NCBI RefSeq assembly: GCF_004022265.1
Contig: NZ_SAVB01000003.1
Location: 62,001-126,000, forward strand
From: Paenirhodobacter ferrireducens
GTDB taxonomy: Bacteria; Pseudomonadota; Alphaproteobacteria; Rhodobacterales; Rhodobacteraceae
Reading direction: 5' to 3'
Length of the DNA stretch: 64,000 nucleotides
Shown: piece after piece, positions 1-64,000 of the stretch
Numbering within the stretch: the first letter of the stretch is position 1
How the letters are laid out: the number at the start of each line of letters is the position of its first letter
Made by a program: the position numbers and the translations under genes
The notes under the pieces: generated by a model
Told to the model about the DNA's origin: nothing
What the model saw: only the letters and a program-made list of their open reading frames with translations
The model's database searches: none

Positions 1-235
1 GCTGGGCGGGAACGGAGATCCGGGCGAGGATTGCCTCGACCGCCGCGGCATTCACCGGCGCGCCGGCGAAGGCGCCGTTCAGGTCGACAAGGTGGACCCA
101 TTCGCAGCCCGCGGCCTCGAACTTGGCGGCCTGGGCTGCGGGGTCGTCGCCGAAGACCGTGGCCTTGTCCATCTCGCCGTGCAGCAGGCGCACGCACTGG
201 CCGTCCTTGAGGTCGATCGCGGGGTAGAGGATCAT
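1..235 (-). CDS. hisA: HisA, phosphoribosylformimino-AICAR ribotide isomerase (N-terminal part)
   Basis: Fourth-step enzyme of histidine biosynthesis, a cytoplasmic (beta-alpha)8 barrel that opens the ribose of ProFAR to give PRFAR. Reading from the ATG at 235, the protein begins [20 protein letters not shown], the classic HisA first strand with the catalytic Asp of the AIDLKDG motif, followed by the typical second strand [13 protein letters not shown]. Only about 78 residues of roughly 240 lie in the window, so the gene is cut by the window edge and is not truncated biologically. AGGAGA sits upstream of the start. It follows hisB and hisH on the same strand, but a DUF2147 gene on the opposite strand lies between, so hisA probably has its own promoter in 236-384. 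hisF is expected next, outside the window (inference). Confidence 0.95.
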
Positions 236-384
236 CGCGGCTCTCCTTGCCTTCGGGCTTTGGGCTTTCGGGCCTCATGCCACGCGGCGGGGCGCGCGGC
301 AAGTGTTGCGAAACGCCACGTCAGGCTTGCCGGGAATCGGGGGGCATGGCCAGATGACGCGCAGGGAAACCGGGAGGAAAGACC

Positions 385-768
385 ATGAAACGCATTCTGC
401 TGGCGGGGCTGTTTGCGCTCGCCGCGGGCGCCGCGGGCGCCGATCCGATCGAGGGGCTGTGGCAGACCCAGCCCGATGACGGCGCCTATGCGCTGGTGCA
501 GATCGGGCCCTGCGGGGCGAATTACTGCGGCAAGATCACCCGCACCTTCAAGGATGGCGGCGAGTACAAGTCGCCCAACATCGGCAAGCCGATCGTCATC
601 GACATGGCGCCGAAGGGCAATGGTGCCTACGAGGGCAAGGTCTGGCGGCCCTCGAACGACAAGACCTACATCGGCAAGATCGCCTTGGCAGGCGATGCGA
701 TGAAGCTGTCGGGCTGTGTCCTTGGCGGGCTGTTCTGCGCCAAGCAGGACTGGTCGCGGGTGAAGTGA
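385..768 (+). CDS. Exported DUF2147 family protein
   Basis: A 127-residue protein with a clear Sec signal peptide (MKRILLAGLFALAAGAAGA, cleavage near residue 19-20), so probably periplasmic. The mature part matches the DUF2147 pattern: GLWQT near its start, a Cys-rich segment (GPCGANYCGKI), then a GNGAYEGKVW strand and a C-terminal SGCVLGGLFC, suggesting a small beta-sheet fold with disulfides. The function of the family is unknown. The start at 385 has GGGAGGAAAG just upstream. It lies on the opposite strand between hisH and hisA, splitting the histidine genes, and ends in a strong hairpin terminator at 791-815. It is probably a single-gene unit. Confidence 0.85.
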   Translation: MKRILLAGLFALAAGAAGADPIEGLWQTQPDDGAYALVQIGPCGANYCGKITRTFKDGGEYKSPNIGKPIVIDMAPKGNGAYEGKVWRPSNDKTYIGKIALAGDAMKLSGCVLGGLFCAKQDWSRVK

Positions 769-790
769 CCGGCCTGCCGGCAGAAACGGA

Positions 791-815
791 AAGGGCGCCC
801 TCGGGCGCCCTTTTT
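791..815 (+). terminator. Rho-independent terminator after the DUF2147 gene
   Basis: A perfect 10-bp inverted repeat (AAGGGCGCCC / GGGCGCCCTT, 2-base centre) runs directly into TTTTT on the + strand. It ends where the convergent hisH stop codon begins. Confidence 0.85.
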
Positions 816-1456
816 CATGGTTTCCACTGCAGGAAGTTCGAGATCAGCCGCAATCCGGTGCGTTGCGATTTCTCGGGGTGGAACTGCGTCCCCACCATGT
901 TGTCGCGCCCGACGATCGCGGTGATCGGCCCGGCATAGTCGACATGGGCGAGCAGGTGTTCGGGGTTCGCCACGCGGAAGTGGTAGGAATGCACGAAATA
1001 GGCGTGATCGCCGGTCTCGATCCCCTGGAACAGGGCATGCGGGCGGTCGATCACCAGATCGTTCCAGCCCATGTGCGGCACCTTCAGCGTCGGATCGGCG
1101 GGCTCGATGCGCACCACCTCGCCCGGGATCCAGCCAAAGCCCTCGGTCGGTTCGAACTCGAGCCCGCGGCTCGCCATCATCTGCATGCCGATGCAGATGC
1201 CGAGGAAGGGCGTGCCCTTCCGGTGCACCGCCTCCTCGATCGCCTCGAAAAGCCCGGTGAAGCGGGTCAGGGCGGCGCGGCACGACGGGAAGGCGCCGTC
1301 GCCGGGCAGCACGATGCGGTCGGCACGCGCCACCACGTCGGGTTCCGAGGTGACGACGACCGAGCCCTGTCCGAGCTCGAGCGCCATCCGCTCGAAGGCC
1401 TTGCGGGCCGAGTGCAGGTTGCCCGAGTCGTAATCGACCAGAACGGTGAGGCTCAT
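815..1456 (-). CDS. hisH: HisH, glutaminase subunit of imidazole glycerol phosphate synthase
   Basis: 213-residue class-I glutamine amidotransferase that supplies ammonia to HisF for making IGP and AICAR. The nucleophile elbow GICIGMQ gives Cys88, and HPEKS near the C terminus gives His193 and Glu195, so the triad is complete. The PGDGAFP oxyanion-side loop is present near residue 51. The start chosen is the ATG at 1456 (MSLTVLVDYDSGNL), which matches the family N terminus; the frame stays open upstream but only through hisB. AAGGAAAG lies upstream. It begins 13 bases after the hisB stop, so hisB and hisH are co-transcribed. Its partner hisF is not in the window. Confidence 0.97.
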   Translation of the reverse strand: MSLTVLVDYDSGNLHSARKAFERMALELGQGSVVVTSEPDVVARADRIVLPGDGAFPSCRAALTRFTGLFEAIEEAVHRKGTPFLGICIGMQMMASRGLEFEPTEGFGWIPGEVVRIEPADPTLKVPHMGWNDLVIDRPHALFQGIETGDHAYFVHSYHFRVANPEHLLAHVDYAGPITAIVGRDNMVGTQFHPEKSQRTGLRLISNFLQWKP

Positions 1457-1469
1457 CTGTCTTTCCTTC

Positions 1470-2057
1470 TCAGAGCGCGCCCTTGGTCGAGGGCAGCACC
1501 CCGGCCATGCGCGGGTCGATCTCGACCGCCATGCGCAGCGCGCGGGCGACCGACTTGAAGGCTGCCTCGGCGATGTGGTGGCTGTTGATCCCGTGCACCT
1601 TGTCGACATGCAGCGTGATGCCGCCATTGGTCGAGAGCGCCTGAAAGAACTCGCGCACCAGCTCGGTGTCGAAGGTGCCGATCTTCTGCGTCGGGAAATC
1701 GACGTTCCACACCAGGAAGGGCCGCGCCGAGAGGTCGAGCGCGGTGGCGACCTGGGTGTCGTCCATCGCAAGCGCGAAATGGCCGTAGCGGCGGATGCCC
1801 TTCTTGTCGCCGAGCGCCTGCACCAGGGCCTGGCCAAGGGCGATGCCCGTGTCCTCGATGGTGTGGTGGTCGTCGATGTGCAGATCGCCCGCCGCAGTGA
1901 TCGTCATGTCGATCAGCGAGTGGCGCGAGAGCTGGTCGAGCATATGGTCGAAAAAGCCCACCCCGGTGACGTTCCGGTAGCGGCCGGTGCCGTCGAGGTC
2001 GATCTCGACCGAGATCTCGGTCTCGGCGGTCTTGCGGGTGATGGTGGCCTTGCGCAT
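1470..2057 (-). CDS. hisB: HisB, imidazoleglycerol-phosphate dehydratase
   Basis: Monofunctional 195-residue IGP dehydratase, the manganese enzyme that converts IGP to imidazole acetol phosphate. The family's two metal-binding histidine clusters are present ([20 protein letters not shown] around residues 65-85 and [14 protein letters not shown] around residues 155-170), together with the early [13 protein letters not shown] segment. The start at ATG 2057 ([10 protein letters not shown]) has AAGGGAG upstream; a longer open frame upstream has no family similarity. It is the first gene of the hisB-hisH pair and is separated by about 130 bases from a tRNA terminator. Confidence 0.97.
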
Positions 2058-2184
2058 CGTCGCTCCCTTCCGTGTCACCGCCTTATAGGGCGCGGGGCGC
2101 GGCTTGCAAAGCAGGGGCTTGCAACTGTTGCGGGGTGGTCGCTGGTCGGGCGGCTGCGGGCCAGGGGCCGGGAAGGGGGGGCAG

Positions 2185-2212
2185 AAAAGCAAAAGGACCG
2201 CCGAAGCGGTCC
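2185..2212 (-). terminator. Terminator for the tRNA-Gly transcript
   Basis: On the - strand, stem GGACCGC and GCGGTCC (7 bp, TTCG tetraloop) is followed by TTTTGCTTTT. It lies 18 bases past the second transcribed tRNA-Gly gene. Confidence 0.8.
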
Positions 2213-2230
2213 GTTTCGCATTCATTTCGC

Positions 2231-2305
2231 TGGAGCGGGCGATGAGATTCGAACTCACGACCCTTACCTTGGCAAGGTAATGCTCTACCCCTGAGCTACG
2301 CCCGC
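2231..2305 (-). tRNA. tRNA-Gly (anticodon GCC), copy 1
   Basis: Complete 75-nt cloverleaf on the - strand: acceptor GCGGGCG/CGCCCGC, D-arm with AGCTCAGGGGTAGAGC, anticodon loop TTGCCAA (GCC, reads GGC/GGU), T-loop GTTCGAATC, U73 and an encoded CCA end. It is identical to the copy at 2328-2402, 22 bases away, and the two are probably cut from one transcript. Confidence 0.97.
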
Positions 2306-2327
2306 ATGCAGCGATATGTTTCCGAAC

Positions 2328-2402
2328 TGGAGCGGGCGATGAGATTCGAACTCACGACCCTTACCTTGGCAAGGTAATGCTCTACCCCTGAGCTACGCCC
2401 GC
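2328..2402 (-). tRNA. tRNA-Gly (anticodon GCC), copy 2
   Basis: Same 75-nt sequence as the neighbouring copy, including the GCC anticodon and encoded CCA. It is the promoter-proximal copy of the pair, as transcription runs leftward. The duplication fits high demand for GGC codons in a G+C-rich genome (inference). Confidence 0.97.
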
Positions 2403-2600
2403 ACCGTTGTTCGGTGGAGGCGATTTATGGGATCGGGCGGGGGGCCGCAAGAGGAAAAATTCGTCACTCCGAAAAAATCCTGTGGGCATCTTCCGGCGCA
2501 GGGTGGGCGCGATGCGGGAACCGTCAACAGGGCTTGGCCGTTGACAGGGGGAAGGGCGGAAAGATCCGCCCCGACCCGAAACCACAGACGGAGGCAAGCG

Positions 2601-2798
2601 ATGAACACCGACATGCTCGAAGGCAAGTGGAAGGAGATCAAGGGCAGCGTGCGCGCCAAATGGGGCGAGCTGACCGATGACGAGGTCGAGCAGGTGGCCG
2701 GCAATACCGAACGCCTGGCCGGGCTGATCCAGCAGAAATACGGCCGCTCGAAGGAAGAGGCGAAGCGCGAGGTCAACGACTTCATCGAGTCGCTCTGA
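2601..2798 (+). CDS. CsbD-like general stress protein
   Basis: A 65-residue, charged, mostly helical protein. The motif order MLEGKWKEIKGSVRAKWGEL, then DEVEQVAGNTERLAGLIQQKYG and a C-terminal EEAKREVNDFI, is the CsbD/YjbJ pattern. Family members are abundant, stress-induced cytoplasmic proteins of unknown biochemical role. The start at 2601 is fixed by GGAGG at 2590-2594 and by similarity beginning at residue 6; the longer open frame upstream is not homologous. It is a single-gene unit: about 200 bases upstream separate it from the tRNAs and a strong hairpin follows at 2816-2842. Confidence 0.9.
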   Translation: MNTDMLEGKWKEIKGSVRAKWGELTDDEVEQVAGNTERLAGLIQQKYGRSKEEAKREVNDFIESL

Positions 2799-2815
2799 CC
2801 GGGACGATTCCGGTC

Positions 2816-2842
2816 GAAAAGGGGGCTCCGGCCCCCCTTTTC
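2816..2842. terminator. Bidirectional terminator between CsbD and MAPEG genes
   Basis: Stem GAAAAGGGGGC with GCCCCCCTTTTC (TCCG loop, one bulged C) lies between the convergent genes ending at 2798 and 2848. T-runs on both strands let it serve both transcripts. Confidence 0.8.
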
Positions 2843-2847
2843 GCGTC

Positions 2848-3216
2848 TCAGGCGAGAACCGCCAGCACCGCGCTGGCGGCGAGCGACAGAAGGGTCAGCA
2901 CCATGCCGGCGACGCGCGCCCCCATCGGGCCGCCGAAGCCAAGCGCCCAGGCATGCAGGGCCCGCCCCACGACCAGTGCCGCGCCCGACAGGTGCAGCGC
3001 GATGGCGCCGGCGCCGGCCAGCTCGGCCAGCAGCAGCATCACGATGCCGAAGGGCGCATATTCGGCGAGGTTGCCATGCGTGCGGATCCGCAGCACGAGG
3101 TCATCCTTGCCGCCGTCGCCGATCGAGACGCGATGCGTCTTGCGCGCATTCACCACATGCAGCGACAGGAAAATGTAAAGCGCAACGAGCGGCAGCGCAT
3201 AGCCGGCAGTGATCAT
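2848..3216 (-). CDS. MAPEG family membrane protein
   Basis: 122-residue protein with four likely transmembrane helices and the MAPEG signature region: VNARKTHRVSIGDGG, LRIRTHGNLAEYAPFGIVML and a later GRALHAWALG segment. MAPEG proteins include glutathione-dependent transferases and peroxidases; bacterial members of this size are mostly uncharacterised, so substrate and activity are unknown. The start at ATG 3216 (MITAGYALPL) is preceded by GGGAGA; an alternative upstream start would add ten polar residues with no ribosome site. It lies downstream of pyc on the same strand with a 75-base gap and shares a terminator with the CsbD gene. Confidence 0.85.
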   Translation of the reverse strand: MITAGYALPLVALYIFLSLHVVNARKTHRVSIGDGGKDDLVLRIRTHGNLAEYAPFGIVMLLLAELAGAGAIALHLSGAALVVGRALHAWALGFGGPMGARVAGMVLTLLSLAASAVLAVLA

Positions 3217-3291
3217 CGACGTCTCCCTATGTGATCGCGCCCGCAAGCCTGACCGGCCGCGGGCGCGAGGACAAGGGGAAACGGCTGGGGC

Positions 3292-6200
3292 TCACTCGAG
3301 CTCGACGAGCAGGTCCTTGGCGTCGATCTGCGCGCCGGGCGCGACATGCACGGCCTTCACCGTGGCGGCGCGATCGGCGTGGATGCCGGTTTCCATCTTC
3401 ATCGCCTCGATGGTCAGGAGCAGGTCGCCCTGCGCCACCTTCTGCCCGACCGCGACGGTGACCGAGGCCACCGATCCCGGCATCGGCGCGCCGACATGGG
3501 CAGGGTTGCCGGCCTCGGCCTTCGGCCGTGCCTTCACCACCGATTTCACCGCCCGGTTCGGCACGCGCACTGCGCGCGGCTGGCCATTCAGTTCGAAGAA
3601 CACCTTCACCTCGCCGGCCTCGTCGGTCTCGCTCATCGTCTGATAGCGGATCTCGAGCGTCTTGCCCGGGTCGATCTCGGCCGAGATCTGCTCGCCCGAC
3701 TGCATGCCATAGAAGAAGACCGGCGTCGGCAGGGTGCGCACCGGCCCGTATTGCCGGTGCCGGCCCATGTAGTCGAGGAAGACCTTCGGATACATCAGAT
3801 AGCCCGCCAGATCCTCGTCATCGACGGCATAGCCGTTCAGCTCGGCCGAAAGCTTTGCCCGCGTCGCCTCGAGATCGACCGCCGGCAGATGCAGGCCCGG
3901 CCGCTCGGTCGAGGCGGGCTCGCCCTTCAGCGCTTTCTTCACGATCGCCGCGGGCCAGCCTCCGGGCGGCTGGCCAAGGTTGCCCTTCAGCATGTCGACC
4001 ACCGAATCGGGGAAGGCCATGTCGCGGTCGGGATCAAGCACATCGGCCTTCGACAGCCCCTGCGCCACCATCATCAGCGCCATGTCGCCCACCACCTTCG
4101 ACGAGGGGGTGACCTTCACGATGTCGCCGAAGATCTGGTTCGCATCGGCATAGGCCTGCGCCACCGCGTGCCAGCGTTCTTCGAGGCCAAGGCTGCGCGC
4201 CTGCGCCTTGAGGTTGGTGAACTGGCCCCCCGGCATCTCGTGCAGCCAGACTTCGGACGCGGGCGCCCGCGTGCCCGATTCGAAGGCCGCATATTGCGTG
4301 CGCACGGCTTCCCAATAGTTCGACATCCGCCGGATCGCGTCGATGTCGAGGCCGGTGTCGCGCTCGGTATGCGCGAGTGCCTCGACGATCGAGCCGAGGC
4401 AGGGCTGCGAGGTGCCGCCCGAGAAGGCGTCCATCGCCGCGTCGACGGCATCGACCCCCGCCTCGGCCGCGGCGAGGACCGTGGCCCCGGCGATGCCCGA
4501 GGTGTCATGGGTGTGGAAGTGAATGGGCAGGCCCACCTCGTCCTTCAGCGCGGTGACAAGGGCGCGGGCGGCGGCGGGCTTCAGAAGCCCCGCCATGTCC
4601 TTCAGCCCGAGCACATGGGCGCCTGCGGCCTCGAGTTCCTTCGCCATCGCGACGTAATACTTCAGGTCGTATTTCGCCCGGTCCGGGTTCAGGATGTCGC
4701 CGGTGTAGCAGATCGTGCCCTCGCAGATCTTCTCGGCCTCGATCACCGCATCCATTGCGACGCGCATGTTCTCGACCCAGTTCAGGCTGTCGAAGACGCG
4801 GAACACGTCGACGCCGGTCTTCGCCGCCTGCGCCACGAAGAACTGCACCACGTTGTCGGGATAGTTGGTGTAGCCCACCCCGTTCGAGGCGCGCAGCAGC
4901 ATCTGCGTCAGCACGTTCGGCATCGCCGCACGGATGTCGCGCAGCCGCTGCCACGGGCATTCCTGCAAGAAGCGATAGGCGACGTCGAAGGTCGCGCCGC
5001 CCCAGCACTCGACCGAGAACAGATCGCCGAGATTGGCCGCGTAGACCGGCGCCGCGGTGACCATGTCGATCGAGCGCATCCGGGTCGCCAGAAGCGACTG
5101 GTGCCCGTCACGCATCGTGGTGTCGGTCAGCAGCAGCCGCTTTTGCGCCTTCATCCAGTCGGCCACCGCCTTCGGCCCCTCGGCGTCGAGCAGCTGCCGG
5201 GTGCCGGGCTTCACCGCGCCCTTGATCTCGGGCAGGCGCGGCGGGCGTGCCTCGGCCGGCGGCTTCGGCCGGCCGGCGGTCTCGGGATGGCCGTTCACCG
5301 TGATGTCGGCGATATAGGTCAGGATCTTGGTGCCGCGGTCGCGCCGCTTCTTGAACTGGAAAAGCTCGGGCGTGGTGTCGATGAACTTCGTCGTGTAGCC
5401 CATGCTCAGGAAGGTCGGGTGCTTGAGCAGGTTGATGACGAAATCGATGTTGGTGCTCACGCCGCGGATGCGGAACTCGCGCAGCGCGCGGTCCATGCGG
5501 TGGATGGTCTGGTCGGGGGTCTGCGCCCAAGCGGTCACCTTCACCAGAAGGCTGTCGTAATAGCGGGTGATGACGCCGCCCGCATAGGCGGTGCCGCCGT
5601 CGAGCCGGATCCCCATGCCGGTCGCGGTGCGATAGGCGGTGATGCGGCCGTAATCGGGGATGAAGTTGTTCTGCGGGTCCTCGGTCGTCACCCGGCATTG
5701 CAGCGCGTGGCCGGAAAGCGTCACCTCGGATTGCGCGGCTGCGCCCGTCGCCTCGGCCAGCGTCGCGCCCTCGGCGATGCGGATCTGCGCCTGCACGATG
5801 TCGATGCCGGTGACCTCTTCGGTCACGGTATGCTCGACCTGCACGCGCGGGTTGACCTCGATGAAGTAGAAACGGCCCTCGTCCATGTCCATCAGGAACT
5901 CGACGGTGCCGGCGTTCTGATAGCCGACCGCGTTGCCGATCTGCAGCGCCAGGCCGCAGACCTCGGCGCGCTGTTCGGGCGTCAGATAGGGGGCGGGGGC
6001 GCGCTCGACCACCTTCTGGTTGCGCCGCTGCACGGTGCAGTCGCGCTCGTAGAGGTGATAGAGCTGGCCATGCGTGTCGCCCAGAAGCTGCACCTCGACG
6101 TGGCGCGCGCGCAGGATCATCTTTTCCAGATAGCCCTCGCCATTGCCGAAGGCGGCTTCGGCCTCGCGCCGGCCCTCGCGCACCTTCTCGACCAGCTCGT

Positions 6201-6729
6201 CGGGGCCCATGATCGGGCGCATGCCGCGCCCGCCGCCGCCCCAGCTCGCCTTCAGCATCAGCGGATAGCCGATCGCGGCGGCCTCGGCCTTGATCGCGTC
6301 GAAATCGTCGCCGAGCACCTCGGTCGCCGGGATCACCGGCACCCCCGCCTTCATCGCCACATGCCGGGCCGAGGCCTTGTCGCCAAGGGCGCGCATGGTC
6401 TCGGCGCGCGGGCCGATGAAGGTGATGCCGGCCTTGTCGCAGGCCTCGACGAAATCGGGGTTCTCCGACAGCAGCCCATAGCCCGGGTGGATCGCGTCGG
6501 CGCCGGATTCCTGCGCGACGCGGATGATCTCGGGGATCGAGAGATAGGCGCCGACGGGGCTCAGCCCGGCGCCGATGCGATAGGCCTCATCCGCCTTGAA
6601 GCGGTGCAGGGAGAGCTTGTCTTCCTCGGCATAGACGGCGACGGTCTTCTTGCCGAGTTCGTTTGCGGCCCGCATCACGCGGATGGCAATCTCGCCCCGG
6701 TTGGCGATCAGGATTTTGCGGAACATCAT
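3292..6729 (-). CDS. pyc: Pyruvate carboxylase
   Basis: Anaplerotic biotin enzyme making oxaloacetate from pyruvate, bicarbonate and ATP. The 1,145-residue single chain has all expected domains. The N-terminal biotin carboxylase (about 1-455) begins FRKILIANRGEIAIRV and contains the ATP-grasp loop KASWGGGGRGMR and the EVNPRVQVEHTVTEE strand. The HMGL-type carboxyltransferase barrel (about 540-830) opens with TDTTMRDGHQSLLATRMR and carries the HFHTHDTSG metal site. A PYC/OADA linker domain follows, then a C-terminal biotinyl domain with Lys1111 in EAMKMETG. ATG 6729 or 6726 could be the start; 6729 lies about 6 bases after GGGGAGGG and is preferred. The gene is monocistronic and divergent from trkH. 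Confidence 0.97.
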   Translation of the reverse strand: MMFRKILIANRGEIAIRVMRAANELGKKTVAVYAEEDKLSLHRFKADEAYRIGAGLSPVGAYLSIPEIIRVAQESGADAIHPGYGLLSENPDFVEACDKAGITFIGPRAETMRALGDKASARHVAMKAGVPVIPATEVLGDDFDAIKAEAAAIGYPLMLKASWGGGGRGMRPIMGPDELVEKVREGRREAEAAFGNGEGYLEKMILRARHVEVQLLGDTHGQLYHLYERDCTVQRRNQKVVERAPAPYLTPEQRAEVCGLALQIGNAVGYQNAGTVEFLMDMDEGRFYFIEVNPRVQVEHTVTEEVTGIDIVQAQIRIAEGATLAEATGAAAQSEVTLSGHALQCRVTTEDPQNNFIPDYGRITAYRTATGMGIRLDGGTAYAGGVITRYYDSLLVKVTAWAQTPDQTIHRMDRALREFRIRGVSTNIDFVINLLKHPTFLSMGYTTKFIDTTPELFQFKKRRDRGTKILTYIADITVNGHPETAGRPKPPAEARPPRLPEIKGAVKPGTRQLLDAEGPKAVADWMKAQKRLLLTDTTMRDGHQSLLATRMRSIDMVTAAPVYAANLGDLFSVECWGGATFDVAYRFLQECPWQRLRDIRAAMPNVLTQMLLRASNGVGYTNYPDNVVQFFVAQAAKTGVDVFRVFDSLNWVENMRVAMDAVIEAEKICEGTICYTGDILNPDRAKYDLKYYVAMAKELEAAGAHVLGLKDMAGLLKPAAARALVTALKDEVGLPIHFHTHDTSGIAGATVLAAAEAGVDAVDAAMDAFSGGTSQPCLGSIVEALAHTERDTGLDIDAIRRMSNYWEAVRTQYAAFESGTRAPASEVWLHEMPGGQFTNLKAQARSLGLEERWHAVAQAYADANQIFGDIVKVTPSSKVVGDMALMMVAQGLSKADVLDPDRDMAFPDSVVDMLKGNLGQPPGGWPAAIVKKALKGEPASTERPGLHLPAVDLEATRAKLSAELNGYAVDDEDLAGYLMYPKVFLDYMGRHRQYGPVRTLPTPVFFYGMQSGEQISAEIDPGKTLEIRYQTMSETDEAGEVKVFFELNGQPRAVRVPNRAVKSVVKARPKAEAGNPAHVGAPMPGSVASVTVAVGQKVAQGDLLLTIEAMKMETGIHADRAATVKAVHVAPGAQIDAKDLLVELE

Positions 6730-6895
6730 GGACCCTCCCCGCAGTGGTGCCGGAAAACCTAGCGTCGCTGCGATGCAGCGCAAGTTAATTCTGCGAAATT
6801 GAGCAAATTAACTGACCAATTTTGAAATGTTTGCAAAGTTGGCCGCGGTGCGGCGCGCTATTGACGTGCGGCAGGGGGGCGGGCAAGCAGGGGGC
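6730..6895. promoter_or_regulatory. Divergent pyc/trkH control region with AT-rich palindromes
   Basis: The 6780-6840 segment is markedly AT-rich for this genome. It holds a perfect 8-bp inverted repeat (AGTTAATT at 6783-6790 and AATTAACT at 6806-6813, 15 bases apart) and the palindromic octamer TTTGCAAA at 6830-6837, with a related TTTTGAAA just before it. TTTGCAAA resembles the half-site of ScfR-type regulators (RamB/PccR) that control acyl-CoA and anaplerotic genes. That assignment to pyc is inference. Confidence 0.5.
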
Positions 6896-8344
6896 ATGAT
6901 CGAGTTGCGCCCGGTGGGCTACATCATCGGCCTGCTGGCCACGGCCCTCGGGGCGGCGATGCTGATCCCGGCCGCGCTCGATTTCCTGCGCGGCGATGCC
7001 AATGCCGGCGCCTTCCTCGAGGCGGCGATCGTCACCATGACCGCGGGCGGGTTGGTGGCGCTGGCGGCCCATGACGGGCGCGGCACGATGCTGAGCCTGC
7101 GCCAGAGCTTCGTCGTCACCACCGGCGCCTGGGCGGTACTGCCCGCCTTCGGCGCGCTGCCCTTCCTCACCGGGGCGCCGGGGCTCGACTTCACCGACGC
7201 CTATTTCGAGGCGATGTCGGGGCTGACCACCACCGGCACGACGGCGATCCCCGAGCTCGACGAGCTGCCTGCCGGCACCAACCTGTGGCGGGCGATCCTG
7301 CAATGGTTGGGCGGGCTCGGCATCATCATCGTGGCGATGATCTTCCTGCCGGTGATGAAGGTCGGCGGCATGCAGTTCTTCCGCTCGGAAGGCTTCGACA
7401 CGCTGGGCAAGATCCTGCCGCGGGCGATGGACATCTCGGCGGCGCTGATCCGGGTCTATGTCGGGCTGACGGTGGCCTGCGCGGTGACCTATGCCGTGCT
7501 TGGCATGACCGCCTTCGATGCGGTGGTGCATGCGCTGACCACGCTCTCGACCGGGGGCTTCTCGAATTACGACGCGAGCTTCGGTGTCTATCGCGGCGCG
7601 CCGGAATATGCGGCCTCGCTGTTCATGCTGCTGGCCGCGATGCCCTTCATCCGCTTCGTGCAGCTTGCCCAGGGCAACCCCGCACCGCTGTGGCGCGACC
7701 CGCAGGTGCGCGCCTTCCTGCGCTGGCACGGCTATGCGATCGCGGTGATCGTGCTCTATCGCCTGATCCGGCACGAAAGCGCGTTCTGGCCGACGCTGCG
7801 CGAGGTGACCTTCAACGTCGTCTCGACCTTCACCGGCACCGGCTATGCCTCCGAGGACATCACCACCTGGGGGCATCTGGCCTTCGTGGTGCTGATCATC
7901 ACCGGGCTGATCGGCGGCTGCACCTCGTCGACCGGCTGCTCGGTCAAGGTGTTCCGCTATCTGATCCTATTCCAGGCGATCAAGGTGGCGATCCGGCGGC
8001 TCTACAGCCCGCACCGGGTGATGGGGATGCGCTATGACGGCCGCGCGGTCGAGCGCGAGGTGCTCGATTCCGTCGTCGCCTTCTTCACCCTCTTCGTGCT
8101 GACCTTCGGCGGGCTGATCGTGGCGCTGTCGCTGACCGGGCTCGCCCCGCGCACGGCGCTGACCGCGGCCTGGACGGCGATCGCCAATGTCGGGCCGGCC
8201 TGGGGGCCCGAGGTGTCGTCCAACGGCGCCGTCGACCGCTTCCCCGACAGCGCGAAATGGCTGATGGCGCTCGGGATGATGCTTGGCCGGCTCGAGCTGA
8301 TGTCGGCCTTCGTGCTGCTCTTGCCGAAGTTCTGGCGCGGCTGA
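6896..8344 (+). CDS. trkH: TrkH family potassium uptake protein
   Basis: 482-residue integral membrane channel subunit of the Trk system, which imports potassium and normally partners the NAD-binding TrkA. The four-fold pore repeat is visible as filter-like segments: MSGLTTTGTT near residue 110, TTLSTGGFSNYD near 220, VSTFTGTGYASED near 315 and IANVGPAWGPE near 430, joined by hydrophobic helices. Length matches TrkH. The start at 6896 (MIELRPVGYIIG) begins the first membrane helix, with AGCAGGGGG upstream; an upstream in-frame ATG at 6827 would add a charged stretch not seen in the family. It is divergent from pyc and convergent with the next gene. No trkA is in the window. Confidence 0.93.
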   Translation: MIELRPVGYIIGLLATALGAAMLIPAALDFLRGDANAGAFLEAAIVTMTAGGLVALAAHDGRGTMLSLRQSFVVTTGAWAVLPAFGALPFLTGAPGLDFTDAYFEAMSGLTTTGTTAIPELDELPAGTNLWRAILQWLGGLGIIIVAMIFLPVMKVGGMQFFRSEGFDTLGKILPRAMDISAALIRVYVGLTVACAVTYAVLGMTAFDAVVHALTTLSTGGFSNYDASFGVYRGAPEYAASLFMLLAAMPFIRFVQLAQGNPAPLWRDPQVRAFLRWHGYAIAVIVLYRLIRHESAFWPTLREVTFNVVSTFTGTGYASEDITTWGHLAFVVLIITGLIGGCTSSTGCSVKVFRYLILFQAIKVAIRRLYSPHRVMGMRYDGRAVEREVLDSVVAFFTLFVLTFGGLIVALSLTGLAPRTALTAAWTAIANVGPAWGPEVSSNGAVDRFPDSAKWLMALGMMLGRLELMSAFVLLLPKFWRG

Positions 8345-8373
8345 GCGCCGCGCCCGCGGTCAGGTTCGGGCGG

Positions 8374-10158
8374 TCATTTCCAGCAGGCGATCTGCACGGT
8401 GAATTTCTGCGCCTCGACGGCCAGATCCTCGGCCGCGAGCGTGCCCGTGGCCTCCGACGCCGTCGGCATGAAGCCATGCTCGGCCAGCACCTGAACGAGC
8501 GGCATCGCCTGCACCGCCTCGGTCAGATCGGCGGGCATCAGCTTGGTGCCATCGGCCGCGCGCGGCAGGACGATGCCGACAAGCGCGCCCGAGCCATCGA
8601 GCACTGGCCCGCCCGCATCGCCCGCCAGGGTGTGCACCGCGAGCCGCGCCCGGTTCGCCTCGCCGGCAAGGCCGGTCAGATCGGAGAGCGTGCCGAAGCT
8701 CAGCACCGGCGCGGTCAGCGCCTCGGGATAGGAAAAGCCCGCCACCGCCACTTGCGCGCCGGCGGCGGTCGCCGCGGTCTCGAAGGTGACGATGCCGGCA
8801 GGGGCCATCGCCTTCTTCGGCCGCAGCACCGCAATGCCAAGCGCCGGATCGGTGAAGGCGAGATCCGCCTCCTCGTCCTCGATGGTGATCTTGGTGCAGG
8901 TGTCGAGCCCGGCGCCCGCCGTCAGCACCGCGCCCTTCTCGTCGATGAAGGCGCCCGAGCGGGCAAATTCCGGGTGCCGCCGCTCGAGCCCCGCCATCAG
9001 ATCGCCGCGCGTCACCGTCATCGGGGTGCCGAGCGAGGGATCGAGCGCGGTGCTGCCGATCGGCCGGAACGAGGCCTTCATCGCCGCCAGCACGCGCTGC
9101 ATCTTCGCCTCCTGCCCGGGCGGCCAGGCCAGGGTGAAGCCCTTGATCAGCCCGCCCGCCAGATGCGCCTCGGTCCAGGAGCGCAGGCTGTCGTTCTGCC
9201 CGGCGATGGTGAAGCCGCTGCGGTTGCGGCTGCGCTCGCCCTCGGCGGGCACCAGCGCCAGCGCCTGCATCCGGTCGTAAAGCCCGTAAAGCGCGTTCTG
9301 GTCGCCGGTCTGGGACAGCAGCAGCGCCGTGACGCCCGAGCCGTCCTTGGCGCGATAGACGACGAAGGGCGGGTCGTAGCGGTCGAATTCGATCAGGCCG
9401 AGCGGCAGGTCGATGGCAATGCCGGCGTCGGTCTCCTCGACGGTCTCGAGACCAAGGGCGGCGCGGTCGGCCGCGACGGCGGCGAGAAGCTGCGTCTGCT
9501 GCGTCGAGGCGAGCACGCCGGTCGGCGCAAAGCCCTGCGCCGTCTGCCATGCGGCGATCGCCGCGCGCGTGCCGCGGCCGAAGGCGCCGTCGATGGTGGC
9601 GTTGTAGAACCCCTGCCATTCGAGCGCGGCCTGAATCTCCATCCGTGCCTCGCGGTCAAGCGCCGCCTCGAGCCGCTGCGACTCGGCCAGCGTCTCGACC
9701 GGCGGCGTCGGTTCAGGGGCGGCGGGCAGAGCCTCGGCCGGGGGCGGTTCGGCGCCGGTGGTTTCGGGGGCGGGGGCCTCCGGCGCCGGCGTCCCGGCCG
9801 TCCCGGGCAGCGGGGCGGTGCCGTTGGGCCAGAACTGGCCGCGGAAGCGGCCGCCGTCCGAGACATAGCTGTCGCCCGGGATCAGCCCCTCGCGGCGCAG
9901 CGTGCGCAGCCGCGCCGTCGCCTCTGCGGTGTCGGCGAAGGGGCCGATAGCGATGGCATACCAGCCCGTCGACATCGCGAAACCGGCGATATCGGGGAAC
10001 ATGCCGGCCCAGTCCCGCGCGCGCTCCTCGGCCTGCGGGAGCGAGGGCTGCGCCTCGATCTGCAGCCAGACCGGCTCGGCCGCGCCGGGCCCCGTCCAGA
10101 TCAGCCCCGCCAGACCCGCCGCCGTCGCGAGGTGCATCGCCCTGCGCATTCCCGTCAT
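8374..10158 (-). CDS. Exported SPOR-like/peptidoglycan-binding protein with degenerate trypsin-like domain
   Basis: 594-residue secreted protein. It has a signal peptide (to about residue 27, ending GPGAAEP), then a SPOR-like repeat region (YAIAIGPFADTAEATARLRT), a Pro/Ala-rich linker, a PG_binding_1 domain (IQAALEWQGFYNATIDGAFG, about residues 175-235), a middle region and a C-terminal chymotrypsin-fold domain. The last is recognisable from GDAGGPVLDGSGALVGIVLP, but the usual GDSGGP serine is alanine. The position expected for TAAH reads LTAGAGLD, without His, and the Asp strand reads DPALGIAVL. I therefore infer a non-catalytic wall-binding or scaffold role. The start at ATG 10158 gives the cleanest signal peptide; GTG 10170 and ATG 10149 are alternatives. 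It is divergent from glyQ. Confidence 0.8.
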   Translation of the reverse strand: MTGMRRAMHLATAAGLAGLIWTGPGAAEPVWLQIEAQPSLPQAEERARDWAGMFPDIAGFAMSTGWYAIAIGPFADTAEATARLRTLRREGLIPGDSYVSDGGRFRGQFWPNGTAPLPGTAGTPAPEAPAPETTGAEPPPAEALPAAPEPTPPVETLAESQRLEAALDREARMEIQAALEWQGFYNATIDGAFGRGTRAAIAAWQTAQGFAPTGVLASTQQTQLLAAVAADRAALGLETVEETDAGIAIDLPLGLIEFDRYDPPFVVYRAKDGSGVTALLLSQTGDQNALYGLYDRMQALALVPAEGERSRNRSGFTIAGQNDSLRSWTEAHLAGGLIKGFTLAWPPGQEAKMQRVLAAMKASFRPIGSTALDPSLGTPMTVTRGDLMAGLERRHPEFARSGAFIDEKGAVLTAGAGLDTCTKITIEDEEADLAFTDPALGIAVLRPKKAMAPAGIVTFETAATAAGAQVAVAGFSYPEALTAPVLSFGTLSDLTGLAGEANRARLAVHTLAGDAGGPVLDGSGALVGIVLPRAADGTKLMPADLTEAVQAMPLVQVLAEHGFMPTASEATGTLAAEDLAVEAQKFTVQIACWK

Positions 10159-10319
10159 CGTGAAACCCACTTCCTGTTCTCAAAACGGGGTGAGGTTAGC
10201 AGGCTGACCGCCCGCGTCACCCCGGAAATCGCGGGAAATCGGGTCCGGGGGCAGGGCGGGGCGTTGACCCTTGCCCGGCGCTTGCCTAGAGAGAAGGCGC
10301 TTTGAACCAGAGGGAAGCC

Positions 10320-11258
10320 ATGTCGAACCCTGTCGCTCCGCGGTCGTTCCAGGAAATCATCCTGCGGCTCATGAATTACTGGGCCTCGAAAGGCTGCGCG
10401 GTGCTGCAGCCCTATGACATGGAGGTGGGCGCGGGCACCTTCCACCCGGCGACGACGCTGCGCTCGCTCGGCTCGAACCCCTGGGCCGCGGCCTATGTCC
10501 AGCCCTCGCGCCGTCCGACCGACGGCCGCTATGGCGAGAACCCGAACCGGCTGCAGCACTATTATCAGTATCAGGTGCTGATCAAGCCGAGCCCCTCGAA
10601 CCTGCAGGAGCTCTATCTCGGCTCGCTCGCCGCGATCGGCATCGACCTTGACCTGCACGACATCCGCTTCGTCGAGGACGACTGGGAGAGCCCGACGCTG
10701 GGCGCTTGGGGGCTTGGCTGGGAAGTCTGGTGCGACGGCATGGAAGTCAGCCAGTTCACCTATTTCCAGCAGGTCGGCGGGCATGACTGCAAGCCGGTCT
10801 CGGGCGAGCTGACCTATGGGCTCGAACGGCTGGCGATGTATGTGCTCGGCATCGACCACGTCATGCAGATGCCATTCAACGCGCCCGACGCGCCGATCCC
10901 GCTGACCTATGGCGACGTGTTCCGGCAGACCGAGGAAGAGTATTCGCGCCACAACTTCGATGCGGCCAACACCGAGATGCTCTTGCGCCATTTCGAGGAT
11001 GCCGAGGCGGAATGCGAGCGGCTGCTGTCCTTCCCGGCCGAAGACCCGAACTCGGGCAAGCGCATCATCATGGTGCACCCGGCCTATGACCAGTGCATCA
11101 AGGCGAGCCACCTGTTCAACCTGCTCGATGCGCGCGGGGTGATCTCGGTGACCGAGCGGCAGGCCTATATCGGCCGGGTCCGGGCGCTCGCCAAGAAATG
11201 CGCCGATGCCTTCGTGCAGACCACCGCCGGCGGCTGGACGCCCGACGCGGCCGCGTGA
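10320..11258 (+). CDS. glyQ: Glycyl-tRNA synthetase alpha subunit
   Basis: 312-residue catalytic subunit of the alpha2beta2 bacterial GlyRS. Conserved motifs include [20 protein letters not shown] at the N terminus, [19 protein letters not shown], the aminoacylation segment [20 protein letters not shown], and [20 protein letters not shown]. The start at 10320 (MSNPVAPRS) has AGAGGGAAG upstream. The beta subunit glyS follows 1.2 kb downstream on the same strand, but a convergent marC-family gene lies between, so glyQ probably has its own promoter in the 160-base gap with the divergent pseudoprotease gene. Confidence 0.98.
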
Positions 11259-11276
11259 CCCCGCGGGGCCGGGCGT

Positions 11277-11909
11277 TCAGCCCAGCCCCGGCAGCAGCGC
11301 CTTCAGCCCCGTCGTCGCCATGTCGACGGCGATGGCGATCAGGATCATTCCCATCAGCCGGGTCATGATGACGCGCAGCGTCTGCGTCGTCACCCGGGTG
11401 ATGGTGCCGGAAAACCACAGCACGCAGAGCATCGCCAGCAAAACGCAGCCGATCGCGAGCGCGAGCGCGACAGAGCCCGCAAGCCCCCGCGCCTGCCCGG
11501 TAAAGATCACCAGGGTGGCGATCGTGCCGGGCCCGACGATCATCGGGAAGGTCATCGGGTAGAAGGCGATGCTGTCAAGCGCCTGCTGCTGGGCTTGTTC
11601 GTCGGGGGTGCCCGAATGGGCGCTGTGGCCATTGCCGTTCAGCATACCAAGCCCGATTGTCGCCAGCACGATCCCGCCCGCGACGCGGAAGTCGTCGATG
11701 CTGATCCCGAAGACCGACAGCACCCGCAGCCCCGCCACCGCGATCACGAGGCACATCCCGGCGCTGAAGGCGATGGTGGCCAGCGCCGCGCGGTGCCGGC
11801 TGGGCGCATCCCAGTCCGCGGTCAGGCTGAGAAACATCGGCAACGCGATGAACGGGTTCATGATCGCGAAGAAGGCGGCGAGCGACTTGATGAAGAACAG
11901 GGGATCCAA
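11277..11909 (-). CDS. MarC family integral membrane protein
   Basis: 210-residue protein with six predicted membrane helices and the MarC/UPF0056 pattern: FFAIMNPFIALPMFLSLT near residue 12, VAGGIVLATIGLGMLNG near 72, and FYPMTFPMIVGPGTIATLV near 113. The transported substrate, if any, is unknown; the old link to antibiotic resistance in E. coli was not upheld. I chose the TTG at 11909 (reads DPLFFIKSL next) because AAGGAAG lies 6 bases upstream and homology begins there; ATG 11948 is possible but lacks a ribosome site. The gene is convergent with glyQ, with an 18-base gap. Confidence 0.85.
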   Translation of the reverse strand: MDPLFFIKSLAAFFAIMNPFIALPMFLSLTADWDAPSRHRAALATIAFSAGMCLVIAVAGLRVLSVFGISIDDFRVAGGIVLATIGLGMLNGNGHSAHSGTPDEQAQQQALDSIAFYPMTFPMIVGPGTIATLVIFTGQARGLAGSVALALAIGCVLLAMLCVLWFSGTITRVTTQTLRVIMTRLMGMILIAIAVDMATTGLKALLPGLG

Positions 11910-12017
11910 TGCGTCTTCCTTCCGGCTGTCGTGCCTGTCTAACGGCATGAACCCGATTGTGCAAAATCCTCCTGCCTGCGCTTGCGCGGCGGCGGGCGGG
12001 CCTGTATGCGCTGGGCT

Positions 12018-12500
12018 ATGGCGGTCAGGGGACGATATGTCGGAGGCTTTCTCGTGTTCAGCGCGCTGATCACCGGGGCTGCGGTCTATTATCTGCAGGT
12101 CTACGGCTATTATCATGCGGTCGATGCGGCGGCGCCTGCCGCCGAGGTGCGGCTGACCGCGATCGAGACCGGCGCGCCCGAGCCGATCCTCGCCGAGGAT
12201 TTTCAGGGCATCGACGCCGACAGCTCGCCGCTGCGCTATCGCGGCTGCTTCCGCACGCCGATGAGCCTTGCGCTGCTGACCGAGACCTTCACCGTCTATG
12301 ACAAGGCCACGCCGCTCACCGCGCCGGGCTGGTTCTCCTGTTTCGACGCGGCCCGGATCGGCGCCGATATCGAGACAGGGACGGCGGTGGCCTTCCTGTC
12401 CGAACACGACATCCACCCCGGCGTCGACCGCGTGGTGGCGATTTATCCCGATGGCCGGGCCTATGCCTGGCAGCAACTGAATGACGAAGCGGGGAAGTGA
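12018..12500 (+). CDS. Small membrane-anchored protein upstream of glyS (DUF6446-like)
   Basis: 160-residue protein with one N-terminal membrane anchor (about residues 7-27, GFLVFSALITGAAVYYLQ) followed by a soluble domain with two separated cysteines (RYRGCFRTP and GWFSCFDAA), presumably periplasmic. It resembles the short anchored proteins that precede glyS in Rhodobacterales (DUF6446), whose function is unknown. The stop at 12498-12500 is one base before the glyS start, so translation is coupled and the pair forms an operon. Starts at 12018 (MAVRGRYVGG) or 12006 are both possible; neither has a strong ribosome site. A link to glycyl-tRNA metabolism is only positional. Confidence 0.7.
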   Translation: MAVRGRYVGGFLVFSALITGAAVYYLQVYGYYHAVDAAAPAAEVRLTAIETGAPEPILAEDFQGIDADSSPLRYRGCFRTPMSLALLTETFTVYDKATPLTAPGWFSCFDAARIGADIETGTAVAFLSEHDIHPGVDRVVAIYPDGRAYAWQQLNDEAGK

Positions 12501-12501
12501 C

Positions 12502-14562
12502 ATGCCCGATCTGCTGATTGAACTCTTCTCCGAGGAGATCCCGGCGCGGATGCAGCCGGGGGCGCGGGAAGCGCTGAAGAAGCTGGTGACCGACGGTCTC
12601 GTCGAGGCCGGCCTGACCTATGGTCATGCCGCGGCCTTCTCGACGCCGCGGCGCCTGACGCTGGCCCTCGAGGGGCTGAGCGCCGAAAGCCCGACGCTGC
12701 GCGAAGAGCGCAAGGGCCCCTCGACCGGCGCGAACGAGAAGGCGATCGAGGGCTTCCTGCGCTCGACCGGCCTGACGCTCGAGCAGCTCGAGGTGCGCGA
12801 CGACAAGAAGGGTCAGGTCTATTTCGCCGTGGTCGAGAAACCCGGCCGCAGCGCGCCCGAGATCGTCGCCGAGGTGCTGGAAAAGACGATCCGCACTTTC
12901 CCCTGGCCGAAGTCGATGCGCTGGGGCTCGGGCACGCTCAAATGGGTGCGGCCGCTGCATTCGATCCTGTGCCTGCTGACCACCGAGGCCGGCGCCGAGG
13001 TCGTCGATCTGGAAGTCGAGGGCATCCGCTCGGGCAACACCACCGAGGGCCACCGCTTCATGGCGCCGGGCCGCTTCGCGGTCTCGGGCTTTGACGATTA
13101 CGTCGCCAAGCTGAAGGCGGCGAAGGTCGTGCTCGACAGTGCCGAGCGCGAGGAGATCCTGTGGAACGAGGCGCAGACGCTGGCCTTCGCGCGCGGGCTC
13201 GAGCTGGTGCCCGACCGGGGCCTTCTGGCCGAGGTCGCGGGGCTGGTCGAATGGCCGGTCGCGCTGATGGGCGACATCGCCGAAACCTTCCTCGGCCTGC
13301 CGCCCGAGGTGCTGCAGACCTCGATGAAGGAGCATCAGAAGTTCTTCTCGGTGAAGAACCCGAAGACCGGCCGGATCGAGGGCTTCGTCACCGTGGCGAA
13401 CCGCGAGACCGCCGACCATGGCGCGACGATCCTGAAGGGCAACCTCAAGGTGCTGTCGGCGCGGCTGTCGGATGCCAAGTTCTTCTGGGAACACGACCTG
13501 CGGATCGTCAAGACCGAGGGGCTCGAGGGCATGGGCGAGGGGCTGGCCCAGGTCACCTTCCACAACAAGCTCGGCTCCCAGGCGGCGCGGATCGAACGCA
13601 TCGAGGCGCTGGCTCAGGAGATCGCGCCGATGGTCGGTGCGCAGCCCGATCTGGCCGCCGAGGCCGCGCGGGTGGTGAAATCCGACCTGCGCTCGGCGAT
13701 GGTCGGCGAGTTCCCGGAACTTCAGGGCCTGATGGGCAGCTATTACGCCCGGGCCGCGGGCCTGCCCGAGGCGGTCGCGAATGCCTGCAAGGGCCATTAC
13801 TCGCCGCTCGGCCCCTCGGACGAGGTGCCCTCGGAGCCGGTGACGGTGGCGGTGGCGCTCGCTGACAAGATCGACACGCTCACCGGCTTCTGGGCGATCG
13901 ACGAGAAGCCCACGGGCTCGAAAGACCCCTTCGCGCTGCGTCGTGCGGCGCTGGGCGTGATCCGGCTGGTGCTGGTGAACGGGCTGCGGCTTGACCTTGC
14001 GAAGGTCTTCGCGACGGCGAATGACAAGACCGATGCGGCCGACCTTCTGGCTTTCTTCCATGACCGCCTGAAGGTCTTCATGAAGGATCAGAACATCCGC
14101 CACGACGTGATCGACGCGGTGCTCGCCATGCCGGGCAACGACGATCTGACGCTTGTCGTGAAGCGGGCCGAGGCGCTGGTCGCGTTCCTGAAGACCGAGG
14201 ATGGCGGCAACCTGATCCAGGGCTTCAAGCGCGCCAACAACATCCTCAGCCAGGCCGAGGCGAAGGACGGGGTCGAATACAGCTTCGGCGCCGATCCGAA
14301 GTTTGTCGAAGGCGCCGAGGAGACGGCGCTGTTCGCCGCGCTCGATGCCGCCGAGGCGGCGATCGGCCCGGCGATGGCGGCCGAGGAGTTCGGCGCCGCG
14401 ATGGCCGCGATGGCCGCCCTGCGCGCGCCGATCGACGCCTTCTTCACCGCGGTGCAGATCAATGCCGAGAACGAGATCGTGCGCCGCAACCGGCTCAACC
14501 TGCTCTCGCGCATCCGCCAGATCTGCCTGAGCGTCGCCGACCTTGCGAAGATCGAGGGCTGA
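12502..14562 (+). CDS. glyS: Glycyl-tRNA synthetase beta subunit
   Basis: 686-residue beta subunit of GlyRS, needed for tRNA binding and activity of the alpha subunit. The N terminus MPDLLIELFSEEIPARMQPG is characteristic. Inner motifs such as PKSMRWGSGTLKWVRPLHSI near residue 132 and TSMKEHQKFFSVKNPKTG near 273 are typical, and the HD-like domain (ADKIDTLTGFWAIDEKPTGS, about 452) precedes the C-terminal DALR anticodon-binding region. The start at 12502 has GGGGAAGTG upstream and follows the preceding stop by one base. A copy of the REP-like palindrome arm follows it at 14629-14654, at the junction with the convergent SorC regulator. Confidence 0.98.
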   Translation: MPDLLIELFSEEIPARMQPGAREALKKLVTDGLVEAGLTYGHAAAFSTPRRLTLALEGLSAESPTLREERKGPSTGANEKAIEGFLRSTGLTLEQLEVRDDKKGQVYFAVVEKPGRSAPEIVAEVLEKTIRTFPWPKSMRWGSGTLKWVRPLHSILCLLTTEAGAEVVDLEVEGIRSGNTTEGHRFMAPGRFAVSGFDDYVAKLKAAKVVLDSAEREEILWNEAQTLAFARGLELVPDRGLLAEVAGLVEWPVALMGDIAETFLGLPPEVLQTSMKEHQKFFSVKNPKTGRIEGFVTVANRETADHGATILKGNLKVLSARLSDAKFFWEHDLRIVKTEGLEGMGEGLAQVTFHNKLGSQAARIERIEALAQEIAPMVGAQPDLAAEAARVVKSDLRSAMVGEFPELQGLMGSYYARAAGLPEAVANACKGHYSPLGPSDEVPSEPVTVAVALADKIDTLTGFWAIDEKPTGSKDPFALRRAALGVIRLVLVNGLRLDLAKVFATANDKTDAADLLAFFHDRLKVFMKDQNIRHDVIDAVLAMPGNDDLTLVVKRAEALVAFLKTEDGGNLIQGFKRANNILSQAEAKDGVEYSFGADPKFVEGAEETALFAALDAAEAAIGPAMAAEEFGAAMAAMAALRAPIDAFFTAVQINAENEIVRRNRLNLLSRIRQICLSVADLAKIEG

Positions 14563-14628
14563 GCCCCGGCGCGGCGCCCCTTCCCCGGCCGGGGAGGGGG
14601 CGCTGCCCCCGCCTGCCGCTGGCAGGCC

Positions 14629-14654
14629 CCCCGAGGTATTTCGGGCAAGATGAA
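14629..14654. repeat. REP-like repeat arm between convergent glyS and SorC-type gene
   Basis: 26 bases (CCCCGAGGTATTTC then GGGCAAGATGAA) are identical to the reverse complement of the right arm of the palindrome at 51894-51958. Both copies lie between convergent gene ends. The surrounding 14563-14671 gap also holds GC-rich self-complementary stretches (GGCCGGGGAGGGGGCGC) that could help terminate transcription. Confidence 0.75.
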
Positions 14655-14671
14655 AGCCCCGGGGTGTTTCC

Positions 14672-15679
14672 TTAGGTGGCCGCGAGGGCGAGGGCCGTCG
14701 CCTCGTCGGTGACGAGGACGCTCGCCAGCCCGCCGCGCAGCATGGCGCGGATCGCCTCGACCTTTTCCGGACCGCCGCCGATGCAGATCCGCTCGGGCAC
14801 CTGCAGCAGATCGCCAAGCGCCATGGTGATGTGGCGGCCGTCGAACTCGCTGTGCACGATCCTGCCGTCCGCATCGAAGAAATAGCCCGCGGCGAAGCCC
14901 ACCGCGCCGAGGTCGCGATAGGCGGCAAGCTCGGCCTCGGTCATGAAGCCGCCCTGCACCAGCAGCGTCTCGCCGGTCAGCTGGGTGACGCCGAACACCG
15001 CCTTGGTGCAGCCGCGCAGCAGCGCGAAATGGTCGCGGATCGCCGGCTCGTGCATCAGGATCTCCTTCACATGCGGCGAGGAGACGACGCCCGGCGCATG
15101 CAGGTTGATCGCCCGCGCGTTCAGCCGCGCCGCGATGTTCGAGGTGCACAGCACCGGCGAGAAGTCGAAGGTGGCGGCGGAGGATCCGGTGATCTGCGCC
15201 ACGGTGACGGTCGGGCAGGCGATGGCACTGAGGTGTTGCGAGAGCGCGAGCACGGTGCGCCCCCAGGCGACGCCGATCGTGTCCTCGGGCCGCAGCCGGT
15301 TTTCCAGCACCCGCGCCGCGAGATGGCCGATCTGGCCATGCAGCGATCCGCCCTCGCCCTCGCCCTCGCGCTGGCGCGGCAGGATGTAGCATTCCGCAAG
15401 GCCTGTCGCGGCGCAGATCTTCAGTGACAGCGCCATTCCGGCGATTCGCGTCGGGTCGATCGAGATGTTCACCACCCCCTCGTCGCGCGCCTTCTGCAGC
15501 AGGTTGAACACCGAGGCGCGGGAGATCCCCAGCTCCTCGGCGATCCGGTCCTGCTTTTGCCCCTGCTCGTAATAGAGCCAGGCCGCCCAGAGCACCTCGT
15601 CCATGCCGAATTGCGCCGGAACGGCGCGCCGGCCGGTCCGGGGCTCGGTCGTCTCGATCAAATCCGCTTTTCTTGCCAT
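14672..15679 (-). CDS. SorC/DeoR-type sugar-binding transcriptional regulator
   Basis: 335-residue regulator. It has an N-terminal helix-turn-helix (QKQDRIAEELGISRASVFNL, about residues 42-61) and a C-terminal sugar-phosphate-isomerase-like effector domain with IGVAWGRTVLALSQHL, VAQITGSSAATF and ICIGGGPEKVEAIRAML. SorC-family proteins usually repress adjacent catabolic operons and are released by a phosphorylated sugar intermediate; EryD of erythritol catabolism is one relative (family knowledge). The start at ATG 15679 has AAGGGAAAA upstream. It is divergent from the ten-gene catabolic operon and shares a 172-base control region containing a palindrome at 15785-15813, so it very likely regulates that operon and itself. 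Confidence 0.9.
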   Translation of the reverse strand: MARKADLIETTEPRTGRRAVPAQFGMDEVLWAAWLYYEQGQKQDRIAEELGISRASVFNLLQKARDEGVVNISIDPTRIAGMALSLKICAATGLAECYILPRQREGEGEGGSLHGQIGHLAARVLENRLRPEDTIGVAWGRTVLALSQHLSAIACPTVTVAQITGSSAATFDFSPVLCTSNIAARLNARAINLHAPGVVSSPHVKEILMHEPAIRDHFALLRGCTKAVFGVTQLTGETLLVQGGFMTEAELAAYRDLGAVGFAAGYFFDADGRIVHSEFDGRHITMALGDLLQVPERICIGGGPEKVEAIRAMLRGGLASVLVTDEATALALAAT

Positions 15680-15784
15680 GCGTTTTCCCTTCGTCGGTCG
15701 GGGCCGAAATGCGCCCCGACCTGTTGGGCAGTCTCGCATGAAAGCGGGTGTTTTGGCAAATGCCGACATTACGTGAAAATTGTT

Positions 15785-15813
15785 GTTGACGAATGACAGA
15801 GTCATCTGGCAAC
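15785..15813. promoter_or_regulatory. Candidate operator for the SorC-type regulator
   Basis: Two 13-base half-sites, GTTGACGAATGAC and GTCATCTGGCAAC, form an inverted repeat (10 of 13 positions match) around an AGA centre, with a perfect ATGAC/GTCAT core. It lies 39 bases before the first start codon of the operon and overlaps a TTGACG that could be a -35 element. The assignment as operator is inference. Confidence 0.55.
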
Positions 15814-15851
15814 TTTCAAATCAAGGGAGAGCACTTGCTTGGGAGGAGCAG

Positions 15852-17192
15852 ATGAGCTTGCCGCTGACGGCGCGCGAGAGCGCGACCGGGGGCTGGAATG
15901 CCCTCATCGAAGACGTCACCACCGGCCGCTGGCAGGACCCGGACACCGGGGCTGCGGTCACCGTGCCGTTCCGCTGCATCGAGATCGGCGACGGGTTTGC
16001 CGCTGGGGCGCGGGATCTGGTCGAGCGGGTGATGCGGGCCGGGAGCTATGCCGTGGTCTGCGACGCCGACACCGCCGAGGCGATGGGGGCCGAGGTTGCC
16101 CGGGCGATGGGGGCGACGGCACGGCTGGTCGTGCTCGATCACCCGCATGCCGACGCGGCGCAGGTGCGGGCGCTGAGCGACGAGACCCGCGATGTCGAGG
16201 CGCTGATCGCCGTCGGTTCGGGCACGATCAACGATCTTTGCAAATACGCGACCTTCCGCGACGGGCGGGCCTACAGCGTCTTCGGCACCGCGCCCTCGAT
16301 GAACGGATACACCTCGTCGACGGCCTCGATCACCCTCGAGTCCGGGCTGAAGACGACGCAGAAGGCGCATGCCGCGCGCGGCGTCTTCATCGACATCGGG
16401 GTTTCGGCCGCGGCGCCGCAATACCTGATCGGGGCGGGGCTCGGTGACAGCCTGTGCCGCCCCACCGCGCAGGTCGACTGGTATTTCTCGCATGTGATGC
16501 TGGGCACGCGCTATGCCACCGCCCCCTATCTGCTGCAGGAAGAGGACGAGGCCGCGGTTCTGGCGCGCAGCGCCGGGCTTGGTGCGCGCGAGCATGACGC
16601 CATCGGCTACCTGCAGCGGCTGCTGACGCTCGGCGGGCTGGGCATCGCGGTGGTGGGGATGAGCCACCCGGGCTCGATGGGCGAGCATCAGATCTCGCAC
16701 TGGATCGACAGCTTTGCCGGCGCGCGGCATCCGGGCACGGTGCATGGCCAGCAGGTCGGCGTTGCCTCGGTCACCATGGCGCGGCTGCAGGCGCGGATCC
16801 TCGCGATGGAAGAGGCGCCGCGGCTGCGGCCCTGGCAGCCCGACGAGGCGGCGATCCGGGCGCGCTATCCGGCCGCCGCGGTTGAGGATTGCCTGACCGC
16901 GAGCCGGGCGAAGGCGATGACGGCCGAGGATGCCGAAGCCTTCAACGCCAAGCTTGCCGCGATCTGGCCCGAACTGCGCGCGACGCTCGGCGCGATGATG
17001 CTGCCGCCGGACGAGATGGCGGCGCATCTGCGCGCGGCCGGCGGCGGTGCGACGCCGGCCGAGATCGGCCTCGACCGCGACCTCTATATCGAGGCGCTGC
17101 GCCACTGCCGCGAGATGCGCGACCGCTATTCGCTGCTCGATCTGGCCGAGGACATCGGCATTCTGGACGATTTCATCGAGGAGGAAGTCTGA
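15852..17192 (+). CDS. AraM/EgsA-like sn-glycerol-1-phosphate dehydrogenase
   Basis: 446-residue member of the iron/zinc alcohol dehydrogenase superfamily, closest in pattern to bacterial AraM and archaeal G1P dehydrogenase, which interconvert glycerol-1-phosphate and dihydroxyacetone phosphate with NAD(P). Visible features are a dinucleotide-binding segment (IAVGSGTINDLCKYATFRDG), the substrate loop PSMNGYTSSTASI, and metal ligands Asp in GLGDSLCRPTAQVDW, His in SMGEHQISH and His in VHGQQVG. The start at 15852 has GGGAGGAGCAG upstream. It is the first gene of the catabolic operon and overlaps the HAD gene by one base (TGATG). In this context it may oxidise a sugar-alcohol phosphate other than G1P (inference). 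Confidence 0.85.
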   Translation: MSLPLTARESATGGWNALIEDVTTGRWQDPDTGAAVTVPFRCIEIGDGFAAGARDLVERVMRAGSYAVVCDADTAEAMGAEVARAMGATARLVVLDHPHADAAQVRALSDETRDVEALIAVGSGTINDLCKYATFRDGRAYSVFGTAPSMNGYTSSTASITLESGLKTTQKAHAARGVFIDIGVSAAAPQYLIGAGLGDSLCRPTAQVDWYFSHVMLGTRYATAPYLLQEEDEAAVLARSAGLGAREHDAIGYLQRLLTLGGLGIAVVGMSHPGSMGEHQISHWIDSFAGARHPGTVHGQQVGVASVTMARLQARILAMEEAPRLRPWQPDEAAIRARYPAAAVEDCLTASRAKAMTAEDAEAFNAKLAAIWPELRATLGAMMLPPDEMAAHLRAAGGGATPAEIGLDRDLYIEALRHCREMRDRYSLLDLAEDIGILDDFIEEEV

Positions 17193-18007
17193 TGCGACCG
17201 CTTGCCGAGCTCGACCCGGCCGCGCTGCGCGGTTGCGTCGCGGTGCTGACCGATATCGACGACACGCTGACCACCGACGGGCAGTTGCCCGCCGCCGCCT
17301 ATGGGGCGCTCGAGCGGCTGGCGCAGGCCGGGCTTGCGGTGGTGCCGATCACCGGCCGCCCGGCGGGCTGGTGCGACATGATCGCCCGGTTCTGGCCGGT
17401 CGCCGGGGTGGTGGGCGAGAACGGCGCCTTCTACTTCAGCTATGACCGCACGGCGCGGGTGATGCGGCAGCGCTTCTTCGCGCCAGAGGCCGAGCGTCAG
17501 GCGAACCGCGCCCGGCTGAGCGCGCTGCGCGAGCGGATCCTGCGCGAGGTGCCGGGGGCGGGGATCGCCTCGGATCAGCTCTACCGCGAGGCAGATCTCG
17601 CCATCGACTTCTGCGAGGACGTGCCGGCATTGCCCGAGGCCGAGGTGCAGCGCATCCTCGACATCTTCGCCGAGGCGGGGGCGGTGGCGAAACTGTCGTC
17701 GATCCATGTGAACGGCTGGTTCGGCGACTACGACAAGCTGTCGATGACCCGGATCTTCGCACGCGACATCCTCGGGCTCGACATCGACGCCGAGCGGGCG
17801 CGGGTGATCTTTGCCGGCGACAGCCCGAACGACGGGCCGATGTTCGGCTTCTTCCCGAACAGCTGCGGCGTGGCGAATGTGCGCGACTTCGCGCCGGGCA
17901 GCTTCACGCCGCCGGCCTTCGTCGCCGCCTCGGAAGGGGGCGCGGGGTTCGTCGAGATCGCCGAGCGGATCCTTGGCGCGCGGGTGCCGGAGGCGGCCGA
18001 TGCCTGA
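17192..18007 (+). CDS. HAD-IIB superfamily sugar-phosphatase-like hydrolase
   Basis: 271-residue haloacid-dehalogenase hydrolase. Motif I is LTDIDDTLTTDG (nucleophile Asp and acid Asp), motif II ITGRP, motif III a Lys around KLSMTR, and motif IV IFAGDSPNDGPMFGFF. The C2-type cap between motifs II and III places it with sucrose/mannosyl-phosphoglycerate phosphatase-like enzymes. The substrate is unknown but is presumably a phosphorylated intermediate of the surrounding pathway. The start ATG at 17192 shares its A with the TGA of the previous gene, and the stop overlaps the GlpD-like gene by 8 bases, so expression is tightly coupled. A phosphatase inside a kinase-containing catabolic operon is unusual; see findings. 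Confidence 0.85.
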   Translation: MRPLAELDPAALRGCVAVLTDIDDTLTTDGQLPAAAYGALERLAQAGLAVVPITGRPAGWCDMIARFWPVAGVVGENGAFYFSYDRTARVMRQRFFAPEAERQANRARLSALRERILREVPGAGIASDQLYREADLAIDFCEDVPALPEAEVQRILDIFAEAGAVAKLSSIHVNGWFGDYDKLSMTRIFARDILGLDIDAERARVIFAGDSPNDGPMFGFFPNSCGVANVRDFAPGSFTPPAFVAASEGGAGFVEIAERILGARVPEAADA

Positions 18008-19529
18008 CATGGTCGATCTGTTCATCATCGGCGGCGGCATCAACGGCTGCGGCATCGCGCGCGACGCGGTCGGGCGGGGCTATTCGGTGGTCCTGTGCGA
18101 GCAGGGCGATCTCGGTGGCGCGACCTCGTCCTCCTCGACCAAGCTGCTGCATGGCGGGCTGCGCTATCTCGAGCATCACGAGTTCCGCCTCGTGCGCGAG
18201 GCGCTGATCGAACGCGAGGTGCTGTGGAACATCGCGCCGCATATCGTGCGCCCGCTGCGCTTCGTGCTGCCGCACAGCAAGGGGATGCGGCCGGCCTGGC
18301 TGCTGCGGCTTGGCCTGTTCATCTATGACCACCTCGGCGGGCGCAAGCTGCTGCCCGGCACCGCGCGCGTCGACCTGAAGTCGGGGCCGATCGGGCAGGG
18401 GCTGCGCGACGGGCTGCGGCTTGGCTTCGAGTATTCGGATTGCTGGGTCGAGGACAACCGGCTGGTGATCCTGAACGCCATCGACGCGGTCGAGCGTGGC
18501 GCGACGGTGCGGGTGCGCACCCGCTGCACGAAGGCCGAGCCGCGCCCGGGCGGCGGCTGGCGCGTCACCCTGCGCGGCGAGAGCGGTCGCGAGGAGGTCA
18601 TCGAGGCGCGGATGCTGATCAACGCCGGCGGTCCCTGGGCGAATGATGTCGCGCGCACCATCGCGCGGCGCCCGCCGAAGGGGCGGGTGCGGCAGGTGCA
18701 GGGCTCGCATATCATCGTGCCGAAGCTCTACGATCACGACCGCTGCTTCATCTTCCAGAACGGTGACGGCCGGATCGTCTTCACCATCCCCTACGAGGGG
18801 CGCTTCACCCTGATCGGCACCACCGACCGCGACTATCCGGGCGACCCGGCCAAGGTCGCGGCCTCGCCCGAGGAGATCGCCTATCTGTGCACGCTGGCGA
18901 GCAGCTATTTCAAGCGCCCGGTCACGCCCGCCGATGTGGTCTGGACCTATTCCGGGGTGCGTCCGCTTTATGACGACGGCAGCTCCGAGGCGCAGAAGGC
19001 CACCCGCGATTACGTGCTCGAACTCGACACCCGGGCCGAGGCGCCGGTGCTCTCGGTCTTCGGCGGCAAGATCACGACCTATCGCCGGCTTGCCGAATCG
19101 GCGCTGGAGCGCATTGCTTCGTGCCTCGGAGATCCTGAGGGAGGCCCGCGGCTGCCGGCGGGATGGACCGGGCAGAAGGCGCTGCCGGGCGGGGACTTCG
19201 CGCCGCTGGCGTTCGACGCCGAGCGCGACGCGCTGCGCGCGGACTATGGTTTCCTGGGCCAGGCCGAGGCGACGCGGCTGCTGCGCTATTACGGATCGCG
19301 GGCGCGACGGGTTCTGGGAGGGGCCCGCAGCCGTGCCGATCTGGGCGAGGCCTTCGGCGGCGGTCTGACCGCGCGCGAGGTCGACTACATGCGTGCGCAC
19401 GAATGGGTGCGCAGCGCCGAGGACATCCTGTTCCGCCGCTCGAAGCTGGGCCTCGTGCTGAGCCCGGACGAGGTCGCGGCGCTGGAACGCTACATGGAAG
19501 GACAGATGCCGAAACGTCAGAGCGCCTGA
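18000..19529 (+). CDS. glpD: GlpD-like FAD-dependent glycerol-3-phosphate dehydrogenase
   Basis: 509-residue flavoprotein. It has an N-terminal FAD Rossmann motif (IIGGGINGCGIARDAVGRG, residues 8-26), the DAO-fold segment ATSSSSTKLLHGGLRYLEHH, a mid-protein GTTDRDYPG, TYSGVRPLYDD near residue 317 and a C-terminal GlpD domain ending in EWVRSAEDILFRRSKLGL. GlpD oxidises glycerol-3-phosphate to DHAP at the membrane, feeding the quinone pool. Close relatives such as EryB oxidise erythritol phosphate instead, so the substrate here may be a longer polyol phosphate. The start at 18000 lies 7 bases after GGAGG and overlaps the HAD gene; ATG 18009 is an alternative. No glpK or glpF lies nearby. Confidence 0.9.
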   Translation: MPDMVDLFIIGGGINGCGIARDAVGRGYSVVLCEQGDLGGATSSSSTKLLHGGLRYLEHHEFRLVREALIEREVLWNIAPHIVRPLRFVLPHSKGMRPAWLLRLGLFIYDHLGGRKLLPGTARVDLKSGPIGQGLRDGLRLGFEYSDCWVEDNRLVILNAIDAVERGATVRVRTRCTKAEPRPGGGWRVTLRGESGREEVIEARMLINAGGPWANDVARTIARRPPKGRVRQVQGSHIIVPKLYDHDRCFIFQNGDGRIVFTIPYEGRFTLIGTTDRDYPGDPAKVAASPEEIAYLCTLASSYFKRPVTPADVVWTYSGVRPLYDDGSSEAQKATRDYVLELDTRAEAPVLSVFGGKITTYRRLAESALERIASCLGDPEGGPRLPAGWTGQKALPGGDFAPLAFDAERDALRADYGFLGQAEATRLLRYYGSRARRVLGGARSRADLGEAFGGGLTAREVDYMRAHEWVRSAEDILFRRSKLGLVLSPDEVAALERYMEGQMPKRQSA

Positions 19530-19615
19530 GCGCAATCGCGCCGGGAGTGGAGGCCCGGGGCGCTCTGATCCAACCGGCCGCACGGGAGGCGGCCGTATAA
19601 CAGGGAGGAGACGCG

Positions 19616-21061
19616 ATGTTTCTGGGGATCGACCTTGGAACGTCGGGGGTGAAGTGCATTCTGATGGATGACGCCCAGAGCGTGATCGGCGAGGCCTCCT
19701 CGCGGCCGCTCGAGGTGAGCCGGCACCGGCCGGGCTGGTCGGAGCAGGACCCCGAACTGTGGTGGGAGGCGGTGAGCGAGACGCTCGACAGCCTTGCGGC
19801 CGGGCATCCGGCGGCGATGGCGGCGGTCGAGGGGATCGGACTTTCGGGCCAGATGTATGGCGCGACCGTGCTCGATGCACGCGATCAGCCGCTGCGCCCG
19901 GCGATCTTGTGGAACGACACCCGCAGCGGCGCCGAATGCGACGAGCTGATGGCGGGGGTGCCCGATCTGGTGGCCCGCGTCGGGCGCCGGCCGACGCCCG
20001 GGGTGACGGCCAGCAAGATCCTGTGGCTGCGTCGGCACGAGCCCGAGACCTATCGCCAGATCCGCAAGGTCTTGCTGCCAAAGGACTATGTGCGGCTGCG
20101 GCTGTCGGGCGAGAAATCGACCGACCTCGCCGACGCGAGCGGCACGATGTGGGTCGATCTGGCGGCGCGGAACTGGTCGGACCGGATGCTCGAGGCCTCG
20201 GGGCTGAACCGCACGCACATGCCGCAGCTGGTCGAGGGCACCGAGGTCTCGGGCCGGCTGCGGCGCGAGCTTGCCGCCCGCTGGGGCATGCACCGCCGCC
20301 CGGTGATCGCCGGCGGTGGCGGCGACAACGCCTGCGGCGCCTGCGGCACCGGGGTGATCGAGGATGGTGACGGCACGGTCTCGCTCGGCACCTCGGGGGT
20401 GCTCTTCGTGGCGAACGACAGCCCGCGCCCGGCCGGCGATTTCGCCATCGAGACGCTGTGCCATGCCGTCCCCGGCCGCTGGCACCAGATGTCGGTGCTG
20501 CTGTCGGCGACCTCCTGCCTGACCTGGCTCGGCGCGCGGCTCAAGCGCGAGCCCGGCGAGCTGGCCCGGGCATTGGGCGAGGCGCCGCTGCCGGCGACGG
20601 GGCTGATCTTCGTGCCCTTCCTCGACGGCTGCTGGTCGCCGCGCTCGGACGCCTCGGTGCGCGGCGGCTTCTACGGCCTGGCGCATCAGCACGACGATCT
20701 GGCGATGGCGCAGGCGGTGATGCAGGGCGTGGCCTTCGCGCTGCGCGAATGCGCCGACGCCTTCCGCTCGGGCGGCTCCGAGCTGCGCCGGCTGCTGGCG
20801 ATCGGCGGCGGCTCGCGCTCGCGCCCCTGGCTCGCGATGATCGCGACCTCGCTCGGAGTCGAGCTTGACGTGCCGCGCACCGGCGCGCTTGGCGCGGCCT
20901 TCGGTGCGGCGCGGCTCGGCATGATCGCGGCGAGCGGGGCCGCGCCGGGCACTGTGCTCCGCCGCCCGGCGCTGCGCGAGGCGATCGGCCCCGAGCCAGC
21001 CCATGCCGACGGTTACGCACAGGCCTACGACCGCTGGAGGACGGTCGCGGCGCTGTGTTGA
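19616..21061 (+). CDS. xylB: FGGY carbohydrate kinase, xylulokinase-like
   Basis: 481-residue FGGY-family kinase with an actin-like fold. The N-terminal phosphate loop is FLGIDLGTSGVKCILMD, followed by GLSGQMYGATVLD and the AILWNDTRSGAEC substrate loop, all xylulokinase-like. The second domain has GGGGDNACGACGTGV, SLGTSGVLF and the adenosine site AIGGGSRSRPWLAM. Length matches XylB. Specificity within FGGY is not safely predictable, so D-xylulose is the best guess rather than a firm call. The start at 19616 follows GGGAGGAGACGCG. It lies 86 bases after the GlpD-like gene and before the ABC importer genes, on the same strand throughout. Confidence 0.85.
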   Translation: MFLGIDLGTSGVKCILMDDAQSVIGEASSRPLEVSRHRPGWSEQDPELWWEAVSETLDSLAAGHPAAMAAVEGIGLSGQMYGATVLDARDQPLRPAILWNDTRSGAECDELMAGVPDLVARVGRRPTPGVTASKILWLRRHEPETYRQIRKVLLPKDYVRLRLSGEKSTDLADASGTMWVDLAARNWSDRMLEASGLNRTHMPQLVEGTEVSGRLRRELAARWGMHRRPVIAGGGGDNACGACGTGVIEDGDGTVSLGTSGVLFVANDSPRPAGDFAIETLCHAVPGRWHQMSVLLSATSCLTWLGARLKREPGELARALGEAPLPATGLIFVPFLDGCWSPRSDASVRGGFYGLAHQHDDLAMAQAVMQGVAFALRECADAFRSGGSELRRLLAIGGGSRSRPWLAMIATSLGVELDVPRTGALGAAFGAARLGMIAASGAAPGTVLRRPALREAIGPEPAHADGYAQAYDRWRTVAALC

Positions 21062-21140
21062 CGACGGGCGGGCGCCTTGCGGGCGCCGGCCGAGGACTCC
21101 GCCCGGGAACAGGGCGGTGCAACAGTGGAGGAGAGACGAC

Positions 21141-22151
21141 ATGACCGAAGAATTCACCGGCGCGGGCCTTGGCCGCCGTGCCTTCCTGACGGGGGCCGCG
21201 ACGCTTGCCGCCTCTGCCGCGCTCTGGCCGCGCGAGATGCGCGCCGCTGCCGCCGACCGCAAGTTCGCCGCCTCGCTCGGCTGGACGACCTATGACTCGG
21301 GGCGCCACCTGCAGGACGGGTTCAACGCCGCGGTGAAGGAGCTGGGCGGTTCCCTGACCACCACCGACGCCGGCTTCGACGCGCGGGTGCAGTCCGACCA
21401 GATCGACTCGCTCGTCGCCTCGAAGCCCGAGGCGCTCTTCGTCACCCCGGCCGATGCGGTGGCGATCGCCCCGGCGGTGCAGCGCGCGATCGCTGCGGGG
21501 ATCCCGGTCTTTTGCGCCGACAGCTCGGTGCCGGGCGCGATGGTCACCACCACCGCGATGTCGTCGAACTTCGGCATGGGCCAGTATTCCGCCGAGTTCA
21601 TCTGCAAGGCGCTGAACGGCAAGGGCAAGATCGCCCGCGTCATGCTGCCGCAAAACGAAAGCTGGGATCAGCGCACGCTCGGCATGGAATGGACCTTGCG
21701 CCGCTATCCCGAGATCGAGATCGTCACCGAATGGGCCTTTGCGCTGGCCGGCAACGTCACGCCGCGTCAGGCGGTCGACAACATCCTGACCTCGAACCCG
21801 GACGTCAACGCGATCTGGTGCGCCTGGGACGGCGCCTCGGTCGAGGGCACGCTTGCCGCCCGCGCCGCGGGGCGGGCCGATCTGATCCTGACCGGCATCG
21901 ACGGCGGTTCGCAGGCCTTCAACTACATCGCCGCCGATACGCCGCTGAAGCTGTCGATGGCACAGAGCTTCTACGAGATGGCCTATGCGAGCGTCTTCTA
22001 TGCGCATGAGGCACTGGCCGGGCGCAAGACGCCGCGGCTGGTGATCACCCCGACCTATGCCGTGACCCACGACATGCTGAAGGACGGCATTCCCGACGAT
22101 TACGACGTGCCGGGGCGCGCCGGAGAGCTGGGCTGGACCCGCGCGCTCTGA
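21141..22151 (+). CDS. Ribose-type (CUT2) sugar ABC transporter substrate-binding protein
   Basis: 336-residue periplasmic binding protein. The N terminus has a twin-arginine-like signal (LGRRAFLTGAATLAASAAL, cleavage near residue 36), so export may be by Tat. The mature protein has the type-I periplasmic fold: FAASLGWTTYDSGRHLQDGF, SLVASKPEALFVTPADAVAI, IPVFCADSSVPG, and DVNAIWCAWDGASVEGTL, like RbsB/XylF-class proteins. The ligand is not predictable. GGAGGAGAGACG precedes the ATG. The 79-base gap before it contains a GGCGCC/GGCGCC hairpin, and a stronger hairpin follows at 22160-22188, before the ATPase gene. Confidence 0.9.
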   Translation: MTEEFTGAGLGRRAFLTGAATLAASAALWPREMRAAAADRKFAASLGWTTYDSGRHLQDGFNAAVKELGGSLTTTDAGFDARVQSDQIDSLVASKPEALFVTPADAVAIAPAVQRAIAAGIPVFCADSSVPGAMVTTTAMSSNFGMGQYSAEFICKALNGKGKIARVMLPQNESWDQRTLGMEWTLRRYPEIEIVTEWAFALAGNVTPRQAVDNILTSNPDVNAIWCAWDGASVEGTLAARAAGRADLILTGIDGGSQAFNYIAADTPLKLSMAQSFYEMAYASVFYAHEALAGRKTPRLVITPTYAVTHDMLKDGIPDDYDVPGRAGELGWTRAL

Positions 22152-22159
22152 CCCGGGCC

Positions 22160-22188
22160 GGGCCGCGGGAGACCCCCGCCCGCGGCCC
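22160..22188 (+). promoter_or_regulatory. Intercistronic hairpin after the binding-protein gene
   Basis: A perfect 10-bp stem (GGGCCGCGGG / CCCGCGGCCC, 9-base loop) lies 8 bases past the binding-protein stop and without a T-run. Such hairpins commonly protect the upstream mRNA from 3' decay and so give more binding protein than ATPase/permease (established for maltose-type operons; inference here). Confidence 0.6.
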
Positions 22189-22215
22189 GCAAACGCAACA
22201 TGAGGAACTGAAGCC

Positions 22216-23730
22216 ATGGCAACGCCCGTTCTGACGGCGTCCGATGTGTCGAAGCGGTTCGGCCCGGTGCAGGCCCTGCGCGGCGTGGATTTCCACGTCG
22301 GGCCGGGCGAGGTGCACGCCCTGCTCGGCATCAACGGCGCGGGAAAATCCACCTTCATCAAGATCCTCTCGGGGATCATCCAGAAAGACGGCGGCACGCT
22401 GACCGTCGCCGGCCGCGAGGTGCATTTCCGCACCCCCGAGGACGCGATCCGCGCCGGCATCGCGACGGTGCAGCAGCACCCCGAGCTCGTGGCCGACATG
22501 AGCGGGCTCGACAATATCTTCCTCGGCCGCGAGACCGCCGGGCGCGGCCTTTTCGCCCGCATCGACCGCGCCGGGCTCGAGGCCCGGGCCGAGGCGCTGC
22601 TGGCGCGCTTTGCCGTGCCGCTCGACCTGCGTCAGGAGGTCGGACAGATGTCCGCGGTCGAGCGCGAGGCGGTGGCGATCCTGCAGGCGCTCGCCGTCGA
22701 CGGCATCCGCGTGCTGATCCTCGACGAGCCGACCTCGACGCTCACCGAGGTCGAGCGCGAGGACCTCTTCGCGCTGATGAATCAGCTCAAGACCCGCGGC
22801 ATCTCGATCATCTACATCACCCACCAGCTGGAAGAGGTCTTTGCCATCGCCGACAGCTTCTCGGTGTTCCGTGCCGGCACCTGCGTGGCGCGGATGAGCG
22901 TCGCCGAGGCGCGCGAAAGCCGGGTGTCGCTGGCCGAGCTGATGCTGGGCGAGGCGGTGGGGGACGTGTTCCCGCCGAAGGCCGGGGCGCCCGCGGGCGA
23001 GGCTCTGCTCGAGCTCGAGGGGCTGGGCCGGCCGCATGAATTCACCGACATCACCTTGCAGGCCCGGCGCGGCGAGATCCTCGGCATCTTCGGGCTGGTG
23101 GGCTCGGGCTGCGACGAGCTGTCGAAGACGATCTTCGGCGCGCTGCCGGCCGCGCGCGGCACGATCCGCGTGCATGGCCGCGAGGTGGCGCTGCGCTCGC
23201 CGCGCGCGGCCCTCGATGCCGGGATCTTCCTCGTGCCGGGCGACCGGCGCAGCGAGGGGCTGGCGCTGAGCCGGCCGGCGCTGTTCAACGTGCCGCTCGC
23301 CAACCTGCGCCGCGCCTCGGGCGGGTTCTGGGCACTGCGCCGCGGAAGGCTGCGCCGCGATGCGCAGGAGCTGACACGCCAGGTGGCGCTGCATCCGCCA
23401 AGCCTGACCACGCCCGCAAGCGGCTTCTCGGGCGGCAACCAGCAGAAGATCGTGCTGGCGAAGGGGCTCTACAGCCAGGCCGACATCTACATCTTCGTCG
23501 AGCCCACGGTCGGCGTCGACATCGGCGCGCGGGCGAAGATCTATGCGCAGATGCGTGCGCTCGCCCGGACCGCCGCGGTGGTGGTGATCTCGAGCGACTG
23601 CGACGAGGTGCACGGCGTCGCCGACCGCACCGTGGCGCTGCACAAGGGGCGTCTGGTGGCGCCGGCGGCACGCGGCTTCAGCCGCGACGACCTGCTGATG
23701 GCGGGGATCATGGGGGAGGTTGCGGCATGA
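22216..23730 (+). CDS. Sugar ABC transporter ATP-binding protein, tandem NBD (RbsA-like)
   Basis: 504-residue double-ATPase that powers the CUT2 importer. NBD1 (about 1-245) has Walker A GINGAGKST, Walker B VLILDEPTSTL and a switch His in YITHQLEE, but where LSxGQ is expected it reads QMSAVEREAVAILQA. NBD2 (about 255-504) has the usual degenerate Walker A of this class (GLVGSGCDELSKTIFG), a good signature (FSGGNQQKIVLAKGL) and a Walker B reading IYIFVEPTVGVD, with Val where Asp is normal. NBD1 Walker A/B with NBD2 signature would make one competent composite site (inference). The start at 22216 follows ATGAGGAACTGAAGCC. Its stop overlaps the first permease gene (ATGA). Confidence 0.9.
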   Translation: MATPVLTASDVSKRFGPVQALRGVDFHVGPGEVHALLGINGAGKSTFIKILSGIIQKDGGTLTVAGREVHFRTPEDAIRAGIATVQQHPELVADMSGLDNIFLGRETAGRGLFARIDRAGLEARAEALLARFAVPLDLRQEVGQMSAVEREAVAILQALAVDGIRVLILDEPTSTLTEVEREDLFALMNQLKTRGISIIYITHQLEEVFAIADSFSVFRAGTCVARMSVAEARESRVSLAELMLGEAVGDVFPPKAGAPAGEALLELEGLGRPHEFTDITLQARRGEILGIFGLVGSGCDELSKTIFGALPAARGTIRVHGREVALRSPRAALDAGIFLVPGDRRSEGLALSRPALFNVPLANLRRASGGFWALRRGRLRRDAQELTRQVALHPPSLTTPASGFSGGNQQKIVLAKGLYSQADIYIFVEPTVGVDIGARAKIYAQMRALARTAAVVVISSDCDEVHGVADRTVALHKGRLVAPAARGFSRDDLLMAGIMGEVAA

Positions 23731-24731
23731 GCCGGTTGAACGATCATTTCCGCGGCGCGGCCCGGGTTCTGGGCTTTGTCGCGCTGGTGCTGGGGGTGGG
23801 CGCGGTCTTCGCGCTGATCGAGCCGCGCTTTCTGAGCCACGCCAGCCTGAACGGCATCGCCCGGCACATGGCGGCGAACGGGCTTGCCGCGCTTGGCCTC
23901 ACCTTCGTGGTGATCGTGCGCAAGTTCGATCTGTCGATCGCCGGCATCGCGGCCTTTGCGGCGATGTCGATGGGGGCGCTGATCGCCGCCGGTCTGCCGC
24001 TCTGGGCGGCGATCATGGGCGGGCTGGCGCTCGGTGCGGTGCTGGGCGCCGTCTCTGGCATCGCGATCAGCTATTTCGAGCTGCCCGACATCGTCACCAC
24101 CATCGCCGTCGGCTCGATCTGCGGCGGGCTGGCGTTCCTCTACACGGGCGGGCGCTCGATCTTCCAGAACTTCTTCCAGAGCGGCATCACCGACCTCAAC
24201 GATGCCCGGCTGCTGGGGCTTGGCGTGTCGCTGTGGATCCTGCTCGCCGTCTATGCCGCGGCCTGGTTCGTGATGAGCCGCACCCGCACCGGCATGGCCT
24301 TCTATGCCACCGGCGAGAACCCGATTGCGGCGCATTTCTCGGGTATCGCGACGCGGCGCTTCGTGGCGCTCGCCTATGTGCTGTGCGCGCTGTGCACGGT
24401 TCTGGCGGTGCTGCTGATCCTCGCGGAATCGGGCAATGCCGAGACCAACAAGGGCGCGAACCTGATGATGCCGGCCTATGCCGGGGTGTTCCTCGGTGCC
24501 GCGGTGATGGGCGGGACCTCGGTCGTCGCCACCTTCGGGGGGATACTGCTGATCACCATGCTGCTCGACGGCTTCGCGCTGATGGGGGTGCCCTACTACT
24601 ACAGCGACGGGGTCGTCAGCCTGATCCTTCTGGGCGGCGTGATCGCCTTTTCGGACAGCCTGCGTGAGTGGATCACCGGGCTTGGCCTGCTGCGCCCGCG
24701 CGCGGCGCGGAAATCGGAGAACAGGGCATGA
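23727..24731 (+). CDS. Sugar ABC transporter permease 1 (RbsC-like)
   Basis: 334-residue inner-membrane permease of the BPD_transp_2 family with eight to ten hydrophobic helices. Typical motifs are IVRKFDLSIAGIAAFAAM near residue 62 (usually GGIDLSVG), LPDIVTTIAVGSICGGLAF and a cytoplasmic ATENPIAA-like segment (FYATGENPIAAHFSGI) that contacts the ATPase. The ATG at 23727 overlaps the ATPase stop by four bases and its own stop overlaps the next permease in the same way, so the three transporter genes are translationally coupled. It probably forms a heterodimer with the second permease. Confidence 0.9.
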   Translation: MSRLNDHFRGAARVLGFVALVLGVGAVFALIEPRFLSHASLNGIARHMAANGLAALGLTFVVIVRKFDLSIAGIAAFAAMSMGALIAAGLPLWAAIMGGLALGAVLGAVSGIAISYFELPDIVTTIAVGSICGGLAFLYTGGRSIFQNFFQSGITDLNDARLLGLGVSLWILLAVYAAAWFVMSRTRTGMAFYATGENPIAAHFSGIATRRFVALAYVLCALCTVLAVLLILAESGNAETNKGANLMMPAYAGVFLGAAVMGGTSVVATFGGILLITMLLDGFALMGVPYYYSDGVVSLILLGGVIAFSDSLREWITGLGLLRPRAARKSENRA

Positions 24732-25744
24732 CCATGACCTATATCGACAAGACGACCCGCCCGGGCGGCACCCTGCGCCGGCGCATGGCGCGGCTGACCA
24801 CCGATCTGTGGCTGCCGGCGGCGGTGGTGGTGCTGACCCTCGCGGTGGCAAGCGTGCGGCCGCAGATCCTCGATGCCGGCAATATCGCGGCGGTGCTGAA
24901 ATCCTTCTCGGTGATGGCGGTGATGGTGCTGGGCCTGACCTGGGTGATCGCCGCGGGCAAGATCGACGTCAGCTTCATGCAGGTCGCGGCGCTCGCCAAC
25001 ATGCTCTGCGCCTGGAGCCTGGCGCAGGGCTGGGGCTGGGGCGCGGCGATCGGTGCGGCGCTGGCGGCGGGCCTCGTCGTCGGCGTGGTGAACGGGCTTC
25101 TCGTCTCGGCGATGCGGCTGCCGGCGCTGATCGTCACGATCTCGACCGCGGGGATCTGCGCCTCGATCGCGGCGGCGCTTGGCAAGGGCACGGTGATCCG
25201 GATCGAGGCGCCGGGGCCGCTGGCGCCGCTGCTCGATCCGGTGCTGGGCGGCGCGGTGCCGCCGGTGGTGGTGCCCGTCCTGCTGATCGCGGCGCTGGCC
25301 TGGTTCGTGCAGGAGCGGCTGGCGATGGGGCGCTATATCTACGCCATGGCGCAGAACGAGGCCGCGGTGCGCAGCGTCGGCGTGCCGGTGGTGGGGCTTG
25401 GCGTGCTGCTTTTCGCGCTGTCGGGGGTGAGTGCCGCCGCCGCGGGTGTGCTGCTCGCCGAGCATCTCGCCTCGGGGCAGCCGATGATCGGCGGGCCCTA
25501 TCTGATCAACGGGCTCACCGTGGTGCTGCTTGGCGGCATGATGGTGCGCGTCGGCAAGCCGAACATCCTTGGCACGCTCACCGCGACGCTCTTCATCGGG
25601 GTGCTGTTCAGCGGCACGGCGCTGCTTGGCCTGCCTGACTACCAGCGCCAGATCATCCAGGGGGCGCTGCTGCTGATCGGGCTCGCGGTTGCGACGCTGG
25701 CCGCGCGCCACCACGGGGCAGGAGGGCATGCCGATGGCGCGTGA
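24728..25744 (+). CDS. Sugar ABC transporter permease 2 (RbsC-like)
   Basis: 338-residue partner permease of the same family, with the motif VIAAGKIDVSFMQVAALANM (GGIDLSVG equivalent), LPALIVTISTAGICASIAAA and the coupling segment YIYAMAQNEAAVRSVGVPV. Two different permeases fit a heterodimeric channel. Start ATG 24728 (ATGA overlap) is chosen; ATG 24734 is possible. The C-terminal end overlaps the next kinase gene by 11 bases. Confidence 0.9.
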   Translation: MTMTYIDKTTRPGGTLRRRMARLTTDLWLPAAVVVLTLAVASVRPQILDAGNIAAVLKSFSVMAVMVLGLTWVIAAGKIDVSFMQVAALANMLCAWSLAQGWGWGAAIGAALAAGLVVGVVNGLLVSAMRLPALIVTISTAGICASIAAALGKGTVIRIEAPGPLAPLLDPVLGGAVPPVVVPVLLIAALAWFVQERLAMGRYIYAMAQNEAAVRSVGVPVVGLGVLLFALSGVSAAAAGVLLAEHLASGQPMIGGPYLINGLTVVLLGGMMVRVGKPNILGTLTATLFIGVLFSGTALLGLPDYQRQIIQGALLLIGLAVATLAARHHGAGGHADGA

Positions 25745-27290
25745 CATCACCATCGGGCTCGATTGCGGCACGGGCGGCGCGCGGGCGCTGGTGTGCGACG
25801 CGGCGGGGCAGGTGCTTGCCATGGCAACGCGCGACTACCCAACCCATTACCCGCGCCCGGGCTGGGCGACGCAGGCGCCAGTGGACTGGTGGCGCGCGGC
25901 CTGCGGCGCGATCCGCGAGGCGGTCGAGCGCGCCCGGATCGACCCCGCCCGCATCGCCGCGATCTGTGCCGACGGCACCTCGAGCACGCTGGTCGCGCTT
26001 GATGCCGATCTCGAGCCGGTGGCGGAGGCGATCCTGTGGATGGACAACCGCGCCTCGCCGCAGGCGCACCGGATCGAGGCGACGGGCCATGCCGCGCTGC
26101 GCCGCTCGCGCGCCGGGGTCAGCGCCGAGACCGCGCTGCCGAAGATCCTGTGGCTGCGCGAAGAGGCGCCCGAGCGGTTCGCCCGCACCCGCTGGTTCGT
26201 CGAGATGGCCGATTATCTGGCGCTGAAGCTGTCGGGCCGGCTCACGCTCGGGCAGAACCTGACGATCAACCGCTGGTTCTATGACCCGCGCGCCGGCGGC
26301 TGGCCCGAGGATTTCCTGAGCGCGATCGGGCTTCAGGGCATCACCGCGCGGTTCCCCGCCGAGATGCCCGCGCTCGGCGATCCGATCGGGCCGCTTTGCG
26401 CTGCGGCCGCGGCCGAGACTGGCCTTCCCGCGGATGTGCTGGTGGTGGCGGGCGGCACCGACGCCTATGTCGCGATGGTCGGGCTCAACACCCTGCGCCC
26501 GGGCGAGACCGCCCTCATCACCGGCACCTCGCATCTGGTGCTGCCGGTGGTGGCCGAGGATGTCGAGACCGAGGGCCTCTTCGGCCCGCATCCCGATTGC
26601 GTCACCCGCGGCCGCTTCGTGATGGAGGGTGGGCAGGTCTCGTCGGGGGCGATCCTGCGCTGGTGGCATGACCTTCTGCACGAGGCGGGCGACGGCTATG
26701 GGCCGTTGCTGGCCGAGGCCGAGGCGGCGCCGGCAGGGGCGAACGGGCTCGTGGTGCTCGACTTCTGGCAGGGCAATCGCAACCCCTTCACCGATTACGA
26801 CCTGCAAGGCGCGATCTGGGGGCTGACGCTCAAGCATTCGCGCGCCGATGTGACGCGGGCGCTGATGGAGGCGGTGGCGCTTGGCACCGCGAACATCCTC
26901 GGCCGGCTGAGTGCCAGGGGCCTTGCCGTCGACAGCATGACGCTGGCGGGCGGAGCGCTGCGCTCGCCCTTCTGGGTGCAGATGCACGCCGACGCCACCG
27001 GCACGCCGCTGCGCATCCCCGAGGTGGGCGACGCCACCGCCTTCGGGGCCGCGATCTCGGCGGCGGTGGGGGCGGGGCTGCATCCCACGCTCGAGACGGC
27101 GGCGGAGCGGATGGTGCGCATCCGCGACGAGGTGCACCCGGACCCCGAACGCACCGTGCAGTTCCGCGCGCAGCTTGACCTTTACCTTGAAACCCATGCC
27201 GCGCTGCGGCCGCTGATGCACCGGATGGCGGCGCGCAGCCGGGCCAGCCCCGCGCCGGTGGCGGCGCCCCCGGCCGCCGTGCCCGCCTGA
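25734..27290 (+). CDS. FGGY carbohydrate kinase, ribulokinase/polyol-kinase-like
   Basis: 518-residue second FGGY kinase of the operon. The N-terminal phosphate loop is TIGLDCGTGGARALVCD, followed by AICADGTSSTLVALD and AILWMDNRASPQAHR. The C-terminal domain has VAGGTDAYVAMVGL, ALITGTSHLVLPV, a FWQGNRNPFTDYDLQGA loop and the adenosine site LAGGALRSPFWVQM. The pattern is nearer to ribulokinase-, erythritol- and FGGY-carbohydrate-kinase types than to the xylulokinase-like paralogue in the operon, so the two probably have different substrates. Start 25734 (MARDITIGLD) lies 7 bases after GGAGGG; ATG 25728 is too close to it. The C terminus ends in an Ala/Pro-rich tail of about 20 residues. Confidence 0.87.
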   Translation: MARDITIGLDCGTGGARALVCDAAGQVLAMATRDYPTHYPRPGWATQAPVDWWRAACGAIREAVERARIDPARIAAICADGTSSTLVALDADLEPVAEAILWMDNRASPQAHRIEATGHAALRRSRAGVSAETALPKILWLREEAPERFARTRWFVEMADYLALKLSGRLTLGQNLTINRWFYDPRAGGWPEDFLSAIGLQGITARFPAEMPALGDPIGPLCAAAAAETGLPADVLVVAGGTDAYVAMVGLNTLRPGETALITGTSHLVLPVVAEDVETEGLFGPHPDCVTRGRFVMEGGQVSSGAILRWWHDLLHEAGDGYGPLLAEAEAAPAGANGLVVLDFWQGNRNPFTDYDLQGAIWGLTLKHSRADVTRALMEAVALGTANILGRLSARGLAVDSMTLAGGALRSPFWVQMHADATGTPLRIPEVGDATAFGAAISAAVGAGLHPTLETAAERMVRIRDEVHPDPERTVQFRAQLDLYLETHAALRPLMHRMAARSRASPAPVAAPPAAVPA

Positions 27291-27391
27291 TCCCGGGCCG
27301 ACCACACACCACTCACGACCTTGCCTCCTGCCGGCTGCGGCGCGCCCTGCGCCGCGGCACGGCCCAACGATGCCTGACGAAAGGAAAGATC

Positions 27392-29170
27392 ATGGCTCAT
27401 ATCGGTGACCTCATTGCGGAAACGCTGGCGCAATACGGGGTCGAGTATGTCTACGGCATGCCCGGCGGGCAGACCACGGCGCTGCACGACGGGATCTCGC
27501 GCCGCACCGACCGCATCCGCCACATCCTGATGCGCGACGAACGCAACGCCGCCTATGCTGCCGACGCCTATGCGCGGCTGACCGGCAAGCCCGGGATCTG
27601 CGACGTCACCGTGGGCCCCGGCGCCAACCTCTTGCCCGCGGGCTTCCTCGAGGCGCTGAACGCCTCGATCCCGATGATCGGCATCATCGGCGAGCTGCCG
27701 CTCGACTGGCTGCCGCTGAAGGAGAAGGGCATCGCGAGCCAGGGCTTCGACCAGCTCTCCTTCTTCAAGACCTGCACCAAGGAGGCGTTCCTCGTCCCCT
27801 CGGTCACCGCGCTGCCCGAGCTGATCCGCACCGCCTTCCGCATCGCCACCGCGCCGCGGCCGGGGCCGGTCGCGCTGATCATCCCGCATGACATCTTCGA
27901 TGCCGAATGGGACGAGGAGGTGCTGAAGATCCGCGTCGACGACCGCGCCCGGCAGATCCCCTATCTGCGCAGCTGCGCCCCGCATGGCGAGATCGCCCGC
28001 GCCGCGGCGCTGATCCGGCGCGCGAAGCGGCCGGCCCTCGTGTGCGGCGGCGGCGTGCACGGATCCGAGGCGACGGCCGAGGTGACCGCCTTCGCCGACC
28101 GGCTCGACGGGCTGGTCGTCACCTCGCTCTCGGGCAAGGGCTCGGTCCCCGAGACCCGCGACTATGCGGCGGGGGTGCTGAACCCGCTCGGCTCGAAGGC
28201 GGCGATCGATCTCGTCCGCGAGGCCGATCTGGTGATCTGGTGCGGCTCCAAGGTCAGCCAGAACACCGGCATGAACTGGTCGCTGCCGCTGCCCGAGCAG
28301 GCGACGATCACCATCGACGCCGACCCGCTGGAACATGGCCGTACCTTCCGCCCGACGGTGGCTCTGCTCGGCGATGTGCGCGAGACGATGGCGGCGATCG
28401 ACGCGGCGCTCGTCGAGATCCCGGCCCATCCCGAATGGCGCGCCCGCATCGCCGAGGTGAAGGCCGCCTGCGACGCCGACAAGCGCGCCGAGATCGAGAG
28501 CGACCGGATGCCGATCCAGCCGCCGCGGGTGATGGACGAGATCGCGCGCCGGCTGGGCGCAGAGGATATCGTGGTCTCGGATGCCTCGTTCTCGGCGGGC
28601 TGGATCTCGGGCTATATCCCGGCGAAGCGGGCGGGGCGGCAGTTCCTGTTCGCGCGCGGGCAGGGCGGGCTTGGCTATTCGGTGCCCGCGGCGATCGGCG
28701 CGGCGGCGGTGCGGCCCGATGCGCGCATCGTCACGGTGGCGGGCGACGGCGCCTTTTCCTACACGGTGGGCGAGCTTGCGACGCAGGCGCAATACGGCCA
28801 GCGGATCGTCAACGTGGTCATCAACAACGGCAAGCTCGGCTGGATCCAGCTGTGGCAGGAGCTCTACTTCAACAACGTGCAATCGGCGGTGCTGGAAACG
28901 CAAAGCGTGAAGCCGGGCTATGCCGGGGCGGCGGCGGCGCTTGGCCTGCTGGGGATCTATGTCGAGACCCCCGACGAGATCGGCCCGGCGCTGGATCGCG
29001 CCTTCGCCCATGACGGCCCCTCGGTGGTCGAGATCCGCATCGACGACCGCGCGACGCCGATCCACTCGTTCAAGCGGCGCCTGCGCGAGAAGTCGGACAC
29101 GCCCTTCCCGCGGCCGGGCACCGTCTACAAGCTGCGTGACTGGAAGGTCTCGCCCGACCTTGCCGAGTGA
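27392..29170 (+). CDS. Thiamine-diphosphate enzyme, acetolactate-synthase-like
   Basis: 592-residue three-domain ThDP enzyme. The N-terminal PYR domain (about 5-170) has GVEYVYGMPGGQTTALHDG and the catalytic Glu in LMRDERNAAYAADAYAR. The central domain (about 195-325) has a nucleotide-fold GGGVHGSEAT. The C-terminal PP domain (about 375-540) has the ThDP/Mg motif GDGAFSYTVGELATQ ending in VVINNGKLGW. The pattern is that of the acetolactate synthase, glyoxylate carboligase and IolD superfamily, but no small regulatory subunit (ilvH) is adjacent. As the last gene of the catabolic operon it may split or join a ketose or its derivative (inference). The start at 27392 has AAAGGAAAG upstream. The 101-base gap before it contains a GCGGCGC/GCGCCGC hairpin at 27337-27355. 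Confidence 0.82.
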   Translation: MAHIGDLIAETLAQYGVEYVYGMPGGQTTALHDGISRRTDRIRHILMRDERNAAYAADAYARLTGKPGICDVTVGPGANLLPAGFLEALNASIPMIGIIGELPLDWLPLKEKGIASQGFDQLSFFKTCTKEAFLVPSVTALPELIRTAFRIATAPRPGPVALIIPHDIFDAEWDEEVLKIRVDDRARQIPYLRSCAPHGEIARAAALIRRAKRPALVCGGGVHGSEATAEVTAFADRLDGLVVTSLSGKGSVPETRDYAAGVLNPLGSKAAIDLVREADLVIWCGSKVSQNTGMNWSLPLPEQATITIDADPLEHGRTFRPTVALLGDVRETMAAIDAALVEIPAHPEWRARIAEVKAACDADKRAEIESDRMPIQPPRVMDEIARRLGAEDIVVSDASFSAGWISGYIPAKRAGRQFLFARGQGGLGYSVPAAIGAAAVRPDARIVTVAGDGAFSYTVGELATQAQYGQRIVNVVINNGKLGWIQLWQELYFNNVQSAVLETQSVKPGYAGAAAALGLLGIYVETPDEIGPALDRAFAHDGPSVVEIRIDDRATPIHSFKRRLREKSDTPFPRPGTVYKLRDWKVSPDLAE

Positions 29171-29880
<710 letters not shown>

Positions 29881-29881
<1 letters not shown>

Positions 29882-29915
29882 GCCCGCGCCCGTCCGGGCG
29901 ACCGGGCGGGCTTTT
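29881..29915 (+). terminator. Terminator after the GST gene
   Basis: AGCCCGC pairs with GCGGGCT (29906-29912), enclosing a second CCCG/CGGG hairpin, and is followed by TTTT. The stem starts at the last base of the stop codon. Confidence 0.7.
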
Positions 29916-30024
29916 CCAGGCTCTGGCTGACGTGGCGGCACCGACGTTGCGTCCGTTACCTGATCGTCGCACTTGCACGGGGCGCGTTTCCGCATATCCT
30001 GCGGGGGACCGGGGGATTGCTGCA

Positions 30025-32568
30025 ATGCAGAAACATGCGAATTTCGCTGAATTTGTCGAACTGACGCCCTCGGCGCAGGTCAGTGTCGCGCGCCATGGCT
30101 GGCGGGCGAAGTGCCTGCAACGCCTGATCCGGCTTGATCTGCCGGTGCCGCAGACCGTGGCGCTGCCCTCGGAGACGGTGCGCGCGATCGTCGCCGGGCA
30201 ATTGCCTGACACCGAGAAACTGGCTGCGGTCTTCGGGCCGGATTTCCTCGTCTCGGTGCGCTCGAGCCCGGAAAACCCCGAGTGGGGCGGCCCGGGGACG
30301 GTGCTGAACGTCGGCATGAACGATGCCATGCACGCGCGGCTGACCGACAGCCACGGGCGCGAGGCGGCCGACGCGCTCTATCTGCGCTTCGTGCAGAATT
30401 ACGCGACCCATGTCGCGCGGCTCGATCCCGACATGTTCCATGACGAGCCGGGGCCGGGGGCGCTCAGCTCGGCACTGGCGACCTATCGCGCCGAGACCGA
30501 CGAGGACTTCCCGCAATCGCCCGCGCGGCAGCTCGGCGAGGTGCTGCGCTCGATGGCGCGGGCCTGGGAGGGGACGACGGCGCGGCTCCTGCGGCAGGCG
30601 AAGGGCGCGCCGCTCGAGGCGGCGTTGGGCCTTCTGGTGCAGCGCATGGCGCTTGGCATCGGGCCGGGGCTGTCGGGCTCGGGCACGATGCAATTCGCCG
30701 ATGGCGTCACCGGCGCGCGCCGCATCACCGGCCGCTTCCGCGGCCAGAGCCAGGGCCGCAAGGCCTCGGTCGAGACGCTTTACCTCACCCGCGACCCGCG
30801 CGGCGCCTCGCTCGAGGAGGCCTCGCCCGAGGTCTTCGCCGAGCTGCAGGGCTATGGCCTCGCCTGCCGGGCGAAGCTGCGCGAGGAGATGCAGATCGAA
30901 TTCGCGGTCGAGGGCGGGCGGGTCTCGGTGATCGACGCGGTGCGGGTGGTGCGCTCGGCGCGGGCGGCGGTGAAGATCGCCGTGGCGCTCTCCCAGGACG
31001 GCATCATCAGCCGTGAGGAGGCGCTGCTTCGGGTCGAGCCGCGGGCGCTGTCGGAGCTCCTGCACTATCAGGTCGACCCGCGCGGGGCGCGCGACCGCTT
31101 TGCCCGCGGTATCGCGGCAAGCCCCGGTGCTGCCACCGGCCGCATCGTCTTCACCGCCGCCGCCGCCCAGGCCTCGGCGGCGCGCGACGAGCCCTGCATC
31201 CTGGTGCGCCGCGAGACCGCGCCCGAGGACATCCGTGGCATGCACGCGGCCGTCGCCGTGCTGACCGAGCGCGGCGGCATGACCAGCCATGCCGCGGTGA
31301 TCGCGCGCGGCCTCGGGCTGCCCTGCATCGCGGGCTGCGCAGACATTTCGATTGACACCCGCGAAAGGGTGATGCGCGCGCCCGGCGGCCGGATCTTCCG
31401 CGAAGGCGACGTGATTACCGTTGACGGCACCAATGGCGAGGTGCTGGCAGGCGCGGCCGAGATGCTGGAGCCGGCGCTTGACGACGGCTTCCGCACGCTG
31501 CTGCACTGGGCCGACAATGTGCGCGACATCGGCGTGCGGGCGAATGCCGACACGCCCGAGGATGCCCGCACCGCGCGCATGTTCGAGGCCGAGGGCATCG
31601 GCCTTGCCCGCACCGAACACATGTTCTTCGACGAGGATCGCCTGACGCTGATGCGCGAGATGATCTTTGCCGACACGCCGAATGACCGGCGCATCGCGCT
31701 GGAACGGCTGCTGCCGATGCAGCGCGCCGACTTCATCACGCTCTTCGACATCATGGCGGGCCAGCCGGTCTGCATCCGCCTCTTCGACCCGCCGCTGCAC
31801 GAGTTCCTGCCGCATGACCGCGAGGGGATGCGCGAGCTGGCCGAGGCGCTCGACCGGCCGCTGAGCGAGGTCACGCGGCGCTGCGAGGCGCTGTCCGAAT
31901 TCAACCCGATGCTCGGCATGCGCGGCGTGCGCCTTGGTGTGACCGTGCCCGAGATCTACGATATGCAGGCCCGCGCGATCTTCGAGGCGGCGGTCGAGGC
32001 CAGCCGGCGCGGCGCCCAGGTGGTGCCCGAGGTGATGATCCCGCTGGTGTCCGCCGCGCGCGAGGTCGAGATCGTCAAGACCCGGATCGACGCGGTGGCG
32101 GCGGCCGTGCGCACCGAGATGAAGGCCGAGTTCACCTATCGCCTCGGCGTGATGGTGGAGACGCCGCGCGCCGCGCTGCGGGCGGGCGAGATCGCCGAGC
32201 ACGCGCATTTCCTGTCCTTTGGCACCAACGACCTGACGCAGATGACCTATGGCCTGTCGCGCGACGACGCCGGGCGCTTCATGTCGACCTATGTCAACCA
32301 GGGGGTCTTTGCCGAGGACCCGTTCCACATTCTCGACGTCGAGGGGGTGGGGGAACTGCTGCTGATCGGTGCCGCGCGGGGTAAGGGAGCGCGCCCAGAC
32401 GTGACGATTTCGGTCTGCGGCGAGCATGGCGGCAACCCCGAATCGATCGCCTTCTGCCGTGCTGCGGGCTTCGATTACGTCTCTTGTTCGCCCTTTCGGG
32501 TGCCGGTTGCGCGTCTTGCTGCCGCACATTTCGCCCTTCTTGCGCCGAAGCATCGCCCGGGGCCCTGA
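30025..32568 (+). CDS. Pyruvate phosphate dikinase-like protein with divergent N-terminal ATP-grasp region
   Basis: 847-residue PEP-utilising protein. The C-terminal two-thirds is textbook PPDK: the phosphohistidine domain has LTERGGMTSHAAVIARG with His422, and the PEP barrel has SEFNPMLGMRGVRL, SFGTNDLTQMTYG and SVCGEHGGNPESI with acid/base Cys798. The His-to-Cys spacing of 376 equals that of the well-studied clostridial enzyme. The N-terminal nucleotide domain is shorter and altered. It lacks the usual glycine/lysine opening (KGANLAEM), reads VSVRSSPENPEWGGPGT where VRSGARxSMPGMMDT is expected, and lacks a normal VFGN-GTGVAFTRDP segment. ATP use is therefore doubtful. The start is ATG 30025. 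It appears monocistronic. Confidence 0.83.
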   Translation: MQKHANFAEFVELTPSAQVSVARHGWRAKCLQRLIRLDLPVPQTVALPSETVRAIVAGQLPDTEKLAAVFGPDFLVSVRSSPENPEWGGPGTVLNVGMNDAMHARLTDSHGREAADALYLRFVQNYATHVARLDPDMFHDEPGPGALSSALATYRAETDEDFPQSPARQLGEVLRSMARAWEGTTARLLRQAKGAPLEAALGLLVQRMALGIGPGLSGSGTMQFADGVTGARRITGRFRGQSQGRKASVETLYLTRDPRGASLEEASPEVFAELQGYGLACRAKLREEMQIEFAVEGGRVSVIDAVRVVRSARAAVKIAVALSQDGIISREEALLRVEPRALSELLHYQVDPRGARDRFARGIAASPGAATGRIVFTAAAAQASAARDEPCILVRRETAPEDIRGMHAAVAVLTERGGMTSHAAVIARGLGLPCIAGCADISIDTRERVMRAPGGRIFREGDVITVDGTNGEVLAGAAEMLEPALDDGFRTLLHWADNVRDIGVRANADTPEDARTARMFEAEGIGLARTEHMFFDEDRLTLMREMIFADTPNDRRIALERLLPMQRADFITLFDIMAGQPVCIRLFDPPLHEFLPHDREGMRELAEALDRPLSEVTRRCEALSEFNPMLGMRGVRLGVTVPEIYDMQARAIFEAAVEASRRGAQVVPEVMIPLVSAAREVEIVKTRIDAVAAAVRTEMKAEFTYRLGVMVETPRAALRAGEIAEHAHFLSFGTNDLTQMTYGLSRDDAGRFMSTYVNQGVFAEDPFHILDVEGVGELLLIGAARGKGARPDVTISVCGEHGGNPESIAFCRAAGFDYVSCSPFRVPVARLAAAHFALLAPKHRPGP

Positions 32569-32666
32569 TCTTGCGTTTTGGCGCTGATTTCACTGGCGTT
32601 TCGTCTGGCGCGGGACTACTCACAGAAAAGTGGCTCGGGGGTGATTCGGGCCGCCAATCAGCGGAA

Positions 32667-32701
32667 TTCCGCCGTGAAGGCGGAAGCAAGTGCTTGTTTT
32701 T
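32667..32701 (+). terminator. Possible terminator after the PPDK-like gene
   Basis: Stem TTCCGCC / GGCGGAA with a 5-base loop, then a small CAAG/CTTG hairpin running into TTTTT, about 100 bases past the stop. The 32569-32791 gap otherwise contains only the likely promoter of the next gene. Confidence 0.5.
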
Positions 32702-32791
32702 AAATCGGTAGGTAGACGCGGCGCACCCTTGTGGGTTATGAGCGCCGGGTCCTGACGTTTGTCGGGGCGACGTCCTTATCGGAAGATACAC

Positions 32792-33484
32792 ATGTCAGTG
32801 CTGAAAAGCTGGACGGGTGGAGCCCTGCTCCTCCTTGCCCTCGCCGGAGGCTTGCGTGCCGAAGTTACGGTAAGCCAGTCAAATGACCCCATCGGGACTG
32901 TGCAGCCCGGCTTCGCCCCGTCGAGCCTTGTCGCGCTTCTGTCCCGGGAACGCAGCGGGTTCGATTCGGTTCCGGCGAGCCGGATCACGGCAATCACCAC
33001 CGCGCCGCGGCCGAAGGCCGGGGAAGCCCCCGGGGTCCTCACCGAGGACTGGATCGCTGCCCAGCCGGTGCCTGCCGGCGGTGACCAGCAGTTCCAGTGC
33101 CTCACCAGCGCCCTCTATCACGAGGCCCGCGGCGAAAGCGTCGAAGGCCAGCAGGCGGTGGCCGAGGTGATCCTCAACCGTGTCGACGACGGCCGGTTTC
33201 CCCAGACCATCTGCGGTGTCGTGCATCAGCGCAGCGGCGGCAGTTGCCAGTTCAGCTGGGCCTGTGACGGCCGTTCGGATGCGGTGCGCCGCGACGCGAC
33301 CTACGAGCAGGTCGCCAAGGTCGCGCGGGCGATGTTGGACGGGATGCCGCGCAGCCTGACCGACGGCGCGACTTTCTTCCACGCCCGCAGCGTCCGCCCG
33401 AGCTGGTCGAACCGCTTCGTCAATACCGCGTCGATCGGCGCACATCTGTTCTATCGCCGGCCGATCCAGACTGCCTCGAACTGA
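32792..33484 (+). CDS. SleB-type cell-wall hydrolase
   Basis: 230-residue exported protein with a signal peptide ending near ALAGGLRAE (residue 23). A linker of about 75 residues is followed by a hydrolase_2 (SleB/CwlJ) domain: CLTSALYHEARGESVEGQQAV (catalytic Glu in YHEARGE, about residue 113), VAEVILNRVDDGRFPQTICG, CQFSWACDG and a C-terminal GATFFHARSVRPSW. Such enzymes are lytic transglycosylase-like peptidoglycan hydrolases; in this non-spore-forming setting the role is probably wall remodelling. The start at 32792 has GGAAG 6 bases upstream. It is on the same strand as the PPDK-like gene but separated by 223 bases, so probably independent. Confidence 0.88.
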   Translation: MSVLKSWTGGALLLLALAGGLRAEVTVSQSNDPIGTVQPGFAPSSLVALLSRERSGFDSVPASRITAITTAPRPKAGEAPGVLTEDWIAAQPVPAGGDQQFQCLTSALYHEARGESVEGQQAVAEVILNRVDDGRFPQTICGVVHQRSGGSCQFSWACDGRSDAVRRDATYEQVAKVARAMLDGMPRSLTDGATFFHARSVRPSWSNRFVNTASIGAHLFYRRPIQTASN

Positions 33485-33579
33485 GGTGGGGTCGTTTCAG
33501 GCCTGAAGAATGACGTTTCGGGGTGGGCCTTTGCCTGCCCCGTTTCTATAACGGCGGGGCGTGACTGCACAGGACGCCG

Positions 33580-34509
33580 ATGACACCCGATCCCACCTCC
33601 GACACCTCGCTGGCCTTCGCCCATCCCGAAGAGCGGGCGATTGCCTCCGCCTCGGCCGATCCGCGCGACCGGATCTCGTTGCGCGACCATGTGGTCACCG
33701 CCGATATCGGCGCCTTCCAGCAGGAGCGCGGCCACGGCCAGCGGCTGCGTTTCAACGTCGTCGTCGAGGTGCGCCCGGCACCGGCGCCGCTCGATGACGA
33801 CGTCGACCGCATCCTCAGCTATGACCGGATCACCGAGGCGATTGCGGCCGAGCTGGCAGCGGAGCGGCTGAACCTGCTCGAGACGCTGGCCGAGCGCGTG
33901 GCCGAACGCATCCTGGCCGAACCGCAGGCGATGCGCGTCTTCGTCCGGATCGAAAAGCTCGACCGCGGCCCGGGGGCGCTTGGCGTCGAGATCGTGCGCT
34001 CGCGCGCCTCGGTGCCGGTTGCGGCGCATGACGGGCAGGGGGCCGAGGCGCTGCACCCGGTGGTGGCCTATCTGACGAATGCCGCGATCGCGGCGCCCGA
34101 CCTTGCCGCGCGGCTCGACCGGCTGGCGGCCTCGGGCGCGCCGGTGATCCTGGCCGTCGGTCTGCCGGACACCCCGGTGCCCGAGACCGGGCAGCGCCCG
34201 ACGCAGCGCCGCATCGACCTTCTGGCGATCGAGCAGAACGCCTGGCGGCTCGCTGCGCGCGACCGGCGCTGCATGGTCGTCGCCACCCGCACCGAGATCG
34301 ACTGGGCGATGCGCAACGGCGAGATGGTGGTCTGGGCGCCCTCGAAGATCGTGCTCGATGCGGTCGACGGCCCGAAGGGGCCGGCGCGCGACGCGGTGGC
34401 GCTGGCGCTGTGGCTGGCCGAGCAGAGCGCGGCGCTGCGGCTGGAACTTCACGGGGATGTTTCAGCCCCGGCAGGAAGCCGCGTGCCGGTTGTCCGGGTG
34501 CCGGTCTGA
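33580..34509 (+). CDS. folB: FolB-like dihydroneopterin aldolase with a long C-terminal extension
   Basis: 309 residues, about 2.5 times the normal FolB length. The region about 30-150 follows FolB: ISLRDHVVTADIGAFQQERG, HGQRLRFNVVVEV, DDVDRILSYDRITEAI and LLETLAERVAERILAEP, ending in a strand FVRIEKLDRGPGALGVEI. FolB releases 6-hydroxymethyl-dihydropterin from dihydroneopterin. The remaining 150 or so residues (from about 160, HPVVAYLTNAAIAAPDL to the end) form a separate domain I do not recognise; it contains Ile/Leu-rich strands and RRCMVVATRTEIDWAM. The start at 33580 has AGGACG upstream. It is followed after 39 bases by folP, consistent with a folate operon. Confidence 0.82.
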   Translation: MTPDPTSDTSLAFAHPEERAIASASADPRDRISLRDHVVTADIGAFQQERGHGQRLRFNVVVEVRPAPAPLDDDVDRILSYDRITEAIAAELAAERLNLLETLAERVAERILAEPQAMRVFVRIEKLDRGPGALGVEIVRSRASVPVAAHDGQGAEALHPVVAYLTNAAIAAPDLAARLDRLAASGAPVILAVGLPDTPVPETGQRPTQRRIDLLAIEQNAWRLAARDRRCMVVATRTEIDWAMRNGEMVVWAPSKIVLDAVDGPKGPARDAVALALWLAEQSAALRLELHGDVSAPAGSRVPVVRVPV

Positions 34510-34548
34510 CGGCTTGCCAAGCCGGGCTGCGCGGGCGATAGGAACGGC

Positions 34549-35568
34549 ATGACCCGTCCGTATTACCGCCCGCTCGTCCAGACCGATGCCGTCCGCCCCG
34601 AAGGCGCCCTGCCGCTTGCCGGTGGCTGGTGCTGGTTCACCGAGGTCGAAGTCCTCGGCCGCGGCGGCGAAAGCGAAATCCTGCCCGCCACTCATCTGCC
34701 GCCCGAGGTGGCCGAGCGGCTGTGCGCGCCGCGCCGCCCGGTCGCCGGGCTGAGCATGGATGCGCCGCGGATCATGGGGATTCTGAACGTCACCCCCGAC
34801 AGTTTCTCGGACGGCGGCCGCTATGACGACGAGGAGATCGCGCTCGACCATGCCCGCGCGCTGGCCGAGGCCGGGGCCGACATTCTCGACATCGGCGGCG
34901 AATCCACCCGCCCCGGCGCGCGGGAAGTGCCCGAGGACGAGGAGATCGACCGCACCGCCCCGGTGATTGCCGCGCTGCGCGACGAGGATTTCCCGCTGCC
35001 GATCTCGATCGACACCCGCAAGGCGCTGGTCGCCGATGCCGCGGTCGAGGCCGGGGCTGAGATGCTCAACGACGTCTCGGCGATGGAATTCGACCCGGCG
35101 ATGGCGGAACTGGCGGCCATCACCGGCCTGCCGATCTGTCTGATGCACGCGCAGGGCCTGCCCGAGACGATGCAGGACGACCCCGAGTATGGCGACGTGC
35201 TGCTCGACGTCTATGACTATCTCGAGGAGCGCATCGCGCTCGCCGAAGCGCAGGGCATCGCGCGCGAGCAGATCGTCGTCGACCCGGGCATCGGCTTCGG
35301 CAAGACCGTGGCGCACAATCTGGCGCTCATTCGCGGTCTTGGCCTGTTTCACGGGCTCGGCTGCCCGATCCTTCTGGGCGTGTCGCGCAAGCGCTTCATC
35401 GGCACCGTCGCGGGGGGCGAGACCGCCGAGGCGCGGATGCCCGGCACATTGGCCGTGACGCTCGCCGGGATCGCGCAGGGGGCACAGATCCACCGCGTGC
35501 ACGATGTCGCCGAGATCGCCCAGGGCGTCCGGCTGTGGAACGCGATCACGAAAGGGTACGAGCAATGA
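34549..35568 (+). CDS. folP: Dihydropteroate synthase
   Basis: 339-residue enzyme joining pABA to hydroxymethyl-dihydropterin pyrophosphate, the sulfonamide target. Core motifs are [18 protein letters not shown] (from about residue 75), [15 protein letters not shown] near 107, [24 protein letters not shown], a CLMHAQG strand, [17 protein letters not shown] and [11 protein letters not shown]. The core is preceded by an extra region of about 70 residues ([17 protein letters not shown]) absent from most bacterial FolP. The start at ATG 34549 has GATAGGAACGGC upstream. The stop overlaps glmM by 4 bases (ATGA). Confidence 0.96.
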
Positions 35569-36908
35569 CGCGCAAGCTTTTCGGCACCGACGGGGTGCGG
35601 GGTGAGGCCAACAGCTGGCCGATGACCGCCGAGATGGCGCTGAAACTCGGCGCCGCGGCGGGGCGCTACTTTCGCCGTGACGCCGGCAACGGCCACCGCG
35701 TGGTGATCGGCAAGGACACGCGGCTGTCGGGCTACATGCTCGAGAACGCGCTGACCGCGGGGCTGACCTCGACCGGGATGAACGTGCTGCTGCTCGGCCC
35801 GGTGCCGACGCCGGCCGTCGGCTATCTGACCCGTTCGATGCGCGCCGATCTGGGGATCATGATCTCGGCCAGCCACAACCCCGCCAAGGACAACGGCATC
35901 AAGTTCTTCGGGCCCGACGGGTTCAAGCTGTCGGACGAGGCCGAAGCCGAGATCGAGGCGATCGTCGCCGGCGAGATCCGCCCGGCGCAGCCGCACAACA
36001 TCGGCCGGGCGAAGCGCATCGACGACGGCGTCGGGCGCTATGTCGAATATGCCAAGACCACCTTCCCGGCGCGCGACCGGCTGAGCGGGCTGAAGGTGGT
36101 GGTCGATTGCGCGAACGGGGCGGCCTACAAGGCGGCGCCCGAGGTGCTGTGGGAACTGGGCTGCGAGGTGATCCCGGTGGGCGTCACCCCGAACGGGCAC
36201 AACATCAACGACCACTGCGGCTCGACCCATCCCGCGGCGGCCTCCGAGGCGGTCTTGCGTCATGGCGCCGATCTGGGGATCTCGCTCGATGGCGATGCCG
36301 ACCGGGTGATGATCCTCGACGAGCGCGGGCAGGTGGCCGATGGCGACCAGATCATGGCACTGTTCGCCCGCCGCTGGGCGGAAGAGGGCAAGCTGCGGGG
36401 CGGGGCGCTGGTGGCGACGGTGATGTCGAACCTCGGGCTCGAGCGGTTCCTCGCCGGCCGCGGGCTGCGGCTTGAACGCACCAAGGTCGGCGACCGCTAT
36501 GTCGTCGAGCGGATGCGCGAGGGCGGCTTCAACCTCGGCGGCGAGCAGTCGGGCCATATCGTGATGACCGACTATGCCACGACCGGCGACGGGCTGATGG
36601 CTGGGCTGCAGTTCCTCGCCGCGATGGCGGAAAGCGGGCAGCCGGCCTCGGAGCTGACCCAGCAATTCGAGACCGTGCCGCAATTGTTGAAGAATGTGCG
36701 GTATGCTGCCGGGCAAGAGCCTCTTTCGACCGAGAATGTTCGAAAAGTGATCGCCGAGGCCGAGGCACGTCTGGCCGGTCAGGGCCGGCTGCTGATCCGC
36801 AAGTCGGGGACCGAGCCGCTGATCCGGGTGATGGCGGAATGCGAGGACGCGGCGCTGCTGTCGGACACCGTCGACGGCATCGTCGCCGCGGTCGAGGCGG
36901 CGGCGTAA
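35565..36908 (+). CDS. glmM: Phosphoglucosamine mutase
   Basis: 447-residue cytoplasmic enzyme interconverting glucosamine-6-phosphate and glucosamine-1-phosphate for UDP-GlcNAc, and so for peptidoglycan and LPS. It begins [14 protein letters not shown]. The phosphoserine loop [18 protein letters not shown] contains Ser103, the Mg loop is [10 protein letters not shown] near residue 243, the sugar loop [19 protein letters not shown] near 325, and the phosphate-binding loop [13 protein letters not shown] near 412. It starts within the folP stop (ATGA), so folB-folP-glmM form one operon, an arrangement frequent in proteobacteria. Its end is one base from the convergent sulfotransferase stop. Confidence 0.97.
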
Positions 36909-36909
36909 C

Positions 36910-37530
36910 TCAGCGCTTGCCGTCGGGGTTCGCGTTCGCCACGCCCCACCAGTGGATCTCGTGACCGAGGAAGGTGCCGAGCCTCTCGGCCGCGTCCGGC
37001 GCGGTGATGTCGAGTTCGAGGAAATTCGGGTCGCCCGCGAAGATCTGCCGCATCGCATCGAGATGCGCCCCGATCCAGCGCGCGATCTCGCCCGGGCGGC
37101 CGCCACGGCCGCGCGGCAGGCCGGGGATGTCGCTTTCGGTGATCCGCTCGACCAGCGTGTTCCAGCGGCCGAAGCTGCTTTCTGTCGCCTTCGGCGGGCG
37201 ATAGTTCAGGATGAAGCGGCAGTCGGGATGCAGCCGGCGGATCGTCAGCAACAGCGCGATGTCGAGGTTCGGCCAGAGGTTCACCCCCTGCGACGGCATG
37301 CAGAAATCCATCTGCGTCACCGCGTCGACGCCCTCGAGCAGCGCCAGCGGATCGCCGCGCGAGAACCAGCCGTCATAGATCAGCCGGCCGACCGGGCGGT
37401 TGCGCCACATCCAATGCGCGCTGACGAGGCCGCTTTCCTCGAGCGCGCGCTGGATCGTGCTGGTGCCCGATTTCGGGAAGCCGACGACGAGGAGCTTCGG
37501 CAGGCGGCGCGCGTCGGGCGTCCCGTCCAT
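36910..37530 (-). CDS. Sulfotransferase-like protein
   Basis: 206-residue protein with a P-loop-like 5' PAPS-binding motif near the N terminus (LPKLLVVGFPKSGTSTIQRA, residues 10-29) and later strands typical of sulfotransferases (CRFILNYRPPKATESSFGRW, about 103-122, with the RPP/S 3'-phosphate site). The C terminus includes FLELDITAPDAAERLGTFLG. It would transfer sulfate from PAPS to a hydroxyl of an unknown acceptor. It is shorter than most family members but appears complete. It follows a small membrane-protein gene by 13 bases on the same strand, suggesting a two-gene operon, and is convergent with glmM. Confidence 0.75.
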   Translation of the reverse strand: MDGTPDARRLPKLLVVGFPKSGTSTIQRALEESGLVSAHWMWRNRPVGRLIYDGWFSRGDPLALLEGVDAVTQMDFCMPSQGVNLWPNLDIALLLTIRRLHPDCRFILNYRPPKATESSFGRWNTLVERITESDIPGLPRGRGGRPGEIARWIGAHLDAMRQIFAGDPNFLELDITAPDAAERLGTFLGHEIHWWGVANANPDGKR

Positions 37531-37543
37531 CGGCGCCCCCGGA

Positions 37544-37924
37544 TCAGAGCGTGGCGGCGTAGACGAAGGCGGTGATCGCCTCGCCCAGCGTCCAGATCAG
37601 CCCGACGATGGGCCAGGCGCCGGGGGCAGCAAGGCGCGTGCGCGCCCGCGCCAGCGCGCGCAGCGTGACGAGGCGCCACAGGCCGAGCGCCGCCGCGAAG
37701 AGCTGCAGGAAGGGCGTCATCAGGTCGGGCAGTTGCGCATAGAGCAGGCCCGAGACCAGCACCACCAGCGGCACCACGCCCAGAAGCACGCCGTAATTGC
37801 CGATCCAGAAGGTGTCGCCGAGGCCCAACCGGCCGGCGACGAGGTCGCGAAACCACGGTGCGGTGAAGATCTTCGCGCGTTCCGCCTCGATCTTCTCGAT
37901 CTCTCGTTCCGTCAGTTCGGTCAT
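37544..37924 (-). CDS. Small integral membrane protein upstream of the sulfotransferase gene
   Basis: 126 residues. A charged amphipathic N terminus (MTELTEREIEKIEAERAKIF) is followed by about three hydrophobic helices (YGVLLGVVPLVVLVSGLLYA, a middle helix LLQLFAAALGLW, and WPIVGLIWTLGEAITAFVYA). I do not recognise the family. Start ATG 37924 is chosen for the GGAGAGCAGCG upstream; the frame extends 12 codons further without a ribosome site. Being first in the probable two-gene unit with the sulfotransferase-like gene, it might anchor or accompany that enzyme (position only). Confidence 0.7.
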   Translation of the reverse strand: MTELTEREIEKIEAERAKIFTAPWFRDLVAGRLGLGDTFWIGNYGVLLGVVPLVVLVSGLLYAQLPDLMTPFLQLFAAALGLWRLVTLRALARARTRLAAPGAWPIVGLIWTLGEAITAFVYAATL

Positions 37925-37953
37925 CGCTGCTCTCCTTCTGCGCGTGCAGCGTA

Positions 37954-37984
37954 GAAACAAAAGGGGCGCCCCGCAAGGCGCCCC
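37954..37984 (-). terminator. Terminator after ilvC
   Basis: On the - strand, GGGGCGCC and GGCGCCCC (8 bp, TTGCGG loop) are followed by TTTTGTTT, 24 bases past the ilvC stop. Confidence 0.85.
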
Positions 37985-38008
37985 GTCCGTGTTGCGATGT
38001 CGCGGCGA

Positions 38009-39154
<1,146 letters not shown>

Positions 39155-39156
39155 TC

Positions 39157-39615
39157 ATGCCCATCGACGATACCGACCGCAGGATTCTGCGGCAGCTGCT
39201 GGCAGAACCCGCGATGGCGACGGCGGATCTGGCCGAGCGGGCGGGGGTGACCACGGCGACCTGCTGGCGCCGGCTGGAACGGTTGCGCGAAGGCGGGGTG
39301 ATCCGTGGGGCGCAGGCGGTGATCGACTGGCGCGCGCTTGGCTGGGAGGTCGAGGTGAGCCTGCGCTTCACCCTCGACAAGACCCATCCGCGCGCCTTCG
39401 ACGAGTTTCTGGCCGCCGCGCGCGAGGTGCCCGAGGTGCTGGAGATCCAGACCTTCCTCGGCCAGACCGATGTGCGTCTGAACGTGATCGCCCGCGACAT
39501 GGCGCATTGGCAGGAGATCTATCGCGCCCGCATCCTGACCCTGCCACATATCCAGGATACCGAGGCGCTGATGCTGATCTCGACGATCAAGGACAGCGCG
39601 GAGTTGCCGTTGTGA
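39157..39615 (+). CDS. Lrp/AsnC family regulator 1
   Basis: 152-residue feast/famine regulator. The N-terminal winged helix (DDTDRRILRQLLAEPAMATA then CWRRLERLREGGVI, residues 3-50) is followed by an RAM ligand-binding domain with VPEVLEIQTFLGQTDVRLNV and a C-terminal DTEALMLISTIKDSAELPL. Such proteins assemble as octamers and bind amino acids. Start ATG 39157 gives the standard N terminus MPIDDTDRRIL. The gene overlaps the second Lrp gene by 4 bases (GTGA), and the 125-base AT-rich gap to ilvC is a likely binding region for one or both. Confidence 0.9.
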   Translation: MPIDDTDRRILRQLLAEPAMATADLAERAGVTTATCWRRLERLREGGVIRGAQAVIDWRALGWEVEVSLRFTLDKTHPRAFDEFLAAAREVPEVLEIQTFLGQTDVRLNVIARDMAHWQEIYRARILTLPHIQDTEALMLISTIKDSAELPL

Positions 39616-40070
39616 TCGCGCTCGACGATACCGACCGGGCGATCCTGCGCGCGCTCGAGGCCGATGCGACGCTGAGTGCCGGGGCGCTTGGCCGTCGGCT
39701 CGGCCTGTCGCAGCCCGCCTGCTGGCGACGGATCCGGCGGCTTGAAGAGGCCGGGGTGATCGCCGGGCGGCGGCTGGTGCTGGACCATGCCGCACTTGGC
39801 TTCGGGGTGACGGTGTTCCTGGGGGTGAAGCTCGCCACCAAGGGCCGCGTCAGCCTCGAGGATTTCGAGCGCGCGGTGACCGCCATTCCCGAGGTGCAGG
39901 TGGTGCAGCACGTGCTGGGCCTCTTCGACTATCGCATCAAGGTGCGCGCCCGCGACATCGCGGATTTCGAGCGCGTGCTGCGGCGGCGGATCATGACCTT
40001 GCCGGGGCTCGGTCAAGTCGAGGCGAATGTGCTGCTGTCGGAAGAGCGGCTGCCGGGGCCGCTTGGCTGA
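39612..40070 (+). CDS. Lrp/AsnC family regulator 2
   Basis: 152 residues, the same length as its neighbour and of the same architecture: LDDTDRAILRALEADATLSA and ACWRRIRRLEEAGVI helix-turn-helix, then a RAM domain (IPEVQVVQHVLGLFDYRIKV) and a C-terminal QVEANVLLSEERLP. Similarity between the two is clear in the helix-turn-helix but low elsewhere, so they are old duplicates or separate recruits. The GTG start at 39612 overlaps the previous stop (GTGA). Translational coupling of equal-length Lrp proteins suggests they may form mixed oligomers (inference). Confidence 0.88.
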   Translation: MIALDDTDRAILRALEADATLSAGALGRRLGLSQPACWRRIRRLEEAGVIAGRRLVLDHAALGFGVTVFLGVKLATKGRVSLEDFERAVTAIPEVQVVQHVLGLFDYRIKVRARDIADFERVLRRRIMTLPGLGQVEANVLLSEERLPGPLG

Positions 40071-40211
40071 TTTCCAATTTGCCTGATCGGCGAGCATTGC
40101 GCCATTCTGGCGGGCATTCGCTTCCCGTGCCCCGGTCGGGGCAGGGGGTGCCGCAGGGCGCGGGATGGACCTTCCCGCGCGCCGGGGATTGGATCGGGGC
40201 GAGAGGAAATG

Positions 40212-41024
40212 ATGTTCGACACAGCCGGCCAGTCCCGCATGCAGCGCAGCCACGGCGAGGCCGCCGTGGCTTTTGAGGGCGCGCGCCTGACCGGGCTGCG
40301 GCAGAAGGGCTCGGGCAAGGCGCTGCTGCCGCGGGTGCGCGGCGTGCCGGAGGTGGTGTTTCTCAACACCTCGGGCGGGCTGACCTCGGGCGATACGCTT
40401 TCCTATTCCGTGACACTCGAGGGCGGTGCGCGCGCCGTGACCACCACCCAGGCGGCCGAGCGCGCCTATCGCGCGAATGCCGGCCCCGCGCGTGTCACCG
40501 TCCGCCACAGGGTCGGCCCGGGCGGATCGCTCGACTGGCTGCCGCAGGAGACGATCCTGTTCGAGGCCGCGAACCTTGCCCGCGAGACGGTGATCGAGCT
40601 CGCCCCCGACGCCTCCTGCCTGCTGCTCGAAGCGGTGGTTCTGGGCCGGGCTGCCATGGGCGAGACGGTGGAGACATTGCAGTTTTCAGACCATCGCACC
40701 ATCCTGCGGGACGGAAATCCGGTATTTTTAGAGCCTTTCGTGCTGAATTCAAACATTTTGGCCCGTGGCCCGCGTGCGGCACTTCTTGGCCCCGCGCGCG
40801 CCTTCGCGACGCTGGTGCTCTGCGCCCCCGGGGCCGAAGATGCGGTTGCCGCCGCCCGTGCAGCCCTGACCGAGACCGGGGTGGAGGGCGCCGCCTCGGG
40901 CTTTGACGGCAAATGCGTGGTGCGGTTGCTGGCCCGTGACGGCTGGCCGCTGCGCCGACAGATCCTGAAGCTGATGGATGCGCTGCGCCGGGGTGCTGCC
41001 CCGCCGCGCGTCTGGCAATTGTAA
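40212..41024 (+). CDS. ureD: Urease accessory protein UreD
   Basis: 270-residue UreD/UreH scaffold that binds apo-urease together with UreF and UreG for nickel insertion. Motifs are VVFLNTSGGLTSGDTLSYSV near residue 48, ALTTTQAAERAYRA-like TTTQAAERAYR near 80, LDWLPQETILFEAANLARET near 110, and FSDHRTILRDGNPVFLEPF near 158. The start at 40212 lies 5 bases after GAGAGG; ATG 40209 is also possible. It is the first gene of the ure operon. The 141-base leader 40071-40211 has a TGCCCCG/CGGGGCA hairpin at 40128-40143 and must contain the promoter; I could not find a convincing -24/-12 element. Confidence 0.95.
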   Translation: MFDTAGQSRMQRSHGEAAVAFEGARLTGLRQKGSGKALLPRVRGVPEVVFLNTSGGLTSGDTLSYSVTLEGGARAVTTTQAAERAYRANAGPARVTVRHRVGPGGSLDWLPQETILFEAANLARETVIELAPDASCLLLEAVVLGRAAMGETVETLQFSDHRTILRDGNPVFLEPFVLNSNILARGPRAALLGPARAFATLVLCAPGAEDAVAAARAALTETGVEGAASGFDGKCVVRLLARDGWPLRRQILKLMDALRRGAAPPRVWQL

Positions 41025-41033
41025 GAGGGAACG

Positions 41034-41336
41034 ATGAACCTGACCCCCCGTGAAAAGGACAAGCTGCTGATCAGCCTTGCCGCCATCGTGGCGCGCAACC
41101 GGCTCGAGCGCGGCGTGAAGCTCAACCACCCCGAGGCGATCGCGATCATCTCGGACTTCGTGGTCGAGGGCGCGCGCGCCGGCGTCTCGGTCGCCGAGCT
41201 GATGGAGACCGGCGCTCAGGTGCTGACCCGCGAGCAGTGCATGGAGGGCATCCCCGAGATGATCCACTCGATCCAGGTCGAGGCGACCTTCCCCGACGGC
41301 ACCAAGCTCGTCACCGTCCACCACCCGATCCGCTGA
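41034..41336 (+). CDS. ureA: Urease gamma subunit
   Basis: 100-residue structural subunit. Sequence [20 protein letters not shown], then [33 protein letters not shown] and a C-terminal [15 protein letters not shown], all diagnostic. Urease hydrolyses urea to ammonia and carbamate in the cytoplasm. It lies 9 bases after ureD, with AAGAGGGAACG before its start, and 9 bases before ureB. Confidence 0.98.
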
Positions 41337-41345
41337 GGTGCCGCG

Positions 41346-41650
41346 ATGATTCCCGGAGAAATCTTCCCCGCCGACGGCGTGATCACCCTGAACGAGGGGC
41401 TCGAGGCGATCACCCTCACCGTCTCGAACACCGGCGACCGGCCGGTGCAGGTGGGCTCGCATTACCATTTCGCCGAAACCAACCCGGGCCTGAGCTTCGA
41501 CCGCGCCGCCGCGCGTGGCTATCGGCTCGACATCGCCGCGGGCACCGCGGTGCGCTTCGAACCGGGCCAGACCCGCGAGGTGCGGCTGGTGCCCTATCGC
41601 GGCGCGCGCAAGGTGTTCGGCTTCAATCAGACCGTGATGGGGGACCTCTG

Positions 41651-41651
<1 letters not shown>
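41346..41651 (+). CDS. ureB: Urease beta subunit
   Basis: 101-residue structural subunit starting [20 protein letters not shown]. It contains [20 protein letters not shown] and [20 protein letters not shown], the standard beta-subunit strands. The stop shares its last base with the ureC start (TGATG), ensuring coupled synthesis with the catalytic subunit. Confidence 0.98.
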
Positions 41652-43357
<1,706 letters not shown>

Positions 43358-43361
43358 GCGC

Positions 43362-43718
43362 TCAGCCCAGACCAAGCCCGGCGAACAGCCCTGCGCGCGG
43401 CAGCGTGCGCAGGGCGCCGGCCAGGTCCGGCAGGTCGAGCAGGGGCGGGCGTTCCTCGGCCGCCCGGCGCGAGGCCCGCAGCACGCGCGCGATCTTCTCG
43501 CGGGTATAACCCGGATCGAGGCGGATCTCGTCGGGCAGAAGCCGCGGGTCGAACACGCGGTGGCGCTGTGTCACCACCTCGATCTTGTGCCAGCGGCCGA
43601 TCTTCGGTACCTCCGGCCGGGTCAGGAAGGTCGCGCGCAGTTCCGCTTCGCGTCGTCGCAGCCGGGCAATCTCGGCCCGGATGGCGACCAGCTCGTCGGC
43701 AGGGGATGTCAGATGCAT
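43362..43718 (-). CDS. Uncharacterised 118-residue protein inside the urease operon, opposite strand
   Basis: A real-looking gene: it has a strong AAGGGAGG ribosome site before ATG 43718 and the same codon bias as its neighbours. The N-terminal half is a charged helical, probably coiled-coil stretch (ADELVAIRAEIARLRRREAE), then KIGRWHKIEVVTQRHRVFDP and a basic segment YTREKIARVLRASRRAAEER. I do not recognise a family and see no signal peptide or membrane segment. It interrupts ureC and ureE without breaking either frame. Transcripts from here would run antisense into the ureC 3' end. Confidence 0.7.
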   Translation of the reverse strand: MHLTSPADELVAIRAEIARLRRREAELRATFLTRPEVPKIGRWHKIEVVTQRHRVFDPRLLPDEIRLDPGYTREKIARVLRASRRAAEERPPLLDLPDLAGALRTLPRAGLFAGLGLG

Positions 43719-43794
43719 CTTCGCCTCCCTTGCGAAGTTGAAGCCTCAGCCTGCGCCGCCATCTTTAAGAAACGTCTAACAACGAAGGTCCGAG

Positions 43795-44283
43795 ATGACA
43801 GAACTTCTCCATGCGCCGGCCGTGGTGCCGAAGGGCCAATGGCAGGGCGCGGCCGATCACGTCGCGCTTGACTACGAGGGGCGTTTCCTGCGCCGCAAGC
43901 GGCTGGTGTCGGCGGGAGGGCTTGCCTTCCTTGTCGACCTGCCCGAGGTGGTGAACCTGGCCGGCGGCGAGGCGTTCCGGCTTGATGACGGGCGGCTGGT
44001 CGAGGTGCGCTGCGGGCTCGAGCCGGTGCTGAGCGTCTCGGGCGACCTGGCGCGCCTCGCCTGGCACATCGGCAACCGCCACACGCCCTGCCAGATCGAG
44101 CCCACGCGGCTCGTCATCCGCGCCGATCACGTGCTCGAGGCGATGCTGCGCCAGCTTGGCGCGCGGGTCACGGCGACGGTCGAGCCCTTCGCCCCCGAGG
44201 GCGGCGCCTATGGCATGGGCCGGACGATGGGGCACGATCATGGCCCGTCGCACGGGCCGGGGCAATTCCATGTCCACCCCTGA
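43795..44283 (+). CDS. ureE: Urease accessory protein UreE (nickel chaperone)
   Basis: 162 residues: an N-terminal peptide-binding domain (ADHVALDYEGRFLRRKRLVS, then GLAFLVDLPEVVNLAGGEAF) and a C-terminal metal-binding domain with AWHIGNRHTPCQIEPTRLVI (the conserved interface His) and DHVLEAMLRQLGARV. It ends in a His-rich tail ([17 protein letters not shown]) that likely stores nickel. It starts at 43795 after AAGGTCCGAG, 76 bases downstream of the opposite-strand gene start, and overlaps ureF by 14 bases. Confidence 0.96.
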   Translation: MTELLHAPAVVPKGQWQGAADHVALDYEGRFLRRKRLVSAGGLAFLVDLPEVVNLAGGEAFRLDDGRLVEVRCGLEPVLSVSGDLARLAWHIGNRHTPCQIEPTRLVIRADHVLEAMLRQLGARVTATVEPFAPEGGAYGMGRTMGHDHGPSHGPGQFHVHP

Positions 44284-44914
44284 GGCGCTTGGCCTGCTCA
44301 GCCTCGTGCAATGGCTGTCACCGGCCTTCCCGACCGGCGCCTTCGCCTATAGCCACGGGCTTGAACAGGCGGTGGCGGAGGGCGACGTGCGCGACGCGCC
44401 GGCGCTGGCGGACTGGCTTGCCGACATCCTTGCCCATGGCGCAGGCTGGAACGACGCGGTGCTTCTGGCCTGCGCGCTGCGCGGCGAGGATCTGGCGCCG
44501 CTCGCGGGTCTTGCCCGCGCGCTTGCCGGCAGTGCCGAGCGTCTGCACGAGACCGAGGCGCAGGGCGCGGCCTTCACCCGGGCGCAGGCCGAGATGACCG
44601 GCTCGCCGCTTGCCCCCCTGCCGCTGCCGCTTGCCGTGGCCCGGGCGGCGCGCGGGCTGGCCCTACCAGCCGGGCAGGTCATTGCACTTTTCCAACATTC
44701 CTTCGCCTCGAACCTGGTCTCGGCGGGGGTCAGGTTTATCCCTTTGGGACAATCGGCGGGGCAAGCGGTGCTGGCCGGCCTGCACCCGATGATCGCTGCG
44801 CTCGCCGCCCGCGCGGCCGCGGCCACGCGCGCCGATCTGGCCAGCGCGGCCTTCCGCGCCGAGCTGCAGGCGGCGGCGCATGAAACGCTGGATGTGAGGA
44901 TCTTCAAGACATGA
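44270..44914 (+). CDS. ureF: Urease accessory protein UreF
   Basis: 214-residue all-helical accessory protein acting with UreD and UreG in nickel insertion. Motifs are [20 protein letters not shown] and [14 protein letters not shown] near the N terminus, then [20 protein letters not shown] near residue 140 and a C-terminal [11 protein letters not shown]. Start ATG 44270 ([10 protein letters not shown]) lies within ureE; a longer frame upstream is only the overlap with ureE. The stop overlaps ureG by 4 bases. Confidence 0.96.
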
Positions 44915-45537
44915 CGAACGGACCGCTTCGCGTCGGCATCGGGGGCCCGGTGGGCGTGGGCAAGACCACGCTGACCGAACAGCTGTGCCGGGCGCTGGCC
45001 GGCCGCTGCTCGATGGCGGTGGTGACGAATGACATCTACACCCGCGAGGATGCCGAGGCGCTGATGCGCGCGCAGGTGCTGCCGGCCGAGCGCATCCGCG
45101 GCGTCGAGACCGGCGGTTGCCCGCATACCGCGATCCGCGAGGATGCCTCGATCAACCTTGCCGCCATCGCCGAGCTGAACGCGGCTTTCCCCGATCTCGA
45201 CCTCGTGCTGATCGAATCGGGCGGCGACAATCTGGCTGCCACCTTCAGCCCGGAGCTGGCCGATCTGACGATCTATGTGATCGACACCGCGGCAGGGCAG
45301 GACATCCCGCGCAAGCGCGGCCCGGGGGTGACCCGCTCGGACCTGCTGGTGGTGAACAAGACCGACCTTGCGCCCTATGTGGGTGTCGATCCGGTATTGC
45401 TCGAATCCGACACGCAGCGCGCCCGCGGCGCCCGGCCCTATGTCATGGCACAGCTGCGCCAGGGCCGCGGCATCGCCGAGATCGTCGCCTTCCTCGAGCG
45501 CGAAGGGGGGCTCGAACTGGCGGCGATTCCGACCTGA
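44911..45537 (+). CDS. ureG: Urease accessory GTPase UreG
   Basis: 208-residue SIMIBI GTPase that energises nickel transfer. The P-loop is [18 protein letters not shown] (residues 9-26), followed by [15 protein letters not shown], the nickel-binding Cys-Pro-His in [16 protein letters not shown], switch [16 protein letters not shown], and guanine specificity [10 protein letters not shown]. The start at 44911 overlaps ureF (ATGA). It is the last gene of the ure operon, with a strong hairpin 34 bases downstream. Confidence 0.98.
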
Positions 45538-45570
45538 TTGGCAGGAAAACCGACAAATTGATCAAAATGG

Positions 45571-45615
45571 TGCCCGGGTGTTGCGCGACACCCGGGCATT
45601 CGCCCAATTTTTGGA
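45571..45615 (+). terminator. Terminator between ure and urt operons
   Basis: A perfect 11-bp stem (TGCCCGGGTGT / ACACCCGGGCA, 6-base loop) followed by TTCGCCCAATTTTT. The rest of the 45538-45792 gap must contain the urtA promoter; a CACGA-AA-TCGTG palindrome lies at 45623-45634. Confidence 0.75.
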
Positions 45616-45792
45616 CATGATTCACGAAATCGTGCGGGGGACGTGAGCGCCGCCTGCGCCGCCGCTTGCCGCAGCGCGGCGTGCTGCGCTCTGCTGTCCT
45701 CAGCGGCACCAGAACCGGGCCGTGCCGCCGCAACCGGCGGCCGACAATCTGCCCGCGCATCGAACGACGGGCCGGAACAGGGGGATTTCACG

Positions 45793-47100
45793 ATGATGCG
45801 GTTTGGGACGCGGTTTGGGAACCTGATGGCGGGCGCGGCACTGGCCACGCTGTTCTCGGCGGGCGGCGCGCTCGCCGAGGGCGACACGATCAAGGTCGGC
45901 GTGCTGCATTCGCTGTCGGGCACGATGGCGATCTCGGAGACGACGCTGAAGGACACCGTCCTGATGCTGATCGACGAACAGAACAAGAAGGGCGGCCTTC
46001 TGGGCAAGAAGATCGAGCCGGTGGTCGTCGACCCGGCCTCCGACTGGCCGCTGTTCGCCGAGAAGGCGCGCGAGCTGATCACCGTCGACAAGGTCGACGT
46101 GATCTTCGGCTGCTGGACTTCGGTCAGCCGCAAGTCGGTGCTGCCGGTGCTCGAGGAGCTGAACGGGTTGCTGTTCTACCCGGTGCAATACGAGGGCGAG
46201 GAAAGCTCCTACAACGTCTTCTACACCGGCGCCGCGCCGAACCAGCAGGCGATCCCGGCGGTGGACTATTTCCTGAATGAGCTCGGCGTGCAGAAATTCG
46301 CGCTGCTGGGCACCGACTATGTCTATCCGCGCACCACGAACAACATCCTGACCGCCTATCTCAAGTCGAAGGGCATCGCCGAGAGCGACATCTTCGTCAA
46401 CTACACCCCCTTCGGGCAGTCGGACTGGTCGAAGATCGTGGCTGACGTCAAGGCGCTTGGCGCCGATGGCAAGAAGGTGGGGGTGATCTCGACGATCAAC
46501 GGCGACGCGAATATCGGCTTCTACAAGGAACTCGCGGCCTCGGGGATCACCGCCGAGGACATCCCCGTCGTCGCCTTCTCGGTGGGCGAGGAGGAGCTTT
46601 CGGGGCTCGGCGAGGGCGATCTGAAGAACCTCGTCGGCCAGCTGGCCGCCTGGAACTATTTCGAAAGCGCCGATACGCCCGAGAACAAGGCCTTCATCGA
46701 CGGCTGGCACAAGTTCACCGGCAACGACAAGCGCGTCACCAACGACCCGATGGAGGCCACCTATATCGGCTTCAACATGTGGGTGAACGCGGTGACCGAG
46801 GCCGGCACCACCAATGTCGACAAGGTCGAGGATGCGATGATCGGGCAGAAATTCCCGAACCTCACCGGCACCACGGCCGAGATGCTGCCGAACCACCACC
46901 TGACGAAGCCGGTGCTGATCGGCGAGATCCAGGCGGACGGCCAGTTCGACATCATCTCGCAGACCGATCCGGTGCCGGGCGACGCCTGGACCGACTTCCT
47001 GCCCGAATCCGCGGTGCTCTCGTCGGACTGGAAGACGCTCAAATGCGGCATGTACAACACCGACACCAAGACCTGCGTTCAGCTGAAGTCGAATTACTGA
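45793..47100 (+). CDS. urtA: Urea ABC transporter substrate-binding protein UrtA
   Basis: 435-residue periplasmic protein with a Sec signal peptide (ending near GGALAEGDT, residue 31). The mature protein follows UrtA/FmdD closely: KVGVLHSLSGTMAISETTLK, VDVIFGCWTSVSRKSVLPV, LLFYPVQYEGEESSYNVFYT, FALLGTDYVYPRTTNNI and a C-terminal GMYNTDTKTCVQL. It binds urea or related amides for import. The start ATG 45793 (or 45796) has GGGGGATTTCACG upstream. Location just after the urease operon strongly supports urea as ligand. Confidence 0.96.
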   Translation: MMRFGTRFGNLMAGAALATLFSAGGALAEGDTIKVGVLHSLSGTMAISETTLKDTVLMLIDEQNKKGGLLGKKIEPVVVDPASDWPLFAEKARELITVDKVDVIFGCWTSVSRKSVLPVLEELNGLLFYPVQYEGEESSYNVFYTGAAPNQQAIPAVDYFLNELGVQKFALLGTDYVYPRTTNNILTAYLKSKGIAESDIFVNYTPFGQSDWSKIVADVKALGADGKKVGVISTINGDANIGFYKELAASGITAEDIPVVAFSVGEEELSGLGEGDLKNLVGQLAAWNYFESADTPENKAFIDGWHKFTGNDKRVTNDPMEATYIGFNMWVNAVTEAGTTNVDKVEDAMIGQKFPNLTGTTAEMLPNHHLTKPVLIGEIQADGQFDIISQTDPVPGDAWTDFLPESAVLSSDWKTLKCGMYNTDTKTCVQLKSNY

Positions 47101-47164
47101 TCGGCTTCGGCACCCAGGAGGGGGCGTTCGCGCCCCCTCCGACGACCCTTGCAGGGAAACCGAG

Positions 47165-49155
47165 ATGCGCACCTTTCTTCTGGCGCTGAGTGCAGGTCTC
47201 TGCCTCACGCTGCCCGCCCCCGCGCAGGAAAGCGCCGCCCCCGTTCCTCCCGACACCACCGTTTCGGCCCCGGCCCTCACCGGCCTCGCTGCGGTGATCG
47301 CGGCGAATGCCGAGGCGATCGCCAGGCCATCGCGCCAGACCATCGGCCCGGTGGTGGAGGCGCTCGTCGCGGCGGGAGAGGGCGCGCCCGGCTTCCTCGC
47401 CGCCTGGGCCGACAAGCGGCTGGGCAACGCAAGTCCGACGGGGCGATCTTCTTGCTGGAGAAGCAGGGCGCCGATTATGCGTTGAGCGACCCGGTCAGCG
47501 GCGCCCCGGCCGGCACCGCGCCGAAAGCCGAGATCGCCGAGATCAAGCCGAATTCCGGCGTGCGCGGCCTGATCGCCGCGGCGCTGGTGCAGTTCCATCT
47601 TTCCGACCCTGACCCGGCCCAGCGTCGCGCCGCGCTCGAGGCGCTCGCCCGCGAGGGCGGGGCCGAGCATCTCGCCCCGCTCGCCGCCGCGATCGAGGGG
47701 GAAAGCGATCCGGCGATCAAGGCGCAGAAGGAGCGCCTGCTCGGCCTGCTGACCATCCGCTTCGGTGCGACCCCGGCCGAGCGTGTCACGGCGATCGAGG
47801 GCTTCGGTGCCGACATGGCGCTTGATTTCCGCGGCGCGCTGAACCCGATCCTCGCCACCGCGCGCGCGGCCTTCGATGGCGCCCCCGCCGGCAACGTGGC
47901 GCAGGAGCTGCGCCCGGGCCAGCGCGGCTTCACCGCCGAGGAAGCCTATGCACTTCTCGTCGCCCAGGGGCTCGCGCCGAAACGGCTCACCCGCGCCGAC
48001 CTGCGCGCCGTGCTCGAGGCGTATGTGGAGAACGGCGCGGTCGGCGGCGTCCCGCTGGCCGCGCTCGACGACCCGGCAAAGCGCGACGCGGCCTATACCG
48101 CGCTCGAAGCGGCCGGCCTCGTCCCCGCCGCCGCGACCGATGACGAGGTGGCAAACACCGTTGCCGCGCACCGTTACGCCGAGATCTACGCCGAACCCGA
48201 CGCCGCCGTCACCACGGCCGCCGCCGCGGCGCTGCAATCCGTGTCGCTCAAAGTCGATGCGATGCAGGGGATCGACCTCGGCCTCGATGCCCTCTCGCTC
48301 GCCTCGATCTACTTCCTCGCGGCGATCGGGCTGGCCATCACCTTCGGCGTGATGGGGGTGATCAACATGGCGCATGGCGAGTTCATCACCATGGGCGCCT
48401 ACACGGGCTATGTCGTGCAGCTCTGGATCCACGACTATACCGCCTCGATCCTCGTGGCCCTTCCCCTGGCCTTTGCTGTCACCTTCACCGCGGGTGTGGC
48501 GATGGAGCGGCTGGTGATCCGCCACCTCTACAAGCGCCCGCTGGAAACGCTTCTGGCCACCTTCGGCATCTCGATCGCGCTGCAGCAGCTCTTCAAGAAC
48601 ATCTTCGGCACCCAGGCCCGGCCGCTCACCGCGCCCGACTGGCTCGACGGTGCCTGGGTGCTGAACGACATCGTCGGCATCTCCTATATCCGCATCGCGA
48701 TCTTCGTGCTCGCGCTCATCTTCCTCGGCCTCTACCTCTTCGTGATGAAGCGCACCCGGCTCGGCCTCGAGGTCCGCGCGGTGACGCAGAACCCCTCGAT
48801 GGCGGCCTCGATGGGGATAAACCCCGACCGCATCAACATGCTGGCCTTCGGGCTTGGCTCGGGCATCGCGGGGATCGCGGGGGTGGCCATCGGCCTCTTT
48901 GCCAAGGTCACCTCGGAACTCGGCTCCGATTACATCGTGCAAAGCTTCATGACCGTGGTCGTCGGCGGCGTCGGCAATATCTGGGGCACGCTCGCGGGGG
49001 CGACGCTGGTCGGCTTCCTGCAAAAGGGGATCGAGGCGCTGAACCCCTCGAACACGCTGGCCGCGCAGACCTACATGATCCTCTTCATCATCATCTTCAT
49101 CCAGTTCCGGCCGCGGGGCATCATCGCCCTCAAGGGCCGCGCGGCGGGGGATTGA
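47165..49155 (+). pseudogene. urtB: urtB, urea ABC transporter permease, apparent single-base frameshift
   Basis: The gene starts at 47165 with a signal peptide (MRTFLLALSAGLCLTLPAPA) and a HEAT-like periplasmic region. Near 47424-47428 the frame breaks: the start frame reads DKRLGNASPTG and stops at 47485, while the next frame down resumes family sequence (QRKSDGAIFLLEKQGADYAL) and runs to 49155. One extra base after CTGGGC would restore LGQRKSDG. The second part holds the rest of the N-terminal domain, then the permease from about 48270 (SIYFLAAIGLAITFGVMGVI, INMAHGEFITMGAYTGYVV) ending FRPRGIIALKG. Intact, it would be about 660 residues. Either a real deletion disabling UrtB or a sequencing error. 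No obvious programmed slip site is visible. Confidence 0.88.
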
Positions 49156-49195
49156 GCATGACCCGGCACGCCGCCGCAATCCCGGAGGCCCAGAG

Positions 49196-50422
49196 ATGAA
49201 ACCCGGCTTTCTCGCAAAGAACCCCTCGGTTCTCGCCTTCCTTGCGCTGCTTGCGCTCTTCACCCTCGCGGTGACGCTGCTCTCGACCGCCTACGGGGCC
49301 GAGATCGTCTCGACCTCGATGGTCAAGACGCTGGGCAAGACGCTGTGCCTGTGCCTGATCGCGATCGCGATGGATCTGGTCTGGGGCTATACCGGCATTC
49401 TCAGCCTCGGCCATTTCGCCTTCTTCGGGCTTGGCGGCTACATGATCGGCATGTGGCTGATGGTTGCCCGCACCCGCGAGATCGTGCTGGCCTCGGCCGC
49501 GGGCGTGCTGCCGATGACGCTGCAGGAGCTGAGTGACGCGATCGCCACGCAGATCTTCGGCGTCGTGGGCTCGTCCGAGCTTCCGGCAATCTGGCACTTC
49601 GCCGGATCGCTGCCGATGCAGCTGATCTTCGTCGTGCTGGTGCCGGGGCTCCTCGCCTTCCTCTTCGGCTGGCTCGCCTTCCGTTCGCGCGTCACCGGCG
49701 TCTATCTCTCGATCCTGACCCAGGCGATGACGCTCGCGCTGTCGCTCTACCTCTTCCAGAACGACTCCGGCCTGCGCGGCAACAACGGGCTTTCCGGGCT
49801 GCAGAACATTCCGGGCCTTGCCGCCGATCAGGACCACCTGTCGGTGTGGTTCCTCTGGGCCTCGGCCGTGGCGCTCGGGCTCGGCTATCTGCTTGCCAGC
49901 TTCGTCACCTCGGGCAAGTTCGGCTCGGTGATGCGCGGCATCCGCGACGACGAGGCGCGGGTGCGGTTCCTCGGCTATTCGGTCGAGAGCTACAAGCTCT
50001 TCGTCTTCACCCTGACCGCGGTGATCGCCGCGATTGCCGGCGCGCTTTATTACCCGCAGGCGGGCATCATCAACCCGGCCGAGATGGCGCCGATCGCCTC
50101 GATCTACCTCGCCGTCTGGGTGGCGATCGGGGGCAGGGGCCGGCTTTACGGCGCGGTGATGGGCGCGGCCTTCGTCTCGCTCGTCTCGACCTGGTTCACC
50201 GGCGGGCGGGCGCCCGATCTGACCCTCGGGATCTACACGGTGAAATGGGTCGACTGGTGGCAGGTGCTCTTGGGCCTCAGCTTCGTCCTTGTCACGCTCT
50301 TCGCGCCGAAGGGGCTCTCGGGGCTTGTCGACCTGCTTGCCGGGCTGCGGACGCCCTGGCGTGGCGGCACCCCGCTCGGCCCCGATGACGGCTCGCTGCG
50401 CGAAGAGGAGGCGGTGGAATGA
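49196..50422 (+). CDS. urtC: Urea ABC transporter permease UrtC
   Basis: 408-residue branched-chain-amino-acid-type permease (LivM class) with about ten membrane helices. Family segments are LIAIAMDLVWGYTGILSLGH, FFGLGGYMIGMWLMV, LTQAMTLALSLYLFQND-GLRGNNGLSG, SVMRGIRDDEARVRFLGYSV (coupling helix) and LYYPQAGIINPAEMAPIASI, typical of UrtC. The start at 49196 follows GGAGG. It lies 40 bases after urtB, and its stop overlaps urtD by 4 bases. With UrtB it forms the channel. Confidence 0.96.
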   Translation: MKPGFLAKNPSVLAFLALLALFTLAVTLLSTAYGAEIVSTSMVKTLGKTLCLCLIAIAMDLVWGYTGILSLGHFAFFGLGGYMIGMWLMVARTREIVLASAAGVLPMTLQELSDAIATQIFGVVGSSELPAIWHFAGSLPMQLIFVVLVPGLLAFLFGWLAFRSRVTGVYLSILTQAMTLALSLYLFQNDSGLRGNNGLSGLQNIPGLAADQDHLSVWFLWASAVALGLGYLLASFVTSGKFGSVMRGIRDDEARVRFLGYSVESYKLFVFTLTAVIAAIAGALYYPQAGIINPAEMAPIASIYLAVWVAIGGRGRLYGAVMGAAFVSLVSTWFTGGRAPDLTLGIYTVKWVDWWQVLLGLSFVLVTLFAPKGLSGLVDLLAGLRTPWRGGTPLGPDDGSLREEEAVE

Positions 50423-51159
50423 AGGCGCTGCTCGAGGTCTCCGGCATCTCCGTCTCCTTCGACGGCTTCCGCGCGATCAACAATCTCTCCTTCTCGATCG
50501 GCCCGGCCGAGCTGCGCGCGGTGATCGGCCCGAACGGGGCGGGCAAGACCACCTTCATGGACATCGTCACCGGCAAGACCCGCCCCGACGAGGGCCGCGT
50601 GCTCTGGGGCGAGAAATCGGTCAACCTGCTGCGGATGAACGAGGCCCAGATCGCCCGCGCCGGCATCGGCCGCAAGTTCCAGCGCCCGACGGTGTTCGAG
50701 GATCAGTCGGTGACCGAGAACCTGATGATGGCGCTGAAGGCGGCGCGCGCGCCCTGGAAGGTGCTGGTCTGGCGCCCGTGCCCGGCCGATCATGCCCGGG
50801 TTGCGGCATTGGCGGCGCAGGTCGGGCTTGCCGACAGCCTGACGCGGAAATCCGGAGAATTGTCTCACGGTCAGAAACAATGGCTCGAGATCGGCATGCT
50901 GCTGGCGCAGGAGCCGCGGTTGCTTCTGGTCGACGAACCCGCCGCCGGCATGACCTTGGCCGAGCGCGAGCAGACCACCGCGCTGCTGGTCGATCTGGCG
51001 AAGACCCGCGCCGTGGTGGTGGTCGAGCATGACATGGACTTCGTGCGCCGGCTGAACTGCCGCGTCACCGTGCTGCACGAGGGATCGGTGCTGGCCGAGG
51101 GCTCGCTCGATCACGTCACCGCCGACCGGCAGGTCATCGAAGTCTATCTGGGGCGCTGA
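50419..51159 (+). CDS. urtD: Urea ABC transporter ATPase UrtD
   Basis: 246-residue LivG-type ATPase. Walker A is GPNGAGKTTFMDIVTGKTRP, Q-loop region IGRKFQRPTVFEDQSV, signature LSHGQKQWLEIGMLLA (LSHGQ is characteristic of UrtD), Walker B LLLVDEPAAGM, and switch His in VVVEHDMDFVRRL. The start overlaps urtC (ATGA). It energises urea import together with UrtE, which follows 2 bases later. Confidence 0.96.
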   Translation: MKALLEVSGISVSFDGFRAINNLSFSIGPAELRAVIGPNGAGKTTFMDIVTGKTRPDEGRVLWGEKSVNLLRMNEAQIARAGIGRKFQRPTVFEDQSVTENLMMALKAARAPWKVLVWRPCPADHARVAALAAQVGLADSLTRKSGELSHGQKQWLEIGMLLAQEPRLLLVDEPAAGMTLAEREQTTALLVDLAKTRAVVVVEHDMDFVRRLNCRVTVLHEGSVLAEGSLDHVTADRQVIEVYLGR

Positions 51160-51161
51160 AG

Positions 51162-51857
51162 ATGCTGGAAACCAAGGGGCTTACACTGCATTACGGCGGA
51201 TCTCAGATCCTTTACGGCATCGACATGGTGGCGAAGGCGGGCGAGGTGACCTGCATCATGGGCACCAATGGCGTGGGCAAGACCTCGCTTCTGAAGGCGA
51301 TCTCGGGCACCCATCCGCGCTCGGGCGGCACGCTTGTCCTCGATGGTGAGGAGGTGCCGCGGGTGCCGCCGCAAGGGATGGCGCGGCGCGGTCTTGGCTA
51401 TGTGCCGCAGGGGCGGATGATCTTCCCGCTGCTCACCGTGCGCGAGAACATGGAAACCGCCTTCGCCGTTCTGCCGAAATCCGAGCGTTTCATCCCCGAC
51501 GAGATCTACGATCTGTTTCCGATCCTGAAGGAATTCCTGCATCGCCGCGGCGGCGATCTGTCCGGCGGGCAGCAGCAGCAGCTGGCGATTGCGCGGGCGA
51601 TGCTGATGAAGCCGAAGATCCTGCTGCTCGACGAGCCGACCGAAGGGATCCAGCCCAACATCATCCAGCAGATCGGCCGCGTCATCGCCTATCTGCGCGC
51701 CCGCGGCGATATCGCGATCATCCTCGTCGAACAGTATTTCGACTTCGCCCATGATCTCGGCGACCGCTTCTATGTGCTCAAGCGCGGCGCGGTGGCGATG
51801 GAGGGGACGAAGGTGTCTCTGACCCGCGAGGCGCTGCGCGAGGTGGTGAGCGTCTGA
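51162..51857 (+). CDS. urtE: Urea ABC transporter ATPase UrtE
   Basis: 231-residue LivF-type ATPase: Walker A GTNGVGKTSLLKAISGTHPR, LGYVPQGRMIFPLLTVREN, signature LSGGQQQQLAIARAML, Walker B ILLLDEPTEGIQPN, and switch His position replaced by Gln in ILVEQYFDFAHDL, as is usual for LivF/UrtE. It is the last gene of urtABCDE, followed by the large REP-like palindrome that separates it from the convergent ubiH-like gene. Confidence 0.96.
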   Translation: MLETKGLTLHYGGSQILYGIDMVAKAGEVTCIMGTNGVGKTSLLKAISGTHPRSGGTLVLDGEEVPRVPPQGMARRGLGYVPQGRMIFPLLTVRENMETAFAVLPKSERFIPDEIYDLFPILKEFLHRRGGDLSGGQQQQLAIARAMLMKPKILLLDEPTEGIQPNIIQQIGRVIAYLRARGDIAIILVEQYFDFAHDLGDRFYVLKRGAVAMEGTKVSLTREALREVVSV

Positions 51858-51893
51858 GTCTGAGGGGCGCTGCCCCTCGCCCCTGCGGGGCTC

Positions 51894-51958
51894 ACCCCGA
51901 GGTATTTTTGGCAAGATGAAAAACGATCTCCTTCATCTTGCCCGAAATACCTCGGGGT
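51894..51958. repeat. REP-like palindrome between convergent urtE and ubiH-like genes
   Basis: Two 27-base arms (51894-51920 and 51932-51958) match at 25 of 27 positions around an 11-base loop; the arms read CCCCGAGGTATTT then GGCAAGATGAA. GC-rich flanks (GCGGGGCTC left, GAGCCCCGC right) extend the symmetry partly. A third copy of the arm lies at 14629-14654. It probably forms a bidirectional transcript end. Confidence 0.85.
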
Positions 51959-51975
51959 GCGGGGCAGAGCCCCGC

Positions 51976-53184
51976 TCAGCGCACCCCAAGCCCGGCGCGC
52001 ATCAAGGTTTTTCGCACCGGTTTCAGCGAGTAGAGCGCGCCGAGCACCCCCGCACGCAGGTCGCGCAGCGGTTGCGGTGCGACCATCGAGGCCCGGTTGA
52101 GGAAGTCGATGCCGATCTCGCGCGCCTTCACCTCGGGCCAGCGCCGGCGGGTGTAGGCCGCGAGCATCGCGGCCTCGCCCAGATGCGCCGGGTCCTTCTC
52201 GGCAAGGCCCAGCAGGCAGGTCAGATCGGCGAGCGACATGTTCAGCCCCTGCGCCCCGATCGGCGGGATCACATGCGCGGCCTCGGCAATGAGCGCGACG
52301 CGTTCGGAACTGAAGCGCGCGGCGATCTGCGTCATCATCGGCCAGACCGAGCGGCGGGTGACGAGGGTGAGCGGGCCGAGAAGCCCGGTCGAGCGCGCAT
52401 TCATCGCCGCCTCGAATTCGGGCACCGGCAGGGCGGCGAGACGTTCGGCCTCGGCGCCGCGCTCCATCCAGACGACGGCCGAGCTGTGCAGCCCGTCGCG
52501 GTCCGGCAGCGGGATCAGGGTGAAGGGGCCGCCCGAGCGGTGGATCTCGGTCGAGACGTCATTGTGCGGCAGCGGGTGGGTGACGGCGAAGGCGAGCGCC
52601 TTCTGGCCATAGCGCGTGGTCCTCACCGGGATGCCCGCGGCCTCGCGGATGAAGGAGTTGCGGCCATCGGCGGCCACCACCAGCTTCGCGCGCACCCGGC
52701 TGCCGTCCGAGAGCGTCACCTCGGCCCCGCTTTCGCGGCTGACGAGGCCGGTCGTGGCGACGCCCGGGCGGAAATCGACGAGCGGCAGTTCGGCGAGCCG
52801 CGCCACCATCTCGCGCCGCAGGAGCCAGTTCGGGAAGTTCCAGCCGAAGGGCTCGTCCGAGAGGTCGGCCGCGTCGAAATCGCGGGTGAGCCGGGCGACG
52901 GGCGCGGCCCCGCCCGCGTCGATGATGCGCATGATCTGCAGGGGGGCTGCATAGGGGGCGAGCCGCGCCCAGAGCCCGGCGCGTTCCAGCACGGCCCGCG
53001 AGGGGTGCAGGAAGGCCGTGGTGCGCATGTCGGCCCCGGCCTCGCCCTCGGCGGTGACCGGCGGCTGCGGGTCGACGCAGATCGTGGTGAAGCCGGCCGC
53101 CCCGAAGGCCGCCGCGGCGGTCAGGCCGGCGACACCGCCTCCCGAGATCAGGATGTCGGTCGTGCGCAGGGTCTGTTGCTCCAT
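51976..53184 (-). CDS. UbiH/UbiF/COQ6-type FAD-dependent hydroxylase
   Basis: 402-residue flavin monooxygenase of ubiquinone-ring hydroxylation type. The FAD Rossmann motif ILISGGGVAGLTAAAAFGAA starts at residue 11. The second FAD/NADPH segment VVAADGRNSFIREAAGI is near 170, and the ribityl-binding VALIAEAAHVIPPIGAQGLN near 295, where the common GDAAH reads AEAAH. The class hydroxylates the polyprenylated ring at position 5, 6 or 7; which carbon cannot be assigned here. The start at 53184 (MEQQTLRTTDIL) is the first Met. It is convergent with urtE across the REP-like palindrome. Confidence 0.88.
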   Translation of the reverse strand: MEQQTLRTTDILISGGGVAGLTAAAAFGAAGFTTICVDPQPPVTAEGEAGADMRTTAFLHPSRAVLERAGLWARLAPYAAPLQIMRIIDAGGAAPVARLTRDFDAADLSDEPFGWNFPNWLLRREMVARLAELPLVDFRPGVATTGLVSRESGAEVTLSDGSRVRAKLVVAADGRNSFIREAAGIPVRTTRYGQKALAFAVTHPLPHNDVSTEIHRSGGPFTLIPLPDRDGLHSSAVVWMERGAEAERLAALPVPEFEAAMNARSTGLLGPLTLVTRRSVWPMMTQIAARFSSERVALIAEAAHVIPPIGAQGLNMSLADLTCLLGLAEKDPAHLGEAAMLAAYTRRRWPEVKAREIGIDFLNRASMVAPQPLRDLRAGVLGALYSLKPVRKTLMRAGLGVR

Positions 53185-53289
53185 CTCGGGCCTCCGTTAC
53201 AGCGCGCCCAAGATGCCCCGACGGGCGGCGCGTTGCAATCGGGTGCGGCGATCGGTCCGCGCCCCGAAAGTGATCGGTCTTGCACACAA

Positions 53290-53323
53290 GCAGAAACGGC
53301 CCGGAGCCGGGGGCTCGGGCCGT
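53290..53323 (-). terminator. Terminator after the small membrane-protein gene
   Basis: On the - strand a 12-bp stem (ACGGCCC-GAGCC with GGCTC-GGGCCGT, one bulge) is followed by TTTCTG. It lies 26 bases past the stop at 53349. The remainder of the 53185-53348 gap probably holds the promoter of the ubiH-like gene. Confidence 0.7.
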
Positions 53324-53348
53324 GTCGGTCATGCCGTGCCGGGCCGGC

Positions 53349-53531
53349 TCAGCCGCCCGCGGTCATCACCACGAGAAAGGCCAGCATGATCCAAGTGGCC
53401 ACAACGGCCCAGAGGATCAGCCCGCCAAGGCCCATGAAGGCGACGAGGCCAACGGCGATGCCGATGATCACGAGCGCCAGAAGGTACATCTGGGCGGAAT
53501 TGTCTTTGGTGTCCGCGTGCTCGGCGGTCAT
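53349..53531 (-). CDS. Small two-helix membrane protein, 60 residues
   Basis: Hydrophilic start (MTAEHADTKDNSAQM) then two hydrophobic helices, YLLALVIIGIAVGLVAFMGL and GLILWAVVATWIMLAFLVVM. A ribosome site AAGGGAGA precedes ATG 53531 and a terminator follows, so the gene is probably real despite its length. I do not recognise a family. The hydrophilic N terminus followed by membrane helices is compatible with a small accessory subunit of a membrane complex, but nothing in the neighbourhood identifies one. Confidence 0.65.
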   Translation of the reverse strand: MTAEHADTKDNSAQMYLLALVIIGIAVGLVAFMGLGGLILWAVVATWIMLAFLVVMTAGG

Positions 53532-53630
53532 GGCAGAATCTCCCTTGGCTGTCTCCCTGACAGTCCGGCCTCAATAGCGGCTGGTCGCGCGCATGGGAAC
53601 CGCGCCACAATGTCGCAGGGGCAAAATGGC

Positions 53631-54290
53631 TCAGCTGTGTCGCGGATGCCGCAGCGCGGCGAGGAAGCCCGTCAGGTCGTTTGTATGGTGCTGGATATAC
53701 GCCGCGGGGGCGGGGTCGGCGGCCACATGCACGGTCTGCATCCCCATCGCATGCGGCGCGGCCAGGTTGCGCGGATCGTCCTCGAACATCGCCGCCTGCG
53801 GCGCGCGGATACCGGCCTTGGCGAAGACGGTCTCGAAGGCCTGCGGCTCGGGCTTGGGGTGGAACTCGGCATCCTCGACGCCGAAGACGCCGTCGAAAAG
53901 CCCGCTCAGCCCGCGCGCCGAGAGCACCCGATGGGCATAGGGAGCCGAGCCGTTGGTGAAGACGATCTTGCGCCCGGGCAGATCGCCGATGGCGCCGCGC
54001 AGCGCCGGATCGGGGCTGAGCGAGTCGAAGGAGATGTCGTGCACCTCGGCGAGGTAGGGCATCGGGTCGAGCCCGTGCTCGTGCATCAGCCCGGCGAGCG
54101 TGGTGCCGTAAAGGCGCCAGTAATGGTCGCGCAGCCGGTTCGCCTCGCCGCGGTCGACGCCGAGCGCGCGCATGACATATTCGGTCATCTTCACCTCGAT
54201 CTGGGCGAAGAGACGGGCCTCGGGCGGGTACAGGGTGTTGTCGAGGTCGAACACCCAGTCGGTGACATGTGCGAAATCTGCGGCTGACAT
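53631..54290 (-). CDS. HAD-family pyrimidine 5'-nucleotidase-like hydrolase
   Basis: 219-residue HAD hydrolase. Motif I is WVFDLDNTLYPPEARLFAQI (residues 11-30, the typical opening of the YjjG/SDT1-like pyrimidine 5'-nucleotidase group), motif II IVFTNGSAPYAHRVL, motif III Lys in FHPKPEPQAFETV, motif IV AAMFEDDPRNLAAPHAMGMQ. The helical cap contains YYRLYGTTLAGLM-like YWRLYGTTLAGLMHEHG. It would dephosphorylate a nucleotide monophosphate. Start ATG 54290 (MSAADFAHVTD) is taken by homology; the frame stays open upstream. Divergent from the GntR gene, with a shared 115-base promoter region. Confidence 0.87.
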   Translation of the reverse strand: MSAADFAHVTDWVFDLDNTLYPPEARLFAQIEVKMTEYVMRALGVDRGEANRLRDHYWRLYGTTLAGLMHEHGLDPMPYLAEVHDISFDSLSPDPALRGAIGDLPGRKIVFTNGSAPYAHRVLSARGLSGLFDGVFGVEDAEFHPKPEPQAFETVFAKAGIRAPQAAMFEDDPRNLAAPHAMGMQTVHVAADPAPAAYIQHHTNDLTGFLAALRHPRHS

Positions 54291-54405
54291 GGCGCGGACC
54301 CTATCCCGGCCGTCGGATGGGGGGAAGGGGGGCTCTTCTATTGCCGGCTTGTCAGGGGGCGGCGCCGCTCCTAAGGTTGCGCCCCGCAAGGGCGAGAGAG
54401 GAACG

Positions 54406-55053
54406 ATGCAGAAAGACGCCTACACGCTGATCCTCGAGGCGATTGACGCCGGGGTCTACCGGCCAGGGGACCGGCTGGTGGAATCGGAACTCGCCGAGCG
54501 CTTCGGCGTGTCGCGCACCCCGGTGCGCGAGGCGTTGCAACGGCTCGAGACGCAATCCATGCTGGCGCGCGACGGCCGCTCGCTGATCGTTGCCTCGCTC
54601 GATCACAACCAGCTCGCCGAGCTTTATGTCGTGCGCTCGGAGCTCGAGGCGCTCGCCGCGGCGCTGGCCGCCAAGCATGCCGCGCCGGAAGAGGTGCGGG
54701 TTCTGCAGGAGATGGTTGACGAGGACCGGGGGCGCACCCGCGACCCGATCGCGCTGTCGCAGGCGAACAAACGCTTCCACCGGCAGATCCATCTCGCCTC
54801 GCACAACCGCTATCTGGTGCAGCAGCTCGACCTCGTGCACCGCTCGATGGCGCTTCTGGCCACCACCTCGCTTGCCGCCGAGGGGCGGGGCGAGACGGCG
54901 CTGGCCGAACACCAGGCGATCGTCGATGCGATCCGTGAGGGCGACGAGGCGGGGGCCGCGGCGGCCTTGCGGGCCCATATCTCGAAGGCGTTCGAGACCC
55001 GGCTGAAGCTCGATGCCCAGGGCGGGCACCTGGGCGCGGGCGAGGCGCGCTAG
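54406..55053 (+). CDS. GntR family (FCD domain) transcriptional regulator
   Basis: 215-residue regulator: winged helix with YRPGDRLVESELAERFGVSR and TPVREALQRLETQSM (residues 17-55), then an all-helical FCD effector domain with VVRSELEALAAALAAKHAA, ANKRFHRQIHLASHNRYLVQ (metal/ligand histidines) and EHQAIVDAIREGDEAGAAAA. FCD-type GntR proteins usually control catabolic or transport genes in response to carboxylates. The start at 54406 has GAGAGAGGAACG. Its stop overlaps the stop of the convergent glycosyltransferase gene in a shared CTAG. Confidence 0.9.
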   Translation: MQKDAYTLILEAIDAGVYRPGDRLVESELAERFGVSRTPVREALQRLETQSMLARDGRSLIVASLDHNQLAELYVVRSELEALAAALAAKHAAPEEVRVLQEMVDEDRGRTRDPIALSQANKRFHRQIHLASHNRYLVQQLDLVHRSMALLATTSLAAEGRGETALAEHQAIVDAIREGDEAGAAAALRAHISKAFETRLKLDAQGGHLGAGEAR

Positions 55054-57074
55054 TCGATCAGCGGCGCGCACTGCGGCCGCGCCAGATCGGGCTGGAGCCG
55101 GGCGCGGCCCGGGGCGGGCGTTGCGGGGGCGGCGATCTCGTGCAGCGCATCGAACAGGCCGTGGGCCGTCTTGTCCCAGTAGAAGGGTTTTGCGATCACC
55201 TCGTAGATCGCCTTCCAGCCGGCCAGCGTGCCGAGCGGGAAATAGAGGTGCAGCGTCGGCACCCAGGGCAGCAGGTGGCGATGCCCGGCGCCACGCACCG
55301 CCCAGAAGCCGACCGCCAGATTGACGAACTCGGTCAGTCCGAAGGCGATAAGCAGGGCGGTCTCGCTGCCGGGCGACAGCAGCGCCCGCACCGGATGCCA
55401 CAGCCCGAACAGGATGAGCCAGCAGCTCCATGAAAGGGGCGCGAGCAGGTATTGCGACAGCGTGCCGAGGAACATCACCTGCAGGCCGAGGAAGCGCCAC
55501 GCGCCGAGTTCGCGCCACAGCTGCCGCGGCGCGCGCATATGCACTCCCCAAGTCATCGCATAGCCCTTCAGCCAGCGCGAGCGCTGCTTCACCCAGGGCA
55601 GGGGGCGGCAGTTGGGCTCCTCCTGGGTGACGGTGGCGATCAGCTCGGTGCGCAGGCCCCGCCGGGCAAGGCGGATGCCGAGATCGGCATCCTCGGTGAC
55701 GTTGAAGGCATCCCAGCCGCCAAGTGCCTCGAGCTGGTCGCGGCGGAAGAACAGCGTGGTGCCGCCCAGCGGCACGGCCAGGCCAAGCCGCGCGACGCCG
55801 GGCAGGATGGCGCGGAACCACACCGCATATTCCACGGTGAAGCAGCGCGAGAGCCAGTTTGTGCGCGGGCTGTAGTAATCGAGCACGCCCTGCAGGCAGG
55901 CGACCTCGGGCGGCGCCTCGGCGAAGCGGCGGGCGACGGCGTGGAGTTGGTCGGGATCGGGCAGGTCCTCGGCGTCCCAGACCCCGACGACCGAGCCGCG
56001 GCAGAAGTTCAACGCGTAGTTCAGCGCGCGCGGCTTCGTCCGGATCGGCCCGTCCGGCACGGTGACGACCCGGATCCAGCGCGGCAAAGTGGCCTTGGCC
56101 AGCGCGTCGCGGGTGGGCGTGTCCGCCTCCTCGACCACCAGGAGCACGTCGAGCAGCTCGCGCGGGTAGGTCAGCCGGCCGAGCCGGGCGACCAGCCGCT
56201 TGGCGATGTCTTTTTCGTGCAAAAGCGGCACCAGCACCGAGATCACCGGCAGCCGGATCGGTGCGGTGACCTGCGGCGGTGGCAGGGGGGTGGCGAGGTG
56301 ATGCAGCTCGGTGAGCCAGGCGGCCAACTTGAGTGTCATGGTCAGGACCAGCGTGATGATCGTCCAGGCGAAGAGCAGCGCGAAGACCGCGAGCGGTGCC
56401 AGAAACAGCCCGCAGACCAGCCCGAGGAGCACCCCGAGCGCGCGGCGTGCGGCGCGCTCGCCGTCGTGGGTGCGGCAGCTCTCCGCCGCGGCGACGCGGC
56501 ATTCGGCGCGGCGGATCAGGGCGGTCTGCCGGCGCGCGAGCAGCGCGTCATGCACGGCCCATTCGGGCGCGAGCACCATCCGGTAGGGGGCGAATTTCGC
56601 CGGCAACGCGCCGCGCAGGCGGGTGAACTCCTCGGGCCGCGCGGTGGCGATCACCGTGGTCGCGCCGATCCGCCGCCAGGGCACCATCGCCTCGGCAAGG
56701 CACAGCTCCGGTCCGAGCGCGTCGATCAGGCGCGGATCGGGGGGCTCGGCGGCAAGATCGACGAGGGCCGCCTGCCACTGTTCGGCCAGCGCCGCCATCA
56801 GCGCCGCCTCGCTCACCCAGCCATGGGTCAGCAGGATGTCGCCAAGCCGCACATCCTCGCGCTCGCGCAGCGCGAGGGCCGTGGTCAGATCGCCTGGCGC
56901 GACGGCGCCACGGTCGAGCAGGATGCGCCCGAGCGGACGGCGCCCGGCGACCGGACGCGGGATGCGGGCCGGCGGCACGTGGATGGCGACGCGCCCCCCG
57001 GCGGTCAGGCCGGTCAGGCCCGGCGAGTCCTCTGCCGCCGGTCCGTTGATCCGGTCCCTCCTGTCCGAGACCAT
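55050..57074 (-). CDS. Membrane glycosyltransferase family 2 with N-terminal T2SSE-N (GspE-like) domain
   Basis: 674 residues in three parts. Residues about 45-165 resemble the N-terminal domain of GspE/PilB ATPases (PLGRILLDRGAVAPGDLTTA, LGDILLTHGWVSEAALMAAL). A hydrophobic hairpin follows at about 210-250, then a processive GT2 domain: VISVLVPLLHEKDIAKRLVA, GVWDAEDLPDPDQL (DxD), FNVTEDADLGIRLAR (TED) and the QRSRWLKGY (QxxRW) motif, ended by four to five C-terminal membrane helices. This is the fold of cellulose- and NfrB-type synthases making an exported polysaccharide; product unknown. Start ATG 57074 lacks a clear ribosome site. No polymer-export genes are adjacent. Confidence 0.85.
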   Translation of the reverse strand: MVSDRRDRINGPAAEDSPGLTGLTAGGRVAIHVPPARIPRPVAGRRPLGRILLDRGAVAPGDLTTALALREREDVRLGDILLTHGWVSEAALMAALAEQWQAALVDLAAEPPDPRLIDALGPELCLAEAMVPWRRIGATTVIATARPEEFTRLRGALPAKFAPYRMVLAPEWAVHDALLARRQTALIRRAECRVAAAESCRTHDGERAARRALGVLLGLVCGLFLAPLAVFALLFAWTIITLVLTMTLKLAAWLTELHHLATPLPPPQVTAPIRLPVISVLVPLLHEKDIAKRLVARLGRLTYPRELLDVLLVVEEADTPTRDALAKATLPRWIRVVTVPDGPIRTKPRALNYALNFCRGSVVGVWDAEDLPDPDQLHAVARRFAEAPPEVACLQGVLDYYSPRTNWLSRCFTVEYAVWFRAILPGVARLGLAVPLGGTTLFFRRDQLEALGGWDAFNVTEDADLGIRLARRGLRTELIATVTQEEPNCRPLPWVKQRSRWLKGYAMTWGVHMRAPRQLWRELGAWRFLGLQVMFLGTLSQYLLAPLSWSCWLILFGLWHPVRALLSPGSETALLIAFGLTEFVNLAVGFWAVRGAGHRHLLPWVPTLHLYFPLGTLAGWKAIYEVIAKPFYWDKTAHGLFDALHEIAAPATPAPGRARLQPDLARPQCAPLID

Positions 57075-57181
57075 GCCGCCCTCGCTGCGCTGGTGTTGCG
57101 CGGAACAGCATTCCCGAGTCGGATTAACGTAGCGTTAATCTTGTCCTGCCGCCCGGTGTGCCGGCGGGGAGGGGGAGACGG

Positions 57182-57214
57182 AAAAGGGGCGGCCCGGTGT
57201 CCCGAAGCCGCCCC
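57182..57214 (-). terminator. Terminator after carA
   Basis: On the - strand, GGGGCGGC and GCCGCCCC (8 bp, 13-base loop) are followed by TTTTCC, 25 bases past the carA stop. Confidence 0.75.
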
Positions 57215-57238
57215 CCGAAGATCCTGTCTGTGGCGCGC

Positions 57239-58405
57239 TCAGCCGGCGCGGCGGGCGCGCATCGCCTCGGCGAAGCGCTCGAAGAGGTAATAGCTGTCCT
57301 GCGGGCCGGGGCTCGCCTCGGGGTGATACTGCACCGAGAACACCGGCCGCCCCTCCATCGCGATGCCGCAGTTCGAACCGTCGAAGAGCGAGACATGGGT
57401 CTCCTGCACGCCCTTCGGCAGGGTCTGCGCATCGACGGTGAAGCCGTGGTTCATCGAGGTGATCTCGACCTTGCCGGTGGTCAGGTCCTTGACCGGGTGG
57501 TTGGCGCCGTGGTGGCCGTGGTTCATCTTGATCGTCTTCGCGCCAAGCGCGAGGGCGAGCATCTGGTGGCCGAGGCAGATGCCGAAGAGCGGCAGTTCGG
57601 TGTCCAGAATGCCCTTGATCATCGGCACGGCATATTCGCCGGTGGCGGCCGGGTCGCCGGGGCCGTTCGACAGGAACACGCCCTCGGGGTTCAGCGCGAG
57701 CACATCCTCGGCCGTGGCGCTGGCCGGCAGCACGGTGACGTCGCAGCCGGCCGAGGCGAGGCAGCGCAGGATGTTGCGCTTCGCGCCATAGTCGATCGCG
57801 ACGACCTTCAGGCCCGGGCCCTCGCGGCGGCTATAGCCCTCGGGCCAGGCCCAGCGTTTCTCGTTCCAGCTGTAGCTTTGCGCGCAGGTCACGTCCTTGG
57901 CGAGGTCGAGACCGACGAGGCCCTTCCACTCGCGCGCCTTCTTCACCAGCGCCTCGATGTCGAAGTTGCCCTCCGGGTCGTGGGCGATGGCGACATGTGG
58001 GGCGCCCTGCTGGCGGATCGCGCGGGTCAGCCGGCGGGTGTCGACGCCGCCGACGCCGATCCGGCCGGTCTTCTCCAGCCAGTCGACGAGGTCGTCAGTG
58101 GCGCGCCAGTTCGAGGGATCGGTCGGGTCCCATTTCACCACGAGGCCGGCGGCGACCGGCTCGGCGGTCTCGTCATCCTCGGCGTTGACGCCGACGTTGC
58201 CGATATGGGGGAAGGTGAAGGTGACGACCTGGCCTGCATAGCTCGGGTCGGTCATGATTTCCTGATAGCCGGTCATCGCGGTGTTGAACACCAGCTCAGC
58301 GACGGTGACGCCGGTGGCGCCGAAGCCCTTGCCGTAGAACAGCTGGCCGTCTGCCAGCGCGATCAGCGCGGTGGGCTTTTCCGATGACTGGTGATTGGCA
58401 GGCAT
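57239..58405 (-). CDS. carA: Carbamoyl-phosphate synthase small subunit
   Basis: 388-residue glutaminase subunit feeding ammonia to CarB for arginine and pyrimidine synthesis. The N-terminal CarA domain has ELVFNTAMTGYQEIMTDPSY and GVGGVDTRRLTRAIRQQG. The C-terminal class-I amidotransferase domain has VVAIDYGAKRNILRCL, LSNGPGDPAATGEY, the nucleophile LFGICLGHQMLALALG, NHGHHGANHPV and QYHPEASPGPQDS. Start ATG 58405 (MPANHQSSEKPT). carB is not adjacent. Divergent from yqeY, with an AT-rich stretch near 58480-58505 that probably holds both promoters. Confidence 0.97.
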   Translation of the reverse strand: MPANHQSSEKPTALIALADGQLFYGKGFGATGVTVAELVFNTAMTGYQEIMTDPSYAGQVVTFTFPHIGNVGVNAEDDETAEPVAAGLVVKWDPTDPSNWRATDDLVDWLEKTGRIGVGGVDTRRLTRAIRQQGAPHVAIAHDPEGNFDIEALVKKAREWKGLVGLDLAKDVTCAQSYSWNEKRWAWPEGYSRREGPGLKVVAIDYGAKRNILRCLASAGCDVTVLPASATAEDVLALNPEGVFLSNGPGDPAATGEYAVPMIKGILDTELPLFGICLGHQMLALALGAKTIKMNHGHHGANHPVKDLTTGKVEITSMNHGFTVDAQTLPKGVQETHVSLFDGSNCGIAMEGRPVFSVQYHPEASPGPQDSYYLFERFAEAMRARRAG

Positions 58406-58573
58406 GGTGCGACTCCCCGGGGCAAAATCTGCTGGAACCTACGGGGGGAGAACAGCCGGGTCAAGGCCCTTGGGGTAAAAGATGTTTTCATTTAAAATCA
58501 ATAACTTGCGCCGCTTGCGCCGGGGCGCCTGCGGGGGTATCCTGAGCCTCTTGATCCAGATGGGGATAACGTG

Positions 58574-59032
58574 ATGCAGATGCGCGAGCGGCTTTCCGCG
58601 GCTTTGAAAGAGGCGATGAAGGCGAAGGACGCTGCCCGTCTCTCGACGCTGCGGCTGATCAATGCCGCGATCAAGGATCGCGAGATCGCGATGCGGACCG
58701 AGGGCGAGACAGTGTCGATCGGCGATGCCGAGGTGCTGGGCATCCTTGGCAAGATGGTGAAGCAGCGCCAGGAATCGGCGCGCGCCTATGAAGAGGGCGG
58801 CCGGCTCGAGCTGGCCGAGAAGGAACTCGCCGAAGTCAAGGTGATCGAGGAGTTCCTGCCGCGGCAGCTGACTGCCGACGAAACGACGGCGGCGATCGAC
58901 GCGGCGATCGCTAAGGTCGGCGCCAGCTCGATCCGCGACATGGGCCGCGTGATGGCCGAGCTGAAGACGAAATACACCGGGCAGATGGACTTTGGTGCCG
59001 TCGGCCCGATGGTGAAGACCCGGCTCGGCTGA
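58574..59032 (+). CDS. GatB/YqeY domain protein
   Basis: 152-residue protein of the YqeY family: MRERLSAALKEAMKAKDAAR, LSTLRLINAAIKDREIAMRT, ILGKMVKQRQESARAYEEGG, FLPRQLTADE and a C-terminal MGRVMAELKTKYTGQMDFG. The fold matches the tRNA-binding tail of the GatB amidotransferase; a role in tRNA-dependent amidation is often proposed but not shown. GTG 58571 and ATG 58574 are both possible; ATG with GGGGA 7 bases upstream is preferred. Confidence 0.92.
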   Translation: MQMRERLSAALKEAMKAKDAARLSTLRLINAAIKDREIAMRTEGETVSIGDAEVLGILGKMVKQRQESARAYEEGGRLELAEKELAEVKVIEEFLPRQLTADETTAAIDAAIAKVGASSIRDMGRVMAELKTKYTGQMDFGAVGPMVKTRLG

Positions 59033-59449
59033 GCCTGCGGAGCGCTGCCCTGCGCGCCCGTGCGGGCGGCGCGGGGCGGCCCGCATCTTTCCCGACAGTG
59101 GTGACGCGTGCGGCCCCGGCCGCGATTCGTCCGCGCCCTTGAAAGCGGCGCGGCGGCGGCGTTTGGCGCGACGATTCGACCTCCGCCGGCCTCGCGCGGT
59201 TGACGCCACGTCTGCCGGCGCGGCGGGGACCGTTGTCGCGATGCCTCGAAAATGGACAGTCTGACGTGGGAGGCAGGTCGCGCTTTGAGGCTAGTGCGCC
59301 GCTTTCTGACGGTTCGGTGACGCGAGGTCGGTCCGTTTCGGTCCCATTTTGTCGCGACGGGTTTTCCGGGTTGAAATCCGATTGCCCGCTTGCTTAAGTT
59401 TCCCCCACGGGAGCAAACGAACCACAAAAAACGACAGGGGAGCCCGAAT
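59033..59449. other. 417-base non-coding stretch before the polyamine-type transporter operon
   Basis: No convincing gene on either strand. It opens with a CGCCCG/CGGGCG inverted repeat at 59055-59068, which may end the yqeY transcript. The last third is less GC-rich (TTGAAATCC, TTGCTTAAG and a run of A near 59425) and should contain the promoter and leader of the transporter operon. Confidence 0.6.
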
Positions 59450-60553
59450 TTGACGACCGCAACGACCGACGAAGGTTTCGTCGTATTCGATCACGTCCAG
59501 AAGAGCTATGACGGCGAAACTCTGGTGGTGAAGGACCTCAACCTCTCGATCGGCAAAGGTGAATTCCTGACCATGCTTGGCCCGTCCGGCTCGGGCAAGA
59601 CGACCTGCCTGATGATGCTGGCGGGATTTGAAACCGCCACGCACGGCGAGATACGCCTTGGCGGGACGAACATCAACCACCTTCCGCCGCACAAGCGCGG
59701 GATCGGCATGGTGTTCCAGAACTACGCGCTTTTCCCGCATATGACGGTGGCCGAGAACCTGTCCTTTCCGCTCGAAGTGCGGGGCATGGCCAAGTCTGAG
59801 CGCGAGGCGAAAGTGACACGCGCTCTCGACATGGTGCAGATGGGCAAGTTCGCGAACCGCCGTCCGGCGCAGATGTCGGGTGGTCAGCAGCAGCGGATTG
59901 CGCTGGCCCGCGCGCTGGTCTTCGATCCGGAACTGGTGCTGATGGACGAGCCGCTCGGCGCCCTCGACAAGCAGCTGCGCGAGCACATGCAGTTCGAGAT
60001 CAAGGCGTTGCACGAGCGGCTTGGCATCACCGTGGTCTATGTCACCCACGACCAGGGCGAGGCGCTGACGATGTCGGACCGCGTGGCGGTGTTCAACGAC
60101 GGCCGGATCCAGCAGCTCGCGCCGCCGGACGAGCTTTACGAGCGGCCGAAGAACAGCTTCGTGGCGCAGTTCATCGGCGAGAACAACAAGCTGCCGGGCA
60201 CGGTGGAGAGCCTCGAGGACGAGACCTGCACGGTGCGGCTGCAGACCGGCGAGCTGATCAGCGCGACGCCGGTCAACATCCGCCACGTCGGCCAGGACAC
60301 GCTGGTGTCGATCCGCCCCGAGCGCATCGAGTTCAAGCCCGAGATGATGCCGCCGGGCGCGCACATGATCGACGCCGAGGTGCTCGAGGTGATCTACATG
60401 GGCGACATCTTCCGCACCCGGATGCGGGTTGCCGGGATCGATGACTTTGTGATGAAGTCGCGCAACACGCTCGGCCAGACCCGCCTGCACCCGGGCGAGA
60501 AACTGAAGATCGGCTGGCATCCGCAGGACGCGCGCGCCCTCGACCCGATGTGA
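59450..60553 (+). CDS. Polyamine-type ABC transporter ATPase (PotA-like)
   Basis: 367 residues. The ATPase domain has Walker A LGPSGSGKTTCLMMLAGFET, Q-loop MVFQNYALFPHMTVAENLSF, signature MSGGQQQRIALARALVF, Walker B LVLMDEPLGALDKQLREHMQ and switch His VTHDQGEAL. A C-terminal TOBE_2 regulatory domain follows (FIGENNKLPGTVESLEDETC, VSIRPERIEF). This is the spermidine/putrescine (PotA/PotG) class. I choose the TTG at 59450: AGGGGAG lies 7 bases upstream and homology starts soon after; no ATG fits. It is the first gene of the transporter operon, with a 109-base gap before the binding protein. Confidence 0.92.
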   Translation: MTTATTDEGFVVFDHVQKSYDGETLVVKDLNLSIGKGEFLTMLGPSGSGKTTCLMMLAGFETATHGEIRLGGTNINHLPPHKRGIGMVFQNYALFPHMTVAENLSFPLEVRGMAKSEREAKVTRALDMVQMGKFANRRPAQMSGGQQQRIALARALVFDPELVLMDEPLGALDKQLREHMQFEIKALHERLGITVVYVTHDQGEALTMSDRVAVFNDGRIQQLAPPDELYERPKNSFVAQFIGENNKLPGTVESLEDETCTVRLQTGELISATPVNIRHVGQDTLVSIRPERIEFKPEMMPPGAHMIDAEVLEVIYMGDIFRTRMRVAGIDDFVMKSRNTLGQTRLHPGEKLKIGWHPQDARALDPM

Positions 60554-60611
60554 TCCGGGCGCAGCTCAAAAACGCGGGCGGCGGAACCGTCGCCCCGACA
60601 GAAATGACGAC

Positions 60612-60651
60612 AAGTCAGACAAGACCAACAGAAGTCAGACAAGACCAACAG
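60612..60651 (+). repeat. Perfect 20-bp tandem repeat in the leader of the binding-protein gene
   Basis: The unit AAGTCAGACAAGACCAACAG occurs twice head-to-tail with no mismatch, at 60612-60631 and 60632-60651, ending just before the GGGGAG ribosome site (60652 onward) of the gene starting at 60663. Confidence 0.95.
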
Positions 60652-60662
60652 GGGAGTAAACC

Positions 60663-61736
60663 ATGAAGAAACTTTTGATCCTCACCACCGCGCTGGTGGC
60701 GACAGGCTATGCCGCCTCGGCGCAGGAGCTCAACATCGTCTCCTGGGGCGGGTCCTACACCGTTTCGCAGGTCGAGGCCTATCACAAGCCCTTCACCGAG
60801 ATGACCGGGGTCAAGATCAACTCGATCGACGCCGACAACCCGGCGACGCCGCTGAAAGCACAGGTCGAGGCCGGCAACGTCTCGATCGACCTTGCAGACA
60901 TCGAGCTGTCGGATGCGATCCGGCTGTGCGACGAGGGCCTGCTCGAGCCGATCGACCCGGCGATCCTGCCGCCCGCGCCCGATGGCACCCCGGCGACCGA
61001 GGACTTCGTGCCGGGTGCGATCCAGGACTGCGCCGTCGCGAACATCGTCTGGGGCACGGTCGTTGCCTATGACAAGACGAAGTTCCCGGGCAACGAGCCC
61101 TCGACGCTGGCCGATTTCTTCGACACCACGAAATACCCGGGCAAGCGCGGCCTGCTGAAGACCGCCAAGCGCACGATGGAAATGGCGCTCGTCGCCGATG
61201 GCGTCGCTCCCGACCAGGTCTATGAGGTGCTTGGCACCGATGAGGGCGTGGCGCGCGCCTTCAAGAAGCTCGACAGCATCAAGAAGGACATCGTGTGGTG
61301 GGAAGCCGGCGCGCAGCCGCCGCAGCTGCTGGCCGACGGCGAAGTGGTGATGACCACCGGCTACAACGGCCGCTTCTTCGCCGCCGAAGTGGGCGAGGGC
61401 AAGCCCTTCGGCACGATCTGGGACGGCGAGTACATGGACTATGACCTCTGGGCGATCCCGAAGGGCGCGCCGCATCTCGAGGACGCGAAGAAGTTCCTGG
61501 CCTTCTCGACCGATACCCAGCGTCTGGCCGATCAGGCGAAATACATCGCCTACGGCCCGGCCCGGAAATCGTCGAACGCGCTCATCGGTCTTTACAAGGA
61601 CGGCAAGACCGAGATGGCTCCCTACATGCCGACGAACCCGGAGAACATGAAGAACCCGATCTGGACCGACCCGACCTTCTGGGCGGACCACGATGCGGAA
61701 CTGGCCGAGAAGTTCAACGCCTGGCTCGCCAGCTGA
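60663..61736 (+). CDS. Polyamine-type ABC transporter substrate-binding protein (PotD/PotF-like)
   Basis: 357-residue periplasmic protein with a Sec signal peptide (cleaved near YAASAQE, residue 20). Mature motifs fit the spermidine/putrescine class of type-II binding proteins: LNIVSWGGSYTVSQVEAYHK, GNVSIDLADIELSDAIRLCD, IVWGTVVAYDKTKFPG, FDTTKYPGKRGLLKTAKRTM, and MTTGYNGRFFAAEVGEGKPF. A polyamine or similar cationic compound is likely but other small organics are taken by this class. GGGGAGTAAACC precedes the ATG, right after the tandem repeat. A strong hairpin follows at 61772-61796. Confidence 0.92.
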   Translation: MKKLLILTTALVATGYAASAQELNIVSWGGSYTVSQVEAYHKPFTEMTGVKINSIDADNPATPLKAQVEAGNVSIDLADIELSDAIRLCDEGLLEPIDPAILPPAPDGTPATEDFVPGAIQDCAVANIVWGTVVAYDKTKFPGNEPSTLADFFDTTKYPGKRGLLKTAKRTMEMALVADGVAPDQVYEVLGTDEGVARAFKKLDSIKKDIVWWEAGAQPPQLLADGEVVMTTGYNGRFFAAEVGEGKPFGTIWDGEYMDYDLWAIPKGAPHLEDAKKFLAFSTDTQRLADQAKYIAYGPARKSSNALIGLYKDGKTEMAPYMPTNPENMKNPIWTDPTFWADHDAELAEKFNAWLAS

Positions 61737-61771
61737 TCGTCTTCCAGTTGATCGTCTGATCGTCTGACTGC

Positions 61772-61796
61772 GGAGGACGGGGCTGCCCCGTCCTCC
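61772..61796 (+). promoter_or_regulatory. Intercistronic hairpin after the polyamine-type binding-protein gene
   Basis: Perfect 11-bp stem GGAGGACGGGG / CCCCGTCCTCC with a 3-base loop, then CTCTCTCC without a strong T-run, 35 bases past the stop. As after the sugar binding-protein gene, it may stabilise the upstream message or partly terminate before the permease genes. Confidence 0.65.
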
Positions 61797-61859
61797 CTCT
61801 CTCCCCGTGCCGCCGCCTTCGCCGCGGTGGCCCCGACGCGCCTTCCGAAGGGGAACCGA

Positions 61860-63113
61860 ATGACCGACGCGACCTCCCAAATGATCACCACCGCCGACGG
61901 CAAGCCACTCAAGGCCGCGCTTGCCGCCTCGCTTGCCGTGCGCCGCCGCCGCGCTTTCCTGCTTGTCGCGCCGCTCTTTCTGTTCATCCTGATCTCGTTC
62001 ATCGTGCCGATCGGGCAGATGCTGTTCCAGTCGTTCTACAACGACACCTTCAGCAAGAACGCCCCGGCGCTGGTCGAGTGGTTCTCGACCCATCCCGAGG
62101 GATCGGAGATCGACGAGAGCGCCTATGCCGCGCTTGCCGCCGACCTCGCGCAGATGAAGAAGGACCGCACCGCCGGCGAGGCGGGCACGCGGATCAACTA
62201 TGACGTCTCGGGCACCCGCTCGCTCTTCACCTCGACCGCCCGCGGCGCCGACAAGTTCAAGCCGCCGTTCAAGGAGGCGATCCTGCAGGTCGAGAAGAAA
62301 TGGGACAACCCGAACGTCTGGCGCGCGATGCGCTCGGCCTCGAGCCCCTTCACCCTCGACTTCTACCTCGCCGCGAACGACCTGACCCGCGACGAGAGCG
62401 GCAAGATCGTGCCGGTGGCCGAGGGCCAGGCGATCTACAAGAAGCTGATGGGCCGCACGCTGATGCTGTCGCTCGAGATCACCGCGCTGTGTCTGCTGCT
62501 GGGTTTCCCGATTGCCTTCCTGCTGTCCTCGCTGCCGATGCGCAAGGCGATGCTGCTGATGATCCTGGTGCTGCTGCCGTTCTGGACCTCGCTCCTGGTG
62601 CGCACCACCGCCTGGATGGTGCTGCTGCAAAGCCAGGGCGTGGTGAACGACCTGCTGGTCTGGCTCGGCCTCGTGCGCGACGATCACCGCATCCAGATGA
62701 TGTACAACGAGACCGGCACGATCGTGGCGATGACCCATATCCTGCTGCCCTTCACCATCCTGCCGCTCTATTCGGTGATGAAGACGATTCCGCCCAGCTA
62801 TGTGCGCGCGGCGCGCTCTCTGGGCGCCACCTCCTGGACCGCCTTCCGCCGGGTCTATCTGCCGCAGACGCTGCCCGGCATCGGGGCAGGGGGGCTTTTG
62901 GTCTTCATCCTGGCGATGGGCTATTACATCACCCCGGCCCTCGTCGGCGGCGCCGATGGCCAGATGATTTCCAACATGATCGCGATGCACATGCAAAAGA
63001 CGCTGAACTGGTCGCTGGCTGCGGCACTGGCCGCAGAGCTGCTGGCGATCGTGCTGATCTTCTTCTGGATCTACGACAAGCTCGTCGGCATCGACAAAAT
63101 GAAGCTCGGCTGA
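61860..63113 (+). CDS. Polyamine-type ABC transporter permease 1 (PotB-like, with large periplasmic insert)
   Basis: 417 residues against about 290 for PotB. Helix 1 (FLLVAPLFLFILISFIVPIG, about residues 39-58) is followed by an extra hydrophilic region of roughly 120-130 residues (to about 195, including IDESAYAALAADLAQMKKDR and KFKPPFKEAILQVEKKWDNP), presumably periplasmic. The ordinary permease core follows, with TLMLSLEITALCLLLGFPIA, LLPFWTSLLVRTTAWMVLLQ and the EAA-type loop VRAARSLGATSWTAFRRVYL. The start at 61860 has AAGGGGAACCGA. The second permease follows 13 bases later. Confidence 0.9.
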   Translation: MTDATSQMITTADGKPLKAALAASLAVRRRRAFLLVAPLFLFILISFIVPIGQMLFQSFYNDTFSKNAPALVEWFSTHPEGSEIDESAYAALAADLAQMKKDRTAGEAGTRINYDVSGTRSLFTSTARGADKFKPPFKEAILQVEKKWDNPNVWRAMRSASSPFTLDFYLAANDLTRDESGKIVPVAEGQAIYKKLMGRTLMLSLEITALCLLLGFPIAFLLSSLPMRKAMLLMILVLLPFWTSLLVRTTAWMVLLQSQGVVNDLLVWLGLVRDDHRIQMMYNETGTIVAMTHILLPFTILPLYSVMKTIPPSYVRAARSLGATSWTAFRRVYLPQTLPGIGAGGLLVFILAMGYYITPALVGGADGQMISNMIAMHMQKTLNWSLAAALAAELLAIVLIFFWIYDKLVGIDKMKLG

Positions 63114-63126
63114 GGAGAGAGGACCC

Positions 63127-64000
63127 ATGGCGCTTCCCGTCTACGCAAGCCCGCTCGAAAGGCTGTGGCACTATACCTACCTGGTGATCTGCGCGCTGAT
63201 CCTGCTGTTCCTGATCGCGCCGATCATCATCGTGATCCCGCTCAGCTTCAACGCCGAGCCCTATTTCACCTTCACCGAGAAGATGCTGCATTTCGACCCG
63301 TCCGGGTATTCGATGCGCTGGTATGACAAGCTCGTCACCTTCGGCATGCAGAACCCCGAGGCCGAGCGCGGCGCCGCCTTCTGGTGGGACTTCTGGCACA
63401 ATGCCACCTGGATGCAGGTGACGAAGAACTCGATCATCATCGGCGTCTGTGCGACGCTGCTGTCGGCCGGGCTTGGCACCGTTGCGGCGCTCGGCCTGAC
63501 CCGGCCCGAGATGCCCTTCCGCAAGCAGATCACCGCGGTGCTGATCTCGCCGATGATCGTGCCGATCATCATCTCGGCCACGGGCATGTTCTTCTTCTAC
63601 TCCGGCCAGTGGCTGCCGATCATCAGCCTTTCGGGCGGGGTACACATGGAATGGGGCCGGCTCGCGGGCACCTATGCGGGCATCATCCTCGCCCATGCGG
63701 CGCTTGGCATTCCCTTCGTCATCATCACCGTGACGGCGACGCTGTCGGGCTTCGACCAGTCGCTGGTGCGGGCGGCGGCCTCGCTCGGGGCGAACCCGCG
63801 CACGGCCTTCTTCCGGGTGGTGATGCCGCTCATCCTGCCGGGCGTGGTCTCGGGCGGCCTCTTCGCCTTCGTGACCTCGTTCGACGAGGTGGTGGCGGTG
63901 CTCTTCATCGCCAACCACGACCAGCAGACGATCCCGCGGCAGATGTGGAATGGCATCCGCGAACAGATCTCGCCGGCGATCCTCGCGGTGGCGACGATCC
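63127..64000 (+). CDS. Polyamine-type ABC transporter permease 2 (PotC-like), cut by window end
   Basis: At least 291 residues, open at the window edge. Helix 1 is LVICALILLFLIAPIIIVIP (residues 19-38), then an enlarged loop of about 70 residues (FDPSGYSMRWYDKLVTFGMQ, then AAFWWDFWHNATWMQVTKNS). Core segments are LGTVAALGLTRPEMPFRKQI, LISPMIVPIIISATGMFFFY, the EAA loop VRAAASLGANPRTAFFRVVM and FVTSFDEVVAVLFIANHDQQ, all PotC-like. ATG 63127 follows GGAGAGAGGACCC. It pairs with the previous permease to form the channel. Confidence 0.92.
   Translation, partial: MALPVYASPLERLWHYTYLVICALILLFLIAPIIIVIPLSFNAEPYFTFTEKMLHFDPSGYSMRWYDKLVTFGMQNPEAERGAAFWWDFWHNATWMQVTKNSIIIGVCATLLSAGLGTVAALGLTRPEMPFRKQITAVLISPMIVPIIISATGMFFFYSGQWLPIISLSGGVHMEWGRLAGTYAGIILAHAALGIPFVIITVTATLSGFDQSLVRAAASLGANPRTAFFRVVMPLILPGVVSGGLFAFVTSFDEVVAVLFIANHDQQTIPRQMWNGIREQISPAILAVATI

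Follow-up and report, generated by a model that had tools for sequence, protein, structure and literature searches.

An HtrA-type trypsin domain without its catalytic triad, conserved in a predicted peptidoglycan-binding protein of Rhodobacteraceae

Introduction

What is a protease domain kept for when none of the residues with which it would cut are left? The question is raised by a gene in the window, that is the whole stretch of 64,000 nucleotides of Paenirhodobacter ferrireducens analysed here, in which a preliminary description had noticed an exported trypsin-fold protein lacking its catalytic residues. The gene encodes 594 aa on the minus strand (10158-8374), with its ATG at 10158 and its stop codon at 8376-8374, and the open frame of 594 residues that had been described was thereby borne out. 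The string aggaag is found about 12 nt 5' of ATG 10158, with ATG 10149 an alternative start, and a scan for promoters and terminators at the gene found nothing.

The start of the gene is separated by 143 bases from glyQ (10302-11258, plus strand), which is divergent and a conserved neighbour outside the protein, and the 3' end of the gene is adjoined by the convergent trkH (6827-8344), both names being given by eye from the translations. On the plus strand a frame of 682 codons (8257-10305) runs antisense to the gene, this is probably a mere outcome of GC-rich codon use, and as a candidate at the same coordinates it was set aside as an antisense open frame of a kind common in GC-rich DNA. Elsewhere in the window (14672-21061) the list of open reading frames contains, by eye, a SorC-type regulator, a dehydrogenase, a HAD hydrolase and frames resembling GlpD and FGGY kinases, which may form a cluster for polyol catabolism. 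The genome carries no second copy of the pseudoprotease gene.

Domain architecture and predicted folds

Pfam matches and structural models predict that the protein consists, in order, of a signal peptide, a SPOR domain, a Pro-rich linker, a PG_binding_1 domain, a domain of about 130 residues resembling PsbP, Mog1 and LpqN, and a trypsin domain of the HtrA/DegS type. The signal peptide (residues 1-27, 10078-10158, minus strand as for all features of the protein) was recognised by eye from a basic start, a hydrophobic stretch and a GAAE/AWAE boundary. The three Pfam matches all exceed their curated cut-offs, SPOR (PF05036, residues 28-91, 9886-10077) scoring 25.6 bits against 21, PG_binding_1 (PF01471, residues 169-216, 9511-9654) 44.2 against 23, and Trypsin_2 (PF13365, residues 401-529) 44.3 against 27.6.

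A full-length AlphaFold2 model built from 9 sequences is poor (mean pLDDT 51.8), its usable part being residues 157-367 or so. The SPOR part, a low-confidence region of the model, matches the SPOR structure of RlpA (6i09) at Z 6.0, and residues 161-229 match the N-terminal peptidoglycan-binding domain of SleB (6tci) at Z 10.6. Between the PG_binding_1 and trypsin domains lies a fourth domain that had gone unnoticed (residues ~232-369, 9052-9465), which has no Pfam match up to E 1 and was found by VIA-align of the model, with a likeness to PsbP (9gnw_P, Z 9.6, rmsd 4.6, 124 aligned), Mog1 (1eq6, Z 8.2) and LpqN (6e5d, Z 6.3), although block pLDDT here is 55-86 and Z scores of such size can also mean a common arrangement.

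The full-length model is also poor over the trypsin part, so this domain (residues 395-540, 8539-8976) was folded on its own, from 10 sequences, with a pLDDT of 80 and a pTM of 0.80. The resulting model matches HtrA1 (3nzi) at Z 17.4, with 163 aligned and rmsd 3.7, DegS (2qf0) at Z 17.2 and MucD at Z 17.1. Together with the PF13365 match this agrees with the earlier claim that the trypsin fold is retained, and the domain is predicted to have the chymotrypsin-type double beta-barrel of the Trypsin_2/HtrA (S1C) proteases.

Loss of the catalytic triad

The triad positions were set by a gapless match of three motifs against triad-bearing homologues. In the protein of the window the catalytic His is replaced by A416 (8911-8913), in LTAGAGLDTC against LTNHHVVAGC of the triad-complete relative L136, the catalytic Asp by G441 (8836-8838), in FTDPALGIAVL against ATDADSDLALL, and the catalytic Ser by A515 (8614-8616), in GDAGGP against GNSGGP. 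All three residues are thus gone, as first described, the strings GDAGGP and LTAGAGLD having been given exactly.

The same was found in the relatives, an extent of change that the first description had not covered. For this comparison 211 relatives without the triad and 29 triad-bearing homologues were chosen by coverage of the trypsin domain alone, with the hmmsearch pieces of each open reading frame joined. Left out of the 211 were contig-cut or broken rows (such as L010, L027, L120 and L124-L126), the domain-less rows L130, L135 and L137 and their longer copies L149, L147 and L148, matches to the peptidoglycan-binding part only, identical copies, and L157. Among the 29 homologues 27 read HDS, one (L110) is cut at the His, and one (L108) is misaligned at the Asp but has the His and GSSGGP. 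No triad residue is kept in 204/211 distinct relatives with an alignable trypsin domain, one is kept in 7 (Ser alone in 4, Asp alone in 3), and two or more in none. In a second set, of 231 rows (210 distinct) covering at least 80/125 columns of the PsbP-like part and at least 100/145 of the trypsin part, the sole row reading HDS is L139.

The His position holds Glu in 114 of the 211 relatives, Asp in 35, Ala in 34, Gln in 13 and others in the rest, but never His; at the Asp position Gly is found in 193/204; and the Ser position holds Ala in 144, Val in 36, Thr in 13, Ile in 4, Ser in 4 and others besides. Orthologues with a normal GDSGGP had been named as evidence that would speak against the loss; among the 211 none has a normal active site, the 4 relatives with Ser lacking both the His and the Asp. 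One GDSGGP orthologue (L150:5979-7355, the same gene as L133), without catalytic His or Asp, has also lost its SPOR and peptidoglycan-binding parts.

It could be supposed that the domain still cuts by means of other residues, as Thr (13/211) or Ser (4/211) is found at the Ser position in some relatives and an acid stands at the His position in 149/211. This is very improbable, there being no conserved pair of nucleophile and base, with Ala or Val at the Ser position in 180/211, Gly at most Asp positions and His never at its own. In residues 395-594 there is no column in which His is present in at least 60% of the 211 relatives, and S401, the only strongly kept Ser (190/211), is part of an SG/TG motif common to the active homologues, so no substitute active site is visible. 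A sequencing or strand artefact is ruled out, the same triad state being found in about 170 genera. That the trypsin domain is non-catalytic and conserved is well supported. The Trypsin_2 match makes such proteins easy to annotate as serine proteases, although the members read cannot cut by that triad.

Distribution and synteny with glyQ

All 18 genomes of the genus have a match to the pseudoprotease. In the family Rhodobacteraceae, sampled at about one genome per genus, there is a match at 1e-10 in 272/295 genomes, of which 251 are strong (best E <=1.7e-44, counted by eye) and 21 are weaker or partial, often to the peptidoglycan-binding part only; about 173 of the 251 were read, the genomes listed for reading favouring better-scoring matches. 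Judged from the sequences read, the inactive form is retained by most of the family. The order search gave a match in 188/195 genomes and the class search in 50/289, 4 of them Rhodobacteraceae, with the matches outside the family mainly to the C-terminal trypsin domain or the peptidoglycan-binding part. Readable trypsin matches outside Rhodobacteraceae keep a GNSGGP-type Ser.

The gene is adjoined by glyQ, usually divergent, in 227/244 loci, a total that includes repeat copies of some genomes. Of these neighbours 17/227 were scored as downstream and opposite, probably from stop-to-stop frames overrunning glyQ. Of 30 genomes without a strong match glyQ was found in 27, and at none of these 27 loci did the flanks fetched, at most 1.5 kb long, contain a trace of the gene (L300, one of the 27, is truncated by the start of its contig), thus the gene is truly absent in a minority of genomes.

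Constraint on the inactive domain

The dN/dS of the trypsin domain is 0.048-0.331 in 10/10 close pairs, similar to that of the other domains, and the dead domain is thus under purifying selection. A pseudogene or recent decay is ruled out by frames that are open and a dN/dS below 0.34 in all 10 pairs. Relatives without the triad, a fold model of HtrA type and purifying selection together agree with the term conserved pseudoprotease that the preliminary description had used.

The GDxGGP loop is retained apart from its Ser, with G513 in 203/211 relatives, D514 in 201/211 and G516 in 211/211. A further feature, absent from the first description, is a pair of cysteines. C421 (8896-8898) is Cys in 211/211 pseudoprotease relatives and all aligned active ones, and C592 (8383-8385), in a C-terminal CWK tail, is Cys in 209/209; because the pair is invariant in dead and active proteins alike, a C421-C592 disulfide is presumed.

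Other residues, namely R400, P447, R505 and D514, are diagnostic of the dead clade, being fixed there and not so in the active homologues, which have Gly at 400 (25/26), Gln at 505 (28/29) and Asn at 514 (26/29). Such clade-specific residues point to a new constraint rather than mere decay. Position 416, that of the lost His, is acidic in 134/172 relatives with R400 against 15/39 without the Arg (Fisher p 3.5e-6, kinship ignored). A salt bridge between R400 and an acid at 416 in the emptied active site would fit this association, which is only suggestive as kinship is ignored, and position 416 of the protein in the window is Ala and not an acid.

Origin and later deletions

A FastTree phylogeny of the trypsin domain, built after masking the columns of the three triad residues, splits 208 dead from 29 triad-bearing sequences without exception, at SH 0.77, which is moderate support for a separation of the dead clade from the active homologues. 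Two triad-complete proteins have some of the upstream domains in common with the family. In one (L136/L145) the family profile recognises SPOR-like, peptidoglycan-binding and PsbP-like stretches before an active-type protease (Pfam finds PG_binding_1 and Trypsin_2 in it, but not SPOR), and the other (L139/L146) has the peptidoglycan-binding and PsbP-like parts before such a protease; glyQ is not in the fetched stretch of either. A tree of the peptidoglycan-binding and PsbP-like parts, rooted on L139 and weakly supported, places both proteins and L157 outside 215 family members. A single loss of the triad after the domains had joined is the simplest account, and the loss is ancient, having probably occurred in an ancestor of Rhodobacteraceae, and has been maintained since.

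L157 (7097-8536, genome G627, from another alphaproteobacterial family) combines PG_binding_1 and PsbP-like parts with a very degenerate trypsin-like end (ILTSEGALKGC, GGGGAALF, VSLVCASDK), and may be a dead version outside Rhodobacteraceae that is either older or of independent origin.

The trypsin domain has since been deleted and the rest kept in two lineages, one a single genus (L147:6016-7383 and L148:6246-7886, which have two SPOR-like copies, the peptidoglycan-binding part and the PsbP-like part) and the other L149, all still beside glyQ. From these two deletions and from the absence of the gene beside glyQ in some genomes it follows that neither gene nor domain is essential everywhere. 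As the SPOR, peptidoglycan-binding and PsbP-like parts survive the deletion of the trypsin domain, it is these that resemble the core, to which the dead domain looks to have been added as a module.

The deletions, and a relative in genome G173 with internal stops, are also what would be expected if the trypsin part were vestigial, an inert folded spacer under slow loss with the work done by the other three parts. This is a possibility, but a doubtful one, given the dN/dS of 0.05-0.33 and the clade-specific residues conserved across most of the family.

Proposed role

As most of Rhodobacteraceae retain this inactive form, the trypsin domain is probably reused for something other than cutting. 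The reading we prefer, and consider rather probable, is that the protein is an exported, non-catalytic scaffold or adaptor anchored on peptidoglycan, with the dead domain as its protein-binding module. The predicted signal peptide would allow export, and the SPOR and PG_binding_1 domains would, judging from what such domains are, fix the protein on the wall. The PsbP-like domain would be part of the constant core, and the HtrA-derived domain, having lost its triad in an ancestor of the family, would now be a module probably stapled by the disulfide. We infer that its ligand would be a protein or a peptide. Elsewhere the glycan bound by SPOR domains is denuded and often septal; the structural or sensory role at the cell wall that was first proposed is plausible from the SPOR and PG_binding_1 domains and the signal peptide, and a septal one may be inferred from the domains. 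No partner gene is linked to the pseudoprotease gene.

Two specific forms of this scaffold reading rest on analogy. In one the protein would regulate septal peptidoglycan hydrolases, the dead domain docking and activating amidases or lytic transglycosylases in the manner of the inactive LytM domain of DipM, a protein which in the alphaproteobacterium Caulobacter is a dead-enzyme regulator of wall enzymes (PMC10336132, accessible part). SPOR and PG_binding_1 point to the wall as well, but no hydrolase gene is linked and the fold differs from LytM, hence we hold this form to be rather unlikely. In the other the protein would serve an active periplasmic protease as regulator or sensor, one dead and one live HtrA-type protein forming a pair like MamO and MamE. 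Three Trypsin_2 loci are found in the genome, the pseudoprotease gene, a DegP-like L142 with intact triad motifs and a further locus, L144, and MamO is described as activating MamE-dependent proteolysis (PMC4794232, accessible part). Against this, there is no linkage and the non-Gly 193 and di-His motif of MamO are not seen, and such a role would be quite unlikely.

A bolder proposal, unlikely when taken as a whole, is that Rhodobacteraceae have a second kind of dead-enzyme regulator of the cell wall with a fold unrelated to that of DipM and EnvC. It would be an HtrA-derived pseudoprotease tethered through SPOR to denuded glycan and through PG_binding_1 to the wall, mostly with the charged pair of acid 416 and R400 filling its former active site, that would recruit a septal hydrolase or protease or gate it, and that had a single origin from a mobile, Cys-stapled protease module, the one joined to Sel1 or MORN repeats in other Alphaproteobacteria. 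If it is true that the protein controls septal wall enzymes, the division regulators of a major family of marine and phototrophic bacteria would gain a new class.

The family forms a natural series that runs from relatives with the triad, through a dead form found family-wide and stragglers that keep one residue, to lineages with the domain deleted. It allows the fate of a dead protease domain after the loss of catalysis to be tested directly in Rhodobacter capsulatus, where the gene is present (L004, L005).

Comparison with known systems

A description of a pseudoprotease family with SPOR, PG_binding_1 and PsbP-like domains was not found in a search of the open literature only. A SPOR-domain protein, Dshi_0924, makes up >1% of the vesicle protein of Dinoroseobacter shibae (PMC7901474, accessible part), and may or may not belong to this family.

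Several inactive enzymes of bacteria offer a comparison. DipM-type regulators have LysM anchors. In the accessible text of PMC10336132, DipM is a LytM protein, itself dead, by which autolysins are recruited and activated, and it and other inactive LytM regulators share with the present family a dead peptidase domain in an alphaproteobacterial cell-wall protein. The difference lies in the fold, that of DipM and EnvC being a LytM metallopeptidase, whereas no LytM/Peptidase_M23 domain is among the Pfam matches here up to E 1. The S1C domain of RsgI9 has a degenerate triad. Its S1C-NTF2 structure (PDB 7sjy), among the Foldseek matches, has in common with this protein an HtrA-type (S1C) domain in a signalling envelope protein, but RsgI9 is an anti-sigma factor of a Gram-positive. 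CspC and CspA of Clostridioides difficile are likewise serine proteases of a bacterium that are dead and act in signalling (PMC6636752, as far as its accessible part goes), but they are subtilisin-like.

A further comparison is with active alphaproteobacterial proteins in which Sel1 repeats (4/10 scanned) or MORN repeats (2/10) precede the same C-terminal module. The Trypsin_2 domain at the end of these proteins (L086, L089, L091, L094, L096 and L103) is intact, has both invariant Cys and is followed by a tail of CW type; they differ in that the triad is kept and repeats replace the SPOR, peptidoglycan-binding and PsbP-like parts. The Cys-bearing domain looks like a mobile module.

The nearest precedent for this trypsin-fold pseudoprotease is MamO of magnetotactic Alphaproteobacteria, a metal-binding HtrA-type protein, itself dead, by which an active partner is activated. 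The accessible part of PMC4794232 describes an HtrA/Trypsin_2-type domain, periplasmic, with a degenerate active site, restricted to a single clade and with a conserved non-catalytic role, and a degenerate triad in an HtrA-type domain is present here too. MamO has kept its His and Asp, with Thr for Ser, carries a residue other than Gly at position 193, and has both a di-His motif that binds metal and a TauE domain, whereas here all three triad residues are gone and the trypsin domain is combined with SPOR, PG_binding_1 and PsbP-like ones. Chymotrypsin position 193 (G513) is Gly in 203/211 relatives, unlike in MamO, and a surface di-His metal site like that of MamO was not seen in columns 395-594 of the 211. 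As Gly is kept at 193 and there is no conserved His, the protein is not classed as MamO-type, with MamO its closest known parallel.

Follow-up and report, generated by a model that had tools for sequence, protein, structure and literature searches.

A one-base frameshift in urtB of the urea transporter operon of Paenirhodobacter ferrireducens, probably a recent mutation and possibly an isolated error

Does the split urtB gene of Paenirhodobacter ferrireducens record a recent mutation or a mistake in the assembly, and what would follow from it for urea import? The window analysed here, a stretch of 64,000 nucleotides, belongs to a genome of 4,066,781 bases in 61 contigs that is rated 100% complete. 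It carries ureC followed by urtA-urtB-urtC-urtD-urtE, and this gene order beside ure genes, together with scores of UrtA, UrtC, UrtD and UrtE that each exceed their own NCBIfam cut-off, matches the known urtABCDE high-affinity urea ABC transporter. Four of the five urt genes are intact, and urtB lies in two reading frames, a one-base frameshift separating its N-terminal part from the remainder. As reference we used a genus set of 18 genomes, grouped as Rhodobacter, 16 of which, the source genome included, carry the long type of UrtB; the closest of them (G008, hereafter the sister genome) shares about 95.6% DNA identity with the source genome in a large aligned block.

A split urtB in an otherwise intact operon

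The features of the locus, in window coordinates, are as follows.

41648..43357, + strand: ureC, urease alpha subunit, intact, 99% identical to the sister copy
45793..47100, + strand: urtA, urea-binding protein, intact (TIGR03407, 540.6 bits)
47165..47424, + strand: urtB first part, frame 1, with the signal peptide and the start of the N-terminal extension, matching 15 genus UrtB N-termini
47422..47424, + strand: one-base loss in a run of three G (four in the sister genome), from pairwise alignments
47425..47485, + strand: continuation of frame 1 past the break, out of frame and closed by TGA at 47483-47485
47425..49155, + strand: urtB remainder, frame one base earlier, 576 codons plus stop, from QRKSDG on
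48283..49140, + strand: conserved UrtB permease domain (TIGR03409 at residues 287-572, PF02653 at residues 288-555 of the second part)
49196..50422, + strand: urtC, permease subunit, intact (TIGR03408, 312.4 bits)
50419..51159, + strand: urtD, ATP-binding subunit, intact (TIGR03411, 362.1 bits)
51162..51857, + strand: urtE, ATP-binding subunit, intact (TIGR03410, 323.7 bits)

In the list of open reading frames of the window, the ATG at 47165 opens a frame of 106 amino acids that runs to the stop at 47485, while the frame 47149-49155 holds the remaining UrtB one base earlier. The open reading frames thereby bear out the initial annotation, which had placed the end of the first part at 47485 and the rest, from QRKSDG on, in the frame one base earlier. 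The first part is 87% identical to its sister counterpart. The second part shares 96.2% identity with the sister UrtB over 576 amino acids and reaches 383.9 bits against TIGR03409, above the cut-off of 250.3, and it contains all of the conserved permease domain. Instead of a single continuous open reading frame from signal peptide to permease domain, we thus found two frames, the first closed by the stop at 47483.

Alignment at the break revealed a run of three G in the window versus four in the sister genome, which has one extra G. The position near 47425 proposed for the frameshift holds, as this is the base that follows the G run; the missing base itself, however, belongs to the run at 47422-47424, not to a site after CTGGGC as had been suggested, and within the run the exact missing base is undefined. 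A tryptophan codon at this place (LWQRK) was considered and rejected, the motif in the genus being RLGQRK or similar. The comparison with relatives called for in the initial annotation was equally clear: both UrtB parts stand in one frame, open across the site, in all 15 other genus copies, and the urtB of the source genome is the one frameshifted copy in the Rhodobacter comparison, which sets it apart from other urtABCDE systems. A frame that is intact in 15/15 relatives is thus broken here by a one-base gap, the pattern of a frameshift pseudogene. No coding frameshift relative to the sister genome was found in the neighbouring urt and ure genes, in keeping with the earlier description of these genes as intact.

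Age of the break

Differences between the window and the sister genome fall mainly on third codon positions, so that the favoured phase of substitutions can be followed along urtB. In window coordinates, 24 of 35 differences before the break and 77 of 101 after it lie in the favoured third-position phase, and these phases differ; in the coordinates of the sister genome the favoured phase is the same on both sides of the site. A phase switch confined to the window implies that urtB was one frame until very recently, its downstream part having been selected in the correct frame over almost the whole period since the two genomes split. Together with the alignment to the sister genome and the TIGR03409 score, this switch confirms the one-base frameshift.

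Branch counts for the second part of urtB, obtained with two outgroups, gave 11 synonymous and 7 nonsynonymous substitutions on the source-genome branch and 7 and 5, respectively, on the sister branch. These counts show no excess of protein-changing substitutions and no clear relaxation on the source-genome branch, which again argues for a recent frameshift. The faster divergence of urtB relative to its neighbours (96% vs 99% identity) is seen in both lineages and is therefore not decay specific to the source genome.

The locus resembles the lineage-specific frameshift pseudogenes of bacteria, a class surveyed in PMC3711429, in that a conserved gene is likewise broken in a single genome at a site lacking a recoding motif. 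It differs from them in showing no decay beyond the single base, and the event must therefore be extremely recent or an error.

Mutation or assembly error

The sequence of the break is known from one assembly, and indel errors most often take the form of a one-base homopolymer difference. A lone mistake in sequencing or assembly, in which the chromosomal urtB would be intact and the consensus would have dropped one base in the G run, is therefore a serious if less favoured explanation. It would account for the altered length of a homopolymer in a GC-rich sequence, for the intact urtB in every genus relative, and for urtC, urtD, urtE and the ure genes, which look fully maintained with no sign of decay.

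The frequency of comparable indels in the rest of the assembly bears directly on this explanation. Within the window, urtB holds the sole non-triplet indel that can be placed inside a gene. Two wider surveys against the sister genome were carried out. The first, a third-position phase test over 289 kb aligned on three contigs, returned urtB as the only gene that is open in the sister genome and broken in the source genome; it recovered 156 of 290 planted single-base deletions (54%; random sites on the window's contig, intergenic ones included). The second covered 383 kb of alignment with 259 genes and 240 kb of coding sequence and recovered 156 of 188 planted coding deletions (83%); urtB itself escaped its simple gene caller, and the two surveys are thus complementary, neither being complete. 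Those of the flagged indels that were examined singly fell at gene boundaries, in intergenic DNA, or where the source genome's own gene is open; at one further flagged place, about 3180 of contig C38, several indels lie close together in a short and doubtful open reading frame.

Besides urtB, neither survey of the alignment with the sister genome (289 and 383 kb) turned up a further coding frameshift. We accordingly rejected a generally indel-rich assembly. Given the surveys, the error rate would have to be low and an error at urtB a lone case, in a run only three to four bases long. The initial annotation had framed the choice correctly as one between recent mutation and error, and on this evidence we favour, with some confidence, a real and very recent one-base loss by contraction of the short G run, the missing base then being absent from the chromosome and not from the assembly alone. 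Taken together, the urtB break is best described as an ordinary, recent frameshift in a single genome, probably real and possibly an isolated error.

Consequences for urea uptake and parallels in other genomes

If the loss is real, an ordinary urtABCDE urea transporter would very recently have lost one base from a short G run in urtB. Read as it stands, urtB would be translated for 106 residues, into the N-terminal extension, and would yield no membrane permease; the urt transporter should therefore be inactive or nearly so. In cyanobacteria, inactivation of urtA, urtB and/or urtE lowered urea uptake by 97-98%, and the residual uptake was ascribed to passive entry, which also occurs into cells (PMC6737895).

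This consequence would not hold if a working permease were still made across the frame change, by programmed or spontaneous -1 frameshifting, by transcriptional slippage or by a restart downstream. The entire conserved permease domain lies downstream of the break, some UrtB-like proteins are little more than a permease domain (TIGR03409 spans 291 positions, and short UrtB copies exist in genus genome G005), and a TTG at 47482 overlaps the TGA stop in the correct frame. The features that mark a programmed ribosomal frameshift, namely a slippery sequence, a stimulatory structure and conservation, were however absent at urtB: frame 1 reads CTG GGC AAC GCA, with no canonical slippery heptamer, the downstream RNA folds no better than its shuffles (z 0.01), and the relatives read through the site in a single frame, so that recoding is not conserved. 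A run of three G is also far too short for polymerase slippage. Programmed frameshifting and slippage were rejected for want of motif and structure. As for a restart, the early start codons have no preceding Shine-Dalgarno-like match, apart from one weak match, GAGG before the GTG at 48025. We thus regard a bridged frame change as highly improbable, and more improbable still that a restart at the TTG overlapping the stop would yield a working permease, which would start without a signal peptide and with a shortened N-terminal extension.

Even with an inactive urt transporter, the "loss of urea import" considered in the initial annotation goes too far. Besides passive entry, the genome holds a second, intact urea/amide-type transporter, and at most the urt transporter would be lost. 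The second cluster lies on contig C1:

L120 (G000:C1:46000-65999), 6939-17401: second ABC transporter, amidase and second urease cluster

It comprises a binding protein, two permeases and two ATP-binding proteins, all of the urea/short-chain-amide type, and a second urease with a fused gamma/beta subunit, an alpha subunit and UreE, further accessory genes being read from the sequences; a nitrilase-like protein is encoded near the transporter on the other strand. The proteins of this cluster score below the urea-specific cut-offs (e.g. 357 vs 494.8 for the archaeal-type binding protein), and judged from sequence, urea is a plausible substrate. This transporter sits beside the second urease, and urea import may therefore persist even if urtB is broken. 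A second urtB of the same type was not found in the genome search, the next best permease being 35% identical. Searches for the urea channels UT and UreI gave no match, the UT search being matchless in every control genome as well, so that its blank result says little about UT channels, and a literature search for the amide/urea transporter FmdDEF returned chemistry papers only. Relatives of urtA are present in 17 of the 18 genus genomes; in one genome (G006) neither the urt binding protein nor urease alpha was matched under the thresholds applied, and the whole urea pathway therefore seems dispensable in the genus.

A single-base loss is a common kind of gene damage and is of little general importance. 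For this strain, automatic annotation would label urtB a pseudogene, and predictions of urea transport need checking and should include the second urea/amide-type transporter. We found no literature on urtB frameshifts. Several alphaproteobacterial records do contain a broken urtB, at sites other than the one described here. Among 72 fetched loci selected for a UrtB identity of 55% or more, that of Hoeflea olei JC234 likewise has urtB in two frames, with the change at about 5014-5044 of locus L091, inside the permease domain, and in the Paracoccus mutanolyticus RSP-02 record the N-terminal region of urtB is interrupted by unrelated sequence at about 3918-4000 of locus L082. By eye, the interrupting sequence in the latter resembles a transposase fragment.

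Elsewhere in the window, a perfect 20-base tandem duplication at 60612-60651, just upstream of a gene start, is present as a single copy in the sister genome, and two tRNA-Gly (GCC) genes, identical over 77 bases, lie side by side on the minus strand at 2231-2402.
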